A stretch of 64,000 bases of DNA from Nitrospinia bacterium (GTDB lineage: Bacteria > Nitrospinota > Nitrospinia > Nitrospinales > JAJDAT01), in assembly GCA_029261715.1 (NCBI GenBank), contig JAJDAT010000014.1, positions 186,001 through 250,000 on the forward strand. The letters are read 5' to 3'. Under the pieces are notes generated by a model. The model was not told the DNA's origin. It saw only the letters and a list, made by a program, of their open reading frames with translations, and searched no databases. Within the stretch, counting starts at the first letter, position 1. Each line of letters starts with the position of its first letter. The position numbers and the translations under genes are program-made. Of this stretch, positions 1 to 64,000 are shown one piece after another.

Positions 1-55
1 AATTCGGATATCTAGGGATGATGCTCAACGAATCATGAAAGGCGAGATCGTATGA
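1..55 (+). CDS. Possible 3' end of an upstream gene (partial)
   Basis: One frame is open from the window edge to a TGA at 53-55 and would encode a C-terminus ending DDAQRIMKGEIV. A second frame is also open for a few codons here, so the choice is uncertain. If real, this is the last stretch of a gene preceding the tail module. No family can be named from 17 residues. Confidence 0.25.
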   Translation, partial: IRISRDDAQRIMKGEIV

Positions 56-171
56 CTAAATAGAACTTTATTAATTATTTATAGACAGTTCCATAAACCA
101 AAGACCTTCATAACAAAATAAAGTTTCTTTTAAATCAATAACCAATTCCATAAATAAAGTAGAGGAAAAAC

Positions 172-381
172 GTGACTCAAAAACAAATATCTTTAATCAG
201 ATTCAAGCTAACAAAATCCCTGAAAAGTGGCATAGATCCCCCTATTACTCTCAAATCCTATCAACAAAAACTTTTCGAACACATCAAATCCTCCACAAGT
301 TTTTCTTATTTTTTAAAGAAACTTTTACATTGTTTGACATCCGAGAAGTACGTGACAAACCGGACTATATACTGTCTTTAG
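172..381 (+). CDS. Hypothetical small protein, doubtful
   Basis: A 69-codon frame starts with GTG and is preceded by AGAGGAAAAAC, a fair ribosome binding site. The product is basic, rich in Lys, Ser and Leu, and shows no recognisable domain or clear membrane segment. It lies in A+T-rich DNA left of the tail genes. It may be a small accessory phage gene or chance. Confidence 0.25.
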   Translation: MTQKQISLIRFKLTKSLKSGIDPPITLKSYQQKLFEHIKSSTSFSYFLKKLLHCLTSEKYVTNRTIYCL

Positions 382-396
382 TGATTAATTAATAGG

Positions 397-426
397 TTGA
401 CGTTTAGTTTTCCACTCAACTTTAAG
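397..426 (+). promoter_or_regulatory. Possible promoter for the first tail operon
   Basis: TTGACG at 397-402 and TTTAAG at 421-426 are separated by 18 bases, a weak sigma70-like pair. It sits about 130 bases before the gp37-like gene, where P2-type phages have a late-gene promoter. This is inferred from motif and position only. Confidence 0.25.
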
Positions 427-433
427 CTATTAA

Positions 434-553
434 ATTTTCTATAAAAATATTGATTCATTCTTAGTTTCCAAACTAAGAATCGAACAACGTAGCGGCATTG
501 AATTTGGAATATCTCATCGCCACTGGGACCGAGTCATTCAATCAATAGAGTAA
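434..553 (+). pseudogene. Open fragment with protein-like composition, possible gene remnant
   Basis: A 39-codon frame without an ATG, GTG or TTG start ends at TAA 551-553, four bases before the next gene. Its last part reads RSGIEFGISHRHWDRVIQSIE, which looks like real protein, while the DNA before it is A+T-rich. It may be the remaining C-terminus of a phage gene lost by deletion. The source gene is not recognised. Confidence 0.25.
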
Positions 554-557
554 TGAT

Positions 558-1064
558 ATGACATTTGACCAAATATTAGACGCGATCGTTCAAAAGCTAA
601 ATGAACAAGTTGCTGGACTTGGAACCTGTTCCCGAATCGAAAAACCCTTTTCGATTTCTGAGGTTACCTATCAAGTTCCAGCCCTATTTACCGGCATGCT
701 CGCCTTTAGTCGAGAACCTGACAAAGGTACTGAAGAAATAAGATTTAAAGTCAGCTGGTTGACCTGGGCCATTGCAAACGACAGCAAAGGATCCGGTCTT
801 TCTTTAGCGCAATCTACGGCAGAAATCATTCAAGGGAATCGCTGGGGTCTTGACCTAGTTGAAGTGGCGGAACTGGAAATTGGGGAGCTTCAAGACTCTG
901 GCGATCCTACCCTAATTCTGTGGAAAATTCCATGGACACAAATCGTAACGTTAGGAACCAACGTGTGGGATGCTTCTGGCAGCATAGTTACAGATCCTAA
1001 ATTCAATTGGGTACCAGAAGTCGGAACCGCTCACGAACCAGATTACAAACCTCTAGGCGGATAA
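558..1064 (+). CDS. Phage tail protein, Mu gp37-like (DUF1834 type)
   Basis: This 168-residue protein resembles the gp37/DUF1834 group found beside tail genes of Mu-like and P2-like phages, thought to act at tail completion or termination. It starts MTFDQILDAIVQKLNEQV, a typical amphipathic N-terminal helix for that family, followed by a beta-rich body with several Trp residues. It is the first clear gene of the tail module. The following small gene begins four bases after its stop. The family call rests on length, N-terminus and position; the exact role is inferred. Confidence 0.55.
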   Translation: MTFDQILDAIVQKLNEQVAGLGTCSRIEKPFSISEVTYQVPALFTGMLAFSREPDKGTEEIRFKVSWLTWAIANDSKGSGLSLAQSTAEIIQGNRWGLDLVEVAELEIGELQDSGDPTLILWKIPWTQIVTLGTNVWDASGSIVTDPKFNWVPEVGTAHEPDYKPLGG

Positions 1065-1067
1065 TTT

Positions 1068-1241
1068 ATGGGCATTACTAGTCGCTTCAGAGAACCTAGT
1101 ACATATGTAGCATTAGGTGGATTTTTAGTTTTGTTCAGCGTCAATTTAAACGACGAAATCATGGCTCAAATCGCTCAACTTGGAGCGAGCTTATTTTTCC
1201 TCTTGGGAATTCTTCTCAAAGAAAAAGGAAGATATTACTAG
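1068..1241 (+). CDS. Small membrane protein, holin-like
   Basis: This 57-residue protein begins MGITSRFREPSTYVALGG. It has one strong hydrophobic segment at about residues 14-25 and a second at about 38-51, with a basic tail ending KEKGRYY. The pattern 'EPSTY' followed by a Gly-rich membrane segment is common in small holin-like proteins of tailed phages. The gene starts four bases after the gp37-like stop, so it is probably co-transcribed. No endolysin is visible nearby, so a lysis role is only inferred. Confidence 0.55.
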   Translation: MGITSRFREPSTYVALGGFLVLFSVNLNDEIMAQIAQLGASLFFLLGILLKEKGRYY

Positions 1242-1397
1242 CTTGAGAAATTGTCGCGCATTTGGTTTTGCTTCACTCAAATACGATATTCAAATCATAA
1301 CGTTTAAACAAATATCGTTCTCAAAGCCTAATTTAGTTTACGAAAAATTTAAGTTCTCTTCAAAAACCTCTTTTCAGGCCTAGAAACCACTTAATAC

Positions 1398-2006
1398 ATG
1401 TCCGAAATTTCTAATCAAACTCAAATAAGCGAACTAGAGAGACGTGTAGGCAATTTCATTCGTCCTGGCGTTATTCACGAAGTTTTTTATGAAGAGGGGT
1501 TATGCAGAGTGAATTTTGGGGAAAGAATAAGTCCTAAGATCCCCTGGTTAGAAACACGCGCTGGAGACGATATTTCATATTGGCATCCGGATATAGGGGA
1601 ACAAGTATTGGTCCTCGCAGAATATGGAGACGCTACTAGAGGTTGGGTTTTACGCGGTTTTTTCTCAAATCAAAAAAGAATAAACGGCAAGAAAGACCTT
1701 CATCGTATTGAATATTCTAATGGCACTTCGTTTGAATACGATAAAACAAAAAAAACAATGAAGGTCAATTACGAAGACGGAAGTCTATTTGAATATAACG
1801 GCGAAACGAAATCGATGAAGTTGCACTCAATAGACAATTTTGAAGTCTCTTCAGGAGACGGCAGTCTTGTCACATATGACAAAAAGTCAAAATCGTTGAA
1901 GTTGCATTCAGAAGGAACTTTAGAAATTAGCGCCCTTGATAACATACTTTTTGTAGGCGAAGAAAATTTAACACTTAGAGCCGATCGTATCGACCTCAAT
2001 CCATAA
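1398..2006 (+). CDS. Baseplate assembly protein V (tail spike)
   Basis: A 202-residue homolog of P2 gpV, the central spike that pierces the target envelope. The N-terminal half (about residues 20-95) is the OB-like gpV domain, with the motif WHPDIGEQVLVLAEYGD followed by GWVLRG. The C-terminal half contains repeated strands of the type 'GS-FEY-(D/N)-K-MK(V/L)' at about residues 108-185, typical of the triple-stranded beta-helix stem. The PAAR gene follows after 9 bases and would cap the spike. The 156 bases before the gene hold no convincing ORF. Confidence 0.85.
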   Translation: MSEISNQTQISELERRVGNFIRPGVIHEVFYEEGLCRVNFGERISPKIPWLETRAGDDISYWHPDIGEQVLVLAEYGDATRGWVLRGFFSNQKRINGKKDLHRIEYSNGTSFEYDKTKKTMKVNYEDGSLFEYNGETKSMKLHSIDNFEVSSGDGSLVTYDKKSKSLKLHSEGTLEISALDNILFVGEENLTLRADRIDLNP

Positions 2007-2015
2007 GGAAACAAT

Positions 2016-2303
2016 ATGCCTGGAGTCGCGAGATTAGGCGACATCTGTTCTGGACACGGATGCTGGCCCCCAAGACCAAACGACCAAGCCAGTCCCGATG
2101 TTTACGTTAACAGCATCAATACCCACAGAGAGTCGGACCATTGGATTATTCATTGTTGCGACGATGATTGCCACGATGGCGCGCTATCCCGCGGTTCGTC
2201 AACTGTTTTTATAAACGGACTTCCAGTCGCCCGTATAGGCGATCCAGTAAGTTGCGGATCAAGTGTCGCGCAGGGAAGTTCAGACGTCTTTGCCGGAGGA
2301 TAA
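2016..2303 (+). CDS. PAAR-domain spike tip protein
   Basis: A 95-residue PAAR protein, which forms the sharp metal-binding cone on the gpV spike. The start MPGVARLGD, the Cys/His-rich centre (HCCDDDCHDG, about residues 45-54) and the C-terminal VARIGDPVSCGSS are characteristic. The gene lies directly behind gpV, as in many contractile tails. It has no extra C-terminal effector domain. Confidence 0.9.
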   Translation: MPGVARLGDICSGHGCWPPRPNDQASPDVYVNSINTHRESDHWIIHCCDDDCHDGALSRGSSTVFINGLPVARIGDPVSCGSSVAQGSSDVFAGG

Positions 2304-2305
2304 TA

Positions 2306-2494
2306 ATGAGCGTATTTCATGAAGTTTCAATTTATAAACCTGACGGTCAGTTAAAAGAAGTTATCACGCAAAAACAGCTAGAAAAAAGACATTGGGAAAA
2401 GTTTATGCATCAAGAAGCTAAATACCTAGATAAAGGCTCGTTTTTAAAACCCGAATCGATCGTCAAGTTCGACACTAACCTTCGCGAATTGTGA
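2306..2494 (+). CDS. Small hypothetical tail-module protein
   Basis: This gene encodes 62 residues starting MSVFHEVSIYKPDGQLKEV and begins two bases after the PAAR stop, using the GGAGG at the end of that gene as ribosome binding site. A longer overlapping frame starting at 2168 uses the same frame but would overlap most of PAAR, so the later ATG is preferred. The product is charged, probably helical and lacks Cys. No family is recognised. Position between PAAR and gp25 suggests a baseplate accessory role. Confidence 0.6.
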   Translation: MSVFHEVSIYKPDGQLKEVITQKQLEKRHWEKFMHQEAKYLDKGSFLKPESIVKFDTNLREL

Positions 2495-2502
2495 GTCATT
2501 AG

Positions 2503-2856
2503 ATGCAAACAGGAATTAGTGGAAAATTAAACGAGGGGAAATTCGAAATCCTTGAACCTATCGACCACATCCTACAATCGATACGGGACATATTGACCAC
2601 CCCTATTGGCACTAGAATTATGCGTCCCGAATACGGTTCACGCTTGATGGAGTTAGTCGACCATCCCATAAATGAAATCTTTATAAGCAGGGCTATTGCG
2701 GCTACCGCCGAAGCCATTGATCGATGGGAACCAAGGGTATCCATCAATCAGGTAAAAATAGAATCTGCCGGTTCCGGTCTTATAGATATGCGTCTTGAGA
2801 TGACCGTAAACAACAACAATCAACCTCTTAGTCAAAATATTAGGATTTCCATATGA
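2503..2856 (+). CDS. Baseplate wedge protein, GPW/gp25 family
   Basis: A 117-residue GPW/gp25-family protein, the wedge component that contacts the first sheath ring and is lysozyme-like in fold. The run ILTTPIGTRIMRPEYGSRL (about residues 30-48) is the family signature. The following gpJ gene overlaps its stop by four bases (ATGA), which implies translational coupling. Order gpV-PAAR-gp25-gpJ-gpI is that of P2-like tails. Confidence 0.9.
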   Translation: MQTGISGKLNEGKFEILEPIDHILQSIRDILTTPIGTRIMRPEYGSRLMELVDHPINEIFISRAIAATAEAIDRWEPRVSINQVKIESAGSGLIDMRLEMTVNNNNQPLSQNIRISI

Positions 2857-3692
2857 GTCCAGTTCTTGGAAGTTTACCAGCCCCAGATATTATTGAAACC
2901 CTGGATTTTGAAACCATACTTTCGGAAATGAAAAACGATCTTAAGCAAAAACTCCCAGAATGGGATGCGGCCGATCTCGAATCAGATCCCGGAGTCAAAA
3001 TCTTAGAAGTTGCCGCCTACCGCGAACTCATTATTAGACAGCGAGTAAACGATGCAGCCAGGGCCAACTTATTAAGTTATGCAAAAAATTTAGATCTAGA
3101 TCACTTAGCGGAATTTTACGGTCTAGAAAGATTAGAAGGAGAGTCAGACGAAGAATTAAGAGAACGCACTGTTACTCATATTAAAGGCTTCTCCGTAGGA
3201 GGAACATCCGATTCCTACAGATCCACCGCTCTTGGTTCCAACTCCGAAATTCGCGATATAGCAGTGGATTCTCCAGAACCTGGAAAGGTGAGAATCGCGG
3301 TTTTATCTAAAGTTGGCGATGGCACCGCTGATCAGGAAATGCTAGATGCCATCACCGATGCCGTTAACGCGCCAGACACAAAAATCATTACCGATACGAT
3401 TGAAGTCATAGGAGCGGAAATTATTCCCATTAACGTGGAAGCGCTAATTCATCTATATCCAGACGCGCCAGAAGAAATAATCAATACAGCTCTTGACAGT
3501 TTTCCTGGCATTTTCGACTCCGCAAGGGAACTCGGTTGGAACTTAACCAAATCCTGGATTATTCGACAACTCCATCTCGACGGAGTTCAAGAAGTCGAAC
3601 TTATACAACCGGCAGCAAACGTCGAAGTAGGACCATTTCAATGCGTAGCGCTTGCCGATTTAAATTTAACTATGGGCAACAGAGTTTGGTAA
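2853..3692 (+). CDS. Baseplate protein J
   Basis: A 279-residue baseplate J protein. P2 gpJ joins gp25 in the wedge around the spike. The N-terminus LPAPDIIETLDFETILSEM and the motif 'R-VNDAARANLLSYAKN-DLDHLAEFYGL' (about residues 62-90) are typical, as is 'GTSDSYRSTAL' in the central domain. Length matches P2-type gpJ (about 300). It overlaps gp25 by four bases and is followed after 40 bases by gpI. Confidence 0.9.
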   Translation: MSPVLGSLPAPDIIETLDFETILSEMKNDLKQKLPEWDAADLESDPGVKILEVAAYRELIIRQRVNDAARANLLSYAKNLDLDHLAEFYGLERLEGESDEELRERTVTHIKGFSVGGTSDSYRSTALGSNSEIRDIAVDSPEPGKVRIAVLSKVGDGTADQEMLDAITDAVNAPDTKIITDTIEVIGAEIIPINVEALIHLYPDAPEEIINTALDSFPGIFDSARELGWNLTKSWIIRQLHLDGVQEVELIQPAANVEVGPFQCVALADLNLTMGNRVW

Positions 3693-3732
3693 AAACCATA
3701 TTCTCCTGTAAATAATTTATCCCCCAAAACAC

Positions 3733-5607
3733 ATGGAACTGCCACCTAACGCAACAGTAGAAGAATTAGGCCTAATTGAAGCGATCCGACCTGGAGACGA
3801 TTTAGATCCAGGGATCCTTGATATAAGGGGATTAAAACTAGACTCTCCCGATAATTTCCTACCATTCCTTATATGGGAATATGGCTTGGGAGAAATACTA
3901 GATTTCTTAGAAAATCCTCGCGAGGCAATTAAAGAAGGAATTCAATGGCAAAGGCTTCGAGGAACCGAAGCCGGTTTACGATTAGCTCTTTCCTGGATTG
4001 GAATGGAAGATGCTTATACGGAAGAAGAAGGACCTGGAGCTCATTTTGCCGAATTCCAATTAGGCTCTGGTATTGTCCCAAAAAATGAAACAAATTTAAC
4101 GGGACTATTAACACTCGCAAAACTTTCCATCCCCGCTAGAAGTCATCTCAGTCGAATTTTCCACGATTACGATATTCGCCGTATGGTTTTAGACGATAGC
4201 GAATTCGGCCTTTTCCTTTCGGATAACTCTGGAGTCCGCTTGGAAGGTTTTCCAGTTTTATCATTTGGTAGATCAGACTCATTTTTATCTCCTATCGACG
4301 ATCCATCTATCATTAATATTCTGGATCGTAACTCTACAATTCGCGGACATTACGAAGATCGCGCTTTGCTCGACATATTATTGTTGGGCGACAACCATGT
4401 GATAAATCATCAAGCTTCACATTTGCATGGCGCATGGTCTTTTTTCGGTCCATTGGAGATAGAAACTACCAAAAATATTAATACCTTCTGTAAAGCTGAA
4501 ATCGTACTGTCAGACAGTGATCCTCTTGGCTGGACCAACGCTTGTCTAGCTGGATTTTTAAAACAAGAAGAGGGTGAGTTTCTATATCTTGATGACACTG
4601 AGTTAGATGACCGCTATGTCGTCATTAAAGTTCCTTTAGACGAACGGATTGATAACACGCATGGAACTGGCACGGAAAATCAAAACTCCATTGAGTCAAT
4701 TTTCATCGAATTGTCAGAACATACCGAATGGTTTCACCCATTAGGAAACTTTCCTATTCTTTCAGAAGAGGAACCTCATCTAAATCATCAAGTAATTCGA
4801 CAACCTTACTTTACGTTTTACCAACAAAAAAGCGGTCAATTCTGGACTTCCGCTAAATGGCCCAAAACTTCTTGGAAAAACACAGAAGAAATCTCTGGAA
4901 TCACCCATAGCCTTCTAAATCCGAGCGGAGCCACAAGAACTCAAGATGAGCAAATCGATAAAGCTCAAGAAACTTTACGCACGCACTTTATCGATGGCGA
5001 TCCAGATAGAGTTTTAGACTATGCACATATTCCTATCCATACGATATCCGAAGAGTTTAGAAGTCAAACATGGGCTAAAACCACGTGGCCATCCAGTCCT
5101 TGGAATAACACGCATGCAATAGTAGGAATCAACCATAACAATCTCAATCCAAGCGGGTTAATTAGACCGCAAGATCAACAAATCACATATAGCCGCGAAA
5201 CTGTATTCACATTCTTTACCGATGGGAATGATCTAGTAGCTATCGATTTGGGTCATGGTCCAATACGCACATCTTTTGGAGAGCTAGATAATCAATTCTG
5301 GGCAGATGCAAACTGGCCAGATAGCACTTGGGAAGACACTGTAGCGATCATAGGGATCAGTCACAATCACCTCTATCCCTATGAATTAATTAGACCACAA
5401 GACCATCAACTAACGAATAGTCGTACCACGTTATTTGTTTATTTTATTCAAGGTGGACCGGAAAACGAACCAACTATGGGTCGCGTACCGTTCCGAACAT
5501 TCTTCCTGGAAATGGAAAGTCAATTTTGGACAGATACAAATTGGCCAGAAAATTCCTGGAATCAAACTGAAACAATTATAGGAATCAATCATGAGCGTTC
5601 TAACTGA
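3733..5607 (+). CDS. Tail protein I with long repeat-bearing C-terminal extension
   Basis: The N-terminal 180 residues match P2 gpI-like baseplate proteins, with 'LPPNATVEELGLIEAI' at the start and 'LPFLIWEYGLGEILDFLENPREAI' near residue 43. P2 gpI is usually about 180-200 residues, whereas this protein has 624. The extension ends in four related units beginning near residues 370, 447, 523 and 598. They share the pattern FW-x4-WP-x3-W-x6-I-x-GI-x-H and, in the first three, (R)PQDxQ. The repeats probably form a fibre or attachment stalk. The next gene overlaps the stop by 17 bases. Confidence 0.75.
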   Translation: MELPPNATVEELGLIEAIRPGDDLDPGILDIRGLKLDSPDNFLPFLIWEYGLGEILDFLENPREAIKEGIQWQRLRGTEAGLRLALSWIGMEDAYTEEEGPGAHFAEFQLGSGIVPKNETNLTGLLTLAKLSIPARSHLSRIFHDYDIRRMVLDDSEFGLFLSDNSGVRLEGFPVLSFGRSDSFLSPIDDPSIINILDRNSTIRGHYEDRALLDILLLGDNHVINHQASHLHGAWSFFGPLEIETTKNINTFCKAEIVLSDSDPLGWTNACLAGFLKQEEGEFLYLDDTELDDRYVVIKVPLDERIDNTHGTGTENQNSIESIFIELSEHTEWFHPLGNFPILSEEEPHLNHQVIRQPYFTFYQQKSGQFWTSAKWPKTSWKNTEEISGITHSLLNPSGATRTQDEQIDKAQETLRTHFIDGDPDRVLDYAHIPIHTISEEFRSQTWAKTTWPSSPWNNTHAIVGINHNNLNPSGLIRPQDQQITYSRETVFTFFTDGNDLVAIDLGHGPIRTSFGELDNQFWADANWPDSTWEDTVAIIGISHNHLYPYELIRPQDHQLTNSRTTLFVYFIQGGPENEPTMGRVPFRTFFLEMESQFWTDTNWPENSWNQTETIIGINHERSN

Positions 5608-6073
5608 ATCTGGGCGAATAGCGATTGCCGAGGCAATTAAAGAACAGCCCTTACATTTGGCATGGGGAGAAGGAGACGGCCTCTGGACAACTCCTACGGC
5701 AGAAAACGTAGCTTCAACCGCGTTAATCGCTGAAGTAGGTCGTCGTCAAATTTTTGAAAAACGATTTTGTACTCCAGATGTTGCAGGAGAAATTATCGTC
5801 CCAACTGGTCGGTTTACTTTTTCAGACGCAACCCCGACTAACAATCTTTATTTATCTTTCAAGTTTGATTTTGCCGACGCTTCGGACAAAGTCATCCGAG
5901 AATTAGGGGTATTTAGTTCAACTGTATTAGACCCCGGGTTGCCTGTAGGCCAGATGTATTTCACCGGCGCCAACGTAACTGACGCTGGAATTTTATTACT
6001 ATTAGAACATACGGCTCCCATCCATAGAAATGCAGCTACGCGGGAAACGTTTGAATTTGTAATCACCTTCTAA
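5591..6073 (+). CDS. Phage tail fibre/collar-like protein
   Basis: A 160-residue protein with the N-terminus MSVLTESGRIAIAEAIKEQP-LHLAWGEGD, a pattern seen in phage tail-collar fibre or baseplate-attached proteins found after gpI. It is beta-rich and has no membrane segment. It overlaps the gpI-like gene by 17 bases, so translation is probably coupled. The role as fibre connector is inferred from position (the gpH place in P2) and from this N-terminus. Confidence 0.55.
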   Translation: MSVLTESGRIAIAEAIKEQPLHLAWGEGDGLWTTPTAENVASTALIAEVGRRQIFEKRFCTPDVAGEIIVPTGRFTFSDATPTNNLYLSFKFDFADASDKVIRELGVFSSTVLDPGLPVGQMYFTGANVTDAGILLLLEHTAPIHRNAATRETFEFVITF

Positions 6074-6088
6074 CAAATATTGGTAACA

Positions 6089-9000
6089 ATGAGCGATATA
6101 TATAGACGGTTTAATCCTGACCAAAATTACGAGGAATTGTTATTTCGTGCAGGGAAAGGCTTGCAATCGGCAGAATTGAACGATACGCAAGCAGAAATAC
6201 ACCATCGGATTAAAGGTGTCGGCGATTCTATTTTTAAAGACGGCGATATCATTTCAAATGCCGAATGTGTGGTGACCGATCCCGGTAATTTGGGCCCAAA
6301 TCAAGTTCAAGCGACCTTGGCAGAAGGCACTGTTTACGTCCAAGGGATGGTAAGAGTCATTCCAAGCGCAGCAATCACAATTCCTAATAACGAATTAGTA
6401 GTAATTGGAGCCTATCTTACACGGCAAACAATTACTGAATTAGAGGACCCAGACTTAAAAGATCCAGCAGTTGGCACTCGAAATTATCAAGAGCCTGGCG
6501 CAGTACGAACTAAATATACTGTCCTCTGGGGACGAGAAGGCGAAGGAACGGGAGAATTTTTTCCAATCCATCAAGTTGATAATGGAGTGCTTGTTCAACA
6601 AGCTCCTCCACCTCAATTAAACAACGTAACCCAAGCCTTAGCTCGATACGATCGAGAAAGTAACGGGCACTATGTTGTTCGCGGTATGAAAGTAATCGCC
6701 GTGACCGGTGAAGCAGACAAACAAACCTTCGTAATAGAAGAAGGTAAAGCTCACGTAAACGGTTTTGAAGTAGAGTTAGGAAATAGTCTTCGAAAAATTT
6801 ATGACGAAGATCCAGATCTATCTACAACTGAGAGTGAACCGCATTTGTTCAGCCCAGACGGCAATGGAGATATGCGCATTGACCTCAGTAATGGCCCTCT
6901 TGCTACACTAGATAAAGTCGACATCACCAAACAAAAAGTCGATATCAATATGACACACGGAACTTTTACTGGAGCTTCCGATCTACTTCCAGACACTTCC
7001 GTCGTTCAAATCGTTAACGTTAAGCAAGGCGGAACAACCTACACTTCCGGTTCAGATTATATTTTATCCGGAAATAGCGTTGATTGGTCCCCAACTGGTT
7101 CCGAGCCAGCTCCAGGTTCTTCTTACACTGTTACTTACGATTTTCGAACTGATGGTACCGTTACACTGGAAGACGAAACTGGGTTTACCGTTTCAGACGC
7201 AGTTGCCGGAACCTTAGTTTTAGTTGATTACACTTGGAAATTGCCTCGTTACGACCGCATTATCATTGACGGTCAAGGCATAGTTGCTCGAGTCAAAGGC
7301 GTTAGTCACGCTTTTCGCCCTGTATTTCCAAGAGTTCCAGAAAACTCTTTAGGCTTAGCTGTTGTCGAACAAACATGGTCGGGATTACCTACCATCACAA
7401 ACGACGGCGTTCATGTAGTTCCAATGTCCGATATCGAAAAGATTCGCGATAATATCTACAATATTTACGCATTGATCGCTTCAGAAAGACTAAAAACTAA
7501 CGCTAGCTTATCGGACCCAAGTTCCAAACGCGGTATATTCGTCGATCCATTTTTTGACGATGATTTAAGAGACCTGGGAGAGCCGCAAACAGCCGCGATT
7601 GTTAACGGCGTGTTGATGCTTCCAATCGACGTTACCATCTTAGACGCGTCAAGCGGTAGCAGCCCTTGGACATTGGATTTCGAATTAGAATCGATTTTGG
7701 AACAAAACCTAAAATCGACCGAATCGAAAATCAACCCATATCAAGCGTTTCCTCCAATCCCCGCTCGAATTACCTTGAGTCCAGCCGTTGACGAATGGAC
7801 TCAAACCGTAGTGACCTGGGCTAGTCCTGTTACGCAAAGAATGACCAACACGCGCTGGGGTCATGCCGCAAGTATCGTTTCAGTATCGTCAGGTATTGAA
7901 GTGTCAATGCGACAAACCAACGAAGTTGAATTCATGCGACAACGGACGGTTGACTTCACTATTGAGGGATTTGGTCCTACCGAAACGTTGGATCGAGTTG
8001 ATTTTAGTGGAATCACTATTCTTGATCGAAATGCTACGCCTCCAGTTGGCGGGGACTTTGCCGCAGATAATAACGGCTCTGTTACCGGTAGCATAACCGT
8101 TCCTCCAAACATTCCTTCTGGTAGCGTTAATTTGGAATTCTTTGGTTTTGGCGGAAGTTTTGGCGAAGCGACTTATATTAGTCGCGGAACCGTTACTATT
8201 GAACAAAGACGCACAATACAAACTATTAACACAACTGTCTTCCGCGATCCATTAGCCCAAACCTTCACCCTCACCGAAGGTCGATTTGTTGGCGGCGTGG
8301 AGCTTTGGTTTAAAACTTTAGGCGACGTTAACAATCCTGTTTTCGTTCAATTGCGAGAAGTTGTTAATGGTATTCCAGTATCTCGACAAGCTTTGACTGA
8401 AGGCATTCTCCAAATGACCGACGTCAACTTAAACCAATGGACACGAATTGAATTTCCTCCGGTTTATCTAGAGCCTGATAGAGAATATGCCTTTGTTGTT
8501 CTTACCGACGATGCTGACCATGCTATAGCTATCGCTGAATTAGGTAAATATGACATAGACAATGGATGGATTACGGAACAGCCATACACTGTTGGCGTCA
8601 TGCTTTCCAGCTCTAACGCTAATACTTGGACTCCGCATCAAACGATGGACATTACTTTTAAGCTTCTTGGAGCCAAGTTTGTTCAAATTTCACGCACTGT
8701 CGTATTAGGCGATATCGAGGCAAGTCAAATCAGCGACTTGTTGGCGCTAGGCGGAGCGGAAAGACCGACAACAGATGCAGATATGACGCTTCTGTTAGTG
8801 GACGATACAGGAGAAGAGTTCAGATTAACTGAAGGAGAACCTTTGGCACTTCCTGAACGAGTTAACGGAACCTTAAATGTTCGCGCTGAATTGAAGGGAA
8901 CTGAACTTGTTTCACCGGTCCTCTTCCCGAATGTATTAGCTATTCTGGGTAATTTGGCAGAATCTGCAACATACGTATCTCGCGCCATTCCTGCTCCGGA

Positions 9001-9271
9001 AATTGTGACAAATGCATTAGCCAAGGTTCGCGTAATTTTTGAAGGTATTTTACCTGGCACATCAGGCATCACCGTAGAAGCTGAAACAACTACGGATACC
9101 TGGGTTGCCGTACCTTTTGATAGCGCTGTCCAAGTAGGAGATGGTTGGGAAGAAAGAACTCACATTGTGACTAATTTAGATTTCCAACAAACTCGAATTA
9201 GACTCACATTGACCGGTAATCCTTTATACCGACCAAGAGTTCGAGATCTTCAAGTCATCATTACCGAGTAA
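6089..9271 (+). CDS. Large DUF4815-type tail fibre/baseplate protein
   Basis: A 1,060-residue protein whose N-terminus (YRRFNPDQNYEELLFRAG and KGLQSAELNDTQ) matches the DUF4815 group of phage tail proteins. The body is beta-rich, with Gly/Thr/Asn-rich stretches and Ig-like segments around residues 300-370 and 610-700. The ATG at 6089 is chosen over an in-frame TTG at 6080 because the family begins close to this Met. It occupies the P2 gpH/gpG fibre position and is likely the receptor-binding or long-fibre component. No fibre-assembly chaperone of the gpG type is recognised. Confidence 0.7.
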   Translation: MSDIYRRFNPDQNYEELLFRAGKGLQSAELNDTQAEIHHRIKGVGDSIFKDGDIISNAECVVTDPGNLGPNQVQATLAEGTVYVQGMVRVIPSAAITIPNNELVVIGAYLTRQTITELEDPDLKDPAVGTRNYQEPGAVRTKYTVLWGREGEGTGEFFPIHQVDNGVLVQQAPPPQLNNVTQALARYDRESNGHYVVRGMKVIAVTGEADKQTFVIEEGKAHVNGFEVELGNSLRKIYDEDPDLSTTESEPHLFSPDGNGDMRIDLSNGPLATLDKVDITKQKVDINMTHGTFTGASDLLPDTSVVQIVNVKQGGTTYTSGSDYILSGNSVDWSPTGSEPAPGSSYTVTYDFRTDGTVTLEDETGFTVSDAVAGTLVLVDYTWKLPRYDRIIIDGQGIVARVKGVSHAFRPVFPRVPENSLGLAVVEQTWSGLPTITNDGVHVVPMSDIEKIRDNIYNIYALIASERLKTNASLSDPSSKRGIFVDPFFDDDLRDLGEPQTAAIVNGVLMLPIDVTILDASSGSSPWTLDFELESILEQNLKSTESKINPYQAFPPIPARITLSPAVDEWTQTVVTWASPVTQRMTNTRWGHAASIVSVSSGIEVSMRQTNEVEFMRQRTVDFTIEGFGPTETLDRVDFSGITILDRNATPPVGGDFAADNNGSVTGSITVPPNIPSGSVNLEFFGFGGSFGEATYISRGTVTIEQRRTIQTINTTVFRDPLAQTFTLTEGRFVGGVELWFKTLGDVNNPVFVQLREVVNGIPVSRQALTEGILQMTDVNLNQWTRIEFPPVYLEPDREYAFVVLTDDADHAIAIAELGKYDIDNGWITEQPYTVGVMLSSSNANTWTPHQTMDITFKLLGAKFVQISRTVVLGDIEASQISDLLALGGAERPTTDADMTLLLVDDTGEEFRLTEGEPLALPERVNGTLNVRAELKGTELVSPVLFPNVLAILGNLAESATYVSRAIPAPEIVTNALAKVRVIFEGILPGTSGITVEAETTTDTWVAVPFDSAVQVGDGWEERTHIVTNLDFQQTRIRLTLTGNPLYRPRVRDLQVIITE

Positions 9272-9295
9272 TCGGCGACTGGTTTCAAAACAACC

Positions 9296-9332
9296 TGCCG
9301 CATCCCATTAATTACCGAAGAGGGATGCGGCA
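9296..9332 (+). terminator. Hairpin after the first tail operon, possible terminator
   Basis: TGCCGCATCCC at 9296-9306 pairs perfectly with GGGATGCGGCA at 9322-9332 (11 bp, 15-base loop). It lies 24 bases after the DUF4815 stop. No T-run follows, so intrinsic termination would be weak. It may instead protect the mRNA 3' end. Confidence 0.45.
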
Positions 9333-9507
9333 AGATGTCGGAACAAAATACATTTGAATAAATAAATTTTGTTAAACGACTATCTACAAACGTATGGGAT
9401 GAAGCTGATCAACTTATATTTTCACCGTTCCGCTTTAACTCGTAATTTAAGTAATAAAAAATAAGCCAATGAAGTAGTTTTTAAACGCTTCGTCATTAAA
9501 GGAAACA

Positions 9508-9696
9508 ATGAGCGACGATAAAACCGTTAATCTGAAATATCCTTTGCAGCGCCCAAGTAATTTACCGAAAAACAACCCAAAGCATATACGGGAAACTTTG
9601 GAATTAGTTGATAAAGATATTTACAATATCCGAATGAACTTATTAATGGAGGAGCTTAATGGCGACAACTCAGCAGGTATCTGGTGGCCTAATTGA
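9508..9696 (+). CDS. Small hypothetical tail-module protein
   Basis: This 62-residue protein is preceded by AAAGGAAAC, a good ribosome binding site 5-6 bases before ATG. It is charged and Asn/Leu-rich (KNNPKHIRETLELVDKDIY near residues 20-38) with no recognised family. Its 3' end overlaps the next gene by 38 bases. It lies between the fibre gene and the sheath operon, where phages often keep small accessory genes. Confidence 0.45.
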   Translation: MSDDKTVNLKYPLQRPSNLPKNNPKHIRETLELVDKDIYNIRMNLLMEELNGDNSAGIWWPN

Positions 9697-9982
9697 TCGA
9701 ATCAACACTCAATTAGAAAACGCAACCCCTGAAGAATTATTGCTACTTGCGAAGGCTTTACAACTAACCGCAGTCCCCTCTTCGGTTCAAGATCTAATGG
9801 ATCTATTAAACGACGAAAAGGAAGAAGGTCTCGCGGAATTAAAAGAATTGACGGATGAATTAACCAACGATTTAAAAATGTTGGCCGAAAAATTGAAATC
9901 CGATTTAGAACAAAAAGATCGATCTTCTACTAATAAAATTTTTGCTTTTTTGACAAGTTTTGTTCCCAAATTCAAATCATGA
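9659..9982 (+). CDS. Hypothetical coiled-coil protein
   Basis: A 107-residue protein preceded by GGAGGAGC, a strong ribosome binding site inside the upstream gene. Residues 20-90 are rich in Glu, Leu and Lys with heptad-like spacing (EGLAELKELTDELTNDLKM and following), predicting a coiled coil. The C-terminus is hydrophobic then basic (FAFLTSFVPKFKS). No homolog is recognised. It could be a tail accessory or fibre-associated protein. Confidence 0.55.
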   Translation: MATTQQVSGGLIDRINTQLENATPEELLLLAKALQLTAVPSSVQDLMDLLNDEKEEGLAELKELTDELTNDLKMLAEKLKSDLEQKDRSSTNKIFAFLTSFVPKFKS

Positions 9983-10074
9983 TTGTTGGGATAATGAAAA
10001 GTGAGTTTATTAAATTATTAGAAACCCGATACTAGTTGTTCGCTAAAAATATTAAACATCTTTGAAAACGCTTT

Positions 10075-10102
10075 TTGACAGCAAAATTTAAAGATTTATC
10101 AA
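10075..10102 (+). promoter_or_regulatory. Possible promoter of the sheath-tube operon
   Basis: A perfect TTGACA at 10075-10080 is followed after 16 bases by TATCAA at 10097-10102. It lies 52 bases before the sheath ATG, the place of the P2 FI promoter. The start point and any activator are unknown. Confidence 0.4.
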
Positions 10103-10107
10103 GAAGC

Positions 10108-10124
10108 CTCGACTCTTAGTCGAG
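10108..10124 (+). promoter_or_regulatory. 7-bp stem with 3-base loop in the sheath leader
   Basis: CTCGACT pairs perfectly with AGTCGAG across a CTT loop. It would lie near the 5' end of the sheath mRNA, 19 bases before the GGAGG ribosome binding site. It might stabilise the transcript or bind a dimeric regulator if read as DNA. Confidence 0.35.
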
Positions 10125-10153
10125 CATAACAACAAACTTTTTGGAGGATAGCG

Positions 10154-11362
10154 ATGGCTATCGAAAATTTTTATCACGGAGTGGAAGTAGTCGAAACTTT
10201 CGACGGCGTCCGCCCCATATCAACAGTAAGATCCTCCGTAATTGGACTCATTGGAACAGCGCCTAAAGGACCTTTGAACGAACCAACTCTCATTATCGGT
10301 TCCCGAACACAAGCAATTGAAATCTTTGGCGCCAAAGACTCCGATCATACTATTCCACATGCACTCGACGCAATTTTTGATCAATCAGGAGCTATGGTTG
10401 TTGTCGTTAGAGTGGCAAGAGAAGATGACGGCGCTACCCCGCCTGTATACGATTTTGCAGCAACAAAAACCAACGTAATTGGCGGTGTCTCAGGAATGGA
10501 TGGCGTACATGCATTCAGTCACGCACAAAACACAGTGCATGTGACTCCAAGAATTTTAATTGCTCCGCACTTCTCAAATGACCAAGCCGTTTTAACAGAG
10601 ATGGTTGGCGTAGCTGATCAATTAAGAGCGGTTATTATTGCAGATGGCCCAAATACAACGGATGCCGATGCGATAACTCACCGAAACCTATTTGGCAGTA
10701 GCCGCATAATGATGGTCGATCCATGGGCAAAAGTTTACGACACCGTTACCAGCGCTATCATTGACGAACCTATGTCGCCGCGCATTGCCGGCATCATGAA
10801 TAAATTGGATAATACCAAAGGATTCTGGTGGTCGCCTTCCAACCAATTGGTTAACGGAATTTTGGGAACTTCCAGACCAGTCGATTACGCTTTCAACGGC
10901 CAGCCTTCTCGAGCAAACAGCTTGAACGAGGCGCACGTTACCACTGTAATTCATCAAAATGGCTACCGATCCTGGGGTAACCGGTCATGTGAATCGGTCG
11001 ATCCACAATGGCAATTCTTATCGGTTAGAAGAACCGCCGATATTATTCAAGAAAGCTTACAACGCGCTCATCAATGGGCCATCGACCGTAATATCACCAA
11101 AACCTATTTGGACGACGTTACAGCAGGAGTTAACGCTTACCTAAGACGATTAAAAGCTAGAGGAGCAATTCTAGGCGGAAAATGTTATGCAGATCCTGAG
11201 TTAAACACTCCAGAAAACATCCAAGACGGTAAAGTCTTTTTTGATTTTGACTTCACGCCTCCTTATCCTGCAGAACATGTCACCTTTACCAGTCACCTTG
11301 TAAACGATTACGCGGCTGAGTTATTTAGTTCTAGCGCTAGCGGCGTTGAATCGATCATCTAA
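10154..11362 (+). CDS. Contractile tail sheath protein
   Basis: A 402-residue sheath protein, homolog of P2 FI. The N-terminus MAIENFYHGVEVVETFDGVR followed by VIGLIGTAPKGP is diagnostic. The C-terminal domain carries the conserved 'NAYLRRLKARGAILGGKCYAD' region and a final strand that would hook neighbouring subunits. A GGAGG ribosome binding site precedes the ATG. The tube gene follows after 16 bases. Length is that of minimal P2-type sheaths. Confidence 0.95.
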   Translation: MAIENFYHGVEVVETFDGVRPISTVRSSVIGLIGTAPKGPLNEPTLIIGSRTQAIEIFGAKDSDHTIPHALDAIFDQSGAMVVVVRVAREDDGATPPVYDFAATKTNVIGGVSGMDGVHAFSHAQNTVHVTPRILIAPHFSNDQAVLTEMVGVADQLRAVIIADGPNTTDADAITHRNLFGSSRIMMVDPWAKVYDTVTSAIIDEPMSPRIAGIMNKLDNTKGFWWSPSNQLVNGILGTSRPVDYAFNGQPSRANSLNEAHVTTVIHQNGYRSWGNRSCESVDPQWQFLSVRRTADIIQESLQRAHQWAIDRNITKTYLDDVTAGVNAYLRRLKARGAILGGKCYADPELNTPENIQDGKVFFDFDFTPPYPAEHVTFTSHLVNDYAAELFSSSASGVESII

Positions 11363-11378
11363 TTTGGAGGATAAATAA

Positions 11379-11885
11379 ATGCTTGGCGGTAGAATGCTAA
11401 AAAACTTTAACCTGTTTGTAGACGGTAATGGTTATGCCGGCAGAATCGACGAAGTAACCTTACCAAAGTTAACTATTAAAACCGAAGAATATCGCGGCGG
11501 CGGAATGGACGTTCCAGTAGAAATCGACATGGGTATGGAAAAAATGGAATGCGATTTCACCTTGTCCGAATATTCTCCCGACGTTTTACGACAATTCGGC
11601 TTGGCTCCTGGAAGCGATGTTCCTTTGAGCCTTCGCGGCGCGACTCAAGACGCAGAGGGCACAGTTTACCCTGTTCTTATCGAGCTGAAAGGCATTTGGA
11701 AAGAAATCGATATGGGAAGCTGGAAACCTGGTGACAAAAGTACCATGAAAGTTATGGTCGCTTGTCGTTTTTATAGTTATTCCGAAGACGGCGTTGAGTT
11801 GGTCAAAATCGACATGGAAAACATGGAGCGCTTCATCGATGGAGTAGATCAACTTAAAGAAATCAGAGAGGCTATTAAAATATGA
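11379..11885 (+). CDS. Tail tube protein (P2 FII type)
   Basis: A 168-residue major tail tube protein. The start 'GGRMLKNFNLFVDGNGYAG' and 'MDVPVEIDMGMEKMECDFTL' match the P2 FII family. It polymerises into the rigid inner tube inside the sheath. The stop overlaps the next gene start by four bases (ATGA at 11882), which couples tube to gpE translation. Confidence 0.95.
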   Translation: MLGGRMLKNFNLFVDGNGYAGRIDEVTLPKLTIKTEEYRGGGMDVPVEIDMGMEKMECDFTLSEYSPDVLRQFGLAPGSDVPLSLRGATQDAEGTVYPVLIELKGIWKEIDMGSWKPGDKSTMKVMVACRFYSYSEDGVELVKIDMENMERFIDGVDQLKEIREAIKI

Positions 11886-12142
11886 CGGATAAACCTCAGA
11901 GTTATGTGGATGTCGAACTTGATTTTCCAGTGGACGTACAGGGAGTGCAAGTTAAATCCCTGCGTCTTCGGATACCTCGCGTTAAGGATATGCTTTTAGC
12001 GAATAAAAGCGGTAAATCGGATGAAGAAAAAGAGGTGGATTTATTTTCCCACCTCACCGAAAATTCGCCCGATCTCATAGAATCCTTAACGTTGATCGAT
12101 TACAAGAAACTCCAGGAGGCTTACTCCAATTTTTTATCCTAA
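11882..12142 (+). CDS. Tail assembly protein gpE (zero-frame product)
   Basis: An 86-residue tail assembly protein of the P2 gpE / Mu gp41 type, a chaperone that acts with the tape measure. 'ELDFPVDVQGVQVKSLRLRIPRVKDML' near the N-terminus is typical. The gene starts inside the tube stop and ends just before the tape-measure region. Its last codons contain the slippery sequence described separately, so this is the short product of a two-product locus. Confidence 0.8.
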   Translation: MTDKPQSYVDVELDFPVDVQGVQVKSLRLRIPRVKDMLLANKSGKSDEEKEVDLFSHLTENSPDLIESLTLIDYKKLQEAYSNFLS

Positions 12143-12279
12143 GTCCCTCAGATTGTAGGCGAGCGGTGGTAACGCTCTGCCGAGAACTTGGATGGGGACT
12201 GAACGAAACGTTAGACCTGACCGGCGAGGAGTTGGTGGGATGGATTAGTGCATTGCACGAAGTCATAGCAAAGCGTTAA
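11882..12279 (+). CDS. gpE-E' fusion made by programmed -1 frameshift
   Basis: In the -1 frame after the slippery heptamer the sequence stays open to TAA at 12277-12279. It encodes 'ILSPSDCRRAVVTLCRELGW' and then 'LTGEELVGWISALHEVIAKR', which has the look of the P2 E' (GpE) domain. The fusion would be about 132 residues. The E' part has no start codon with a ribosome binding site of its own. P2, lambda (G-GT) and many other tailed phages make their tape-measure chaperones this way. Confidence 0.8.
12130..12136 (+). promoter_or_regulatory. -1 ribosomal frameshift slippery site T TTT TTA
   Basis: In the gpE frame the codons read AAT TTT TTA TCC TAA. T TTT TTA fits the X XXY YYZ rule for -1 slippage. 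The zero-frame stop lies one codon downstream. P2 uses the closely related T TTT TTG at the equivalent place. Confidence 0.8.
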
Positions 12280-12821
12280 CCGACGCTCTCGCCGGGACCA
12301 AGGTCTCTAAATTATGAAAAAACTCAACTTGAATCATTCTAACAAGATGACTCGCATTACGTGTTGATTGAAAAAAGAATCAACTAATTGGTCATCCGAA
12401 ATATTCAAACTTACTCCAAGTGAAAAAACTAATTCGACATCATCCGAGAGGAGCTCTTCCGTTGAGAAGCTTGTCCTGAGTAACGTCGAAGAAAAAGATC
12501 TGGGTTTAATTTTTCAAAATTATCCTCAGTTCCTTAGAAGCAAAATCGAAGGATCTCTCTTTTTGGTTCCGAGAACTAATCCAGTTCTTAAGAAGCCATC
12601 GAATCCTCGGCCTAAAGATTAGAAATCTTGATTTAATAGTAATATTTTGTAATCAATAACTAATATTTCAAAAAATAAACTAATCTAATCACTCTAGAAA
12701 AAAATTGTGAAAAAAACTTTTAAAGCTCTCCTTTTTCAAAAAAAAATTGAGCCAAGTTTGATAGAAGATAAGTCCAAAGTTTCGCCTCCGACGGAACAAA
12801 GATATAAAAAAGAAGGTAAAC
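12280..12821 (+). other. Gap between gpE' and tape measure, doubtful small ORFs
   Basis: These 542 bases hold no convincing gene. A TTG-initiated 84-codon frame (12368-12622) is Ser/Lys-rich and has no family. A 41-codon frame from GTG 12707 overlaps the tape-measure start. The stretch near 12462-12490, GAGAAGCTTGTCCTGAGTAACGTCGAAG in two halves, resembles a degenerate dispersed repeat of the 'CCTGAGC...GTCGAAG' kind common in many genomes. The 3' half is very A-rich. Confidence 0.35.
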
Positions 12822-14567
12822 ATGGCTTCTGATAGCTCTAAAGAATCAACTGAAATCGCTAAAGATCCAACGGTTTCATATACTCCTGAAAAAGTTAACG
12901 CTGCGATTACATCAATTGCAAAATTAACTCTAGAAATAAGTGCTATTAACCCAGTTATTGGAACACTCAAAGAATCTATAGAGACCGTAAAGCCTTATTT
13001 ACAACAATCCGCTGATTTTGAATTCAGTATTCAAGAACTAAAAAATGTTTTAGCCTTTAATCCCAAAGACAAAAACCCCAAGGTAGATTTTGAAAAACTA
13101 AAAACAAAAATTCTAGAACTAAGTGGTAAATCTTCTGTATCCAATACTGAATTTGCTACTATCATCAAGGAAGGGGCTTTTGAGGGACTTTCTGGAAATA
13201 AAGCGACAACAGAATCAGTTGCTAATTTCGCAGAAACGGGTGGAGAAATAATAACTGGCCTTGGTTTAGACCCTGAAACCACCGCTCAACTTCTTGCTAA
13301 GATTAGATTTGACGACAACTTTGATGAAAAAAATATTCTTAACTTTTTAACAGCTTTGCAAAATAAAGTTGGATTGAAAGCAATAGCTCCAATTACCTCA
13401 AAAATCTTACTTGAAACAGAAAGCATTAAACAAATAAGCGCCAAAGAAACGGTCGCCCTATCGACAGTATTTGGCACCAAAGATGACTCCGCAAAACAAA
13501 CTGTTGAGTCAATTAAAATATTTTTGAACAGCATTGATCCTAAGGGTGGGAAAGTATCGCAAAAAGCTATATTCGAAAAATTAAATAAATTGAAAGGTTT
13601 TAAAGGAGAAGAATTAAAAGCTAAAGTTCGAGAAATGTTGTCAGGCGTAGAAGAAGGAGATCAAAAAAACCAAGCCATCAAAGACATAATAATGGCAGCT
13701 GAAAAAACAGGAGAATTATCAAAAGCTTTTAATGCCGCTAATAAAAGCAACTCAGGTGCATTCGACCAAAAAGTCCAAGATAATTCCAATCAAAAGATAA
13801 ACCAGCTAAAAAAATCTGAAAACCAAATTGGAAATCTTGATTTAGTCGTTGGGGATAAGGTTTGGCCCGATGCTACCAATGCAATGAACCTTTTAGGCCA
13901 AGCTTTAAATGATGTCACTCTAGCCATAAATCAAATGAGTCAAAACTCTTTTCTAGCGGCAACTGCTGCCGGTACTGCAATAAGTATCGGAACAGCAAAA
14001 TTTATAGCTAATAGGGCCGCAAAGGCAAAGGCGTCCGGGCAGGCGACCAAGAACAAGGCCGAGAAGGCAACCACGAGAAATATCGGGCAGGCGGCTAAGA
14101 ACAAGGTCGAGCGGGCAACCACGAGAAATATCGGGCTGAAGGCGATCCAGAAGCTTGGGCCAGTTCTTCTCCGTGGATTTAGTGTATTAGGATGGGTAAT
14201 CACCGCAGGAGAATTGATTTCCATGAGTAGGCCAGCTCCTGAAACTGTTGGAGAAGATCTTAATGAAAATTCTATCGCATTAAACAACAATCCTACTCCC
14301 GAAAACCAAATAAAACTCCAGGCTGCCATTGATAATGCCAAAAAATTAATGAAGGAACTGAATCTCAACTTAGAGCAAGTAAAACAAGTACCATCAGGCA
14401 ATGAGCGTAGGGTCATTGAAGATCTAGAACAGCAATTTAATAATGCAACTGACTTTGTCTCCAGCGTTAGTGACAAAATTATAACAGTCCTTAAGAAGCA
14501 CATTAAGCCGCAGGTGCAATATATAGATAGTTCAGATAGCTTTACTGATAAAAGGACTGCTAGGTAA
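12822..14567 (+). CDS. Tail tape-measure protein
   Basis: A 581-residue Lys/Ala/Glu-rich, largely helical protein in the tape-measure position between gpE' and gpU. It contains hydrophobic segments at about residues 378-395 (FLAATAAGTAISIGTA) and 446-466 (LGPVLLRGFSVLGWVITAGE). A 96-bp tandem duplication lies between them. Ribosome binding site AAGAAGG precedes the ATG. Tape measure length sets tail length, so this implies a fairly short tail; P2 gpT is about 815 residues. The call rests mainly on synteny and composition. Confidence 0.7.
   Translation: MASDSSKESTEIAKDPTVSYTPEKVNAAITSIAKLTLEISAINPVIGTLKESIETVKPYLQQSADFEFSIQELKNVLAFNPKDKNPKVDFEKLKTKILELSGKSSVSNTEFATIIKEGAFEGLSGNKATTESVANFAETGGEIITGLGLDPETTAQLLAKIRFDDNFDEKNILNFLTALQNKVGLKAIAPITSKILLETESIKQISAKETVALSTVFGTKDDSAKQTVESIKIFLNSIDPKGGKVSQKAIFEKLNKLKGFKGEELKAKVREMLSGVEEGDQKNQAIKDIIMAAEKTGELSKAFNAANKSNSGAFDQKVQDNSNQKINQLKKSENQIGNLDLVVGDKVWPDATNAMNLLGQALNDVTLAINQMSQNSFLAATAAGTAISIGTAKFIANRAAKAKASGQATKNKAEKATTRNIGQAAKNKVERATTRNIGLKAIQKLGPVLLRGFSVLGWVITAGELISMSRPAPETVGEDLNENSIALNNNPTPENQIKLQAAIDNAKKLMKELNLNLEQVKQVPSGNERRVIEDLEQQFNNATDFVSSVSDKIITVLKKHIKPQVQYIDSSDSFTDKRTAR
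14040..14135 (+). repeat. Two 48-bp tandem repeats inside the tape-measure gene
   Basis: Units 14040-14087 and 14088-14135 differ at only a few positions and encode QATKNKAEKATTRNIG and QAAKNKVERATTRNIG. The patch is much richer in G+C than the surrounding gene. The 16-residue unit would add exactly whole helical turns to the tape. Confidence 0.85.
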
Positions 14568-14622
14568 TTTTCCCTAAGTATCTATAAGCATTTAAATTAA
14601 CTTCTAAAATTTAAAACTCAAT

Positions 14623-15039
14623 ATGGCATTATTAAACTGGGGCGGATTTGAATTTTCTATCGACTCTTTGGCTCACGACTCTCTGTCGCGAAGTTGGCAA
14701 GCTGACTTACCAGCACAAGAAGTTCTCAATTCCAATGCGGAAATACAATCTACTGGTCTCCCTACCGAGACAATCACGATTAAGGGAGCCATTTTCACAG
14801 CGCATCCGCGCGTGCGAACCGATCAAATGCCTAAACTCTTAAGAATTTTAGGGAACATGATGGTACCGCAAATGATGACCTTAGGTACCGGAGAAACTAT
14901 GGGGAGTTGGTATTTAAAGTCCATTCAAGAAGAACAATCGGGATTGATGAAAGACGGAATCCCAAGAAAACAAGAATTGACGTTACAATTTTTGCGCCAT
15001 CACAAAGAAGTCATTCCTAAAGTAAATGAAGGCCCCTAA
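14623..15039 (+). CDS. Tail protein gpU, copy 1
   Basis: A 138-residue homolog of P2 gpU, which closes the end of the tail. The start 'LLNWGGFEFSIDSLAHDSLSRSW' and 'TITIKGAIF' near residue 52 are family features. A close paralog follows 92 bases later. The gene lies after the tape measure, as in P2. Confidence 0.85.
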   Translation: MALLNWGGFEFSIDSLAHDSLSRSWQADLPAQEVLNSNAEIQSTGLPTETITIKGAIFTAHPRVRTDQMPKLLRILGNMMVPQMMTLGTGETMGSWYLKSIQEEQSGLMKDGIPRKQELTLQFLRHHKEVIPKVNEGP

Positions 15040-15131
15040 TAATTCTTTGCGAAAAGAAGTTGCTGCACGAACCATTTTTTTAATCTTGTTTATTATCAAT
15101 TGAACCAAACATTTGCGGAGACTACTGGATA

Positions 15132-15581
15132 ATGGCGTTAATGACCTGGGGAGATTTTCTTTTTTCAATCGATTCTTTTGCGCACAGCGGTTTATCACGC
15201 AGTTGGGAAGCAAACCTTCCTCAGAAGGAACGGGGAAAAGGTAACGCACAAATTCAAACCACCGGGAAACCAGCGGAAACAATTACCATCAAAGGAGCCG
15301 TGTTCCCTATGGATCCAAGAATTAATACTCATAATTGGCCTAACCGATTAAGAGAATTGGGTAATTCCTTGAAACCTAGACTATTGGCTTTAGGCAGTGG
15401 GGAAAACTTGGGACCCTGGTTTTTGAAGTCAGTACAGGAAGAACAATCCGCTTTATTGGTGAATGGCGTTCCGAGAAAACAATCTTTGACCTTGCAATTT
15501 ACGCGTTACCATCCGAAAGCGGATCCGGCAGAAGACGAAAGTTTAACCGAAAACCCAGTTCGAAACACAAACACAAACTAA
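15132..15581 (+). CDS. Tail protein gpU, copy 2
   Basis: A 149-residue paralog of the preceding gene. It shares 'TWGDFLFSIDSFAHSGLSRSW', 'ETITIKGAVF' and the C-terminal 'SVQEEQSALLVNGVPRKQSLTLQF' pattern, and has a longer polar tail (TENPVRNTNTN). It is followed by gpX after four bases. One copy may act as the gpU terminator and the other in a different ring, or the duplication may be recent and redundant. Confidence 0.85.
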   Translation: MALMTWGDFLFSIDSFAHSGLSRSWEANLPQKERGKGNAQIQTTGKPAETITIKGAVFPMDPRINTHNWPNRLRELGNSLKPRLLALGSGENLGPWFLKSVQEEQSALLVNGVPRKQSLTLQFTRYHPKADPAEDESLTENPVRNTNTN

Positions 15582-15585
15582 ATTT

Positions 15586-15804
15586 ATGACTATACTTTAT
15601 ACTACCAACGATGGCGATCGCCTCGATTTAATTTGTTACCGCAATTATCGAACACTCGACGGGCGCATGGTGGAACAAGTTTTGGAAGCTAATCAGGACT
15701 TGGCCCAGTATCCCGTTGAAATACCGGCGGGAGTTGTTATTAACTTACCTGATCTTTCCGATTCTTTTGTCGGGCGAAAATACATTCCGTTAGGTTTTGA
15801 ATAG
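15586..15804 (+). CDS. Tail protein X (LysM-like)
   Basis: A 72-residue tail protein X with LysM-like fold. 'DGDRLDLICYRNYR' near the N-terminus and 'VLEANQDLAQYPVEIPAGVVINLPDL' are the usual halves of this domain. In P2-like phages gpX is a tail completion protein. It lies four bases after gpU copy 2 and eight bases before gpD. Confidence 0.9.
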   Translation: MTILYTTNDGDRLDLICYRNYRTLDGRMVEQVLEANQDLAQYPVEIPAGVVINLPDLSDSFVGRKYIPLGFE

Positions 15805-15812
15805 AGCAAAAT

Positions 15813-16868
15813 ATGCCACTAACTTATAGACCACAATTCGAGCTCCGTTTTGCTAAAAAATTGCAAGAACTAACCCCCAGTTCAAAAAATTTATCGGCAA
15901 ATTTAAGGTCTCATATAAAATCTATTCAGTTGATCGACCAAATTGAAGGCTCCGCCGACCGTTTGATAATACGCTTAGCCGATAAAGGCGAAGCACTTAA
16001 CTTTCCCGATATCGGCGATAAGTTTTCCCTTAAGTTGGGTTATGAAGAAACTGGCCTTACCGACTATGGGCATTATACGATTGAAGACATTGAATTTTCG
16101 GGTTATCCAGCCGAATTAACTTTTTCTTGCACTTCGGTGGACTTTAGCTCTTACCTTTATGTAACACGAAATGAGGCTTACGAGAACGTCTCTTTAGAAG
16201 GTTTAGCAAAGTTTATTGCCAAAGAACGCGACGAATATAAAGATCTCAAATTAGAATACGACGTACGCTTAAACTCTCCGCAAGTTGTTTTTAAACACAT
16301 CGCCCAAACCAACGAAAGCGATTTAAATTTATTAAGAAGAATATCGGAAAGTTTAGGAGCCGATTTTTCACTCAAAAAAAACGTTATAACAATACTCGCG
16401 CGCGATAAAGCAAAGCTAAAAGAAAAATACGATCCCGTCGTCTTAAATCCGGAAGACATAAGTAGTTTTTTAGTCAAACACAACAACCGGCTCAACTACT
16501 CGAAAGTAATCGCTAAATGGTGGGACCCAAATCAAGCTGCCCTAAGAGACATAGAATATCCTGCAAGCATAGGCGAAGGAGTCCCCTTAGTCATCCAAAA
16601 AGTATTCAACGACATCGATCAAGCCAAAGGCGAAGCTGTAGGTCAATTTCAATCGATGAATCGACTGCAAAAATTCGGACATATTTCTATGCCCGGGAAA
16701 AATGGAATTTATGCCGGAACGGTTGTTGAGTTAGCCTCAGACACGGTCGGTAAAGTCGGTTTTCGAGAAATAGAAAAAAAGAACGTCCAAAAAGAATACG
16801 CCGTAACCCAGGTTGTACACACCATGGATTCAGATGGCTGGCAAATGGAATTGAAGTTGGGAGGTTAA
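15813..16868 (+). CDS. Late control protein D / tail hub protein
   Basis: A 351-residue P2 gpD-like protein, equivalent to the gp27-type hub that sits on the spike. It contains 'RLADKGEALNFPDIGDKFSLKLGYEETGL' in two domains and 'AQTNESDLNLLRRISESLGADFSL' at about residues 168-191, both usual in this family. It is the last tail gene and ends 29 bases before a convergent minus-strand gene. The gpX-gpD pair closes the operon. Confidence 0.9.
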   Translation: MPLTYRPQFELRFAKKLQELTPSSKNLSANLRSHIKSIQLIDQIEGSADRLIIRLADKGEALNFPDIGDKFSLKLGYEETGLTDYGHYTIEDIEFSGYPAELTFSCTSVDFSSYLYVTRNEAYENVSLEGLAKFIAKERDEYKDLKLEYDVRLNSPQVVFKHIAQTNESDLNLLRRISESLGADFSLKKNVITILARDKAKLKEKYDPVVLNPEDISSFLVKHNNRLNYSKVIAKWWDPNQAALRDIEYPASIGEGVPLVIQKVFNDIDQAKGEAVGQFQSMNRLQKFGHISMPGKNGIYAGTVVELASDTVGKVGFREIEKKNVQKEYAVTQVVHTMDSDGWQMELKLGG

Positions 16869-16897
16869 GATAGTTAACTCAAGTTTATGCAAAAACC

Positions 16898-18616
16898 TCA
16901 CTCGTTTTCAAACGCTACGTGGTAAATAGTGCCCCCATCACGGCTCAACTCCACGGGTCGCAATAGATTCAATTCGTAGCACTCCATAATATATTTCATT
17001 CCAAAAGATGAAGGATTAGCTTCTGCCCCTAAGGGGACTCCCACGCCATTATCTCGAACCATTAAATCTAGCGATTCGTTACCATTGCATTTTAGCTGAA
17101 CAAAAATTTCCCCTACCCCCCCATTAGGCCAGGCGTGTTTTAAAGAATTAGAGACCATCTCCTGAACCAAGGTACCTACCGTAATTGCCGTTTGCGCATT
17201 CGTAGAAACAGGGTCGCAGTCAACTCTCAAATTAATCGTTTTAGGTTCGTAAACTTTCCAAAGACCATTTAAGATTTTTGGTAAATATTTTTCCATATCA
17301 ATGCTGCAAACGTCGGGGCAATCGTATACAGTTTCGTGAAGATCCGCCATTCGATATATGGTTTCTATAATTTCTCTATCCGCGCCTCGGGATTTCAATC
17401 TTGCCATCATCGATGAAAAGTGATTGCGAACGCGATGGTGAATCTCTCTTAGATATTTTTCGTTTCTATTTAGAGCTTGCTGCAATTGAGAAGTTCGCTC
17501 TTCAACCATCAATTCCAAATTCTTTTGATAATCTGAAATCGATCGAATCATTTCGTTGTAGTTAGAAACCAAAGTTCCAATCTCATCTTCGGCGTCATGG
17601 TCTAATTGACTTGAATAATCCCCAGTCTTTTTAATTTTTAGGGAGTGCTCTGCCAAATTTAAAATTGGCTGTACGATATCTTGCAAAATATTTCTAAAAA
17701 TAAAAATAATGAAACAAAACAAAAATGCAGCCAATCCAGTCGCTATCCAAACATATTTTCCAAGTTCTGAATTAAACTTATCCAATTTTATTCTTAAAAA
17801 AACGGTACCGGCCAATTCACCTTCTATCTTTATTTCTCGCAATATTTCCAGGCGATCATCGGCAAACTCATAACCTGGCTTCAAAATACGCGGCTCTGTA
17901 GAATCCGCTTTGGGATTTTCTAAATATCGTGTAAAAGCGCTGCCATCTGGCGCAAACAGAACTCCATGTTCAACAGCTTTAATTTGACGCAAAAATTGAA
18001 GCGATTTACCAGCAGTCCGGCTGTCCTCAAACTCTAAAGCCGCTCGCGCGCTAAATCCTACTGAATCTGCGGCCACCGTCATTTGCTCTATAAACGCTTT
18101 TTTATGGCTTTCATATAAAAAAGAAACAAGAGCGACATACAAACCTGCAGTTAAAATTAAAACCGATCCTAAACATGCCGCTAATTTTCCGCTGACCGTT
18201 AACTTCCGGAAAGTTGCGTAAATAAAATTATGTTTTGTTTTTACTTCGGTTTTTTTTACTTTGCCCAGAGCGTGCTTCAATGCTCTGTCCATTTCTGCGT
18301 CTTTTATTGGTTTTATTAAAAATTGTGAATTCTTGAATTTTTGTGCTCGTTCAAGGGTTTTATAGTCCGAATGTCCCGTTATAAAAATAATGGGTGTGTC
18401 ACCCCCCAGACGAATAAAATCAGCTACTTCAAACCCATCGCCACTACCGCGCAAAGTAATATCTAAAAAAACAACATCAGGCTTTTGCTCTTCAAATAAT
18501 TCGCGAGCAGTCTTAAGATCTGGCGCTTTCGCCGTTTCAAAACCAGATTCGCGACATTGAGATTCCAACAAACTTGCGATCGAAGCTTCGTCCTCAACAA
18601 TCAAAATTTTAGACAT
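16898..18616 (-). CDS. Membrane sensor histidine kinase with N-terminal receiver domain
   Basis: A 572-residue protein with domains in unusual order. A receiver domain comes first (residues 1-115, phosphoacceptor Asp52, Lys102). Then TM1 (145-168), an extracytoplasmic sensor region resembling CHASE8 (170-285), TM2 (288-307) and HAMP follow. The C-terminus has a HisKA_2/HWE-like dimerisation box EIHHRVRNHF with His393/394, and an ATPase domain with N490 and DNGVGVP near 522-528. It is convergent with the tail operon and lies inside the integrated element. No separate response regulator is adjacent. It may phosphorylate its own receiver or a distant partner. Confidence 0.85.
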   Translation of the reverse strand: MSKILIVEDEASIASLLESQCRESGFETAKAPDLKTARELFEEQKPDVVFLDITLRGSGDGFEVADFIRLGGDTPIIFITGHSDYKTLERAQKFKNSQFLIKPIKDAEMDRALKHALGKVKKTEVKTKHNFIYATFRKLTVSGKLAACLGSVLILTAGLYVALVSFLYESHKKAFIEQMTVAADSVGFSARAALEFEDSRTAGKSLQFLRQIKAVEHGVLFAPDGSAFTRYLENPKADSTEPRILKPGYEFADDRLEILREIKIEGELAGTVFLRIKLDKFNSELGKYVWIATGLAAFLFCFIIFIFRNILQDIVQPILNLAEHSLKIKKTGDYSSQLDHDAEDEIGTLVSNYNEMIRSISDYQKNLELMVEERTSQLQQALNRNEKYLREIHHRVRNHFSSMMARLKSRGADREIIETIYRMADLHETVYDCPDVCSIDMEKYLPKILNGLWKVYEPKTINLRVDCDPVSTNAQTAITVGTLVQEMVSNSLKHAWPNGGVGEIFVQLKCNGNESLDLMVRDNGVGVPLGAEANPSSFGMKYIMECYELNLLRPVELSRDGGTIYHVAFENE

Positions 18617-19336
18617 CAGCGGTCTCCAAAACCGAATTCAAACCTACTAAAACATCAAATCAAAAAGTGATGGTAAGCGGAACTTTACTGTTGACATTTT
18701 TATACAAACAAAATTTCTTAATCGAAACTTGAAAAAGAATCAAAGCCATATATAAATCAACACAACATAAAAAACGTAAGATCCAAAGATATGAATCATC
18801 TATTGTAAAGACCCAAGAGACGAAAATCCAGAGACTTATGCTTCGAGGAAAAAAAAAGATGCATAAAAATCCAAAAAGTCCGGAAACCAAAAATAACGCG
18901 CATTATATTGTTTTAGGGTACTTTATAAGATTAAATAAATTGCAATATTAAACTGAAGAAAATTCAAGTCTGCGAATTTCCGAAATTATCAGGAAGGATA
19001 GTTAGGATAAAGGATTTTTTATCAAGATGTTTTTATCAAGATCTAATTCTCAAAAGTTCATCTTAAAAACCTTAAGGCGGGAAATTCAACCATTTCACAA
19101 GCCAAAAACAAAAAAAGATTGAACTTTTGGAGAACAAACCAAATTTCCACGTTCAAAACTTTTTTCGGCTAACATTTTTTGTTGTCGATAATAATAATTG
19201 TTCGACTTTTAAGTTTTATTTTTTCAATCGCAAGTAAATAATATAAAGCTAAATATTTGAAAAAAATTTCATCTGGCAATTATTTTTTTCGAAAAAATAA
19301 AAAATCACTAAAGATGAAGTTTCCAAGAAAGTCTAG
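18617..19336. other. A+T-rich gap between kinase and repressor genes
   Basis: No convincing gene is seen; a 76-codon minus frame at 18660-18890 is Phe/Leu-rich and has no start signal. The stretch probably holds the kinase promoter. A 14-bp direct repeat, TTTTTATCAAGATG-like, is present twice in tandem at 19015-19042. It could be an operator pair or chance in A+T-rich DNA. Confidence 0.5.
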
Positions 19337-19360
19337 TCAGTTTTTAATTTTTAAAACTGA
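19337..19360 (-). terminator. Hairpin downstream of the repressor gene
   Basis: TCAGTTTT at 19337-19344 pairs with AAAACTGA at 19353-19360 (8 bp, 8-base loop). It lies 19 bases beyond the repressor stop in the direction of transcription. The A/T-rich stem resembles a weak bidirectional terminator. Confidence 0.4.
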
Positions 19361-19378
19361 TGGCAGAAAATTTAAATT

Positions 19379-20329
19379 CTATCTTATTTTTTGATTTCGT
19401 CTTTTTTTGACTCTGTCATGAAGTGCTTCTATACGACCTAGTAGCGGCCCAACTTCATCGACAGCATCGGCATTCTCATAAATATATTGAATATGTTCGA
19501 CAGCTCGTTTTAAACGATCATCACGGAAAGTAACCGAAGTTTCCGGAGGTTTGTAATTGCCACCTTGCTCCTCGTTTTTCCCCCAAATCAGCCATCCCGT
19601 ATTTATGCCAAATTTTTCAAATAATCGAACACAGTCTCTAGGCGCTGGAAGACGTTTACCTTCCAGATAATCATTCATGTCGCTTCGCTCTATTCCCGCT
19701 TCGTCGGCAAATCTTTCCCCATCTCCATTTGCATGAACTTTAACTTCTCCGTTTAACCGGCTACCAACTTCAGAAACGTCAATCTGAGATAGTTCCTTAT
19801 CGGCAGAAAAGTCGCTTTCCGTTTCCTCTCCACGCATTGGCCCAGCGCCAGTAGCCATCCAATCTAAACTCACATTATTTTTAAGGCAAAAACTTACAAT
19901 TCTACTTGCAGGAAACTTCCCTTCTTGCTTATAACCTTGCACCGATTGTCTGGCCACTCCTAAAACTCGCGCAATTTCAGAATCAGTACGTCCCACTAAA
20001 TTGGCTGATTTGCGAATCCTATCTGCAACCAAATCATAAGGAGCAAAAGAATGTTCTTCTTGGTTTTCTCCACGACCAACTAGAGCTTGAGAATCAATTT
20101 CTCGTTTAAATTCATTAACTTGACCGGCCCCCATCAACAAATATTCTGGAGATTGATCACAAATTTTAGCAATTTCTTTTAGGGTTTCTACTGTTGGACT
20201 GTTCTTATCGCTTTCGTAATAAACGACAGTCCGCTTCGAAATCCCCAGAAAATTAGCCAATTGTTCTTGAGTCAGATTATTGCGTTTTCTAGACTCTCTA
20301 ATCCTGGACCCAAGTGAATTTTTTTTCAT
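19379..20329 (-). CDS. Phage-type repressor with three HTH units
   Basis: From the ATG at 20329 the protein has 316 residues. An XRE helix-turn-helix covers residues 5-64 (LTQEQLANFLGISKRTVVYY). A CI-repressor-like HTH covers 100-164 (RTDSEIARVLGVARQSVQGY). A third, more diverged unit covers about 186-250 (FADEAGIERSDMNDYLEGKR). Each unit ends in a similar segment: EYLLMGAG, LDWMATGAG, TGWLIWGKN. No Ser-Lys LexA-type peptidase domain is visible. An earlier in-frame ATG at 20368 would add 13 atypical residues. It is divergent from a small HTH gene, as expected for a lysogeny switch. Confidence 0.7.
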   Translation of the reverse strand: MKKNSLGSRIRESRKRNNLTQEQLANFLGISKRTVVYYESDKNSPTVETLKEIAKICDQSPEYLLMGAGQVNEFKREIDSQALVGRGENQEEHSFAPYDLVADRIRKSANLVGRTDSEIARVLGVARQSVQGYKQEGKFPASRIVSFCLKNNVSLDWMATGAGPMRGEETESDFSADKELSQIDVSEVGSRLNGEVKVHANGDGERFADEAGIERSDMNDYLEGKRLPAPRDCVRLFEKFGINTGWLIWGKNEEQGGNYKPPETSVTFRDDRLKRAVEHIQYIYENADAVDEVGPLLGRIEALHDRVKKRRNQKIR

Positions 20330-20506
20330 TTTATTTCTTGACTTTGAACAAAAAGAGAATAAAATCACAGAAAATCATCACAAACCAAAAATTTGTAATT
20401 TTTTTCCTTATAAAAAAGAAAAATATTACATAAAAAGTAATCATACGGCTGATTCCTTGAAATTAAATCCAGCCATACGAACTAATCGTCATTTTTTTAT
20501 AAAAAC
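20330..20506. promoter_or_regulatory. Divergent control region of the lysogeny switch
   Basis: This 177-base A+T-rich region lies between the divergent repressor and small HTH genes. It holds the inverted repeat ATTAC-N7-GTAAT, the inverted pair GGCTG/CAGCC, and two copies of CATACG near 20442 and 20475. These are candidate operator half-sites. No promoter can be named with confidence. Confidence 0.4.
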
Positions 20507-20950
20507 ATGAAAATAATCAACAAATCCGAAAATGACCGTCGCTGGTTTCTAACCGTTATAAGAGCCAGCTCCAACAAACAAGAAGCAGCGCGGAACTGTG
20601 GGTTCACCTTAAGAACCTTTGATAATTGGATCGAGCGCCATCAGATCAACTGGAGAAACGAACTTCGAAAAGACATTTTCCCTGCCAAAACAAATTTCTT
20701 TAAGTGCATTCAATTAAACTTGTCAAACCTATTTAAAAGCTGTAAGGGGAAAAAGTACATTTTTTTCGGATTTTGCCTAATTATCTCTATTCATTCTCGC
20801 TTAATCAATAAAAATAACGAAATTAATTTATTCAATGCCTTATTCCCATACACTATTGAACGCCCTAATCAAAAATTATTCCGTGACCTAGAGCACAAAA
20901 AGAAAGTTTTTTCAGAGTTAAAAAAAATCGACTCGAACCAAGAAATGTAA
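20507..20950 (+). CDS. Small HTH protein with hydrophobic segment
   Basis: A 147-residue protein. Residues 10-50 (SNKQEAARNCGFTLRTFDNWIERH) look like a Fis/HTH-type DNA-binding unit. Residues 82-95 (KKYIFFGFCLIISIHS) are hydrophobic and could be a membrane segment. It is divergent from the repressor, where early phage regulators such as Cro or CII lie. The combination of HTH and membrane segment is unusual and no family is recognised. Confidence 0.5.
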   Translation: MKIINKSENDRRWFLTVIRASSNKQEAARNCGFTLRTFDNWIERHQINWRNELRKDIFPAKTNFFKCIQLNLSNLFKSCKGKKYIFFGFCLIISIHSRLINKNNEINLFNALFPYTIERPNQKLFRDLEHKKKVFSELKKIDSNQEM

Positions 20951-21061
20951 CAAACAGTTCACAAAAAGAACTAACTTAGCCGGTAAGGACTGCTAAATAG
21001 GCAATTGTTTTTCTTACTATAGATTATGAAAAACTTACAAAATCAAACGAAAACCCAATAT

Positions 21062-21210
21062 GCGGGCGATAACCGCCTGCTAGACCCTAAATCTTTGGTC
21101 ACCTCCTTCCAAAGTTTTAGGGTCTATAAAAAATTTACATTTAGAGTTCTTTCTCCAGACGGCAGTCCTCAATTTATTCCCTCCCATAAAAGGGGGACTA
21201 CCATCTGGAG
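21062..21210 (+). ncRNA. Cluster of stem-loops with anti-Shine-Dalgarno loop, candidate small RNA
   Basis: Three stems follow one another. Stem 1 is GCGGGCG/CGCCTGC (21062-21080). Stem 2 is AGACCCTAAA/TTTAGGGTCT, then one T-T mismatch, then CTTTGG/CCAAAG (21082-21125), with loop TCACCTCCTT. Stem 3 pairs 21153-21168 with 21195-21210 at 14 of 16 positions around a loop containing CCCTCCC. The stem 2 loop equals the conserved 3' tail of 16S rRNA. Read from the minus strand the same loop is AAGGAGGTGA, a full Shine-Dalgarno sequence. A 63-codon + frame (21026-21217) also covers the region, as does a 35-codon minus frame, so coding use is not excluded. No clear promoter or terminator is seen. Confidence 0.45.
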
Positions 21211-21217
21211 TATTTAA

Positions 21218-21552
21218 GCAAAATTTACCGGAAGAATTTTTTAACAGTAATTTTGTTTACGTTACTAAAACTTTTAGCTATTTCTCGTTTTGAGAATTTT
21301 AATTCCATATGGACATACAACAAGATTCATACCGTTTTTCAAAGGTTTTAATAATTTCATCTAAAAAATCTAAAAATTTTGTGAACGGGCCTTTATGACC
21401 CATCGTTTTCTCTGACTTATTGAAGGATCTCAAAAACCACTTTCAAAATTTTTTTCACCACAAATCTATAAAACTAAAACCCAGGCAACAAAGCTGAAGT
21501 TTTTTTTATTTCTAATTTTGAAAAAAACCAAGATTCATTCAGGACAAATCAC
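21218..21552. other. A+T-rich intergenic region before the excisionase gene
   Basis: No gene is seen. Short inverted repeats AGTAA/TTACT (21247-21267) and TTCTC/GAGAA (about 21281-21295) are present, and the 3' part is very T-rich. It probably contains the promoter of the excisionase-integrase pair and possible Xis/Int arm sites. Confidence 0.4.
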
Positions 21553-21918
21553 ATGATGCTAAAAAAAAGTTTCGGACAATTAGAAATGATTCCTCAAACA
21601 CAGGAAGAAAAATATCTATTAGCCAATTTTTTGGAATGCGGAGAACAATATGAAACTCGATTGGTCAACTCCAGCATTCAAATTCATACTAGTCCCAGCT
21701 CAAAATATCTTTCCGTTAAACAATGCGCTCGTATGTTGGAATTTAACGAAGAATCATTGCGTCGAAAATGCCGAAGAGGTGAAATTCCTCACCGTAAGGT
21801 TGGTAAGCGGATTTTATTTATACGAGTAGAAATTGAAAATTGGATCGACTCCAAAGACACCGCTTTCGACCCTAGTTTTAGGGCAAATAAGATATTAAGC
21901 GAAGTCATGAACGGATAA
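21553..21918 (+). CDS. Excisionase-like HTH protein
   Basis: A 121-residue protein whose residues 50-98 form a MerR/excisionase-type helix-turn-helix (SVKQCARMLEFNEESLRRKC then RRGEIPHRKVGKRILF, ending in IENWID). Such proteins bend DNA to direct excision or act as transcription regulators. The N-terminal 45 residues are specific to this protein. The integrase gene begins 47 bases downstream, so the two are probably co-expressed. Confidence 0.7.
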   Translation: MMLKKSFGQLEMIPQTQEEKYLLANFLECGEQYETRLVNSSIQIHTSPSSKYLSVKQCARMLEFNEESLRRKCRRGEIPHRKVGKRILFIRVEIENWIDSKDTAFDPSFRANKILSEVMNG

Positions 21919-21965
21919 TCATAATTTGGATAACAAAATAACTATATCATTTAAGGGTAGATATT

Positions 21966-23024
21966 ATGTTTAAAAAAAAAGGGAGTAAAAATTGGTGGAT
22001 AAAAGTTAGGCACCGTGGAAGAGTCATTGAAAAATCCACCGAAACTCCCAATAAAGAATTAGCGAAAAAAATCGAAGCAAAAGTACGAGTAGACTTGGTC
22101 GAAGAAAAATATTTCGATTCCCGAGAATCTCTACATCTAACGCTTGCCGAACTTTTAGATATGTACGATCAAAAACATTCGGCTACTAAAAAGAAACCGC
22201 AAGTACGTAAAAACGAAAACTTTTTAATCAGAAGATTCCGTGAATTACTGGGGAAAGAAAAAGCAAACGACCTTTCGCCTGCTCGAATTGAAGATTACAT
22301 GACTCAAAGGCGCGTAGAAGGAAAACGCTCCATAAAGACTAATGGAGAAATCAAGCGCATTGGAGATATTTCAGAAGTCACTCTTCATCACGAGCTGGCA
22401 TTAGTTAAACACGCTTACTACTTGGCTATTAATAAGTGGGGAATATTGAAACACAATCCATTTGATTCTGTAACTTTACCGAAAGGGGATAAACAAAGAA
22501 CGCGATATTTATCCGTTGAAGAATCGATAAAAGTCGTAAAAGAATCTCCCGATTGGCTTCGACCTATGGTAATATTGGGTTTGGATACTGGGCTTCGGCT
22601 AACCAATATTTGTGAGCTTGCTTGGAATCAAGTAGATTTTTTTTCGAAAACTATTCAAATCGAAAAAACTAAAAACCAAGAAGGCGTGTGCATTCCCATG
22701 ACGGATAGGGCTTTAAAAACCATAAAAGGTTTTAGAAGAGACGATTCTTTTTCGAACATTTGGGTTTTCGGCAAAAAATATAAAAGAGATCAAGTATCAA
22801 AAGCCTTCAAGAGAGTATGTCGGAGACTACAATTAGACGACGTAACTTTTCATACTTTGAGGCATTCGTTTTGTTCGCATTTAGCTATCAACGGCGCCAA
22901 CTTAAATGACATTGCATCCGTAGCAGGACATAAGGATCTTCGTAGCGCACGTCGATATTCTCATTTAAACAGTGACAGAAAGAGAGAGGTGATAAAGGGT
23001 CTAGAAGCGGGTCGTCAAATTTAA
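21966..23024 (+). CDS. Tyrosine recombinase / phage integrase
   Basis: A 352-residue integrase. The N-terminal 50 residues form an arm-binding-like region, a SAM-like core-binding domain lies at about 55-160, and the catalytic domain at 175-340. The catalytic residues Arg211 (GLDTGLRLTNI), His296 and Arg299 (HTLRH), His322 (AGHKD) and Tyr331 are present, so it appears active. The gene ends 80 bases from the 3' end of a tRNA-Ala gene, the usual arrangement for integration into a tRNA. Confidence 0.9.
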   Translation: MFKKKGSKNWWIKVRHRGRVIEKSTETPNKELAKKIEAKVRVDLVEEKYFDSRESLHLTLAELLDMYDQKHSATKKKPQVRKNENFLIRRFRELLGKEKANDLSPARIEDYMTQRRVEGKRSIKTNGEIKRIGDISEVTLHHELALVKHAYYLAINKWGILKHNPFDSVTLPKGDKQRTRYLSVEESIKVVKESPDWLRPMVILGLDTGLRLTNICELAWNQVDFFSKTIQIEKTKNQEGVCIPMTDRALKTIKGFRRDDSFSNIWVFGKKYKRDQVSKAFKRVCRRLQLDDVTFHTLRHSFCSHLAINGANLNDIASVAGHKDLRSARRYSHLNSDRKREVIKGLEAGRQI

Positions 23025-23104
23025 CCCGATGAGGTTGCTACAGGTTGGCTACAGTGACGCTTGATTTACCAATCAAAAATGCTGTAACCCCTTGAAATTA
23101 AGAG

Positions 23105-23177
<73 letters not shown>

Positions 23178-23378
23178 ATTTCTTAACTGGATCGAATATA
23201 ACTAATTTTGTTTTACCACGCAAGTTTAATTCCCTCCTAAATCTCTTTGACGCTCTTCTGGCTTGTCTTCTATATTTTTCTTTCTATAATATTTATCTTC
23301 TACCGGATAGCATCAACGGCTCTTCCGGGGTTGAGCTAAAGCTTCTTTCTGTCTGAAACACTTTTTTCGGCGTTTAAA

Positions 23379-24074
23379 TTGTTTCCAAAACTAAAAAAAA
23401 GATTACGAAATATTTTCATAGCGGGCCTTTTGGTCACAATTCCAATTGCCTTCACTTACTTTATTCTTAATTTCTTATTTAAGAAACTCGATAACGCCCT
23501 ATCGCCATACTTTACAAAATTTTTAATGCTTTTAGGAGCTCCAGTAACAGAAAGCTTTCGCTTACCTGGAGTTGGCGTTTTTATGACGGTTGTAATTATT
23601 TTCTTGGTAGGTTTATTTACTACTAATATTTTTGGAAAAAAATTAGTTCAAATTGGAGAAAGAATATTAGCCAGGATTCCAATAGTTCGCAGTATTTATA
23701 CAGGAACAAAACAAGTTGCCACAACAGTTCTGGACGCCGATATTGAAACCTTTAATGAAGTTGTATTGGTTGAATTTCCTAGAAAAGGATTACACGCATT
23801 AGGCTTTATCACTTGCGAGAATAAAGGAGAAATTCAACACAAAATTGCAGCCGAAGTGGTTAACGTTTTTGTTCCTACAACTCCCAATCCTACTTCTGGG
23901 TTTCTCGTATTTGCCTCCCGCGATCAAATCATTTCACTATCGATGACAATTGAAGAGGGACTCAAATTTGCCATCTCTGGCGGAATAGTCGCTCCACCAT
24001 TCTCTCCTATTGAAGGAAAAGTTCTAGACGCAAAAGATGTTTCCGGAAATACTGAAACACAAACGTTGACTTAA
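23379..24074 (+). CDS. DUF502 family membrane protein
   Basis: A 231-residue DUF502 protein. It has two N-terminal membrane segments at about residues 12-33 (IAGLLVTIPIAFTYFILNFL) and 55-78 (VGVFMTVVIIFLVGLFTTNIF), and the conserved 'IPIVRSIYTGTKQV' after the second. The soluble C-terminus contains VFVPTTPNPTSGFL, a family hallmark. It starts with TTG at 23379; no ATG fits the family. The function of DUF502 is not established. It is the first chromosomal gene beyond the tRNA. Confidence 0.8.
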   Translation: MFPKLKKRLRNIFIAGLLVTIPIAFTYFILNFLFKKLDNALSPYFTKFLMLLGAPVTESFRLPGVGVFMTVVIIFLVGLFTTNIFGKKLVQIGERILARIPIVRSIYTGTKQVATTVLDADIETFNEVVLVEFPRKGLHALGFITCENKGEIQHKIAAEVVNVFVPTTPNPTSGFLVFASRDQIISLSMTIEEGLKFAISGGIVAPPFSPIEGKVLDAKDVSGNTETQTLT

Positions 24075-24121
24075 TTTTAAAGTTTTAATTTTGGGAAACC
24101 TCTGAAAATCCGAATTTGCCA

Positions 24122-24790
24122 ATGAAAATCGAAGATCCAATATTCTTGGATAACCACTTAATCGCGATTTATAAACCGTTTGGAATTCCTATTCAGCCTG
24201 ATAAATCAAACCAAATATCTTTATTAGAGTTAACAAAAGATTGGATCAAATATAAATTTAACAAACCAGGAAATGTTTTTTTAGGTTTGCTTCACCGATT
24301 AGATCAACCTGTAGCGGGTGTCGTTTTATTTGCAAGAACAACAAAAGCAGCATCGCGTTTGTCCGCACAGTTTCGCGAAAAATCTATTAAAAAATATTAC
24401 CAAGCTTCCGTTTTATCGCCGCCTAAAGAGTCAAAGGGAACTCTAATTCACTATCTTAGAAAAGAAAAGACTCTTAAGTCGACTGTGTTTCCAAGAGAAA
24501 CCGAAGGGGCTAAGCGCGCCGAACTGTCCTACCAAACCCTAAAATCAACTCCAAACGGAAATATTCTAGAAGTTTTCCTTAAAACCGGTCGTTTCCACCA
24601 AATCCGTTCGCAATTAGCCTTTATTGGAAGCCCAATTATTGGAGACGTAAAATATGGAGCGCCATTTCCCTTAGCTGAAAAAAAAATCGGGCTTATCGCT
24701 AACAAATTAATTTTTAAACACCCTATCACAAAAGAATCCATAGAAATCAACTCTCCCATCCCGCAAGACTGGCCATTTTTTAAAGAATAA
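24122..24790 (+). CDS. RluA-family RNA pseudouridine synthase
   Basis: A 222-residue pseudouridine synthase that isomerises uridine in rRNA or tRNA. The catalytic motif HRLDQPVAG holds Asp61, and GRFHQIRSQL and IIGDVKYG are the further family motifs. It lacks an S4 domain, like the short RluA/RluC-subgroup enzymes. The ATG at 24122 is preferred over an in-frame TTG six bases upstream. The exact RNA target cannot be read from sequence. Confidence 0.9.
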   Translation: MKIEDPIFLDNHLIAIYKPFGIPIQPDKSNQISLLELTKDWIKYKFNKPGNVFLGLLHRLDQPVAGVVLFARTTKAASRLSAQFREKSIKKYYQASVLSPPKESKGTLIHYLRKEKTLKSTVFPRETEGAKRAELSYQTLKSTPNGNILEVFLKTGRFHQIRSQLAFIGSPIIGDVKYGAPFPLAEKKIGLIANKLIFKHPITKESIEINSPIPQDWPFFKE

Positions 24791-24928
24791 AAAACTTCGT
24801 TTAGTTTTAAAATACAAAAATAGCATTTCAATCTATACTTTAAAGCTATAAGGCTTTATTTACTTGTGACTTAAAACCGGGTAGAATTAAAAAATAAAAT
24901 CATTGAATTAATCTTTTAGAGGCCCTTT

Positions 24929-25276
24929 ATGAGATCCCTCAGAGTGAGTCACATCGTATTAAGTACACTGGAAGTTGCCGATCTTTTAATGGAGCAATTC
25001 AAAGATGTGGAAGACAAGGAACTAAAAGATAAACTTTTTTGCCGATTGGCAAAAAAATATAGCGCTTGTAATTCTAGAAAAAAAGGCGGCGACATTGGCT
25101 GGATAGACGCGGGAACCAACGCTCCAGAACTTGAAGAAGCGGTTCAAAAAGCCGCTCTCAGAGAAGTCGATGGCCCCGTTAAAACAAGGTATGGTTATCA
25201 TATTTTTATGATAACCGAAGAAGCTGAAATGCTAGACACTGGAATAGACGGCATAACGGTAGGAACTTTAAGATAA
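24929..25276 (+). CDS. Parvulin-type peptidyl-prolyl isomerase
   Basis: A 115-residue single-domain parvulin. It carries SHIVLS at residues 6-11, GGDIGWIDAG near 54-63 and RYGYHIFMI near 88-96, which are the three parvulin signatures. It has no signal peptide, so it should act in the cytoplasm. A GAGG ribosome binding site lies ahead of the ATG. It precedes mqnC by 21 bases and is probably co-transcribed with it. Confidence 0.9.
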   Translation: MRSLRVSHIVLSTLEVADLLMEQFKDVEDKELKDKLFCRLAKKYSACNSRKKGGDIGWIDAGTNAPELEEAVQKAALREVDGPVKTRYGYHIFMITEEAEMLDTGIDGITVGTLR

Positions 25277-25297
25277 ATTAGGAAAAGGAACAGACTT

Positions 25298-26368
25298 GTG
25301 ACTGAAGTTGATTCAATCTTAGGTAAAGCGCTCGAAGGAAATCGTATTAGCGCCGAAGAGGCCATAGCCTTATTTGCCTCTACTGACATGACCCTATTAG
25401 GTAATGTAGCGTCTCGGCTTGCTAAAAAAAAACGCGATGACAATATAATTACTTACATTATTGACCGCAATATTAATTACACGAATATCTGCGTAACAGA
25501 TTGCTCATTCTGCGCTTTCTATAGAAAAAAAGAAGACTTAGACGCTTACGTTCATCCATTTGGAGTCCTTGCAAAAAAAATTGACGAAACAATCGAATTA
25601 GGAGGAAATCAAATTCTCCTGCAGGGTGGTCATAATATCGAACTTAAAATCGAATATTTTGAAGATTTGTTTAAGAAAATAAAAGAACGCTTTGACATAA
25701 AGTTACACGCCCTGTCGCCTCCTGAGATTGTTCATACAAGTAAAATATCGAAGATTTCCATTACAGAAACTTTGAAGCGATTGCATACAGCGGGATTAGA
25801 CTCAATTCCTGGTGGAGGAGCCGAAATCTTAGTAAATAGAGTTAGACAAATTATCAGCCCAGCAAAATGTACAACAGACGAATGGTTGAACGTAATGGGC
25901 GAAGCGCATCAAATGGAAATCCCCTCAACAGCTACCATGATGTTCGGGCATGTAGAAACTTTGGAAGAGCGCGTTGAGCATCTAATTCGATTGAGAGAAC
26001 AACAAGATAAAACTGGCGGATTTACCGCTTTTATTGCATGGTCAATGCAACCTGGAAATAATCCGCTTGGTAGACAATTATCTGGCGTAAAAGCAACTGG
26101 ATTAGAATATCTTAAAACCTTGGCCATCAGTCGTATCGTTTTAGACAATTTTGACAACATACAATCTTCGTGGGTAACCCAAGGTCCTAAAATAGGGCAG
26201 ATGTCTCTCTTTTATGGGGCTAACGATATGGGTAGCGTTATGATCGAGGAGAATGTCGTAAAAGAAGCGGGAGCAAGCTTCCGGATGACTGAAAAAGAAA
26301 TTAGAAGATTAATTGAAGATGGGGGTTTTATTCCTCAAAGAAGAAATATGCAATACCAGTTTATTTAA
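25298..26368 (+). CDS. mqnC: Cyclic dehypoxanthinyl futalosine synthase
   Basis: A 356-residue radical SAM enzyme of the futalosine menaquinone pathway, which cyclises dehypoxanthine futalosine. The cluster motif is C65-x3-C69-x2-C72 (CVTDCSFC) followed by AFYR. 'GGNQILLQGGHN' and 'HALSPPEIVH' are characteristic of MqnC rather than MqnE. It begins with GTG after AGGAAAAGG. Its presence suggests menaquinone rather than Men-pathway quinone synthesis. The other mqn genes are not in this window. Confidence 0.92.
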   Translation: MTEVDSILGKALEGNRISAEEAIALFASTDMTLLGNVASRLAKKKRDDNIITYIIDRNINYTNICVTDCSFCAFYRKKEDLDAYVHPFGVLAKKIDETIELGGNQILLQGGHNIELKIEYFEDLFKKIKERFDIKLHALSPPEIVHTSKISKISITETLKRLHTAGLDSIPGGGAEILVNRVRQIISPAKCTTDEWLNVMGEAHQMEIPSTATMMFGHVETLEERVEHLIRLREQQDKTGGFTAFIAWSMQPGNNPLGRQLSGVKATGLEYLKTLAISRIVLDNFDNIQSSWVTQGPKIGQMSLFYGANDMGSVMIEENVVKEAGASFRMTEKEIRRLIEDGGFIPQRRNMQYQFI

Positions 26369-26401
26369 GATTACGCGTTGCTTCCAAAAAAGCCAATAAT
26401 T

Positions 26402-26944
26402 CTATTCGATAATTTTGGCCATTCTAAGTACCCTCGAACTCACTTTCAAGCCCGATTTTTTAGCTTTTTTAAGGTTTATCTCAAAACGGATTTTACCTTT
26501 TTTAATGACTAAATTAAGTATTCCTCCTTTCTGACAAAACCCTTGATTCTCTCCAATAATTAACGCATGAGAATTCTTTAAAGAATCTAGTATTTTTTCT
26601 AAACGATATTCTTGCAAAGCCCCAACCACAATAATATGAGAAGATTTTGTTTGCTCATCAATTTTCTGAGAACTTCTCAATATAAGTTTTCTATTTTTTA
26701 ATTTTTCTTCTTTAAGACTATTCAATCCTTCAAAAAATGGACTACGTCCAATTACAGAGATTGTTAAAGGAGAGGATTTATCTACAAAAGCATCCACAGG
26801 CCAATCAATGAAATCTGTGATTCTATAAATAAAAGCCGCTTTTAATCGATACTCCAAACTTTCTCCCTGAGAAGCTTGAGGAGAAAAAGGGACAATCAAT
26901 AAAAAGAAAAGTATTGATAATAATTTTAAAAAACTATTTTTCAC
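26402..26944 (-). CDS. YfiR family periplasmic protein (DUF4154)
   Basis: A 180-residue YfiR-like protein with a signal peptide (residues 1-26, hydrophobic LLSILFFLLIVPF). 'EYRLKAAFIYRITDFIDWP' after it is the hallmark of the family. Known YfiR proteins sit in the periplasm and inhibit a membrane diguanylate cyclase. Here it lies 59 bases downstream of a broken TonB receptor gene in the same direction. YfiR-TonB receptor pairs are common in sensing clusters. No GGDEF gene is adjacent. Confidence 0.88.
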   Translation of the reverse strand: MKNSFLKLLSILFFLLIVPFSPQASQGESLEYRLKAAFIYRITDFIDWPVDAFVDKSSPLTISVIGRSPFFEGLNSLKEEKLKNRKLILRSSQKIDEQTKSSHIIVVGALQEYRLEKILDSLKNSHALIIGENQGFCQKGGILNLVIKKGKIRFEINLKKAKKSGLKVSSRVLRMAKIIE

Positions 26945-27003
26945 TTAAAAACGTTGTTTTGAGAAAAATTAAAAACCTTAATAATAAAACCTTCTATTAT
27001 TTT

Positions 27004-29016
27004 TTAGAATTGCAAAGTCAATTTTCCAAAAATGCTCCTCTGAACCTGAGTTGCTTTAAATAAATTAATGTCAGTCCCAGATAAAAACTCAGAGTGTTCA
27101 GGGTCTTGCAGGTTTTGACCAACTAAACTTAGTTCCAATTTTTCCATAGGTTTCCACCCTAACCTTGCATCCAAACGCGTATAATCTGAAATATTCTGCC
27201 CATTAAGATCGTCAACAAAATAAACCCCAAAATCAAATTCAAATTCGTATGGCAAATCTAAATATGATCTTACCTGCCATTGCGTATCCGGAGCGTTGCC
27301 ATCAATATCTTCAGAACTCGCTTCAAACCAAGTAAAAGATGCATTTAGTTTCCAAAAATCCAAAACTTCCCACTGGCTCGAAATTTCAACTCCATAGGTA
27401 TCTTCATTTCTAGAGTTTGACAAAAAGAGGGGTAAAACTAAATGGGGAGTGGGTGATGAATCAAGAAAAGAGGTTCCACTTGGAGTACCCCTTTAATCAT
27501 CATAATGATTGAAAAAACCTACGACATCTAGAAACAAGTTTTTCCTAAACTGCGTTCGATAACCAAGTTCATAAGCAGTTAACTTTTCCGATTTAAAATC
27601 ATTACTACCAAAAGCGGTTACAATAAGTGGTAATCCAATATCGGTATTAGCTGCTCGAACTCTACCTTGGCTCAAGTCACCATCTTCAGCTCGAGATGGA
27701 GTTCTAACTGCTCGTGAAATCGCTCCCCAAAAAGTATTTTTACGGTTTGGGGTTAGGGCAAACCGAATATTAGGTTGAACTTCAAAACCACTAAAACGAT
27801 TTACAATAAACTTTGACCCTACAGTGAGGCTAAGAAGATCTTGAATTAATTCCAATCGATCTTGAACAAAAAAACTGAAATTATTATATATCCTTTTGTT
27901 AGGAACAGCCGTAAGAGAAAAACTATCGCCAAACTCATCAGAAATAGTGCGATTATTAATTCCCCAAATAATTTCATGGTTTGATTCAGTTAAGAATCTA
28001 TGTTGGAAATCAAAATCAAATCTATCTAACTTTATGTCTGAAATATTTTCAATATCACGTTCTTCTCGATCATAAAAAAACTGCGTCTTAAATTCAGACC
28101 CTCCCTCTAAAGTACGAACCCAACTAACTAAAAAGTGTCCTCCTTGAATAGGATCTCTATTTGCCTCGTTACTTATTAAAGAAGAAGAAAAAGAACTAGG
28201 GACAGCATTATTCATGTTTCCCAAATCGCCTTTATAATAGTTCCCATCAAAGAAAAAGGAATCTCTTTCATTAGGGTCCCAATCAATGCGAAAACCACCT
28301 CTTGCAACTCTCCATTCGTCAAACGCTTCTGCGCCAGTTTCATCAGCGAAATCGTCGCGTTTGAATACTTTTCCAAAAACCCTATAGGTAGCTAAATCTC
28401 CAAGCGAACCGCCATAGCGAATAGAACCTATTGCTTCATCTTGGTTTCCTACCACAGTGCTTACCAATCCATCTTGAGTTTTTTTGCTATTTTTGGAAAT
28501 TATACTTATCACTCCATTGACCGCATTGGCCCCCCATAAAGCTGCGCCAGGGCCACGAATCACTTCTATTCTATCAATATCTTCTAAAACAAGGTCTTTG
28601 CTTCCCCAAAAAACTCCAGAAAAAATGGGAGTATAAATAGGACGTCCATCAATCATCACCAATAATTTATTCGAAAACTGATCGTTAAACCCGCGAGAAG
28701 TTATAGCCCATAGGCTTGATGTCTTCTGGGCAACTTGCAAACCGGGAACCATTCTCAAAGCTTCAGCCATACTATTAAATCCAGAGCGTCTAATATCATC
28801 GCCTGTAATCACATAAACTGCTGCGGCTGAATCAAATAAAGGTTCCGCTCTTTTGGAAACTGAGTTAATTTCCATCTCCATTAAATCGTCTAGACTCAGT
28901 TCTTTCAACTCACTCGAATCTTCAGGAATATCTTTCGCAAAAGCCAAAGAAAAAAATAAAACAAAGACTTCAATTAGTAATACTAAGAAGGCGAGTCTAA
29001 AAACATTGATAAACAT
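27004..29016 (-). pseudogene. TonB-dependent outer-membrane receptor with one in-frame stop
   Basis: The frame encodes a signal peptide (1-27), a plug domain (about 55-170; RRSGFNSMAEALRMVPGLQV, IEVIRGPGAALWGANAVNGV) and a beta barrel. After NHYDD (residue 507) there is a TAA at 27493-27495. The same frame then continues for 23 codons to an internal Met and on to a barrel end with terminal LTLQF. Homologous receptors often have YDDL at this point, so a Leu TTA to TAA change fits. There is no frameshift. It could be a real nonsense mutation, a sequencing error or a recoded stop. Confidence 0.85.
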
Positions 29017-29211
29017 AAAAATTGCTATTTATAGTGAGAAAATATTTAACCGAATCAATAATTCAACTTTTTTATGGCCTTAAAAAATATAAGGTATTAA
29101 CAAATTATAGGGCGTTTAGTTAACCTTTAATGTAACAACCTTGAAACAAAATCAATTTAAAGGTTAATCTAGTGCGATGAAATAATATTGAAAAACTTGA
29201 GATGAAATAAA

Positions 29212-29625
29212 CTACGGCAATCGTTTATTTAAACTATCCAAAGGAGGGGGGAATTCTTTTAAGCTGTCTTGTTCTATTTCCGGCTTTAATGTTGAAATGG
29301 CTTTTTTGAAAATTTTGTGGCAGGTTTTACGCTTTGAATTAAAAATTAAAAATTCTTGTTTTTTTAGATTCCTTATACCTGACCTCTCCACCTTAAGGCT
29401 CAATCGTTGGAGTTTTTTTTCAGAAAGCCCGGCTTCTTCCAAGCAAGAAATCCAAGCTTCTTTTTCTTTTCTATATTCCTCGATACAAACAACGTTTTTT
29501 TTACAATCTCCCTCTCGGACAACCTCTCTAGCCTCTGTCCTCAAGGGAAAACAAAAAACTCCACATAAAAAAATTATCAAAGAAAAATATTTACTAACTA
29601 TTCTTTGATCGCTATTTTCTAACAT
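29212..29625 (-). CDS. Hypothetical secreted protein
   Basis: A 137-residue protein with a signal-peptide-like hydrophobic segment at about residues 13-30 (FSLIIFLCGVFCFPL). The mature part is charged and Lys-rich, with four Cys. It starts five bases after the DUF1566 gene stop. No family is recognised. Confidence 0.55.
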   Translation of the reverse strand: MLENSDQRIVSKYFSLIIFLCGVFCFPLRTEAREVVREGDCKKNVVCIEEYRKEKEAWISCLEEAGLSEKKLQRLSLKVERSGIRNLKKQEFLIFNSKRKTCHKIFKKAISTLKPEIEQDSLKEFPPPLDSLNKRLP

Positions 29626-29630
29626 TTTAA

Positions 29631-30053
29631 TTATCTTCTAACCAACCTAACAGAATGAGAAATAGTTTTATCGCCTTTTTCATACCAATAAGCGAATCCA
29701 TTCAAATAAAAAACAATTTGAGCTTCACGTTCACCGCGCGTGGAAGATGTCCAGGTACAATTTCCTGGGCCTGGAGGAAAAGCCGCATCAATATGGATAT
29801 CCCCTCCTTTAAAATCTTTATTCAACTTTTCTTCTTTAAAAAGAGTTAAAGCTTCTTGCAAGCTGGGTATCCGCCAATCAGAATGTCCGCCAAATTTTTT
29901 CTCATTCAATTCTTTCGCATATTCACCCGCCTCCTGCCACGTTATATCTTTCTCTAAGTCTTGACGAGAATCTTTAGCTTGCCACGTAAGGCTAGTTTTG
30001 GAATCGTAAATTGTCCCGTCGCTTCCAACTAAATATTGTGATTTTTCTTCCAT
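29631..30053 (-). CDS. DUF1566-containing protein
   Basis: From the ATG at 30053, preceded by GAGGAAAG, the protein has 140 residues. It shows the DUF1566/Lcl C-terminal pattern: TWQEAGEYAKELN, GGHSDWRIPSLQEAL, WTSSTRG and the ending VRLVRR. An upstream in-frame ATG at 30107 would add 18 atypical residues. The domain is common in secreted bacterial proteins, but this one has no evident signal peptide from the chosen start. Its function is unknown. Confidence 0.75.
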   Translation of the reverse strand: MEEKSQYLVGSDGTIYDSKTSLTWQAKDSRQDLEKDITWQEAGEYAKELNEKKFGGHSDWRIPSLQEALTLFKEEKLNKDFKGGDIHIDAAFPPGPGNCTWTSSTRGEREAQIVFYLNGFAYWYEKGDKTISHSVRLVRR

Positions 30054-30192
30054 CTGACTTTCCTCAAATTGATAATGAATGACTTTGAAAAATGTTTGAA
30101 CAATCAAGCCAAAAGTATTTTTATTAATCTATATTATATGACGGGAATAAATGTTAAGGAAATTTAATAAGTATTTACTTAGAAAAAAAATT

Positions 30193-30987
30193 TTAGTTTA
30201 ACTCGTAAAGATCTAAGCGTCTTCCTTCAAACAAATCATTCTTCGAATTAATTTTCTTTTTACGTGATAAATCTATATCGATTTCAACCACTGAAGCCTC
30301 TTCTTCTTTTTCCGAAGCTCGGTAAAGTATATCCCCTTCCGGCGATACAACTTGACTCTTTCCAATAAAGCTTAATTCTTCTCCATCAACACGATTTTCT
30401 GAACCAACTCGGTCTACAGTAATAGCAAATACACGATTTTCTAAACAACGAGTAATCATAGCGTCTGGACAATGGGGAAGGACTAAATTAGAAGGGTGAG
30501 CAATAATATCAGCTCCCTTTAGGGCTAAGGTTCTTGCGGTTTCAGGAAACCGCCAATCAAAACAAATCATAACTCCCACTCGGATACCCCCTAATTCAAA
30601 CACTTGCAAAGGAAGGTTTCCTTGGGAAAAAAATCTATTTTCTGTATCAAAGACGTGGGCTTTTCTATAGGTTCCAATATATCCATTAGGGGAAATAATA
30701 ACGGCAGAATTGAAGAGATTTTCTCCATCGCATTCCGCAATACCAGCGATAATAGAGGAACCGGTCTCTTTCGCCCACGATATTAATTTTTGAGTAGTAG
30801 GGCCTTCAGGAATAGGTTCGGCTAATTCTTTTGCTTCATGTTTGGAATTAAATTGATAACCGGTAGCAAATAACTCGGGTAGAACAATAAGTTCAGCCGA
30901 AAGGTTACCCCATAGGGTTTTTATTTGCTCTAAATTAGCCTCGGTTTCGCCAAATTTGGGATTATTTTGAACAAACCCAACTTTCAT
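30193..30987 (-). CDS. Nitrilase-superfamily C-N hydrolase
   Basis: A 264-residue amidohydrolase of the nitrilase superfamily. Catalytic Glu38 (VLPELFATGY), Lys109 (YRKAHVFD) and Cys142 (GVMICFDWRFPE) are all present. The short form without an extra domain resembles omega-amidase or aliphatic amidase groups. The exact substrate is not predictable. It starts 18 bases after the aroC stop in the same direction and is likely in its operon. Confidence 0.88.
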   Translation of the reverse strand: MKVGFVQNNPKFGETEANLEQIKTLWGNLSAELIVLPELFATGYQFNSKHEAKELAEPIPEGPTTQKLISWAKETGSSIIAGIAECDGENLFNSAVIISPNGYIGTYRKAHVFDTENRFFSQGNLPLQVFELGGIRVGVMICFDWRFPETARTLALKGADIIAHPSNLVLPHCPDAMITRCLENRVFAITVDRVGSENRVDGEELSFIGKSQVVSPEGDILYRASEKEEEASVVEIDIDLSRKKKINSKNDLFEGRRLDLYELN

Positions 30988-31005
30988 AGTAACTCTTATT
31001 TCTTT

Positions 31006-32076
31006 CTAACTCAGCTGAGAATGTTCGTTTCTCATTAGATGATCGATTAGAGTAAGAGCTACCATAGCTTCAGCGATTGGCACCGCTCTAGGAGAAACGC
31101 AAGGATCATGACGACCTTCTACGCGGATTTTAGATTTTTTACCCTCAACGGTAACCGTATCTTGCTCTTTCAATATCGAAGAAGTTGGTTTTACAACTAA
31201 GCGTAAAACAATATCCATTCCATTTGAGATACCACCTAAAATACCGCCTGCATTATTAGTTTTGGTAACTATTTTTTTTCCCGATTTAGTAAATGTATCG
31301 TTGCACTGAGAGCCCGATAGCGTTGCTGCCTCAAAACCGATTCCAATTTCAACGCCTTTTACAGCAGGCAATGACATTACAGCCTTGGCAAGATCTGCAT
31401 CTAGTCGATCAAAAACAGGTTCACCCAATCCTGCTGGAACTCCTTGAGCAACCACTTCCACTATACCGCCAGTGGAATCACCCTTCTTCCGAAGTTTCAT
31501 AATGTGATCCACCATTTCCTCAGCGGCCTGTTTATCCGGACATCTAACTATGTTTTTTTCTATCTCTTTAAAATCTATTTTTTTTGCGACAATAGGTCCA
31601 ATTTGCTTAGAATACCCAATTACTTTTATTTTCTTTCGGGCTAAGAGTTTTTTTGCAATTGCCCCAGCAGCCACTCTTCCGGCAGTTTCTCGAGCGCTTG
31701 ACCGCCCTCCTCCTCTATAATCACGAAAACCATATTTCATTAAATACGTATAATCAGCATGGCCAGGTCGAAACCGATCTTTAATTATCTCGTATTTGGA
31801 TGAATCCGCATCTTGATTTTCTATCCATAATCCAATAGGAGTCCCAGTAGTTTTGTCTTGAAAAACTCCAGATAAAATCCTAACTTCGTCGGTTTCTTTT
31901 CTTGAGGTCGTGACTTTACTTTGCCCCGTCTTTCTTCGGTCTAGCTCTTTTTGAATGTCCTTTATTTTTAAAGGCAATCCAGCCGGACAACCTTCTACCA
32001 CAACGCCAATACCTGGCCCATGAGATTCTCCCCACGTAGAAATCTTAAATATTTTTCCGAAAGTATTTCCCGACAT
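31006..32076 (-). CDS. aroC: Chorismate synthase
   Basis: A 356-residue chorismate synthase, the last enzyme of the shikimate pathway, needing reduced FMN. Signatures are GESHGPGIGVVVEGCPAGL at residues 16-34, 'RPGHADYTYLMKYGFRDYRGGGRSSARET' in pieces around 103-131, and GRHDPCVSPRAVPIAEAM near the C-terminus. It lies downstream of the glycosyltransferases in the same direction as pheA and tyrA further upstream, so chorismate use and supply are clustered. Confidence 0.97.
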   Translation of the reverse strand: MSGNTFGKIFKISTWGESHGPGIGVVVEGCPAGLPLKIKDIQKELDRRKTGQSKVTTSRKETDEVRILSGVFQDKTTGTPIGLWIENQDADSSKYEIIKDRFRPGHADYTYLMKYGFRDYRGGGRSSARETAGRVAAGAIAKKLLARKKIKVIGYSKQIGPIVAKKIDFKEIEKNIVRCPDKQAAEEMVDHIMKLRKKGDSTGGIVEVVAQGVPAGLGEPVFDRLDADLAKAVMSLPAVKGVEIGIGFEAATLSGSQCNDTFTKSGKKIVTKTNNAGGILGGISNGMDIVLRLVVKPTSSILKEQDTVTVEGKKSKIRVEGRHDPCVSPRAVPIAEAMVALTLIDHLMRNEHSQLS

Positions 32077-32179
32077 CTATACTATTTTTCTCCTTAACTT
32101 TTTTCAGGCCAAGTTATTGGCTAAAAATTTACGGCTATTCAAAAATAATTTAATTCTTATTAAATTGCTTTCAAACAGT

Positions 32180-32899
32180 CTATCGTTTTTTTGGTTTTTT
32201 CATCGTCAAACGAAATTGAGCTATGCGCACCATGGTTTCTATATACTGCCCTAAAGTTTTTGTAGATTCTCCACGAGTTCGGTCTTCAAATATAATAGGA
32301 ATTTCTTTTATTTTAAAACCACCTAGGTGGCATGCATAAAGAATTTCTTCAACAATAGAAGGACCAACGGAAACCATTTTCTCCAATCCAATTGATTGCA
32401 ATACTTCGGCTTTAAAACAGCGGAACCCAGATGTACAATCCTTAACATCAACGCCCATAAGCATTCGAATAAACCAACCGGCAAATTGAGTGATCCCTAT
32501 ACGCAAAAAATTTCGTCCCGTTTCTTTGCCGCCTTCAATCGCGCGCGAACCCAACGAAACATCAAATTCTTGCATCGCTTCAATTAAATCTGGAATATAT
32601 TTTGGATGATGCGAATAGTCTGCATCCATTTCTACTATATATTCAACACCCTGTTCAATGGCATAAAGCAAACCCTTAATACCGGCTGTTCCTCGACCTT
32701 TTTCATCTTTCCGAGTTATCAAATGAATTCTCGGCTCCTTCTGACGCATAGATTCAACTATATCGCTTGTGCCATCGGGAGAATCGTCGTCAACAACAAC
32801 AACTCCTATAGATTCATCCAAATTTAAAATATCATTTATCAGATCTTGTATATTATCTTTTTCATTATAGGTCGGAACCATTGCAAGGGTTTTTAGCAT
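32180..32899 (-). CDS. Polyprenol-phosphate mannosyltransferase-like GT2
   Basis: A 239-residue family 2 glycosyltransferase of the DPM1 type. It has the nucleotide-sugar motif VVVDDDSPDGTSDIV at residues 35-49, EMDADYSHHPKYIP near 92-105 and SLGSR-IEGG. It lacks C-terminal membrane segments, as in short DPM1. It begins two bases after the GT9 stop. It may load a polyprenol phosphate with the sugar that the upstream PMT-like transferase uses. The sugar is not known. Confidence 0.85.
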   Translation of the reverse strand: MLKTLAMVPTYNEKDNIQDLINDILNLDESIGVVVVDDDSPDGTSDIVESMRQKEPRIHLITRKDEKGRGTAGIKGLLYAIEQGVEYIVEMDADYSHHPKYIPDLIEAMQEFDVSLGSRAIEGGKETGRNFLRIGITQFAGWFIRMLMGVDVKDCTSGFRCFKAEVLQSIGLEKMVSVGPSIVEEILYACHLGGFKIKEIPIIFEDRTRGESTKTLGQYIETMVRIAQFRLTMKKPKKR

Positions 32900-32901
32900 T
32901 T

Positions 32902-34011
32902 CTATAACGCCCCAACCAATCCACTTGCTTTTTCAATGACTATATCAGCCGGTATTTTGATCATACAATGTTCTACAATATCGCAAGTTTTTTTATAGCA
33001 AGGAGCGCAATCAATCGGACTTATAATAATTTCTCCCTTATCGTATAAATCAATTTCTTGGGGACACGTTGGGCCAAAAAGAGCTAACACATGTTTTCCA
33101 TGCCCAATAGCTAAATGCATTGGTAAAGTATCGCCCGAAATTAATAAATCACACTTTGAGATAATAGCTGAGAATTGAGTTATTGAATGGGAATTCCCGC
33201 CATCGAAAATCATACTGGGAACTTTAGATAAAATTTCCGCATTTTTTTCAGCTTCGGCTTTTCCTCCAAGCAAAATCAATTGTGCATTTTCTTGTGAATG
33301 AAGAGCCTCAATCAAACGACAATAACCGTCGATTGTCCATGCCTTATTTGCAAATAAAGGCCCTGCTCCAGGACAAATTCCTACAACAGGTCGATCGTTC
33401 GTTATCCCAACCTTTTCAAATAAAAGACCTGCGTATTTTTCTTCTTCAACACCTGAGAAAAGTTCATAGGGTTGTCGTTTGTATTCGAAGCCAACGGCTT
33501 CAAAAATAATTTCCTGATAAGTTTTTTGATTTTTTCTAAATTTTAGTTCATCATCAATCCCTAATTCGAAAGCGTATTCGCATTCAGGGTTTAACGGAAA
33601 AATATTTCCAAAAGAAGAAAGACCAAACCCTTTTTTTTCAGTTCCCTCTACTTTCATGGCCAAAGCTGCAACTCGAACGTCTTTGTCCAGGGAAAGAATC
33701 AAATCAAATTTTTCTACTTCTAATCGACGGCAAACCTCGTCGCTATAAGCAAATAAACGATCTATATTATTAAGACCATGTAATAAACCATAAGATGGCA
33801 CTTCAACGACCCAAGTAATATAAGACTCGGGGTAACGACGTTTTAATTCTGAAAGCATTGGAGTTGTTCTTAAAACGTCTCCCATTGCCGCCAATTTTAA
33901 AATTAGAATACGCTTCCCCATGGGTTTGTATTCTTCGCATCCTTCGCAAAGTCTTTTAAATTGACAAGGCTTTTCGCCATTAAAAAAACGACAATCCGGT
34001 TTATAAGTCAT
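32902..34011 (-). CDS. Glycosyltransferase family 9 (heptosyltransferase-like)
   Basis: A 369-residue GT9 enzyme. A short N-terminal segment with four Cys (C7, C16, C22, C25) precedes the typical start KRILILKLAAMGDVLRTTPM. The C-terminal half has GICPGAGPLFANKAW and SGDTLPMHLAIGHGKHVLALFGPT, the donor-site motifs. A further Cys group lies near the C-terminus (CAPCYKKTCDIVEHC). It is linked to PMT-like and GT2 genes by gaps of 6 and 2 bases. It probably adds a sugar to LPS core or a related glycan. Confidence 0.85.
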   Translation of the reverse strand: MTYKPDCRFFNGEKPCQFKRLCEGCEEYKPMGKRILILKLAAMGDVLRTTPMLSELKRRYPESYITWVVEVPSYGLLHGLNNIDRLFAYSDEVCRRLEVEKFDLILSLDKDVRVAALAMKVEGTEKKGFGLSSFGNIFPLNPECEYAFELGIDDELKFRKNQKTYQEIIFEAVGFEYKRQPYELFSGVEEEKYAGLLFEKVGITNDRPVVGICPGAGPLFANKAWTIDGYCRLIEALHSQENAQLILLGGKAEAEKNAEILSKVPSMIFDGGNSHSITQFSAIISKCDLLISGDTLPMHLAIGHGKHVLALFGPTCPQEIDLYDKGEIIISPIDCAPCYKKTCDIVEHCMIKIPADIVIEKASGLVGAL

Positions 34012-34017
34012 AAAAAA

Positions 34018-35508
34018 TTATATTTCTATTAAATTTCCACGGTAACCACGACACCAAAATACTCTAAACTTTCGAATAACTTGTTCTTCCCATCGAATAC
34101 TCACTAAAGGCAATTCAATCATTGAATCAAAACTAGGTTGAACTAGATTTAAATTGCCTCTACCTTCCTCAAAAACATAAAGACCATCTTTTCTCAATAA
34201 ATGAGAAAGGTTCCCAAAATACGAATAACGTTTTAAACCATGGATTTTGAATACTTGCGGCTTTCCAGGTAAGTAAAACGACAACTCTGCGGCAATATTA
34301 TGCCTATCGGTAAAAACAAACGTTTCGCCGTTTTTTTGGAGTCCGTTATAGAACGTTCCAATGTGTTCTCCCAGACGCTTCCATCCATAAGCTTTTTTAA
34401 GAAAAACGTCGGTTTTTGGAGGAAGAGGGACAACTCTAACTATCCCTTGTAGATGAGCCAAAACAATAATAAAAACAACTGTAATGATAGCCCATTTTTT
34501 AATAAAACGCAGTATTTTGTTATCTATAATTTTTTGTTTGACACCATAAGTCAAATATAAACCGGATAGCGCAAAAATAGGAGTAAAATAAGCCATAACA
34601 GGCCAATTCCCTTGTATTTTAGTTTTAAAACTAAAAACCAAGAAAAAAAGAAAAATTGGAACTGAAAATACAAATAAAAATAGAAATTTATCGTCCTTCT
34701 CAGATTCCCAAAACCGGTAGCAATAAAGCATAACAATGACTATTGCGATAAAAACAAAAGGAGTAACCACCAAAGCTTGAGCCCCTAAGAATTCTAAAAA
34801 ACTCAATATGGGGTTAATCGTAGGTCCCTGAATTCCTCGAAAGAATTGAAATCGAAAAGAAACCCAATCATGAGTGGCATTCCACAATATAACCGGTAAA
34901 AAACACGTTAAAGCTATTACCATAGCAATATACGGTTCTTTTTGTTTCCATAAATTTTTGTGGTTTTTAGAGAAAAGAAAAAAGAGCCCTAAACATGGCA
35001 ATATCAGTATTCCATTATATTTACTCAATAACGCTCCACCGATAGAAAAACCTGCGCCATACCAATAAGAATGCTTAGATTCCCAAATAGCTCGATAAAT
35101 AAATAGTAGACTGAGAGAAAAAAATAAAATGAGCGGGGTGTCGGGAGTAATAATTACCGAACCAAGGGAGAAAATGAGGATAAGATTAAAATAAACCGCA
35201 GAATAGAAACCTACCCAAGGATTTTTAAACAAGGAACTACCCAAGCGATATGAAATTATAGTAATTCCCATCCCTGTTAAAATGGCCGCCAAGCGGATTC
35301 CTTGCTCTGTATCGCCCACTAAGGATGTGGTGATTGCAATAAAGATTGCAACCATAGGAGGATGGTCATAATATCCAAAACTTAAAAAGTTCGACCATCC
35401 CCAATAATAGGCTTCATCTGGAATCAGCTCTATCTGTCCTGCAAAATAATACCTAAAAAGACAAACAAGGCATAAAAGGACAATAGGAAAAACTCGATTA
35501 GAATTCAA
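34018..35508 (-). CDS. PMT/ArnT-like membrane glycosyltransferase
   Basis: A 496-residue polytopic membrane protein with about 11-12 hydrophobic segments and a C-terminal soluble part. The N-terminal loop motif LIPDEAYYWGWSNFLSFGYY-DHPP at about residues 28-52 identifies ArnT/GT83-PMT type enzymes, which transfer a sugar from polyprenol phosphate to lipid A or protein on the periplasmic side. It heads the three-gene glycosyltransferase group, whose GT2 could make the lipid-linked donor. Confidence 0.85.
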   Translation of the reverse strand: MNSNRVFPIVLLCLVCLFRYYFAGQIELIPDEAYYWGWSNFLSFGYYDHPPMVAIFIAITTSLVGDTEQGIRLAAILTGMGITIISYRLGSSLFKNPWVGFYSAVYFNLILIFSLGSVIITPDTPLILFFSLSLLFIYRAIWESKHSYWYGAGFSIGGALLSKYNGILILPCLGLFFLFSKNHKNLWKQKEPYIAMVIALTCFLPVILWNATHDWVSFRFQFFRGIQGPTINPILSFLEFLGAQALVVTPFVFIAIVIVMLYCYRFWESEKDDKFLFLFVFSVPIFLFFLVFSFKTKIQGNWPVMAYFTPIFALSGLYLTYGVKQKIIDNKILRFIKKWAIITVVFIIVLAHLQGIVRVVPLPPKTDVFLKKAYGWKRLGEHIGTFYNGLQKNGETFVFTDRHNIAAELSFYLPGKPQVFKIHGLKRYSYFGNLSHLLRKDGLYVFEEGRGNLNLVQPSFDSMIELPLVSIRWEEQVIRKFRVFWCRGYRGNLIEI

Positions 35509-35602
35509 GTTTTTGAAAGAGAAGTGTAAAGGTAAGCTAAAAAAACATACCTAAATTTTAGGAGAGATCTTTTATGAGTTAGATAGCCTTAATATTATAA
35601 GG

Positions 35603-35926
35603 CTATAACTCTAAAGTATCTTCATCATCGTCAAACTCGTCGCCCACAGCATTTTTATCTACTAATTCCCTTAGCTCTTTACCAGCTTTAAAAAAGGGAA
35701 CTTTCTTAGCAGGAACGTCGACTTTAACTCCAGACTTGGGGTTACGACCAGTTCGTGGGTTGCGTTCACGGATTCTAAAACTACCAAATCCCCGCAGTTC
35801 TACTTTTTTCCCCTGACTGAGAGATTCTGTAATGCTGTGGAAAACCGTATTAACAACAACTTCAGTTTGCTTTTTAGTCAAATTAATCTGGCTAGCGACT
35901 TTGGCGACCAGTTCAGCTTTGGTCAT
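35603..35926 (-). CDS. ihfB: HU/IHF-family DNA-binding protein, probably IHF beta
   Basis: A 107-residue DNA-bending protein. The beta-arm sequence RGFGSFRIRERNPRTGRNPK and the PFFKAGKELRELV motif are typical, and an acidic tail (DEFDDDEDTLEL) is added. Its place after rpsA (with sppA between) matches the rpsA-ihfB order of many proteobacteria. IHF and HU cannot be separated with certainty here. If IHF, it could also assist the neighbouring integrase. Confidence 0.85.
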   Translation of the reverse strand: MTKAELVAKVASQINLTKKQTEVVVNTVFHSITESLSQGKKVELRGFGSFRIRERNPRTGRNPKSGVKVDVPAKKVPFFKAGKELRELVDKNAVGDEFDDDEDTLEL

Positions 35927-36141
35927 TAAAGCTCCCCTTTCTACAACGATTAATTATTTGGGAAAAATTTTACGAAGTATAACATTAAGCGACATATAGT
36001 CAAGGACTTTCAGGGTTAGAAAAAACCATAAAAATCAAAATATTTTTAGTGAACGCTTAATGTAACAATTTCGCAAAAAAAACAAAAAAAACTTTATAAA
36101 CTTGGCTTACTAAAGGGAATAAAAATCAGAAAACCCGATTA

Positions 36142-37068
36142 TTATCCCTTAACAGGCCCAAACTGCAACCCCAACGGCATCAAAAATTGAAGCTTAGGAA
36201 AAGTTAATTGTCCTAAGGTTTGATTTAATCTTCCTGCCCATTTATTCTCAAGAATAAAATCTAACAAACTGGATTCCTTTTCAGGGAAAACCACGCTGGG
36301 CCTTTTGGTCAATCCTAATGATTTTTGTAAAAACTCTAAGCTGTCTTCGAAACCACCTAACTGATCGACTAACTTATATTCTAAAGCTTGCCGTCCTGAA
36401 AAGATTCTTCCATCAGCGACTTTTTTAACGTCATCAATATTAAGATCACGACCTGCCGAAATAGCTTCAATGAATTGGCTATGAACATCGTCCACAACCG
36501 ATTGCAATAACACATTTTCCTCATCAGTCATAGGACGAACCACGGAACCGGCATCTTTAAATTTACCAGCTTTAATCACCATAGGTTTCAATCCTATTTT
36601 CTGAATCAGCTCTTCAACATTTGAAAACGCCATAATCACTCCAATACTGCCAGTGAGCGTTCCCGGATTAGCCACGATATGACTGGCTGAACTAGCTATG
36701 TAATAGCCGCCCGAGGCGGCTACACTTCCTAAAGACGCTACTATTTTTTTTACTTTCCGGGTTTTTAAGACCTCGGAATATATCTCTTGGGAAGGCCCAA
36801 CAGAGCCTCCCGGAGAATCAATTCGCAAAATAATAGCGCCAACGGACGGATCGTTCCGATAGTCGACAATCTGTTCAACAATTTCCCGACTATCAGAAAT
36901 AACTCCTTGAACCTCAACAACAGCCACTTTATTTTTAGCCATTGGAGACCCACCGTCTAAATAAGACCTGAGCCCGCTCGCCAATCCATATATGGCTAAC
37001 ACCCCTAAGCAAAACATTAAGAAAATCTTCGTGAAAGATCTTCTCGGAGCTAAAGGAGTCAGTTCCAT
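36142..37068 (-). CDS. sppA: Signal peptide peptidase SppA, S49 family
   Basis: A 308-residue membrane-anchored serine protease that degrades leftover signal peptides. It has one N-terminal membrane segment (about 14-32). Nucleophile Ser119 is in VAASGGYY and general base Lys171 in AGKFKDAGS, with the 52-residue spacing seen in short bacterial SppA. 'LRIDSPGGSV' at 81-90 is conserved. It is the short, single-domain form. It follows rpsA by 30 bases. Confidence 0.95.
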   Translation of the reverse strand: MELTPLAPRRSFTKIFLMFCLGVLAIYGLASGLRSYLDGGSPMAKNKVAVVEVQGVISDSREIVEQIVDYRNDPSVGAIILRIDSPGGSVGPSQEIYSEVLKTRKVKKIVASLGSVAASGGYYIASSASHIVANPGTLTGSIGVIMAFSNVEELIQKIGLKPMVIKAGKFKDAGSVVRPMTDEENVLLQSVVDDVHSQFIEAISAGRDLNIDDVKKVADGRIFSGRQALEYKLVDQLGGFEDSLEFLQKSLGLTKRPSVVFPEKESSLLDFILENKWAGRLNQTLGQLTFPKLQFLMPLGLQFGPVKG

Positions 37069-37098
37069 AATAATTTCCTAGAAAAAAGGAATTCCATT

Positions 37099-38802
37099 TT
37101 ATGGAACCTCTGGAGAAATAGGCTTCTCATTTTCTAAATTAGCCTGTTCCTTTTCAATGGTCTCTAAATTCCAATCCTCTTCGGTAGCTTTGATACTTAA
37201 GCCAATTTTCTTATTAACGGTGTCAACCTTCACGACTCTTGCTTTTATATCGTCGCCCACGTTAATAACCTTTTCAGGATTCGTAACTTTCTCCGAACTC
37301 AAGTGAGAAATGTGAATTAATCCTTCCAAGCCATCATCAAACTCGGCAAAAGCGCCAAATCCGGTTACCTTTATTATTTTACCTTCCACATCTAAACCAA
37401 TTGGATATTTTTCTGCAATGCCTTCCCAAGGATTCGGTTGAAGTTGTTTAATACCTAGAGAAATGCGGAAAGACTCTTTATCAATATTAAGAACCGTCGC
37501 TTGCACTTTCTCTTTCTTTTTCACAACTTCTGAAGGATGCTTGATTTTACTCCAAGAAAGATCAGAAATATGAATCAAACCGTCCACACCATCTTCTAAC
37601 TCAACAAAAGCGCCAAAATCAGTCAAATTCCTAACTGTACCCTCTACTTCAGAACCGATAGGATATTTGCCTTCAATTTGCTCCCAAGGATTAGGCTCAA
37701 TTTGCTTCATTCCAAGAGAAATTCGTTTTCGCTCTTTATCTAATGTCAACACAACGGCGTCTACATTATCATTTAAAGAAACGATTTTACTTGGATGTTT
37801 AGTTTGTCGGCTCCAAGTCATTTCAGAAATATGAACCAATCCTTCGATACCCTTTTCTAACTCGATGAAAGCGCCATAGTCGGTAATACTAACAACTTTC
37901 CCGGAAATTTTGGTGTCGACTGGATATTTGTTTTCAACATCAATCCATGGATCAGGAGTTATCTGTTTTAGACCTAATGAAACACGCTCATTATTTTTAT
38001 CGTATTTCAAGATCATTACTTTGATCTTATCGCCAATAGAGAACATCTCGGAAGGATGATTGACTCGTCCCCATGACATATCCGTAATATGTAATAGTCC
38101 GTCGATACCGCCTAAGTCCACAAACACTCCGTAGTCGGTGATATTCTTCACGACGCCTTCAATAAGATTACCCTCTTCCATTCGCGAAAGCGTATCTTCG
38201 CGAGCTTGCTTCCGTTTCTCTTCTAACAATACCCGGCGAGAACAAACGATATTTCCTCGTTTTTTGTTCATCTTGATAATTTTCATTTGGAATTTCTCGC
38301 CGATCAATTTTTCCAAATTTCGGATAGGACGTAAGTCGATTTGAGAACCTGGTAGAAAAGCTTTCAAACCAATATCAACCGTAAGGCCGCCCTTAGCTTT
38401 AGCTATAACTTCACCGTCAATGATTTTATCTTCGTCGTAAGCGGTTACCAATTCATCCCAGACTTTAATTTTATTCGCCTTCTCTTTAGACAAAACGACA
38501 ATACCGTCTTCATCTTCCACTCTTTCCAGAAAGACTTCTATCTCGTCGCCTAACGTAAGCTCTTTATCTTTTCCCGGAAACTCGTCAATACTAATAACGC
38601 CTTCAGATTTAAATCCGACGTCAACAGTAACTGCGTCTTTGTTAATACCAATGACTGTTCCAAAAATGAGTTCGCCTTCTCGAAATTTCTTTAAGCTCTT
38701 TTCATAAAAAGCTTCCATTTCTTCAAATTCAGCTTGCTCCTGGTCGCTTAAGGGCTCCCCATCAGCAATATCGTCTACAAATTCCTCTAAAGTTTCTGCC
38801 AT
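37099..38802 (-). CDS. rpsA: 30S ribosomal protein S1
   Basis: A 567-residue S1 protein with six S1/OB repeats starting near residues 42, 128, 214, 299, 386 and 473. Repeats 3-6 carry the 'G-V-DYGAFV(E/D)L' and 'GL(V/I)HISD(M/L)SW' pattern. S1 unfolds and delivers mRNA to the 30S subunit. It lies between cmk and sppA, a common order. The acidic C-terminal tail is short. Confidence 0.97.
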   Translation of the reverse strand: MAETLEEFVDDIADGEPLSDQEQAEFEEMEAFYEKSLKKFREGELIFGTVIGINKDAVTVDVGFKSEGVISIDEFPGKDKELTLGDEIEVFLERVEDEDGIVVLSKEKANKIKVWDELVTAYDEDKIIDGEVIAKAKGGLTVDIGLKAFLPGSQIDLRPIRNLEKLIGEKFQMKIIKMNKKRGNIVCSRRVLLEEKRKQAREDTLSRMEEGNLIEGVVKNITDYGVFVDLGGIDGLLHITDMSWGRVNHPSEMFSIGDKIKVMILKYDKNNERVSLGLKQITPDPWIDVENKYPVDTKISGKVVSITDYGAFIELEKGIEGLVHISEMTWSRQTKHPSKIVSLNDNVDAVVLTLDKERKRISLGMKQIEPNPWEQIEGKYPIGSEVEGTVRNLTDFGAFVELEDGVDGLIHISDLSWSKIKHPSEVVKKKEKVQATVLNIDKESFRISLGIKQLQPNPWEGIAEKYPIGLDVEGKIIKVTGFGAFAEFDDGLEGLIHISHLSSEKVTNPEKVINVGDDIKARVVKVDTVNKKIGLSIKATEEDWNLETIEKEQANLENEKPISPEVP

Positions 38803-38842
38803 TTAAAAGATCCTTTCAAAATTAAACTAAAATTTAAAAAAT

Positions 38843-39508
38843 TTATTTAGCGTCTTCAGGTCCAATCAGTTCTATGACCCTAACAACCGCTTCTTCAATC
38901 CCTAAATGAGTTGTATCGACCAGTAAAGCGTCTTCTGCTTGAACTAAAGGAGCAACCGAACGATTCATATCTTCCAAATCGCGCTTCCGAATTTGATCAA
39001 TGATCTCATGCAGATCTACTGATTCCCCTTTTGTCGACAACTCTTGATACCGTCTCCGACCCCTCTCTTCTGGATCGGCTTGAAAAAAAAACTTTTTATC
39101 CGCGTTTGGAAAAACCTGAGTTCCAATATCTCGCCCTTCCATAACAATTTTTCCGTCTTGCCCCATCTTGCGTTGTAAGTCGGTCAGGATTTTTCTAACC
39201 TGAGGCTGAGAAGCAACCGTTGCGGCTCCATTCCCAACTTCTTCGCTTTTTAATTGGCTTCCAACATCTACTCCATCCACAATAATTTTTTGCCCGTCTG
39301 GATTAGGAATAAACTCAATATTTAATTCTTCTGCTACTTGCGCAATGGCCAATTCATCTTTAAGTAAAGAGCCCGCGTTATTAGCTTTCCAAGCTACAGC
39401 TCTATACATAGCGCCCGTGTTTATGTATCTAAAACCCAACCGCTCGGCGACAATCTTTGCCACGGTACTTTTCCCGCTTCCTGCAGGTCCATCGATTGCA
39501 ACAATCAT
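38843..39508 (-). CDS. cmk: Cytidylate kinase
   Basis: A 221-residue (d)CMP kinase. The P-loop DGPAGSGKST is at residues 5-14. 'YINTGAMYRAVAWKA', 'VMEGRDIGTQVFPNADKKFF' and 'RDLEDMNRSVAPL' are the other family blocks. It transfers phosphate from ATP to CMP or dCMP. It lies between tyrA and rpsA in one direction. Confidence 0.97.
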   Translation of the reverse strand: MIVAIDGPAGSGKSTVAKIVAERLGFRYINTGAMYRAVAWKANNAGSLLKDELAIAQVAEELNIEFIPNPDGQKIIVDGVDVGSQLKSEEVGNGAATVASQPQVRKILTDLQRKMGQDGKIVMEGRDIGTQVFPNADKKFFFQADPEERGRRRYQELSTKGESVDLHEIIDQIRKRDLEDMNRSVAPLVQAEDALLVDTTHLGIEEAVVRVIELIGPEDAK

Positions 39509-39514
39509 AATTTT

Positions 39515-40399
39515 TTAATCATTCCTTTTGGGAACCTTTTCGTGATGATCGTTAGCCTGCAAAAACGCTTTATGCAAAAAATCTCCATCTCCTTCGGCGA
39601 TTTTCTCTTTAAAGCTATCAAGAGCAAATTGGTAATCCTTCAACAATTCCAAGATAAACTCCTTATTCGAAAGGCAGATATCTCTCCACATACCTGGTTC
39701 GCTAGCTCCCAACCTAACAACATCAATCAAACCATTACCGCCTTTGGCAAGATATTCTTCACTATTTTTCGTTTTCATCTCACCCAAAGTATTTAACAGT
39801 ACATAAGCTAAAACATGGGGCAGATGGCTCGTTGCCGCGTAAAGGCGATCATGTTCTTCAGGGTCGCGGACTTCAACTTTAGCCCCCAGGGATTCCCACA
39901 GTTTACAAATTTTCGTTTGCGCATCTAAAGGAGTGTTTTTTGTGGGAGTGACCACACAAAACTTGCCTTCAAATAAGTTCGCTTTAGAGCTTTCAAACCC
40001 AGAGTTTTCTCCCCCAGCTATCGGATGAGAAGGTACAAAATCAACTCCCGCTTTTAAAGTCAAAGGCTCCACGTCTTTTATGACTGAACTTTTAACGGAA
40101 CCTAAATCGGTTACGACACATCCTTTTTTTAGATGCTCCGTCATTTGCTCGGTAATTTGCCGAAAAAGTCCAATCGGCGTCGCTAAGACAACTAAATCAG
40201 CGTCTTTGAGCGCGGTTTTTAAATCAACCGAAAAATCATCCAAAATCCCATTCGCTTTGGCTTGCTCTAAACGCTTTGGGTTTCTTCCAAAACCGCAAAC
40301 CGAACTAACTAGACCCCGTTCTTTACAGGCCAAAGCCACAGAACCGCCTAAAAGCCCAACCCCAATAATGGCTACTCGATCATACAAAATTTCACTCAC
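39515..40399 (-). CDS. tyrA: Prephenate dehydrogenase
   Basis: A 294-residue NAD(P)-dependent prephenate dehydrogenase for tyrosine synthesis. The dinucleotide motif GVGLLGGSVALA lies at residues 13-24. 'DLGSVKSSVIK' and 'FVPSHPIAGGENSGFESS' with the catalytic His follow, and 'ATSHLPHVLAYVL' lies in the helical domain. It sits between pheA and cmk with gaps of three and six bases. The aroA gene often found here is absent. Confidence 0.94.
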   Translation of the reverse strand: MSEILYDRVAIIGVGLLGGSVALACKERGLVSSVCGFGRNPKRLEQAKANGILDDFSVDLKTALKDADLVVLATPIGLFRQITEQMTEHLKKGCVVTDLGSVKSSVIKDVEPLTLKAGVDFVPSHPIAGGENSGFESSKANLFEGKFCVVTPTKNTPLDAQTKICKLWESLGAKVEVRDPEEHDRLYAATSHLPHVLAYVLLNTLGEMKTKNSEEYLAKGGNGLIDVVRLGASEPGMWRDICLSNKEFILELLKDYQFALDSFKEKIAEGDGDFLHKAFLQANDHHEKVPKRND

Positions 40400-40402
40400 C
40401 GT

Positions 40403-41476
40403 TTAGCCTTTTGAAGGGTAAGACCCCAAAAATTTTAAAAACATACATTGACTTTTTAAAGCTTCAACCGTTTCCAAAGTTACCTTTTCTTCAATATGTC
40501 CGTCAAAATCTATATAAAACAAATACTCCCAACGCCTTTGCGGAGCTGGTCTCGATTGAATATTACTCAAATTAATTTTTCGGTCGGCAAATAATTTAAG
40601 AATTTTTAATAAAGCGCCCGCCTCATCCTTGATAGAAAAGATAATAGACGTCTTATTTTTTTTCGCTTTTATTGCCGGTCGCTTAGACACAATTAAGAAT
40701 CGCGTTCGATTATCCGGTCTATCTTCAATATCTTTAGCCAACGTGTTTAACTTATAGAGTTCCCCCGCAACCTGACTGGCAATAGCCGCCGAAGTTTTAT
40801 CTTTCGTCGCCATAGCAGCCGCAGCCGCAGTGCTAGAAGTTACCACCTGCTCGGCATTCGGTAAATTTTGATTCAACCAATTCCGACTCTGCCCCAATGG
40901 TTGTGGATGCGAGTACACTGTTTTAATTTTTGAAGTGTCTTTGAGCTTTGATAAAAGGAATAAAGAAATATCCATTTTCAATTCGTCGCAAATCACAAGC
41001 GAAGAATTAGCAAGCCGATCCAAGGTGGCGTTAACCATTCCTTCAATGGAGTTTTCTATGGGAACCACTCCATAGTCGGAGTTTTCCCTTTCAACTTCTA
41101 AAAATACGGTATCGATCCCTTGCTGGGGAATGAATTGGGCGGAATGCCCAAACTGACAAATTGCAGCCTGGTGAGTGAAAGTGGACTCGGGACCCAGATA
41201 AGCAATCCGAAGCGTTCTTTCTAATGCCAGAGAGGCGGAAAAAATTTCGCGAAACAATACCTCGACCATTGAATCGGAAAACGGACCTTTATTAAGGTCT
41301 TTTAACCGATCAATAATTTCGCGTTCTCTGTGCGGAATATGAAAGTGATCCGTTGTACCTTCTCGGGACTTTTCTTCGCCTACTTTTAAGGCTATTTTCG
41401 CCCGACGGTTGACCAGGTTTAAGATCCGGTCATCTATTTCATTTATCTTGTCACGTAAATCTTCGAGTTCGGCCAA
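40403..41476 (-). CDS. pheA: Bifunctional chorismate mutase / prephenate dehydratase
   Basis: A 357-residue P-protein. An AroQ chorismate mutase lies at residues 1-85 (LRDKINEIDDRILNLVNRR). Prephenate dehydratase lies at about 92-270 (AYLGPESTFTHQAA, VPIENSIEGMVNATLD, NRTRFLIV). A C-terminal ACT domain (280-355) includes 'GALLKILKLFADRKINLSNIQSRP' and gives feedback by phenylalanine. It heads the pheA-tyrA-cmk-rpsA run. Confidence 0.96.
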   Translation of the reverse strand: MAELEDLRDKINEIDDRILNLVNRRAKIALKVGEEKSREGTTDHFHIPHREREIIDRLKDLNKGPFSDSMVEVLFREIFSASLALERTLRIAYLGPESTFTHQAAICQFGHSAQFIPQQGIDTVFLEVERENSDYGVVPIENSIEGMVNATLDRLANSSLVICDELKMDISLFLLSKLKDTSKIKTVYSHPQPLGQSRNWLNQNLPNAEQVVTSSTAAAAAMATKDKTSAAIASQVAGELYKLNTLAKDIEDRPDNRTRFLIVSKRPAIKAKKNKTSIIFSIKDEAGALLKILKLFADRKINLSNIQSRPAPQRRWEYLFYIDFDGHIEEKVTLETVEALKSQCMFLKFLGSYPSKG

Positions 41477-41675
41477 CAGCCATAACCACCTTTACTTGGA
41501 GCTATTCGAATGTCCTGGGGATTTCGAATTGAACGTTGATCATTTCATAAAACCGGCCTAAAATGCAAGATATTTTTTAAAAACAACCATTTATATAATG
41601 GTTAGTTCCAATTAAAATGAAACGAATATGAAATTCATTTTTTTCGTTAACTATAGACTTTAATGAGGAATCGTC

Positions 41676-41984
41676 ATGGTATTACTGGAATTTAGCATGT
41701 CTCCAATGGATAAGGGCGAAAGCGTTAGCCCATTTGTCAGTCGATCTTTAAAAATAATCGACGAAAGCGGCGTAAACTATAAGCTAAACCCTATGGGAAC
41801 TGTATTAGAAGGAGAATGGGACGAAGTAATGGATGTCGTGAAAAAATGCTACGAGAAAATGAGCTCCGACTGCAACCGAATCACCTGTGGCATCAAAATC
41901 GACTATCGAAAAGGGAAATCAGGTCGGCTAGATTCTAAAATGGCTTCTATAGAATCGCATTTAGGAAAAGAAGTGAAAAAATAA
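41676..41984 (+). CDS. MTH1187-family thiamine-binding protein
   Basis: A 102-residue DUF77/MTH1187 protein with ferredoxin-like fold. 'LEFSMSPMDKGESVSPFVSRSL' at the start and 'YKLNPMGTVLEGEWDEVMDVVKKC' are characteristic. Family members bind thiamine or related ligands. AATGAGGAATCGTC supplies a ribosome binding site. It is alone and divergent from pheA. Confidence 0.88.
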   Translation: MVLLEFSMSPMDKGESVSPFVSRSLKIIDESGVNYKLNPMGTVLEGEWDEVMDVVKKCYEKMSSDCNRITCGIKIDYRKGKSGRLDSKMASIESHLGKEVKK

Positions 41985-42053
41985 TCGTTGTAAAAAACTG
42001 GAAAAAAACAAAGAAACCGCCCCTTGATTGCAAAATTGACGTTCCGATACTAT

Positions 42054-43553
42054 TTAAGAGCCGACGGATTCTTTCTTAAACTCGATTTCAAGGAAATAAG
42101 GCTGGCTTTGGATTTCCATGTTTTGCTCAAACCAAAACTTCCCTTCCAGTAGGAAATCGATTTTTAAGTAAGCAATATCCTCGACTTTTGAATCGTCGGG
42201 AAAAGAAAACTCTTTCGAGAAAACGATAGTCTCTGCTGGCTTGAATTCTTTTTCAAAAAGAATTCTTCCAAGGTCACCCATCTCCTTTTTATCTCTATCC
42301 GCCATCTTAATTCCCAAACGAATTCCAGAATCTTCCGGCGAGGGAGGAATCGCTTCGGTAAAAACGTTTTGAACCGCCTCAACCTCCAACCGAAAAGGCT
42401 CTCCAAAACGAACTTCCCCAGAGACTACTTCCGCTCGGATAATTTGAGATTTCCTATTATCTTTGCCGCCTCGGGTCTTCTTTTCTTTTGGCTTCAAATC
42501 GTAATTATTAGGGGATAAATAAGCTGGCATAAAACCAAAATCGTCCACGCCAAGATCCCAGGCAAACTTTTCAATCTCTTCTTTACGATCCTCGTTAAAA
42601 TTAAAAATCAAAGTTTGCCATCGAATATGCGGAGTTTCGGAATTCATCTCCTTTTTTAGCCGAATCAACGTTTTTAACTGATCGATGACCCTGTTAGCGT
42701 CCCCACCTCTTCGATATTTCACATAAAGATCTTGTTCAACATCGTCTATCGCAACAATCAAGCGTGACAATCCAGATTTGATCAATCCTCTTAAAAATTC
42801 CTCGTCGAGCGGCATCGAAAAGTTTGAGGAGATCAACGTGATAATCCCGTATTTTTTTTCAGCGACTTCGATAATTTTTAAAATGTCTTTATGCAGTAAA
42901 GGGTCTCCATATCGAAATAGCTCCAAATAAAAAAGATAAGGACCTATCTCATCTAAAGTTTTTTCGTATGTTCCCCATTCCATCATACCTTGAGGTTGAT
43001 TGATTTCGCCCGTGCCAACCGCACATTCAGGGCACCTCAAATTACAAACATTTGCCGGATCTAAATTAGCGAGCATTGGGTAAGCGGTGATCTGAGATCG
43101 CCTGCCGTTAACTTCGCGAATCAATTTCATCAGGTTGATCAGCTTTCTTAAAACCATAACTGGAGCGACTTTGGATTTAAAAGCAACACAATCTCGAATG
43201 ATGTCCCTTATAAAAACTCTATCAAATCGCTGGTTAGGAGCCACCGGACAAGAAGCGCAACAATCATAAGCGCTTTCGGCATTGGGTATTTTCCCAGGAT
43301 TGGCCATGCGATCTAATAAATATTCTCTAGTGGAAGCAAAGAGTCCGCTTTTCCACGTATCTAATATAGTAGGTTCAGGCGGTTTCGGGTCCATTTGCGA
43401 AATTGCGCAGTTGCAAGGCTCTAACCGCCCATCTTGCAAGATGCTGGTCCTTAACCATAATTGTTCGCAATAAAAGTTTAACCGGCGAAACCGATAAGAT
43501 ATTCGAAAAAAACGATAAATAGCTCGAATGATTGGATTTAATAAACGGTGCAT
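42054..43553 (-). CDS. Radical SAM protein, paralog B, with N-terminal Cys module and C-terminal beta domain
   Basis: A 499-residue protein. An N-terminal cysteine module has C47-x-C49 and CCASC at 98-102, resembling a SPASM half placed ahead of the radical SAM core. The core has C170-x3-C174-x2-C177 (NVCNLRCPEC). The C-terminal 120 residues look like a beta-sandwich of the Wzt C-terminal kind (LEVEAVQNVF, GIRLGIKMAD, FWFEQNMEIQSQPYFLEI). It is 10 bases downstream of paralog A. The substrate is unknown. Linkage to glycan or surface modification is inferred from the beta domain. Confidence 0.8.
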   Translation of the reverse strand: MHRLLNPIIRAIYRFFRISYRFRRLNFYCEQLWLRTSILQDGRLEPCNCAISQMDPKPPEPTILDTWKSGLFASTREYLLDRMANPGKIPNAESAYDCCASCPVAPNQRFDRVFIRDIIRDCVAFKSKVAPVMVLRKLINLMKLIREVNGRRSQITAYPMLANLDPANVCNLRCPECAVGTGEINQPQGMMEWGTYEKTLDEIGPYLFYLELFRYGDPLLHKDILKIIEVAEKKYGIITLISSNFSMPLDEEFLRGLIKSGLSRLIVAIDDVEQDLYVKYRRGGDANRVIDQLKTLIRLKKEMNSETPHIRWQTLIFNFNEDRKEEIEKFAWDLGVDDFGFMPAYLSPNNYDLKPKEKKTRGGKDNRKSQIIRAEVVSGEVRFGEPFRLEVEAVQNVFTEAIPPSPEDSGIRLGIKMADRDKKEMGDLGRILFEKEFKPAETIVFSKEFSFPDDSKVEDIAYLKIDFLLEGKFWFEQNMEIQSQPYFLEIEFKKESVGS

Positions 43554-43563
43554 AAACTTTCTA

Positions 43564-45051
43564 TTAGTTGGAGGGATTGCCAGCGGAAACTTCTACCTCA
43601 GCCAATTCTTTAAACTTAACAGCCAGGTAATAAGGGTTACTTTGAATTTCTAAATTCTGTTCGAACCAAAAACGATTTTCAAAAACCAGATCGATTTTTA
43701 AATAAGCCACTCGATCAAGTTCCTCAACCTCGTCAAAACGCAGTCCCTTAGTAAGGCGTACCGTTTCGTCGGGTTGCAATGCTTTGTCAAAAAAGATCCT
43801 GCCGAAATCAGCGACTTCGCTTTTATTTTTATCAGCCAGTTTAATCCCGACTCGAATACCGCCAGTCTCGGAGGACGCCGGCATCTCTTCTCTAAACGCG
43901 TTCTGGATCACGTCAACAGTCAATTTGCACTCTGTTCCCAATTCAATATCCTGGCAATCCAATTCAGCTTTTTGAATCTGCGATTTTTTGTCAGAATGAT
44001 GACCGCGTAACTCGGTTTCTTTCGGCCTTAAATCGTAATTTTTCGGCGACAAATAAGCCGGTCGATAAGAAAATTTATCAACGCCTAAATCCATCACAAA
44101 CTTCTCAATAATTTCTTTCCGGTCTTCATTAAAGCTAAAAATCAAGGTTTGCCACCTAATGCTCGGGTGATGCGAATTCATTTCTTTGCGGATCTTGACC
44201 AACCGTTCCACATTATCGATCACCGTATGAACATTCCCGCTCACGCGATATTTTTCGTATAAATCTTGGTCGATATCGTCCGCCGCAACCACTAATTCCG
44301 ATAAACCCGACTCCACCACCCCGCGTAAAAACTCATCGGTCAATGGCATGGCAAAGTTAGACGAAATCGCCGTCATGATGCCGTATTTTTTTTCTGCTAA
44401 TCGGATCATCTTCAATATATCTGGGTTGAGCAGAGGTTCTCCATAACGGAACAACTCCGCGTAATAAAGTCCGTGACCAATTTCCCCCAATATCTTTTCA
44501 TAAACAAGAAAAGGCATAAAGCCGCGAGGATGCGGATGCTCGTCCGACCCAACACTGCATTCAAGACATCGGATATTGCATAAATTCGTCGCATCGATAT
44601 TGGCAATAACTGGTTTGGCGTCAACCGCTGAAACCCCCTTAGCGCCCGCATTGACCAACCTATTCAAATTCAAGAGTTTGCGAATCATCTGGCCGGGACG
44701 TCTTTTAAAGCGACGCAGCATGTTTTTCAAAATTGCATAATAATCTTCGCTACTTTGGAACCGTTGAGGTTCAGCCACCGGACAAGAAGCGCAGCAATCA
44801 AAAATGCTGGGGTCATCCGTGGGAATTTTCCCCGGAGCTTTCATGCCGTCGATCAAATATTGACGAGTCTTTTGAAACAGCGCATTGTTCCAAATCGATA
44901 AAATGGAAGCGTCGTTTCCTTGCGGTTCCATCTCGGAAATGGCACAACTGCAAGGTTCCATTCTCCCGTCCTGATGCAGGCTCACGCGAAACCACAAATG
45001 CTCGCAAAAAAAGTTTTTCTTTAGATATGGGTACAGTAGCAGCTTAAACAT
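43564..45051 (-). CDS. Radical SAM protein, paralog A, with N-terminal Cys module and C-terminal beta domain
   Basis: A 495-residue protein with the same domain order as its downstream neighbour. It has C34-x-C36 and CCASC at 86-90, then the radical SAM cluster C158-x3-C162-x2-C165 (NLCNIRCLEC). The C-terminal beta-sandwich-like part contains LTVDVIQNAF, GIRVGIKLAD and FWFEQNLEIQSNPYYLAV. The two proteins align along their full length. They probably arose by tandem duplication and may form a heterodimer or act on related substrates. Confidence 0.8.
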   Translation of the reverse strand: MFKLLLYPYLKKNFFCEHLWFRVSLHQDGRMEPCSCAISEMEPQGNDASILSIWNNALFQKTRQYLIDGMKAPGKIPTDDPSIFDCCASCPVAEPQRFQSSEDYYAILKNMLRRFKRRPGQMIRKLLNLNRLVNAGAKGVSAVDAKPVIANIDATNLCNIRCLECSVGSDEHPHPRGFMPFLVYEKILGEIGHGLYYAELFRYGEPLLNPDILKMIRLAEKKYGIMTAISSNFAMPLTDEFLRGVVESGLSELVVAADDIDQDLYEKYRVSGNVHTVIDNVERLVKIRKEMNSHHPSIRWQTLIFSFNEDRKEIIEKFVMDLGVDKFSYRPAYLSPKNYDLRPKETELRGHHSDKKSQIQKAELDCQDIELGTECKLTVDVIQNAFREEMPASSETGGIRVGIKLADKNKSEVADFGRIFFDKALQPDETVRLTKGLRFDEVEELDRVAYLKIDLVFENRFWFEQNLEIQSNPYYLAVKFKELAEVEVSAGNPSN

Positions 45052-45077
45052 GAAGGCATTGTATCAATTAAAGTATT

Positions 45078-45163
45078 GAACGCAAAGGCGAAAACCTTTG
45101 ACCCCCAAAACCGAGAACCTTAAAACATCTGAACCGCAGAGGACGCAGAGAGCGCAAAGAAAA
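45078..45163 (+). repeat. Dispersed GC-AGAG repeat, copy 1
   Basis: GAACGCAAAGGCGAAAACCTTTG at 45078-45100 (a short variant) is followed by the fuller copy at 45131-45163, GAACCGCAGAGGACGCAGAG plus AGCGCAAAGAAAAG. The fuller copy is perfectly inverted at 45345-45375. It lies between the radical SAM genes and tpsB. Confidence 0.85.
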
Positions 45164-45344
45164 GATTAAGGACAAGGTTTTAAATCTTACCTTTTGATAT
45201 TCAAAGATTTTAGGAATAGGGTTTTGCGATTTGATGGAGAAGAATACCTTGTAGTTCAAGAATTTGTTTTTTGCGGTAGCGCCCGTTGTTTTTTGTAGTT
45301 CAACAATTCAAGAGTTTGATTTTATCTTTCTTTGCTTTTTTGCC
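45164..45344. other. Spacer between inverted repeat copies
   Basis: These 181 bases carry no gene. They contain repeated GTAGTTCAA-(A/C)AATT segments at 45253 and 45295 and a T-rich strand. The unit formed by the two inverted copies and this spacer resembles a small non-coding element. Confidence 0.5.
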
Positions 45345-45375
45345 TTCTTTGCGCTCTCTGCGTCCTCTGCGGTTC
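45345..45375 (-). repeat. Dispersed repeat, inverted copy 2
   Basis: These 31 bases are the exact reverse complement of 45131-45161. The stretch after them to the tpsB start (45376-45529) holds no gene and presumably carries the tpsB promoter. Confidence 0.9.
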
Positions 45376-45529
45376 AAGGCTTCGTCTTTCCGCAAAGCCT
45401 ATTCCATTGATTAATATACCCTTGTTTCGACACACCTAAATGGTCTTATCGCCTGTTAAATGGCCGTGATATACTCTTTAGTTGCTTTAAAATGAACCTA
45501 TAAAAAATCTGAAAATCTACTAGGATCTT

Positions 45530-47266
45530 GTGAACTGCGCTGACTTCAGAAATTTAATTTTCCTATATTTTTTAAGGAAAAATCTTCGGTCGCTCCTTAT
45601 TTTAGGATTGTCGATACTCGTTTTCTATTCTCATTTTGGCAACGCCGAAGCCCAAACTATTCCCAACCAAGTTTTACCTGATCGGTTTGAAAAACGATTC
45701 GAAGATCCTCCGCTCGATCCTAAATTTAAAAATAAACTCAAACTGCCAAAATTAAAACAACCCAAGCTAGATCCTAAATTGGATATGTTCCGGTTCATTC
45801 TTAAAGACATCCTCATAGAAGGCAGTACCGTCTATAAAAAAGGCGACTTTTTTTCGCTTTATAAAAATCTCCTAAACAAAGAAGTTTCGATGGGGGATGT
45901 TTATAGACTCGCCGCAGACTTCACCGCCAAATATCGCAACGAAGGCTATATCCTATCCAAAGTCACGGTGCCTCCACAACGTATCGAGAAAGGGTTGATC
46001 CGCGTCAAAGTCGTCGAGGGCTATATCAGTAAAATCAATATCAAAGGGGACGCCACCGATTCCGACAGACTCTTAAAAAAATTCGGCAAAAAAATACGCC
46101 GATCGCGTCCGCTGAAAGCCACAGTTTTAGAACGCTACACCCTGTTGGCCAACGATTTACCCGGACTGCGAGTCAAATCCGTACTCTCTCCATCGAAAAA
46201 GAAAAAAGGCGCTTCGGAACTTACCTTCCTGGTAAAACATCAAGTTTTGGAAGGCAGTGTCGGTCTGGATAATCGCGGTTCCAAGTTTAGCGGTCCGATG
46301 GTGGGCTCTCTCAGCGTGAAAGAAAATTCGGCTCTCGGTTTGGCGGAATCCACGGAAGTCCTTGCCACCTCCTCAACTCAAACCGATGAAGTTATTTATG
46401 CGAAAGTCACGCACACAGAACCTTTAGGGTTCGACGGCGCAAAATTTCAATTATCGGGAAGTCTCAGTTTGTCTGAACCCGGGCACACCCTCAAAGAGTT
46501 CGAAGTGAAAGGGAAAAGCAAAGTCGTCAGCGCATTGATCACGCATCCGTGGATCCGCACCCGCGAAGAAAACCTGACCTCCTTCTTTGGGTTCACCGCC
46601 CTGAACTCGAAAACCGACGTTTTGGGAGAACAGAGTTCAAGAGATCGCTTACGCAGTATCTACTTGCGGACCGGCTACGATTGGGTGGACAGTTTTGGCG
46701 GCGTCAACCTGATTAATTTTGAATTGCGCCGGGGCTTTAATCTGCTTGACGCCACTAAAACGGGAACCGCCGATCTCACTCGTTCCAGAGGCGAAAGCGA
46801 TTTCTCCAAAATTTCCGGCGGACTCACTCGGCTGCAATACCTGGCGCCACGCTGGATGTTTTTCGCTTCCAGCGCCTGGCAATACTCCTTCAGCCACCTC
46901 TTAGCTTCCGAAGAGTTCACCGTCGGCGGCTCCGTCTTCGGACGCGGTTACGACTTTTCAGAAATCTCAGGCGACCACGGTTTGAGCGCGAAAGCCGAAT
47001 TGCGGTTCGCACAGTCGTTGCGCATGAAATACTTTCGCGACCTGCAATACTACGTCTTCTTGGATTATGGTTCTGTTTGGGAAAAAGGCCCCGAAGCCGG
47101 CACAGATGCTCAGCAATCCATTGTCACCACTGGCGGCGGCGCTCGCTACAACCTCACACAAAATCTCTCAGGTTACTTTGAGCTGGCTAAACCTCTTGCC
47201 GCTCGCGTTGAAGCCGAGGACCACAAACACTTTCGATTATTTTTTAAGGTGTTTTATCGGTACTAA
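45530..47266 (+). CDS. Two-partner secretion outer-membrane transporter (TpsB, FhaC/ShlB type)
   Basis: A 578-residue protein starting with GTG. A signal peptide ends near residue 42 (LLILGLSILVFYSHFGNAEA). Two POTRA domains follow at about 85-230 (ILIEGSTVYKKGDFF; VVEGYISKINIKGD). A 16-stranded barrel comes next, with the GRGYDFSEISGDHGLSAKAE loop-6 motif near residue 468 and a C-terminal aromatic residue (FYRY). It should export the giant TpsA encoded 1.2 kb downstream. The two genes are separated by repeats and a GxxExxY gene, which is unusual for a TPS pair. Confidence 0.93.
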   Translation: MNCADFRNLIFLYFLRKNLRSLLILGLSILVFYSHFGNAEAQTIPNQVLPDRFEKRFEDPPLDPKFKNKLKLPKLKQPKLDPKLDMFRFILKDILIEGSTVYKKGDFFSLYKNLLNKEVSMGDVYRLAADFTAKYRNEGYILSKVTVPPQRIEKGLIRVKVVEGYISKINIKGDATDSDRLLKKFGKKIRRSRPLKATVLERYTLLANDLPGLRVKSVLSPSKKKKGASELTFLVKHQVLEGSVGLDNRGSKFSGPMVGSLSVKENSALGLAESTEVLATSSTQTDEVIYAKVTHTEPLGFDGAKFQLSGSLSLSEPGHTLKEFEVKGKSKVVSALITHPWIRTREENLTSFFGFTALNSKTDVLGEQSSRDRLRSIYLRTGYDWVDSFGGVNLINFELRRGFNLLDATKTGTADLTRSRGESDFSKISGGLTRLQYLAPRWMFFASSAWQYSFSHLLASEEFTVGGSVFGRGYDFSEISGDHGLSAKAELRFAQSLRMKYFRDLQYYVFLDYGSVWEKGPEAGTDAQQSIVTTGGGARYNLTQNLSGYFELAKPLAARVEAEDHKHFRLFFKVFYRY

Positions 47267-47280
47267 ATTCCTAAATACTT

Positions 47281-47425
47281 GAACCGCAGAGAGTACAAAG
47301 AAAAGCCAAACAAGTTCCTTATGGTAAAAGCAAAAACCATAGAGGCAGAAACCAAAAATCCTTGAACCGCAAAGGCGAAAACCTTTGAACCGCAGAGAGC
47401 GCAGAGAACGCTAAGAAAGACAAAA
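47281..47425 (+). repeat. Dispersed repeat, cluster of direct copies 3
   Basis: Three degenerate copies lie in tandem: GAACCGCAGAGAGTACAAAG at 47281, GAACCGCAAAGGCGAAAACC at 47364 and GAACCGCAGAGAGCGCAGAG at 47387 running on to 47420. The last is nearest to the consensus. They sit between tpsB and the GxxExxY gene. Confidence 0.85.
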
Positions 47426-47507
47426 CAAGTTCTAAAAGTAAAAGATGAAAACCTTTAAGTTAAATAACAACAAAGCCCATAAAGGTGACACAACAAAGGA
47501 TACAAAG

Positions 47508-47885
47508 ATGAATGAAAACGAATTGTCCCATAAAATAATAGGGGCTTGTATTGAAGTTCACCGTACTCTTGGACCAGGGCTGTTAGAAAATGTCTACCAG
47601 CAATGTTTAACGCGCGAATTTGGATTGCAAAGCATTCCCTTCGAAAAAGAAATAGCCAAACCGATCTCTTATAAAAACAGGCTAATTGAATGTGGTCTTC
47701 GTTTGGATTTTTTTGTAGATAATCGGGTTATTGTTGAGCTCAAAGCTGTTGAAAAACTGCTGCCCATTCATAAAGCTCAGGTCTTAACCTACCTAAAACT
47801 TACTGGTTGCAAGTTGGGCCTTTTGATAAATTTTAATGTTCCAATACTTAAGGATGGGATTGAACGTCTTGCTCTAGACCTTTAA
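47508..47885 (+). CDS. GxxExxY family protein (PD-(D/E)XK-like)
   Basis: From ATG 47508, preceded by AAAGGA, the protein has 125 residues: MNENELSHKIIGACIEVHR and then TLGPGLLENVYQQCL, which holds the G-x-x-E-x-x-Y motif. 'GLRLDFFVDNRVIVELKAVEKL' shows the D-x(n)-E-x-K core of a PD-(D/E)XK nuclease fold, so a nuclease function is likely but unproven. An upstream ATG at 47445 would add a repeat-derived stretch (AHKGDTTKDTK). The gene is bracketed by copies of the dispersed repeat, direct on the left and both orientations on the right. Confidence 0.9.
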   Translation: MNENELSHKIIGACIEVHRTLGPGLLENVYQQCLTREFGLQSIPFEKEIAKPISYKNRLIECGLRLDFFVDNRVIVELKAVEKLLPIHKAQVLTYLKLTGCKLGLLINFNVPILKDGIERLALDL

Positions 47886-47903
47886 TTCTTAAACATAACC
47901 TTG

Positions 47904-47936
47904 GAACCGCAGAGAGCGCAGAGAACGCAAAGAAAG
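47904..47936 (+). repeat. Dispersed repeat, direct copy 4
   Basis: GAACCGCAGAGAGCGCAGAG followed by AACGCAAAGAAAG lies 19 bases after the GxxExxY stop. The copy at 48132-48162 is its inverted complement. Confidence 0.9.
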
Positions 47937-48130
47937 ATAAAAATAAATTCCTAAGAAAATGCAAAAACCAAACTCTTGAATTCTTGAAGGGTAAAAACTA
48001 AAAAACAATACCGCAAAAACGAAATTTTTGAACTGCCAGACATCCCCCCAACAAAAGAAATAACTAAACTAATTGTTAATTTTATTGCAATTCTAAATAA
48101 CTAAATTAACGCCTTGCTTTTTTTCTTTTG
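47937..48130. other. Spacer between inverted repeat copies 4 and 5
   Basis: These 194 A+T-rich bases hold no gene. Length and layout match the spacer between copies 1 and 2 (about 183 bases), which points to a repeated element of defined size. Confidence 0.5.
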
Positions 48131-48173
48131 CCTTCTTTGCGTTCTCTGCGCTCTCTGCGGTTCAAAGGTTTTC
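48131..48173 (-). repeat. Dispersed repeat, inverted copy 5
   Basis: CTTCTTTGCGTTCTCTGCGC followed by TCTCTGCGGTTCAAAGGTTTT is the reverse complement of the direct copies. It marks the right edge of the repeat cluster before the tpsA leader. Confidence 0.9.
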
Positions 48174-48485
48174 GGTTTTGCGTTTCCCTAATCCCCTCAA
48201 AATGTTCCTTCTCCAAAAATTCCTACACAAAAACAACCCCACACCCTTTAAACACATTGAATTTCCATCTCTTATAAAGTTTTTCTCTTCCGAAATATCA
48301 GAAATTTCTGATACAATGATTGTTACAAAATTGAAACATTCTATGTATAGATTTAGTTTCGGCAATCATAGTTATTTTGAGAGGGCAAAAGAACTATTGA
48401 GTAACAGCTAGGCTTCAATAGCCATTTTGGCACACAAAATGACACTAAGATAAAGATTGAGCAGTTTGCTTCATTTTTTCGTCTT
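48174..48485 (+). promoter_or_regulatory. Leader of the giant tpsA gene
   Basis: No convincing gene is present; a 77-codon + frame at 48178-48411 lacks family features. TATCAGAAATTTCTGATA at 48296-48313 is a perfect 18-bp palindrome, a likely operator. A weak promoter-like pair, TTGTTA near 48322 and TATGTA about 16 bases on, follows it. Confidence 0.4.
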
Positions 48486-51400
48486 ATGTCCAAATTTCAT
48501 AAAAGATACAACCTGGTCGCGCATCTGCTGATTTTCTTGCAGATCGTTTGTCCGACCTACCTGTTTGCGCTACCCACCGACGGCCAAGTCGTTGCCGGCG
48601 ACGCTGTTATTCAACAGACCTCCCCCAACGAATTGGTCATCCAGCAGTCGTCCGATAAAACCATCGTCAACTGGCAAGACTTTTCGATTCAATCCCACGA
48701 AGGAGTCGAGTTCAAACAACCGTCCAGCAGTTCCACCGCTCTCAACCGAGTTCAAGGTTCCAAAGTCAGCGAAATTCTCGGCAGACTCTCCGCGAACGGC
48801 AATATATTTTTAATCAATCCCAACGGCATTATCTTCGGTCAATCATCTCGTGTCGATGTCAACGGTCTGGTCGCCTCCACCAGCGATATCCACGACAACG
48901 ATTTCATGGCGGGTCGCTATAATTTCAATATCCCGTCTCCTAAAAACGCGTTTGTAATCAATAAAGGTCAAATCACCGCTTCCGAAGCCGGACTGGTCGC
49001 GCTAGTCGCGCCAGGTGTCGACAACTCGGGCGTCATCCAAGCAAAACTGGGAAAAGTCACACTCGCTTCAGGCGATGTGTTTACGGTCGACCTCTATGGC
49101 GACGAACTGATCCAACTGGAAGTCGATAGCGAAGTCGCGCAACAAGTCATCGGTCCAGACGGAACTCCGCTCGAAGCGCTGGTCAATAACAGCGGCGAGA
49201 TTTATGCCGAGGCGGGCACGGTCATACTGGAAGCGCAAGCAGCCAGAGGCATCGTCGACCGCGTGATCAATAACGACGGCGTCATCGAAGTCCAATCCAT
49301 CGATAACGACAATGGCGTGATCGTGCTTCGAGGCGGCGACGAGGGCGAGGTTCGTGTCGCGGGAACTCTAGACGCTTCGGGATTTGAAGAAGGAGAAGAA
49401 GGCGGCACGATTCATATTCTCGGTAACGAAGTGAATTTAGATGGCGCTCAAGTCAACGCTTCCGGCGACGCTGGCGGCGGCACGGTTTTAGTGGGCGGCG
49501 ATCAACAAGGCCAAAACCCAAACATTCAAAACGCCCAAAACACGACGGTGTCGGAATCGTCTTCGATTCAAACCGACGCCATAAACAAAGGCGATGGCGG
49601 CAAGATCATCATCTGGTCGGAAAACTCAACCAAAGTATATGCTTCCCTATCTGCCACCGGAGGTAACTCCGAAGGGGATGGCGGGTTCGTTGAAACTTCC
49701 GGTAAGAAGTTTTTAGACGTCACAAAAGCTCCCATCGTTTCGGCTCCTAATGGCAAAGCCGGTACCTGGTTACTCGATCCGACCAATATCGAAATCGTCA
49801 GCGGTCCGGGCAACGGCGACGGGTCGCAAGTTTCGGTAAAGACTATTGAAACTGCATTGAACGCCGGTACCAGCGTTCACATTATCACCAGCGGTCAAGG
49901 GTTGAAAAAAGGAACCATCACCGTTTCAACGGCGATCTTAAAATCGTCGGGCGGCGACACATCGCTGACGCTGACTGCACATGGCGATATCGTGATCAAC
50001 GACACGATCACTTCCACCAACGGAACTTTGGACATCAACCTGATTGCCGGAGCGGATATTTTTGTCACCGCAGCGATCAGTACCAACGGCGGATTGGTGA
50101 TGGCCGACGCCGGGTCGATCGATCCACCGGCTAATATTTCGGGATCTTACACTCCAGCGGCGCGTATTTGCGGATCGAATGGCGCTTTGCCTAAAATCGA
50201 AATCAATGCCGACATCACAACCAACGGCGGCGCGGTTTCGTTGGGACAATTTAAAACCAAACAACATTCTTTGATCGGTGGCGGAACCTACACCAAAGAC
50301 AAACACGCAGTCACGGACGTGACCGTACAAACCGCTTCGATCAATACCGGCGGCGGCGATTTCACCATCAACGGTTCTGCAATCCTAGTCGCTTCCACGG
50401 CAACCGTCACTTCTCCCAGCGGTAACATCGCCATTGAAGGCGGAGATGAAACCCTGGTTTTTGTTGCCGGTATGCTAAACGCAGCTAACTTAATGGCAGG
50501 ACAAGTTGGCGGATCGATCCATGTATTGGGATATCAAGTCGGCCTGTTCGATAGCGCCATACTCGACGCCTCTGGCGACGCTGGCGGCGGAACGATTTTG
50601 ATCGGCGGCGATTTCCAGGGCAAAAACGAAAACATACGTAACGCTTATCAAACTTATGTCGGAACCAACGTAACGATCAACGCCGACGCTATCAACACCG
50701 GCAATGGCGGCAAAGTCATCGTTTGGGCAGACGACGTCACGCGATATTTCGGAACCATCAACGCGCGCGGCGGCGCGACATCCGGCGACGGCGGATTCGT
50801 CGAAGTCTCCGGAAAAGAAAATTTAGCGTTCGCGGGGAACGTTCAATATGGGGCGACCAATGGACAAGGCGGTACGCTGCTTCTCGACCCTAATACCTTG
50901 ACCGTTCAGGCCGGCGTCGGAACGGAAAACGATTTGGTGGGAACCACCGGCAACGACGCTAACGCCACCACCCTGGCGTTCGGAGAATTTGATACCGATA
51001 CCGCCACAATCCAGGATACGGTGATTGAAGCTTTGTTGGCGGTCGATGGAAACACCGTTATCCTGCAAGCCGACCTTGATATTACCGTCAGTACCGCTAT
51101 CAATGGCGGCGGTGGCGGCGATTTAACCCTGGAGGCCGGACGCACCATCACTGTCAACGCGGCTATCATCCTGGACGGCGACGGAATTTTAACCCTTAGC
51201 GCCGCTGACCCCGGATCTCCAACAACGTCAGGGACCGGGCAGATTTTACTTAATAATAACCTGACCACAGCCACCGGCAATATCACGCTTACTACCAATA
51301 GCAATACCGCCAATACTGCCATTACTGTTGGAGGGACAAACGCCACCATTACTACCACCACCGGCGCGGTGACGATTAACAGTCCAATTTATACGTTGGA

Positions 51401-54400
51401 CGCTTCGGTCAATGGTTTGACCATAAACACATCAGGAGACGCTGGCGTATCTGCGACCTCCGGGGAAGTGACGCTAACCAGCGCGGTCTTATTGGAAGAC
51501 AGAGTAACCATCAACACGGCTAATGGAAGCAACGGCGGCGATATCAACATTGCTGGAAATTTTACCGGAAACGACGCAGGCCAAAAACTCGTGACCTTTA
51601 GCGTCGGTTCTTCCGGAACCATCAACGTGACTGCCGCGCGGCTTGGTAATTTCAACAATAGCAGTAGCACCACAGATAGAAACCTGCGTCTGAGCGAAGT
51701 TCAATTTAACGGAGCCACAGTTCTCAATGGCACCGACATTTATACCCGGGGTACTACGATTCAGATTCTGGGCAATTTGACGATTACGACAGGAACCGTT
51801 CTTCTGGATACAAGGCGGCAATCCGGTCAGGAAGCCGCTATCACTTTATCGGGTGCCATCGATGGCGCCCAGACTCTGCAACTTGACGGTTCCGCGGTTA
51901 CCTTTGGCGGTAACATTGGTTCGACCACCGCTTTGACAGGGCTCGCTACTATTTCCACTCCAGCCACCTTGCAGGGGATTTCTATCCGCACCGCTGGAGG
52001 AGCGATTACATTCCAGGGAGTCACATTAAACACTGGCGCGGTTTCTATCGACGCTACCAACGGCGGCGGTTCTGCGGCGGGCGGCAACATCACGTTTTCC
52101 AGTAATGTCAACGGAGCGCAGAGTTTAACCATTAACACCGGAACGGGAGGAACGTTCTCGGCAACCAACATTGGAAATTCCACGGCGCTGACCGGGTTGA
52201 GCGTAACATCCGGTCAAGACATCACTCAAACCAATGCCTGGATTTCCAGCGGCACGGCCGTCTTCACCACCAACGCCAACAGCTCCAATATCACATTAAC
52301 CAACGCCAGCAACAACTTCTCGGGTACGTTGAGTTTGAACACCAACGGCGCCGGCAACGCCACCGTGGATAATGGTAGTAACGCCCTCGATCTGGCGGCC
52401 TCGACGGTGGGCGGCAGCTTGGCGATCACCGCCGGGGGCGCGATCAGCGACAGCGGAGTTCTAGCCATAACAGGAACATCATCATTCACCACGGACGTCG
52501 ACGATATTACGATCACGTTGGATCAAGCCAGTACGTTTACGGGAGCGATGACCTTGACCACGCAAACAGCGGGCGGCAACACGGCGAACGTTTCGATCAC
52601 TAACCTTGCGGCCGACATGACCCTGGCGGCCTCCACCGTGGCTGGCAACCTTACGATCAGCGGCGCAAGCATTACCGTATCCGGGGCGATTGCCGGGTCT
52701 GGCTTTATCACTCTGGATGCCAATGGAACCAACGCCGACGTAAATCTCAACGCCGCATTGACCGCCGGGTCGGGCAGCGCCGTGACAATCACCGCCGACG
52801 ACTCAATAACCGCTATGGCTGCAGGCGATATTACCGCCAGCGGCGCGGGCGCGATTTCCGTTACGGCCAACACCAACACCTCGAACGGCAATGACGACGA
52901 CGATATCGTAATGGCCGACGGCACATTGTGGGATGCGGGTACCGGCACGATCTCGGTCATCACAACAGGGGCCAATTCGGGCGACATAACCATTGGCGGA
53001 TTGTTGACCCTGAACAACACTGCCACTGCCGTCACCGTCACGACCGATCCTTCCAGCGGTTCGGGTGTCATCAACGACGCTGGAGATATCGATATCGATA
53101 TTGTCGCCGCTTCCGGTGGCCTGTTGATAGACGGCCGCGGCATCGGTAATGGAGGGGGAGATGACACTCTTGAAACCACTATCGCCAGCATCGACCTTGA
53201 TAACCTGAACTCGGGCAATGTGAGAATTGCTGAAACCGATGCCATCACAATCACTAAATTAAATCAAGCCGCCAGTACGGGAACTCTTTTATTAACCGCC
53301 GGAGGAACCATTACCGTCTCTGGCGCCGTGACCTGGAATGCAGGCGGCACCACCCTGACAGCGACCGGACAAAACTCGGATATCCTGGTCAACGCGGCGT
53401 TGAGCAATTCCGGTTCGGGAGGCGGCCTCAATCTCAACGCCGCCGACAGTGTCATCTTCGCGGCGGCGGGAGATATAACTATAGATATTGCCGCAAATAA
53501 TCTAAACATCACAGCCAATACCGACAACTTGAGCGGAGATAGCTTCAACGTCATCACCATGGACAATGACACGTTGATCAGCGCTACAGCCGGGTTCATT
53601 AATCTAGTAAATTCCGGAGCCAACGGCGGAAACATCACCCTCGGCGGCGTGACCAACAGCACCGGGAATGTGACCATAAGCACCGCTGCCAGTATCATAG
53701 ATGGCGGAGATATGTTTGTGGACGTTGTCACAACCAGCGGAACCCTGACCATCAACGCGGTTTCGGGTGTCGGTTCAGCGGCAGGCGCCGGAGCGGACAC
53801 GGCATTAGAAATCACCGTGGGTTCGCTGGACGTCGACAACACCGGTTCGAATAACGTCCTTCTAGACGAAACGGATGGGATCAACATCGTCAACCTGAAC
53901 ACCAGTTCCGCCAATGGAGATATCACGGTAACCGCAGCGGGAACCATTAATTTGACCGCCGACGGGGCTATCGCCGCCGGTAACGGAGCTGTGTCCCTAA
54001 CCGCTTCGTCGGGATCGATTGAAGATACTGCCGGAACGGGTAACGCAAAAATCACCACAACGGGCGCTATCAGCTTGACCGCTTCGGCAGGGGTCGGGCA
54101 ATCCGCTGTTCTAGAAATCACCAGTTCTTCCAACCTGACGGTGAACGCCAATCAAAGCATTCAAGTTGCCAGCTCGACGACGTTGACCGATTTGACACTA
54201 ACACTCGATCCAGGATCGACGGCAGACACCTACACCATCATCGATGGCGGCAACTTGACGCTTAGCTTAACGGACTCCGGAACCGCAACCGACATCGGCG
54301 GAATTTCGCTTGCGGCGGGGAATTTAAATTTTACGTTGACGACAGACACGGGCGCGGTAACCACTTCCGGGAACATCGATATCAACTCCGGAAATTTTTC

Positions 54401-57400
54401 CGTCACCACCACAGACGGCAGCCAAACTTACTCCAATACCATCGACGCTAACAACGTGACGTTGAACGCCGACGGTACGAACTCGGACGTCAACCTGCAA
54501 GCCGCGATCACGACGGCTTCGGGCGGTGTGGTGACGATCACCGCCGACGACTCGGTTATTGCGACGGCAACCGGCGACATCACCTCCAGCGGCGCCGGAG
54601 CGCTTTCCGTCACGGCCAATACCAACACGTCGAACGGAGATACCGGGGATGTCATCACCATGGCGGACGGCACGGTGTGGAATGCGGGCAGTGGCACGAT
54701 CACGTTAACCCTGACAGGAACCAACTCGGGCAGCATCACCATCGGTAGCGTGTCGACCACAAACGCCACAGCCACCGCCGTTACCCTCACGACCGGCATT
54801 GGTCAGATTGTCGATGCCGGCGAAATCGATGTAGATATCGTCGCGGCGAGCGGCGGCCTGGTGATAGACTCCGCCGCTGGGGTTGGTATCACCGGGAACA
54901 TTTTCATAGAAACCACGGTTGCCAGTATCGATCTCGACAACAATGGCGGCAATGCAAGAATCGATGAAACGGACGCAATTAGCGTCACCAAATTGAATAA
55001 TACTGGCTCAACGCTCGTCTTAAGAGCTTCAGGAACCATCACCATCACCGCTGGGCAATCCGGCGTCACCTGGGGTGTAGGCTCTACCCAAATTACGGCG
55101 CTCGGGCAAAACTCGGATATCCTGGTCAATGCGGCGTTGAGTAATTCGGGTTCGGGAACCAGCCTCAATATCAATGCGGCCGACAGCGTCATCTTCGGCG
55201 CTGCGGGAGATATTACCGTAGACAATAATTCGATTTCCATCTCCTCCAACACCGACAACTTGAGCGGCGACTCCGGTAACGTCATCACCATGAATGACGA
55301 CACGTTGATCAACGCCACCGGCAGCACGATCCTCTTGCAATCCGGCGGCTCCAACGCGGGCGATATCACGCTCGGCGGATTGACGACGACAAACGCCACC
55401 GCTTCGGCCATCACGGTGAACGCTGGTTTCGGCAATGCCATCATCGACGGCGGAGTTACTCATGTCGATGCCGTCGCGACGTCGGGGACGATCACCTTGA
55501 TCGGCTCGGCGGGCATCGGCTCGGCGGGTTCCATTGACGTCAACACGGCGGTACTGGTTGTCGATTCGAATGGAGATATCCTGGTCAACAGTTCCACGAC
55601 GTTAACGGATTTGACGATCACACTCGAACCGGGGTCGGCAGCGGAAACCTACACCATCACCGACGGCGGAAACTTAACGCTTAGCTTGACGGATAGCGGA
55701 ACGGATCTCGATATCGGCGGAATTTCTCTTTCGGCGGGGAATATGAATTTCACGTTGACGACAGACACCGGAGCAGTGACCACTTCCGGAAATATCGACA
55801 TCAACTCCGGTAACTTTTCGGTTACCACGACGGCGGGAAGCCAAACCTATTCCAACACCATCGACGCCAACGACGTCACATTGGACGCGAATGGACAGAA
55901 TTCGGATTTGACCTTTAATGCGGCGATCACCACCGTCTCCGGCGGCGCCGTAACGTTGACCGCCGATGATAGCATTTTATTCTCAGCGATCTCATCAGAT
56001 ATTACCAGTAACGGCGCGGGAAATATGTCGATCACCGCAAACACCGCCACCACGAACGGCGACAGCGGCGACGTGATCACGATGGTGAATGGCGTTGAGA
56101 TCAGTTCGGGTTCCGGAACCATGACGGTGACCTCGACCGGGGCGAACGCAGGCGATATCACCATCGGCCGGTTAATCTCCAGCAACGCCACGAGTTCCGC
56201 GATAACGGTCACCGCAGGTTTGGGCGCTGTCCTGGACGGGAACACGACGACCCAAAATTTTGTCTTAACCACCACTGGTGGCGTGGTGATAGACGCCGCC
56301 ACCGGTGTCGGGACCTCCGGCGAAGCCCTGGAACTCACGGCGACTTCGGTGGATGTCGATAATACGACTTCAGGCGGAATCTTTTTAACCGAAGCAGACA
56401 GCATCAACATCGTTAAATTAAACTCAAGTTCCACCAATGGAGATATCACGATTTCGGCGGCAGGTACGATCAATATCACCGTCGACGGCGCCATCGCCGC
56501 CGGAAGCGGCAACGTTTCCATCACCGCCTCGGCAGGGTCCATTGAAGACACCGCCGGAACGGGTAACGCAAAGATCACCACGACCGGAACGATCAGTTTG
56601 ACCGCTTCGGCAGGTGTTGGGCAGTCTGCCGTGTTGGAAATCGCCAGTTCCGCGAACCTGACGGTAGACGCAAACCAAAGTATCCAAATCTCAAGTTCCA
56701 CAGCCTTGACCGATCTGACACTCACAGTCAATCCCAGCGTTCTGACCGACGCAACCTATTCCATCGCAGCGTCCAATTTTTCAACCTTCACGTTAACGGA
56801 CAATGGTTCGAACGTAGAACTGGGTCAGGTCGCTTTGTCATCGGGAAGTTTGAATTTAAGTCTGACCACCGATTCCGGGAATTTGGATATCGGGACCGCT
56901 GGAACGGTCAATACGGGTACGTCAGGAAATCTAACAATCGTTTCGGCTGGAAACATTACAGACACCAACGCGATTTCCGTAACCGGCACGTCAAGTTTTA
57001 CCGTAACCGGCACGAACATCATCACCTTGGACAATGCTAGCAACGCCTTCTCCGGCGCGATCACTTTGGCATCCGGAACCGGGGCGGTACAATTGACCAA
57101 CAGTACGGCGACTTCTCTGGCGGCTTCCACTTTAGGCGGAGCTTTGACCGTGACTTCTAGCGGCGCCATCACCCAAACAGGAATATTAGATGTAACGGGA
57201 AACGCCAGCTTCACCACAAACGTCAACAATCAAGCGATTACATTAAGCAACCCTGGCAACGCTTTCAGAGGAACCCTCGCCTTCACAACACAGGGGACCA
57301 CTGGCAACGTCGTCATTGACAACGGCAACACCAACTTACAATTGGCGGCATCCACCATTCAAGGGACATTCTCGGCAAGAGCCGGAGGAACCATTACTCA

Positions 57401-60400
57401 GACCGGAGCTTTGACCGTTGACAGCACGGCTAGTTTTCAAACAGATGTCGACGATAGAGTTATTACCTTGAGTCAAACAAACGCTATTGCTGGAGCGATT
57501 ACACTCAATACCCAGACCACGGCAAGTCACGCTGGTCACGTCACGATCAATAATGGCACGACCAATTTAATTTTAGCCGCATCCAATATTGCCGGAACTT
57601 TGGACGCCACCGTCTCCGGAACAATCACTGATACTGGCGCTCTCGTAGTAAACAGCGTAGCGACGTTTGCGGCAGGAGCTGGAAACAATATCACCTTAGA
57701 CACAGGAACCAACAACTTTAGTACCGTAGTTATCACTACCGGCAACGACGTAACGCTAGTCGATACCAACTCGATCATTTTGGGCGCATCGACTGTATCC
57801 GGAACTTTGGGAGTTACGGTTTCCGGAACGATTACGGAATCTGGAGTGTTAGCCGTAACAAACACCGCAACGTTTGATTCCGGTGGAACCAACGCGACCG
57901 CAAATGCGATCACCTTAAATAGCAACACGCATAACTTCAGCACAATTGCAATTACTCAAGGCGGGAATGTTTTGGTGGCAGACTCCAACGGAATTATCTT
58001 GGGAGCGTCAACCGTATCGGGAATTCTGGGCGTAACAGCGGCAGGTAGCATCACCAATTCTGGAGATTTAGCGGTAACGGGTGTTGGAACATTCACGGTA
58101 GGAAACACTCAGTCGATTACTCTAAATAGCACTGGGAATAACTTTACCGCAACCCCGGTATTTCTCGCCAGCGGTGGAACCATTGCTAATGTTACGATTA
58201 CAGACACAACAGCGCTAGCCTTTGGAGCTCTAACCTTAACCGGAAATTTGACGATCACTTCCGGTGGAGCTGTCACACAAACCGGAGCGCTTGTAGTTCC
58301 CGGAACCACAACCATCTCCGCTAGCGGTCAGAATGTAACCTTTAATAATTCATCAAATAATTTTGGAACGATCGGAGTCACTGGAGTCATTGTTGCGATT
58401 CAAGACACCAACTCCGTTATCCTGGGAGCTTCAACAGTATCAGGAACTTTAGGCGTCACCGCTTCTGGTACGATCACTCAGTCCGGAGTGTTGGCAATAA
58501 CCGGAGCGGCGACCTTTGATGCAGGCGGAACAAACGCCACGATCAACGCAATCACCTTAAACACCAGCTCCAACAATTTCAGCACAGTCGTTATCACACA
58601 GGGCGGAAACGTTTTGGTAGACGACTCTAATGGAATCATCTTAGGAACTTCTACAGTATCCGGAACTTTGGGCGTCACCGCTTCTGGAACAATCACTCAG
58701 TCCGGCGTGTTAGCGGTAACCGGAGCGGCAACCTTTGACGCGGGAGGAACCAACGCAACCGCTAACGCGATCACCTTAAATACCAGCTCCAATAACTTCA
58801 GTACATTTGCCGTAACACAGGGCGGAAATATTTTGGTAGACGACTCCAATGGAATCATTCTAGGAGCGTCGACCGTCTCCGGAACTTTGGGCGTCACCGC
58901 TTCTGGAACAATCACTCAGTCCGGCGTGTTAGCCGTTACCGGAGCCGCAACGTTTGACGCGGGCGGAACCAATGTCACAACCAACGCAATCACTTTAAAC
59001 ACCAGTTCCAATAACTTCAGTACCATTGTCGTCACACAGGGTGGAAACGTTTTGATAGACGACTCTAACGGAATCATACTCGGGGCTTCAACCGTTTCCG
59101 GAATCTTGGGAGTTACGGCTTCTGGAACCATTACCCAGTCCGGTGTGTTAGCAGTCACTGGAGCGGCAACTTTTGATTCTGGCGGCACCAACGCCACAGC
59201 TAACGCGATCACCTTAAACACTAGTTCCAACAACTTCAGTACATTCGCCGTTACGCAAGGCGGAAACGCTTTGGTAGACGACTCGAACGGAATCATCTTA
59301 GGAGCTTCTACCGTATCCGGAACTTTAGGCATTACGGCTTCTGGAACCATCACTCAGTCCGGCGTATTAGCGGTAACCGGAGCGGCAACCTTTGACGCGG
59401 GAGGGACAAATGCTACCGCTAACGCGATCACCTTAAACACTAGTTCCAATAACTTCAGTACTTTTGCCGTCACGCAGGGCGGAAACGTACTGGTAGACGA
59501 CTCCAATGGAATCATTTTAGGAGCGTCGACCGTCTCCGGAACTTTAGGCGTTACCGCATCAGGGACTATTACCCAATCTGGAGTGTTAGCCATAACAAAC
59601 GCCGCGACCTTTGATTCAGGCGGAACCAACGCCACAACTAACGCTATCACTTTAAACACCAGTTCCAATAATTTCAGCACAGTGGTGATCACACAAGGCG
59701 GAAACGTTTTGGTAGACGACTCTAACGGAATCATCTTAGGAGCCTCAACCATTTCCGGAACTTTAGGCGTTACCGCATCAGGGACTATTACCCAATCTGG
59801 AGTGATAGCCATAACAAACGCCGCGACCTTTGATTCAGGCGGAACCAACGCCACAACTAACGCAATCACTTTAAATACCAGCGCCAACAACTTCAGTACA
59901 TTTGCCATCACACAGGGCGGAAACGTTTTAGTAGACGACTCCAATGGCATCATCCTTGGAACGTCTACGATTTCCGGAACCTTAGGAGTTACGGCTTCCG
60001 GAACCATCACTCAGTCAGGAGTGTTAGCGATCACTGGAGCTGCAACGTTTGGCGCAGGTGGAACAAATGCAACCGCTAACGCAATCACCTTAAACACCAG
60101 TTCCAATAACTTCAGCACAATCGTTATCACGCAAGGCGGGAATGTATTGGTAGACGACTCCAACGGAATCATATTAGGAACATCCACCGTATCCGGAACC
60201 CTGGGAGTTACGGCTTCTGGAACGATCACCCAATCTGGAGTGTTAGCGATAACAAACACCACGACCTTTGATTCTGGCGGAACCAACGCCACTGCCAACG
60301 CAATTACCTTAAATACCAGTTCCAATAGCTTCAGCACAGTCGTCATCACACAGGGCGGAAACGTTTTGGTAGACGACTCCAATGGAATCATCTTAGGAGC

Positions 60401-63400
60401 CTCAACCATTTCCGGAACTTTAGGCCTTACGGCTTCTGGAACGATCACTCAGTCCGGCGTTTTAGCGGTAACTGGAGCGGCGACCTTTGACGCTGGCGGA
60501 ACTAACGCTACAACCAACGCAATCACTTTAAACACAAGTTCTAACAATTTCAGTACATTTGCCGTCACACAGGGCGGAAACGTGTTGGTAGACGACTCCA
60601 ATGAAATCATTTTAGGAGCTTCCACTATTTCCGGAACCTTGGGAGTTACGGCTTCTGGAACGATCACCCAATCTGGAGTGTTAGCCGTAACAAACACCGC
60701 GACCTTTGATTCTGGCGGAACCAACGCCACAGCTAACGCAATCACCCTAAACACCAGTTCCAATAACTTCAGCACAATCGTTATCACGCAAGGCGGAAAC
60801 GTGTTGGTAGACGACTCCAACGGAATCATCTTAGGAGCGTCGACGATTTCTGGAACCTTGGGAGTTACAGCCTCAGGAACCATCACCCAGTCAGAGGTTC
60901 AGGCAGTCACCGGAGCTGCAACGTTTGACGCGGGAGGAACAAACGCAACCGCTAACGCGATCACCTTAAACACCAGCGCCAACAACTTCAGCACAGTCGT
61001 CATCACACAGAGCGGAAACGTTTTAGTAGACGACTCTAATGGTATTATTTTAGGAGCGTCGACGATTTCTGGAACCTTGGGGGTTACGGCTTCTGGGACG
61101 ATCACTCAGTCTGGCGTGTTAGCAGTTACCGGAGCGGTAACGTTTGACGCGGGAGGAACTAACGCTACCGCTAACGCCATTACTTTAAACACCAGTTCCA
61201 ACAACTTCAGTACAGTCGTCATCACACAGAGCGGAAACGTTTTGGTAGACGACTCTAATGGTATTATTTTAGGAGCGTCGACGATTTCTGGAACCTTGGG
61301 AGTTACGGCTTCCGGAACCATTACCCAATCTGGAGTGTTAGCGGTAACTGGAGCGGCGACCTTTGACGCTGGCGGAACCAACGCCACAGCTGACGCGATC
61401 ACCTTAAACACCAGCGCCAACAACTTTAGTACTTTTGCCGTGACACAAGGCGGGAACGTTTTAGTAGACGACTCTAACGGAATTATTTTAGGAGCCTCAA
61501 CAATATCCGGAACCTTAGGCGTAACGTCATCTGGAACGATTACTGAATCTGGAGTACTCGCAGTAACTGGAACCGCAACGTTTGATTCTGGCGGCACTAA
61601 CGCAACCGCTAACGCAATCACCTTAAACACCAGTTCCAACAATTTCAGCACAGTCGTCATCACACAGGGCGGAAACGTTTTAATAGACGACTCTAACGGA
61701 ATCATTTTAGGAGCGTCAACAATATCCGGAGCCTTAGGCGTCACCGCTTCTGGAACGATCACCCAATCTGGAGTGTTAGCGATAACAAACACCGCGACCT
61801 TTGATTCTGGCGGAACCAACGCCACTGCCAACGCAATTACCTTAAATACCAGCTCCAATAGCTTCAACACAGTCGTCATCACACAGGGCGGGAATGTATT
61901 GGTCTCTGATTCTAACGGAATCATTTTAGGAGCTTCAATAGTATCCGGAACCTTGGGAGTTACGGCTTCAGGAACAATTACTCAATCTGGAGTTCTCACG
62001 ATCACCGGGGCGGCAACCTTTGATTCCGGCGGAACAAACGCAACCGCTAACGCGATTACTTTAAATACCAGTTCCAACAACTTCAACACATTTGCCGTGA
62101 CACAGGGCGGAAACGTATTGGTCGCGGACTCTAACGGAATTATCTTGGGAGCGTCCACAATTTCCGGAACCTTGAGCGTAACAGCATCCGGGACGATTAC
62201 CGAGTCTGGAGTTCTCGCAGTAACTGGAACCGCTACATTTGATTCCGGCGGAACCAACGCCACAGCAAACGCCATCACCTTAAACACCAGTACCAATAAT
62301 TTTAGTACGGTATCGATCACACAGGGCGGTAACGTAGCGCTAGCAGATTCGAATGCCATCATCCTCGGCGCGTCTACCGTATCAGGAACTTTGGGCGTAA
62401 CGGCGGGCGGCACGATCACAGACAGCGGAGCTATTGCTGTGACAGGAGCTGCCGCTTTTACCACAAATATTGACGACCGATCCATCATTTTAAATAACGT
62501 CAACGCGCTTGGCGGAGCGATTACTTTTACAACGCAAACAACCGGCGGCACGAACGGCGCTAACATCGTATTGAATAACGGCAATACAGCGATCAACCTG
62601 GCGGCGTTTACGACAGAAGGGAATCTCACGCTGGAAACCACGGCAGCGATAGCCTTGGCTGGACATACGGTCAATGGCAATCTTTCGGTAACAAGCGGTA
62701 ACGCCATCACCCAAACGGCTGCGCTGACGGTTTCGGGAACGTCAACTTTCACAACCAATACTCTTAATAAAGTGATCACGCTGAGTACCGCGACCAATGC
62801 TCTGACTGGCGCGGTGGCCTTCAACACTTTGGGTACGACGGCTAACGTTGTGATCGATAACGGTTCCACAAACTTGGGACTAGCGGCATCCACCGTGCGC
62901 GGTAATTTAACGGTAACGACCACAGGTAACTTATTAGTGAGCGGAGATCAGTCATCAACGGGCGCGGTTTCTTTGACTTCCGGAGCCGATATGAACGTCA
63001 ACGCTAAGATCAATACCACTGCGGGCAACATCATTCTATCGGCCGTTAACGACGTTATTTTCACGGCTCCAGGCGATGTGACCAGCGTAACTGGAGACGT
63101 TACGGTCATAGCAGACAGCGACAACGGCGGCGTGGCGAGCGGCGCGTTGACCATGGCTGCGGGAACTGCAATTGACGCCGGATCGGGCAAGATCGCGCTC
63201 AGCGCAGATGAAGACATTACTTTAGGAAAACTGACTACAACTGACAACTCGTTGACGGCGGTGACATTGACTTCTACTGAAGGCGGTATCGTGGAAGGCG
63301 GAGTGATTGGAACCTGTGGCGGCGGCATTAGCGCGGGATGTAACATCGTCGCTTCTGATGGTCGATTGGTCATCGACGCAGTCACGGGAATTGGCGATGC

Positions 63401-64000
63401 TGGCGTTATTAATGCTAGCGGCGTCATCCTAACGCCGGGAGCGATCAAAGTGGACACGCTATCGCTCGACATCGATAACACGACAGCTGGAGACATTAAT
63501 CTATTCGAAAGAAGTACGACAAATATTGTGAAAGTTAATCAGGCTGGCCCCGGTGACTTGGCGATTTCTTTTGACGGGGCTCCTGGCGCCACCTTACCTG
63601 GTCAGAATAACGCTACTGTAACCGGAGGAGTGAGAAGACTCATTAACCGCGTTCCGCCGCCTGCCGTTGTTGGGACAACGCCCGGTCTAGGGCAGGGACC
63701 TGGTCCTGGCTCAAGCGGTCCTGCTGGCCCTGCTGGTCCAACGCTTCCACCTCCGCTTACAAGTCGTAGAGATATCACCGGAAATACCACGCGTGGAGAA
63801 ATTCTTACGCTTATCCGTGGCGGAGAACGGGTAACGACCAACGACGTTTCCAAAACCCAGTTATTAGGCAGAGAAATTCAGGACGTAGTGGAATTCAGCG
63901 GAGCTAATTCGGGTAAAACCGTTACGCAAATGGTGGTGGAAGAAACGGTTCTTTCTAACAATCGATTTAAAAAAGTGAACACGGCCTCTACGACCAGCTC
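48486..64000 (+). CDS. Giant two-partner secretion exoprotein TpsA (filamentous haemagglutinin-like), 3' end outside window
   Basis: The frame stays open for 15,515 bases, over 5,170 codons, with no stop at the window end. A signal peptide (about 1-28) precedes the TPS domain (about 29-290), which includes QTSPNELVIQQSSDKTIVNW and the NPNG motif at residue 111. Two 'LLDP(T/N)' modules lie near residues 429 and 800. The rest is a Gly/Thr/Asn/Ala-rich beta-helix with many repeats, including 18 in-register 73-residue units. Near residue 5060 a Pro/Gly-rich segment (PGLGQGPGPGSSGPAGPAGP) begins a different C-terminal part. Composition is richer in G+C than the nearby chromosome. It probably acts as a surface adhesin secreted by the TpsB upstream. 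Confidence 0.9.
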   Translation, partial: MSKFHKRYNLVAHLLIFLQIVCPTYLFALPTDGQVVAGDAVIQQTSPNELVIQQSSDKTIVNWQDFSIQSHEGVEFKQPSSSSTALNRVQGSKVSEILGRLSANGNIFLINPNGIIFGQSSRVDVNGLVASTSDIHDNDFMAGRYNFNIPSPKNAFVINKGQITASEAGLVALVAPGVDNSGVIQAKLGKVTLASGDVFTVDLYGDELIQLEVDSEVAQQVIGPDGTPLEALVNNSGEIYAEAGTVILEAQAARGIVDRVINNDGVIEVQSIDNDNGVIVLRGGDEGEVRVAGTLDASGFEEGEEGGTIHILGNEVNLDGAQVNASGDAGGGTVLVGGDQQGQNPNIQNAQNTTVSESSSIQTDAINKGDGGKIIIWSENSTKVYASLSATGGNSEGDGGFVETSGKKFLDVTKAPIVSAPNGKAGTWLLDPTNIEIVSGPGNGDGSQVSVKTIETALNAGTSVHIITSGQGLKKGTITVSTAILKSSGGDTSLTLTAHGDIVINDTITSTNGTLDINLIAGADIFVTAAISTNGGLVMADAGSIDPPANISGSYTPAARICGSNGALPKIEINADITTNGGAVSLGQFKTKQHSLIGGGTYTKDKHAVTDVTVQTASINTGGGDFTINGSAILVASTATVTSPSGNIAIEGGDETLVFVAGMLNAANLMAGQVGGSIHVLGYQVGLFDSAILDASGDAGGGTILIGGDFQGKNENIRNAYQTYVGTNVTINADAINTGNGGKVIVWADDVTRYFGTINARGGATSGDGGFVEVSGKENLAFAGNVQYGATNGQGGTLLLDPNTLTVQAGVGTENDLVGTTGNDANATTLAFGEFDTDTATIQDTVIEALLAVDGNTVILQADLDITVSTAINGGGGGDLTLEAGRTITVNAAIILDGDGILTLSAADPGSPTTSGTGQILLNNNLTTATGNITLTTNSNTANTAITVGGTNATITTTTGAVTINSPIYTLDASVNGLTINTSGDAGVSATSGEVTLTSAVLLEDRVTINTANGSNGGDINIAGNFTGNDAGQKLVTFSVGSSGTINVTAARLGNFNNSSSTTDRNLRLSEVQFNGATVLNGTDIYTRGTTIQILGNLTITTGTVLLDTRRQSGQEAAITLSGAIDGAQTLQLDGSAVTFGGNIGSTTALTGLATISTPATLQGISIRTAGGAITFQGVTLNTGAVSIDATNGGGSAAGGNITFSSNVNGAQSLTINTGTGGTFSATNIGNSTALTGLSVTSGQDITQTNAWISSGTAVFTTNANSSNITLTNASNNFSGTLSLNTNGAGNATVDNGSNALDLAASTVGGSLAITAGGAISDSGVLAITGTSSFTTDVDDITITLDQASTFTGAMTLTTQTAGGNTANVSITNLAADMTLAASTVAGNLTISGASITVSGAIAGSGFITLDANGTNADVNLNAALTAGSGSAVTITADDSITAMAAGDITASGAGAISVTANTNTSNGNDDDDIVMADGTLWDAGTGTISVITTGANSGDITIGGLLTLNNTATAVTVTTDPSSGSGVINDAGDIDIDIVAASGGLLIDGRGIGNGGGDDTLETTIASIDLDNLNSGNVRIAETDAITITKLNQAASTGTLLLTAGGTITVSGAVTWNAGGTTLTATGQNSDILVNAALSNSGSGGGLNLNAADSVIFAAAGDITIDIAANNLNITANTDNLSGDSFNVITMDNDTLISATAGFINLVNSGANGGNITLGGVTNSTGNVTISTAASIIDGGDMFVDVVTTSGTLTINAVSGVGSAAGAGADTALEITVGSLDVDNTGSNNVLLDETDGINIVNLNTSSANGDITVTAAGTINLTADGAIAAGNGAVSLTASSGSIEDTAGTGNAKITTTGAISLTASAGVGQSAVLEITSSSNLTVNANQSIQVASSTTLTDLTLTLDPGSTADTYTIIDGGNLTLSLTDSGTATDIGGISLAAGNLNFTLTTDTGAVTTSGNIDINSGNFSVTTTDGSQTYSNTIDANNVTLNADGTNSDVNLQAAITTASGGVVTITADDSVIATATGDITSSGAGALSVTANTNTSNGDTGDVITMADGTVWNAGSGTITLTLTGTNSGSITIGSVSTTNATATAVTLTTGIGQIVDAGEIDVDIVAASGGLVIDSAAGVGITGNIFIETTVASIDLDNNGGNARIDETDAISVTKLNNTGSTLVLRASGTITITAGQSGVTWGVGSTQITALGQNSDILVNAALSNSGSGTSLNINAADSVIFGAAGDITVDNNSISISSNTDNLSGDSGNVITMNDDTLINATGSTILLQSGGSNAGDITLGGLTTTNATASAITVNAGFGNAIIDGGVTHVDAVATSGTITLIGSAGIGSAGSIDVNTAVLVVDSNGDILVNSSTTLTDLTITLEPGSAAETYTITDGGNLTLSLTDSGTDLDIGGISLSAGNMNFTLTTDTGAVTTSGNIDINSGNFSVTTTAGSQTYSNTIDANDVTLDANGQNSDLTFNAAITTVSGGAVTLTADDSILFSAISSDITSNGAGNMSITANTATTNGDSGDVITMVNGVEISSGSGTMTVTSTGANAGDITIGRLISSNATSSAITVTAGLGAVLDGNTTTQNFVLTTTGGVVIDAATGVGTSGEALELTATSVDVDNTTSGGIFLTEADSINIVKLNSSSTNGDITISAAGTINITVDGAIAAGSGNVSITASAGSIEDTAGTGNAKITTTGTISLTASAGVGQSAVLEIASSANLTVDANQSIQISSSTALTDLTLTVNPSVLTDATYSIAASNFSTFTLTDNGSNVELGQVALSSGSLNLSLTTDSGNLDIGTAGTVNTGTSGNLTIVSAGNITDTNAISVTGTSSFTVTGTNIITLDNASNAFSGAITLASGTGAVQLTNSTATSLAASTLGGALTVTSSGAITQTGILDVTGNASFTTNVNNQAITLSNPGNAFRGTLAFTTQGTTGNVVIDNGNTNLQLAASTIQGTFSARAGGTITQTGALTVDSTASFQTDVDDRVITLSQTNAIAGAITLNTQTTASHAGHVTINNGTTNLILAASNIAGTLDATVSGTITDTGALVVNSVATFAAGAGNNITLDTGTNNFSTVVITTGNDVTLVDTNSIILGASTVSGTLGVTVSGTITESGVLAVTNTATFDSGGTNATANAITLNSNTHNFSTIAITQGGNVLVADSNGIILGASTVSGILGVTAAGSITNSGDLAVTGVGTFTVGNTQSITLNSTGNNFTATPVFLASGGTIANVTITDTTALAFGALTLTGNLTITSGGAVTQTGALVVPGTTTISASGQNVTFNNSSNNFGTIGVTGVIVAIQDTNSVILGASTVSGTLGVTASGTITQSGVLAITGAATFDAGGTNATINAITLNTSSNNFSTVVITQGGNVLVDDSNGIILGTSTVSGTLGVTASGTITQSGVLAVTGAATFDAGGTNATANAITLNTSSNNFSTFAVTQGGNILVDDSNGIILGASTVSGTLGVTASGTITQSGVLAVTGAATFDAGGTNVTTNAITLNTSSNNFSTIVVTQGGNVLIDDSNGIILGASTVSGILGVTASGTITQSGVLAVTGAATFDSGGTNATANAITLNTSSNNFSTFAVTQGGNALVDDSNGIILGASTVSGTLGITASGTITQSGVLAVTGAATFDAGGTNATANAITLNTSSNNFSTFAVTQGGNVLVDDSNGIILGASTVSGTLGVTASGTITQSGVLAITNAATFDSGGTNATTNAITLNTSSNNFSTVVITQGGNVLVDDSNGIILGASTISGTLGVTASGTITQSGVIAITNAATFDSGGTNATTNAITLNTSANNFSTFAITQGGNVLVDDSNGIILGTSTISGTLGVTASGTITQSGVLAITGAATFGAGGTNATANAITLNTSSNNFSTIVITQGGNVLVDDSNGIILGTSTVSGTLGVTASGTITQSGVLAITNTTTFDSGGTNATANAITLNTSSNSFSTVVITQGGNVLVDDSNGIILGASTISGTLGLTASGTITQSGVLAVTGAATFDAGGTNATTNAITLNTSSNNFSTFAVTQGGNVLVDDSNEIILGASTISGTLGVTASGTITQSGVLAVTNTATFDSGGTNATANAITLNTSSNNFSTIVITQGGNVLVDDSNGIILGASTISGTLGVTASGTITQSEVQAVTGAATFDAGGTNATANAITLNTSANNFSTVVITQSGNVLVDDSNGIILGASTISGTLGVTASGTITQSGVLAVTGAVTFDAGGTNATANAITLNTSSNNFSTVVITQSGNVLVDDSNGIILGASTISGTLGVTASGTITQSGVLAVTGAATFDAGGTNATADAITLNTSANNFSTFAVTQGGNVLVDDSNGIILGASTISGTLGVTSSGTITESGVLAVTGTATFDSGGTNATANAITLNTSSNNFSTVVITQGGNVLIDDSNGIILGASTISGALGVTASGTITQSGVLAITNTATFDSGGTNATANAITLNTSSNSFNTVVITQGGNVLVSDSNGIILGASIVSGTLGVTASGTITQSGVLTITGAATFDSGGTNATANAITLNTSSNNFNTFAVTQGGNVLVADSNGIILGASTISGTLSVTASGTITESGVLAVTGTATFDSGGTNATANAITLNTSTNNFSTVSITQGGNVALADSNAIILGASTVSGTLGVTAGGTITDSGAIAVTGAAAFTTNIDDRSIILNNVNALGGAITFTTQTTGGTNGANIVLNNGNTAINLAAFTTEGNLTLETTAAIALAGHTVNGNLSVTSGNAITQTAALTVSGTSTFTTNTLNKVITLSTATNALTGAVAFNTLGTTANVVIDNGSTNLGLAASTVRGNLTVTTTGNLLVSGDQSSTGAVSLTSGADMNVNAKINTTAGNIILSAVNDVIFTAPGDVTSVTGDVTVIADSDNGGVASGALTMAAGTAIDAGSGKIALSADEDITLGKLTTTDNSLTAVTLTSTEGGIVEGGVIGTCGGGISAGCNIVASDGRLVIDAVTGIGDAGVINASGVILTPGAIKVDTLSLDIDNTTAGDINLFERSTTNIVKVNQAGPGDLAISFDGAPGATLPGQNNATVTGGVRRLINRVPPPAVVGTTPGLGQGPGPGSSGPAGPAGPTLPPPLTSRRDITGNTTRGEILTLIRGGERVTTNDVSKTQLLGREIQDVVEFSGANSGKTVTQMVVEETVLSNNRFKKVNTASTTS
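52741..56800 (+). repeat. Long diverged repeats inside tpsA
   Basis: A long block recurs, with TITADDS near 52,782, TITADDS near 54,530 and LTADDS near 55,950. The first two copies share an ordered set of segments over about 1.75 kb: NTNTSNG, ATIASIDLDN-type, QNSDILVNAALSNSGSG, NTDNLSGDS. The third is shorter and partial. The copies differ by substitutions and indels, so they are older than the 219-bp array. Confidence 0.8.
57624..58472 (+). repeat. Diverged left-edge copies of the 73-residue unit
   Basis: Four units of 69, 73, 73 and 68 codons start at 57624, 57831, 58050 and 58269. They share 'GALVV/GVLAV' openings and mostly end ILGASTVSG-LGVT, but are clearly more divergent than the main array. 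Confidence 0.8.
58473..62414 (+). repeat. 18 tandem 219-bp (73-residue) repeats in perfect register
   Basis: Units start at 58473 and every 219 bases to 62196, with no insertion or deletion in 3,942 bases. The unit opens ITQSGVLAVTGAATFDAGGT, continues NATANAITLNTSSNNFSTVV and ITQGGNVLVDDSNGIILGAS, and ends TVSGTLGVTASGT. The units starting at 59568 and 59787 are nearly identical, which suggests recent duplication. Each unit probably forms a fixed number of beta-helix coils. Confidence 0.95.

Follow-up and report, generated by a model that had tools for sequence, protein, structure and literature searches.

The window (the whole 64 kb stretch of Nitrospinia DNA that was analysed) contains a cluster of hairpins situated between ORF147 and an excisionase-like gene, which is followed by a tyrosine integrase gene and a tRNA-Ala(GGC). 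The features of this region are listed below in window coordinates, except for the left att copy.

19379-20329, minus strand: CI/XRE-type repressor gene (listed ORF 19379-20368; start taken as the ATG at 20329), with HTH_3, Phage_CI_repr and PHROG repressor matches
20338-20365, plus strand: promoter-like site TTGACT-16-TAAAAT, directed toward ORF147 and the hairpins (consensus match only, no better than shuffles)
20507-20950, plus strand: ORF147, the first rightward ORF (ORF call; without relative)
21062-21080, plus strand: H1, 7-bp hairpin GCGGGCG[AUAAC]CGCCUGC, whose loop, AUAAC, is without the anti-Shine-Dalgarno (anti-SD) motif; fold -11.8 kcal/mol, z -3.5
21081-21126, plus strand: H2, 11+6 bp hairpin with a U-U mismatch (21092/21115) and a 10-nt loop; fold -22.9 kcal/mol, z -6.65 on the plus and -5.23 on the minus strand
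21099-21108, plus strand: H2 loop, UCACCUCCUU, equal to the 16S rRNA 3' tail of related Nitrospinota (sequence, 16S comparison)
21153-21210, plus strand: H3, hairpin with internal loops and an exposed CCCUCCC; fold -26.7 kcal/mol, z -5.5 on the plus strand
21178-21185, plus strand: H3 loop, UCCCUCCC (sequence, fold)
21553-21918, plus strand: excisionase-like HTH_17 gene, xis (Pfam HTH_17, 6e-11; PHROG excisionase, 3.7e-8)
21966-23024, plus strand: tyrosine integrase gene, int (Phage_integrase, 3e-29)
23131-23147, no strand: right att core ACCTCTTGAATGCCATT, a 17-nt repeat inside tRNA-Ala(GGC)
G000:C14:183608-183624, no strand, outside the window: left att copy, a 17-nt match to the tRNA anticodon-arm sequence

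The att repeats bound an element of ~25.5 kb (G000:C14:183608 to 209147, the right end being window position 23147), which is integrated at tRNA-Ala and encodes an O-like initiator, a DnaC-like loader, contractile-tail genes and the CI-type repressor. With an integrase, an excisionase, a repressor, structural genes and att repeats, it has the components expected of an integrated phage, and the phage-like setting proposed in a preliminary description of this DNA is supported by domain and PHROG matches for the CI-type repressor, excisionase-like gene, integrase and tail genes. Because no head or terminase gene was seen among the element proteins scanned, the element may be tail-only (tailocin-like) or a degraded prophage. 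ORF147 has no relative in genomes of the Nitrospinota phylum or in phages. The promoter-like site that precedes it is one of 4 called where shuffles yield 5.8, and neither a dedicated plus-strand promoter nor a terminator was called at the hairpins in the promoter/terminator scan.

By eye, the integrases of two other Nitrospinota genera (L013 and L014, from G024 and G047) also adjoin a tRNA-Ala with a GGC anticodon, which suggests that this tRNA gene is a reused integration site across Nitrospinota genera. A fragment elsewhere in the source genome (G000:C5:241488-241724) is 57% identical to integrase residues 270-348 and is perhaps the remnant of a related element.

The hairpin cluster is a real structured element. 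Over 169 nt, its plus strand folds at -64.8 kcal/mol (z -7.5; none of 200 dinucleotide shuffles was as good) and its minus strand at -66.9 kcal/mol (z -6.3; all 200 dinucleotide shuffles were weaker). After correction for G+C content, no other 150-nt stretch in the 64 kb is as highly structured, whether on the plus or on the minus strand. The three loops are, in order, AUAAC, UCACCUCCUU and UCCCUCCC. The preliminary description had reported a 10+6 bp stem with a T-T mismatch; the hairpin and its mismatch are indeed present, the stem being 11+6 bp, and the neighbouring stem that it had placed at 21153-21210, with CCCTCCC in the loop, was recovered as described.

The same description had identified the H2 loop with the conserved 3' end of bacterial 16S rRNA. 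That identity holds for 4 of 77 Nitrospinota genomes, those in which an exact 16S 3'-end pattern was found; the other 73, the source genome included, had no match to the pattern. The source assembly holds only part of its 16S gene. Hairpins whose stem scores at least 33 and whose loop is 10 nt long are scarce, numbering only 17 in 2.55 Mb of the source genome. The chance that a given 10-mer would occupy such a loop on either strand is thus ~17*2/4^10 = 3e-5, a value that applies to a motif picked post hoc. The motif TCACCTCCTT is not itself enriched, with 8 genome sites vs 17 for the reversed control. In a constrained-fold scan of 3,099 CCTCC sites over the 2.55 Mb, the focal hairpins ranked first among pairs with CCTCC loops; as a class, CCTCC-loop hairpins showed no enrichment over permuted motifs in the source genome.

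Of the remaining seven TCACCTCCTT sites, one also forms the loop of a stable hairpin, and lies 640 nt upstream of dnaA. The features of this sibling locus are as follows.

L053:12321-12450 (G000:C40:92320-92449), plus strand favoured: sibling RNA region, comprising a double hairpin, a long closing helix and a U-rich tail
L053:12347-12418 (G000:C40), plus strand: two-hairpin core, UCAGAGG-U[UCACCUCCUU]U-CCUCUGA then CAACCG-A-AUGUAG[ACCCCCUCCC]CUGCAU-A-CGGUUG
L053:12355-12364 (G000:C40:92354), plus strand: first-loop motif, UCACCUCCUU

It is apparent that the two loci share a hairpin order, an identical 10-nt first loop and CCCUCCC in the second loop. The second sibling hairpin begins 10 nt after the first and has the loop ACCCCCUCCC; a long closing helix encloses both hairpins, and its stem is followed by UUUUAUUUUU. 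The stems are unrelated, and the flanks show no similarity beyond short words. Among the eight loop-proximal pairs, five are doubly changed between the loci, one is constant and two are unpaired in one of the sequences; when the pairing partners are slid, the number of doubly changed pairs falls from 5 to 0-2. A good stem arises by chance around a random site at a rate of ~4.5e-4 per loop size (4.7e-4 and 4.4e-4), so that the sibling stem would be expected with a probability of 7*(4.7e-4+4.4e-4) = ~0.6% for seven sites and two loop sizes, the second hairpin being left aside. The adjacent CCCUCCC hairpin makes a chance origin less likely still. The sibling pair is unlisted in the constrained-fold CCTCC scan, we think because its hairpins refold in the short windows used there; a simpler stem scan lists it.

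The DnaA encoded beside the sibling is nearest to those of Nitrospina and other Nitrospinota (54-61% identity). On the far side of the sibling are genes for a response regulator, a CI/S24 protein, 180-aa and 114-aa proteins and a PMT protein, and these are syntenic in Nitrospina CR05bin29. Because of this synteny the sibling is assigned to the host chromosome, where the RNA would occupy a variable interval of a conserved block. A prophage origin, considered for the sibling on account of the CI/S24 gene, was dropped, since synteny with L187 places that gene in the conserved host block. In L187 the stretch from the regulator to dnaA has no anti-SD hairpin, and CCTCC-loop hairpins elsewhere in 12 dnaA loci are single and scattered. 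Thus the RNA that the preliminary description had suggested could be phage-borne does have its focal copy in a phage-like element, but the second locus is chromosomal and the design is not purely phage-borne.

The focal DNA has no homologue in the 76 other Nitrospinota genomes, the window's family being confined to the source genome, and comparison with phage records gave nothing beyond chance words. A covariance model of the shared hairpin found only the two training loci in the source genome, and one match (G072, E 0.46) in the 76 others, which was rejected as a chance hit because by eye it is an ordinary SD on the other strand. Since the hairpin model finds two loci and CCTCC hairpins are not enriched, the focal and sibling loci are a pair of special loci and not a genome-wide repeat. 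The preliminary description had proposed that related loci be compared for constant loops and changed stems; no homologues were found to compare, and the expectation is borne out in part by the non-homologous second locus of the same genome.

Integrase matches at E 1e-20 occur in 29 of 77 genomes, the source included. Hairpin scanning of 29 integrase loci, the window's own excluded, revealed a few single CCTCC or GGAGG hairpins and no CCUCC-loop pair like the focal one; nor did such a pair appear when the three closest of these loci were read over their initial 1.3-1.56 kb. Integrase peptide scans of viral and genome contigs gave no match, and the 118-aa ORF beside the sibling had none in viral contigs. 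Three patterns, two of them gapped with two motifs and one for the loop, retrieved at least 329 loci and at least 418 TCACCTCCTT sites from viral contigs; among the viral loci listed (at least 329), none had a stem score of at least 18 at both TCACCTCCTT and a nearby CCTCC. Single hairpins reaching this score were seen at 2 of 101 viral sites with the loop KGGTCACCTCCTTCCM (scores 42 and 20) and at 2 of 27 with the loop GGTTCACCTCCTTTCC, the latter on two contigs of one phage type, as compared with 0 of 56 sites for a scrambled-loop control. These viral lookalikes are too few for a class. One (L563:14002-14055; IMGVR_UViG_2802429170_000001) is a terminator-like hairpin. Its loop on the coding strand reads exactly UCACCUCCUU, and it lies upstream of the genes that run up to the large terminase gene in a phage of Firmicutes type. 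The others (L657:1715-1746 and L667:5312-5343, of one phage type) are perfect 10-bp hairpins with the loop UUCACCUCCUUU, followed by an SD-bearing, G-rich leader.

The plus strand of 21062-21210 is considered, with somewhat better than even confidence, to be the core of a trans-acting anti-SD RNA that would occlude ribosome-binding sites and that has a host sibling. This reading is favoured because the loops are constant while the stems are exchanged. According to this proposal, the plus strand would form the structured core of a regulatory RNA that is not translated, either made independently or cut from the early transcript in the interval from ORF147 to xis. Two anti-Shine-Dalgarno copies, UCACCUCCUU and CCCUCCC, would be held as open loops on rigid stems and would base-pair in trans with ribosome-binding sites rich in purines, so excluding the 30S subunit. 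The host would encode the sibling RNA beside dnaA, with the same loops on unrelated stems. Transcription, the RNA ends, mRNA pairing, repression and a role in lysogeny are steps that we infer.

The effect would be selective because strong GGAGG sites are rare in the source genome, being present in 3.3% of 1,323 first-ATG leaders (crude start calls). The predicted targets include the element's DnaC-like loader, tail sheath and tail tube, together with a minority of host genes. Among the leaders listed for ATG-start element genes, 3 of 20 have GGAGG, namely those of the loader, sheath and tube, a weak indication of strong-SD enrichment in the element given 3 of 20 genes and crude start calls. 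Pairing of the loader leader with loop B is predicted at -13.2 kcal/mol, a level met by 1% of leaders; the sheath and tube leaders are each predicted at -9.3 kcal/mol, a level met by ~5% (loop A) and 6% (loop B). These modelled energies constitute a lead rather than a test. Six further perfect-complement AAGGAGGTGA sites exist in the genome, two of which serve as SDs for ORFs of a useful length; the others lie ahead of a very short frame or of nothing that is clearly a start.

Known anti-SD RNAs provide the closest comparison. As two papers describe them, the ar14/NfeR1 RNAs have several hairpins in which the anti-SD loops stay constant while the stems vary greatly, and they are reported to occlude ribosome-binding sites (PMC10746234, PMC3927594). 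The focal RNA would, by analogy, be expected to pair with leaders of the GGAGG type. The focal and sibling loci share with ar14 or "cuckoo" RNA (Rfam RF02344) the combination of constant anti-SD loops and divergent stems. Unlike ar14, which carries CCUCCUCCC in each of three hairpin loops and belongs to alphaproteobacteria, the RNA described here has two anti-SD hairpins, with the loops UCACCUCCUU and CCCUCCC, and a Nitrospinota host, its focal copy residing in a phage-like element. The sibling aligns with ar14 over its full length at 22.2 bits (E 0.057 and 0.017), the gathering cut-off being 58.8 bits. A whole-genome ar14 search left the sibling unlisted and returned one match elsewhere (14.3 bits). 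The focal RNA gave no ar14 match at E<=10, and no Rfam family matched the focal site; it is judged to be ar14-like in design and not a member of ar14. The likeness to alphaproteobacterial anti-SD sRNAs noted in the preliminary description therefore agrees with the cited ar14/NfeR1 papers and with the sub-threshold match at the sibling.

Other RNAs act on ribosome-binding sites by related means. Unpaired CU-rich stretches perform this masking in AbcR2 and in RsaE, a staphylococcal RNA with C-rich loops. RNAIII, likewise a staphylococcal RNA with C-rich loops, and AbcR1 are described similarly in one paper (PMC3927594). For AbcR1/AbcR2, RNAIII and RsaE, no sequence or model match exceeded the threshold, RsaE scoring 16.8 bits at the sibling. 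The E. coli sRNAs such as DicF are likewise prophage-encoded and had no Rfam match at the focal site; we know of no anti-SD loop pair in RNAs of this type. In phages P1 and P7, the c4 RNA blocks a ribosome-binding site by means of sequences that probably lie in loops, according to the review PMC12197685. It has one dedicated target (ant) and specific complementarity, whereas the focal loops are general anti-SD copies.

Several other explanations were weighed against a trans-acting RNA. The hairpins might be a cis element of the ORF147-xis-int mRNA, serving as a barrier to processing or decay or shaping xis translation, with the anti-SD loops incidental. The sole good rightward promoter-like site precedes ORF147 and would place the hairpins, the strongest structure of the region, within that transcript. 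This view, however, leaves unexplained the recurrence of the same 10-nt loop on unrelated stems at a host locus, and the xis and int leaders pair poorly with loop A (predicted -4.0 and -4.5 kcal/mol). More generally, xis, int, ORF147 and the repressor have poor SDs and weak predicted leader pairing, which disfavours a cis role through SD masking. A cis element is accordingly considered unlikely, if the least so of the alternatives. Somewhat less probable is a wider proposition, that mobile elements and their hosts have repeatedly come to use literal 16S-tail copies on hairpin loops, with the viral lookalikes (L563; L657 and L667) in the same convergent class. Phage-borne and host-borne mimics of the 16S tail, present in one cell, would then contend with the 30S subunit at ribosome-binding sites or tie up a factor that recognises the 16S tail.

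An RNA from the minus strand, with the loops AAGGAGGUGA and GGGAGGG, could act as a 30S decoy or as a sponge for a CsrA-like protein that binds GGA. The focal minus strand does fold well (z -6.3), but the GGGAGGG of stem 3 is base-paired in that fold, and the minus strand does not present several GGA motifs open in loops of a stable fold, as a CsrA sponge would. At the sibling, the plus strand folds significantly (z -5.0 to -5.4) and the minus strand does not (z -0.75 to -1.4); for the value of -0.75, 45 of 200 shuffles were as good. Since the sibling folds on the plus strand only, the strand with CCUCC loops is favoured. The preliminary description had left the strand open, observing that two C-A mismatches in stem 3 become G-U pairs on the minus strand. 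That observation is correct, but H1 and one H3 pair show the opposite, so that pair types do not decide the strand; the preference for plus derives from the sibling fold and the pairing of GGGAGGG on minus. A minus-strand RNA is thus regarded as improbable.

Marginally less credence is given to an element acting as DNA (an origin, operator or recombination site), its palindromes forming cruciforms or single-strand hairpins. The proximity of xis and int and the long, near-perfect palindromes would suit such a role. A protein-binding palindrome should keep its stem, however, whereas the two loci have their loops in common and not their stems, and no integrase was seen among the sibling's neighbours. 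Transcription terminators with chance loops are very improbable: the L563 hairpin is terminator-like with the same loop, and UUUUAUUUUU follows the sibling closing stem, yet neither H2 nor H3 has a U tract after it, whichever strand is read (UAAAAAA lies downstream of H2 and UAUUUAAG downstream of H3), a G+C-rich stem with an immediate U tract is absent at both, and the scan calls no terminator there. Chance or decayed coding sequence, in the form of an open 63-aa frame at 21026-21217, is the least credible, the frame having no SD, no Pfam match and, by tblastn at E 1, no counterpart in phages, and the fold being equalled by no shuffle.

If the trans-acting RNA operates as proposed, the anti-SD "cuckoo" design would not be confined to alphaproteobacteria and would occur on both the host and mobile-element sides of one cell. 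An integrated element would then regulate translation via a generic copy of the sequence with which the ribosome itself recognises mRNA, with the rarity of strong SDs in the source genome providing selectable targets. A literature search found no phage-borne hairpin RNA bearing the 16S tail, and a limited one found no work on Nitrospinota sRNAs. The second, host-borne anti-SD double hairpin beside dnaA goes beyond the preliminary description. The anti-SD loop design in alphaproteobacteria and the blocking of ribosome-binding sites by the phage c4 RNA are described in the papers cited here.

Two other structured stretches were observed on the minus strand of the window. Repetitive units with a hairpin-forming CCTCC (agcggt..CCTCCCGC..accgct) occur at least four times at 58747-61156, and the second most structured minus-strand stretch lies at 36691-36990 (150-nt windows starting from 36691 to 36841).

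Follow-up and report, generated by a model that had tools for sequence, protein, structure and literature searches.

A GxxExxY nuclease gene between inverted repeat arrays as a candidate compact mobile element

Introduction

The window analysed here is a 64,000-nucleotide stretch of a contig from a Nitrospinia bacterium, in which a small gene of the GxxExxY family sits among copies of a short dispersed repeat. This raises the question of whether the gene and the repeats belong together, and if they do, what moves them. A sequence-only reading of the locus had proposed that the GxxExxY protein acts on the repeats, or spreads with them, in a partnership like that of REP elements and RAYT enzymes. 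We find it well supported by sequence comparison that gene and repeats spread together. We also think it probable, if only modestly so, that the gene and its flanking inverted arrays make up one compact mobile element, similar in design to REPINs and RAYTs but with an unrelated enzyme that, we infer, recognises and cuts the arms.

Results and discussion

The repeat cluster in the window

Seven copies of GAACCGCAGAG with at most one mismatch lie in the window, at 45131+, 45365-, 47281+, 47364+, 47387+, 47904+ and 48153-, in line with the earlier count of at least seven. Matches to the 16-mer number 11 in the window and 0-1 in each of 20 resampled windows. Over the entire genome of 5.3 Mb, with at most three mismatches allowed, the 20-mer is found at 14 sites, 10 of them within one 20-kb stretch around the window's GxxExxY gene, and the reversed control at 0. 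Because of the excess of 16-mer matches and the complete lack of reversed-pattern matches genome-wide, chance is ruled out as the cause of the cluster. The repeat itself is built of ~9-bp units arranged in tandem (CGCAGAGAG CGCAGAGAA CGCAAAGAA), and the sequence of the unit varies between elements; the repeat that had been pointed out is real and clustered, but its sequence is only one flavour among many. Rfam gave no match above the gathering score within 44800-48800. The features of the locus are as follows.

45130 to 45376, no strand assigned: gene-less inverted unit W1, with arms at 45130-45161 and 45345-45376 and a non-coding interior
47279 to 47302, plus strand: degenerate repeat array GAACCGCAGAGAGTACAAAG
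47364 to 47424, plus strand: left inverted arm of the GxxExxY unit (CCGCAAAGGCG... GAACCGCAGAGAGCGCAGAGAACGCTAAGAAAG)
47467 to 47507, plus strand: decayed array resembling the repeat (CATAAAGG..ACAACAAAGG ATACAAAG), which the alternative N-terminus translates
47508 to 47885, plus strand: GxxExxY (PDDEXK_3) nuclease gene, encoding 125 aa when read from the preferred start; the ORF can open at 47445
47897 to 47947, plus strand: left arm of gene-less inverted unit W2
48120 to 48186, minus strand: right arm common to W2 and the GxxExxY unit

The left arm of the GxxExxY unit pairs with 48126-48186 over 61 nt at 89% (score 93, against a shuffled maximum of 21), and the intact gene lies between these two arms, which agrees with its proposed place inside the cluster. 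The two inverted pairs with similar spacers that the same reading described are also there. In W1 the arms are 32 nt long, 100% complementary and 183 nt apart, with a predicted ssDNA hairpin at a z of -8.7; in W2 (47897-47947 / 48120-48170) they match over 51 nt at 88% and are 172 nt apart over these longer arms. The interior of W1 is homologous to that of W2, in inverted orientation.

The GxxExxY protein

The ORF at 47445-47885 encodes a full-length PF13366/TIGR04256 protein (E 6e-43 and 2e-44; 150.5 bits against a cut-off of 35, and 146.3 against 22), and PF13366 is its sole Pfam match. Our preferred start is the ATG at 47508, right behind the decayed array, where close relatives begin in the alignment. 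The alternative N-terminus reads through that array (GCCCATAAAGGTGACACAACAAAGGATACAAAG), as had been suspected from its repeat-like translation. The motifs G24xxE27xxY30, D67, E77xK79 and Q91xxxY95, which we take to be a RecB/Cas4-type active site, are intact in the window protein and conserved among 65 aligned sequences, with D67, E77 and K79 invariant or nearly so.

The AlphaFold2 model has a mean pLDDT of 96.6 and carries the conserved D and ExK on a nuclease core. Foldseek matched it to viral PD-(D/E)XK nucleases (TM 0.73-0.79), and the best PDB match was Sulfolobus SSO0001 (Cas4), 4ic1, with a probability of 0.92-0.99 and an E-value of only 0.01-0.04. No solved relative turned up when the PDB was searched by sequence. 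The protein models confidently as a predicted RecB/Cas4-like PD-(D/E)XK nuclease, so the resemblance to such nucleases that the earlier reading stated is now backed by the motifs in 65 sequences and by the fold. In PADLOC the protein resembled Cas4 and a DRT-associated nuclease model only weakly, and given this weakness we did not adopt a defence role. A search of phages and viral contigs returned no relative, and a phage vector is therefore unsupported.

Four copies in one genome

The window's gene is one of four GxxExxY genes in this genome (G000, 5.33 Mb), and all four lie inside inverted arrays. The copies on C14 (the window) and C51 are flanked by CGCAGAG-type arrays and those on C5 and C16 by CACAGAA-type arrays, and these two flavours match two protein subclades; identity to the window protein is 85% for the C51 copy and only 37% for the C16 copy. 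One internal stop interrupts the C5 gene. The C16 copy escaped the automated arm search (score 25), but CACAGAA-type arms can be made out there by eye; a different palindrome, ACTTCGACAGAGCTTGTGCTGAGCTTGTCGAAGT, splits the left one (L016 9130-9215), so that one repeat sits inside another.

Inverted arms across phyla

Among 100 relatives, 27 carry the GxxExxY family, with many truncated copies and with inverted arrays on the flanks. For a scan across phyla we used one genome per species and a tighter alignment, since the diverse alignment was too loose. This gave 80 named loci, 77 of them testable, from Chloroflexota, Acidobacteriota, Planctomycetota, Verrucomicrobiota, Cyanobacteriota, Bacteroidota, several proteobacterial classes, Spirochaetota, Cloacimonadota, an archaeal Methanothrix bin and others. 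At 59 of the 77 loci the left flank matched the reverse complement of the right flank above the 99th percentile of distant-position controls.

In an enlarged set, a locus's own left and right flanks scored at least 30 at 101 of 133 loci, against 17 of 142 when the right flank came from another GxxExxY copy in the same genome and 154 of 1717 when it came from another genome. The low same-genome control rules out base composition and host lineage as the cause. A partnership between gene and repeat predicts enrichment of the repeat near GxxExxY genes, and the comparison of own with mismatched same-genome flanks shows such enrichment to be strong. No clear arms were seen within 260 bp at 32 of the 133 loci. 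Unit types include CGCAGAG, CGCAAAG, CACAGAG, CGCCGAT, CACAGATGAA and ACAGGAT, at a spacing of 8-10 bp, and the right arm often begins no more than about 25 bp past the end of the coding match. On a Treponema saccharophilum plasmid (L132 2900-3400) the GxxExxY gene adjoins a Fic-family gene and has a divergent inverted end, ACACGGATTCG, without clear tandem units.

Gene-less derivatives and empty sites

Inverted pairs also occur with no gene between them. A Gemmatirosa kalamazoonensis plasmid has 49 sites that form 20 inward-facing pairs, with units mostly of 70-200 bp; some hairpins are nested in the loop of a hairpin of another flavour, and one GxxExxY gene has a complete hairpin on either side. 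In G000, W1, W2 and C14:250142-250394 have common interiors. C14:251339-251594 contains collinear blocks from both ends of a GxxExxY gene (score 79.7, where the null reached at most 65.6) and, judged by this alignment, is an internal-deletion derivative of the element. The predicted ssDNA hairpins are far stronger than those of shuffles.

Occupied and empty versions of one site were found in three groups, in comparisons made between species rather than between the close strains that had been suggested. In G024 the element lies between two conserved neighbours, and the same place is a gap of 8-33 bp in six congeners (G039, G026, G001, G016, G049 and G032). In Sphingomonas parapaucimobilis it parts fabD from fabG, where S. 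paeninsulae has about 35 bp, and in Bacteroides finegoldii it follows radA, where Parabacteroides has about 13 bp. We looked for target-site duplications in 100 elements, and the longest flanking match had a mean of 3.77 against 3.62 in permutations (p 0.085). Because no target duplication was detected, the exact ends of the element are uncertain.

Gene and arms thus occur and vary as a unit, are present or absent at syntenic intergenic sites, and degrade internally to gene-less pairs. The part of the original proposal that has the gene spreading with the repeats draws its support from the empty sites, the internally deleted copy and the gene-less pairs. The same three observations speak against taking the arrays as ordinary operators or terminators of an immobile host gene such as a defence nuclease, which we consider very improbable. 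Hairpins next to a gene can terminate transcription, and the weak PADLOC similarity would suit such a gene; against this, the arrays flank both sides in mirror orientation, and no defence neighbourhood was seen at annotated plasmid loci.

Arms, protein and genomes

The two arms of one element stay matched while they diverge from other copies, which is to say that they evolve in concert. When proteins had a score ratio of 0.6-0.75, an element's own arms scored 44.5 against 24 for the arms of its relative (763 of 810 pairs); the loci had been pre-selected for arms, which inflates the own score, and the gap is still large. The type of unit also follows the protein. When unit classes are mapped onto a tree of 101 proteins, 11 changes are needed; shuffles need 22.4 on average, and 0 of 200 come as low. 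Arm similarity also correlates with protein similarity (Mantel rho 0.52, permutation maximum 0.18). Within genomes alone (37 pairs) the correlation is positive and non-significant (rho 0.26, p 0.12), and on this point we rely on the tree. Lineage does not explain the clustering of unit classes, because G068, G064 and others have members of more than one class in one genome. Co-inheritance of the whole element is enough to produce the tree result, which does not by itself prove that the protein recognises the arms.

Across the 100 genomes, sites of the pattern ACCRCRRAGRCRCRRAG were found in 21 of the 27 that carry the gene and in 7 of the 73 that lack it (Fisher p 1e-10), or by genus in 16 of 20 and 3 of 27 (p 2e-6). 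It is much rarer where the gene is lacking, and the proposed pairing of gene and repeat stands on this point as well. The reversed control of the pattern has four matches in 100 genomes, and several genomes have dozens to about 180 pattern sites. Two phyla considered for a larger sample comprise only 3 and 8 genomes, and in the first of them all 3 genomes carry both gene and pattern.

The pattern also occurs in seven genomes where no GxxExxY gene was detected, and four of the seven have a four-helix gene (discussed below). One could therefore imagine independent dispersed repeats moved by another enzyme (a RAYT, an insertion sequence or the four-helix protein), with GxxExxY carried between two copies in the style of a composite transposon, as the Gemmatirosa gene between two complete hairpins might also suggest. 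We find this quite improbable, since the arms are element-specific and track the protein even in genomes with several types, the right arm often lies so close to the coding match, and one deletion derivative keeps both gene ends. The same-genome control (17 of 142) strains it further. In G022, G033, G067 and G071 there are 11-28 pattern sites with no detected GxxExxY gene, and three of the four have the four-helix gene; these sites are possibly relics or the result of trans-mobilisation.

A parallel in the S23/IVP family

The four-helix S23/IVP protein (PF05635, 23S_rRNA_IVP) is unrelated to GxxExxY, yet its loci have the same anatomy outside rRNA. In the same relatives, 51 of 60 such loci (L278-L297, L308-L347) have matched inverted arrays of element-private 7-8 bp units, with 8 of 262 in the same-genome mismatched control. 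The two families co-occur, the four-helix gene being present in 18 of 27 genomes with GxxExxY and 12 of 73 without (p 3e-6). In 23S rRNA, S23p intervening sequences have inverted repeats at their borders and are cut out by RNase III, and they hold a single small ORF and are suspected to be selfish elements (PMC4990558).

Because an unrelated non-nuclease family shares the anatomy, architecture alone is no proof that the nuclease makes the arrays. The parallel also keeps alive an RNA-level explanation, in which selection would keep the arms complementary for pairing in the transcript, as in the S23p sequences cut by RNase III. The ORF would ride along as cargo, and an insertion into an operon would be harmless thanks to its matched arms. 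The concerted arms and the S23p anatomy outside rRNA fit this, and some copies do lie inside operons in the same orientation. However, for pairing alone tandem 8-10 bp units would be unnecessary and no link between unit type and protein clade would arise, short gene-less hairpins spread by themselves, and the predicted fold is of a DNA-nuclease type. We believe it to be an unlikely explanation, though one that deserves some weight.

The parallel suggests a wider class of single-gene cassettes. There may be a broad undescribed class of bacterial selfish cassettes, each with one small gene between element-private inverted arrays of 7-10 bp units. The proteins that run them would include at least a PD-(D/E)XK nuclease and, unrelated to it, a four-helix bundle, and the arms would be actively kept matched while the unit drifts fast between copies. 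We lean neither for nor against this broader proposal.

How the element might move

For GxxExxY we prefer a mobile element of roughly 0.45-0.8 kb, whose ends would be the mirror-image arms, made of two to four tandem ~9-bp units, and whose only protein would be the nuclease. The nuclease would recognise its own arms, probably paired as an ssDNA hairpin or brought together as duplex, cut at the ends and start copying into a new intergenic site. Gene-less pairs could be moved in trans by the same nuclease.

Comparison with known systems

According to the published description, a RAYT gene always has an inverted pair of REPs at its sides (PMC2817692), and REPINs are gene-less inverted REP doublets (PMC3116915). 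The element resembles REP/REPIN and RAYT (TnpA_REP) in having a gene between inverted short repeats and gene-less inverted doublets in intergenic DNA, in a repeat type that follows the enzyme, and in the lack of a larger target duplication (PMC2817692, PMC3116915). Its flanking inverted repeats are, as in that system, also dispersed in the genome. The enzymes differ: a RAYT is an HUH/Y1 tyrosine enzyme, whereas GxxExxY is predicted to be a PD-(D/E)XK nuclease, and Pfam gave PF13366 only and no IS200/IS605-type transposase (Transposase_17, with its catalytic tyrosine). The repeats differ as well, because a REP is a palindrome with a GTAG-type head and the GxxExxY arm consists of tandem 8-10 bp units without such a head, each arm pairing with the opposite one. 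GxxExxY units also have a wide phylum range and few full copies per genome. On account of the enzyme we file the element as REP/RAYT-like and not as a RAYT; of the partnership first proposed, the flanking, dispersed repeats hold up and the enzyme and the REP palindrome do not.

Like S23p/IVP (PMC4990558), the element has a single small ORF between inverted terminal repeats, but the protein family is another one, the sites are intergenic and not in rRNA helices, and RNA excision is known for S23p. Like MITEs and their parent insertion sequences it has short, internally deleted derivatives with common terminal inverted repeats; unlike them it has no DDE transposase and no detected target duplication, and its ends are iterated units. 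The modelled fold and the motif order E-D-ExK-QxxxY are those of Cas4/RecB-type nucleases, but GxxExxY is a minimal single domain of 125 aa that lies within its own repeats and not beside cas genes. In open-access full text we found no account of GxxExxY or PF13366 with repeats, nor the typical repeat strings; two papers name GxxExxY, neither of them in connection with repeats, and one unrelated paper names PF13366. As far as open-access text shows, the combination of GxxExxY and repeat arrays is apparently undescribed so far.

The proposal offers a hypothesis at the level of function for a protein family so far defined by its motif alone, and it accounts for a class of dispersed repeats that is common in environmental genomes. 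If it is true, the enzyme behind this mobile element would be a bare PD-(D/E)XK nuclease rather than one of the DDE, HUH, serine or tyrosine type. As both arms drift rapidly and stay matched, protein-DNA co-evolution and the origin of new repeat units can be tested directly, and the four-helix parallel may bear on the origin of S23-encoding rRNA intervening sequences.

Neighbouring genes

The window's GxxExxY unit lies between the genes of a two-partner secretion pair. TpsB (ShlB, POTRA_2) is at 45530-47266, and a giant TpsA adhesin with a TPS domain is at 48486-63998, where the open frame of 5171 aa runs off the window; repeat units are found before, between and after these two genes. At 42054-45051 a pair of radical SAM proteins, each of about 500 aa, is encoded side by side on the minus strand; their sequences are similar, and they are probably a tandem duplication.
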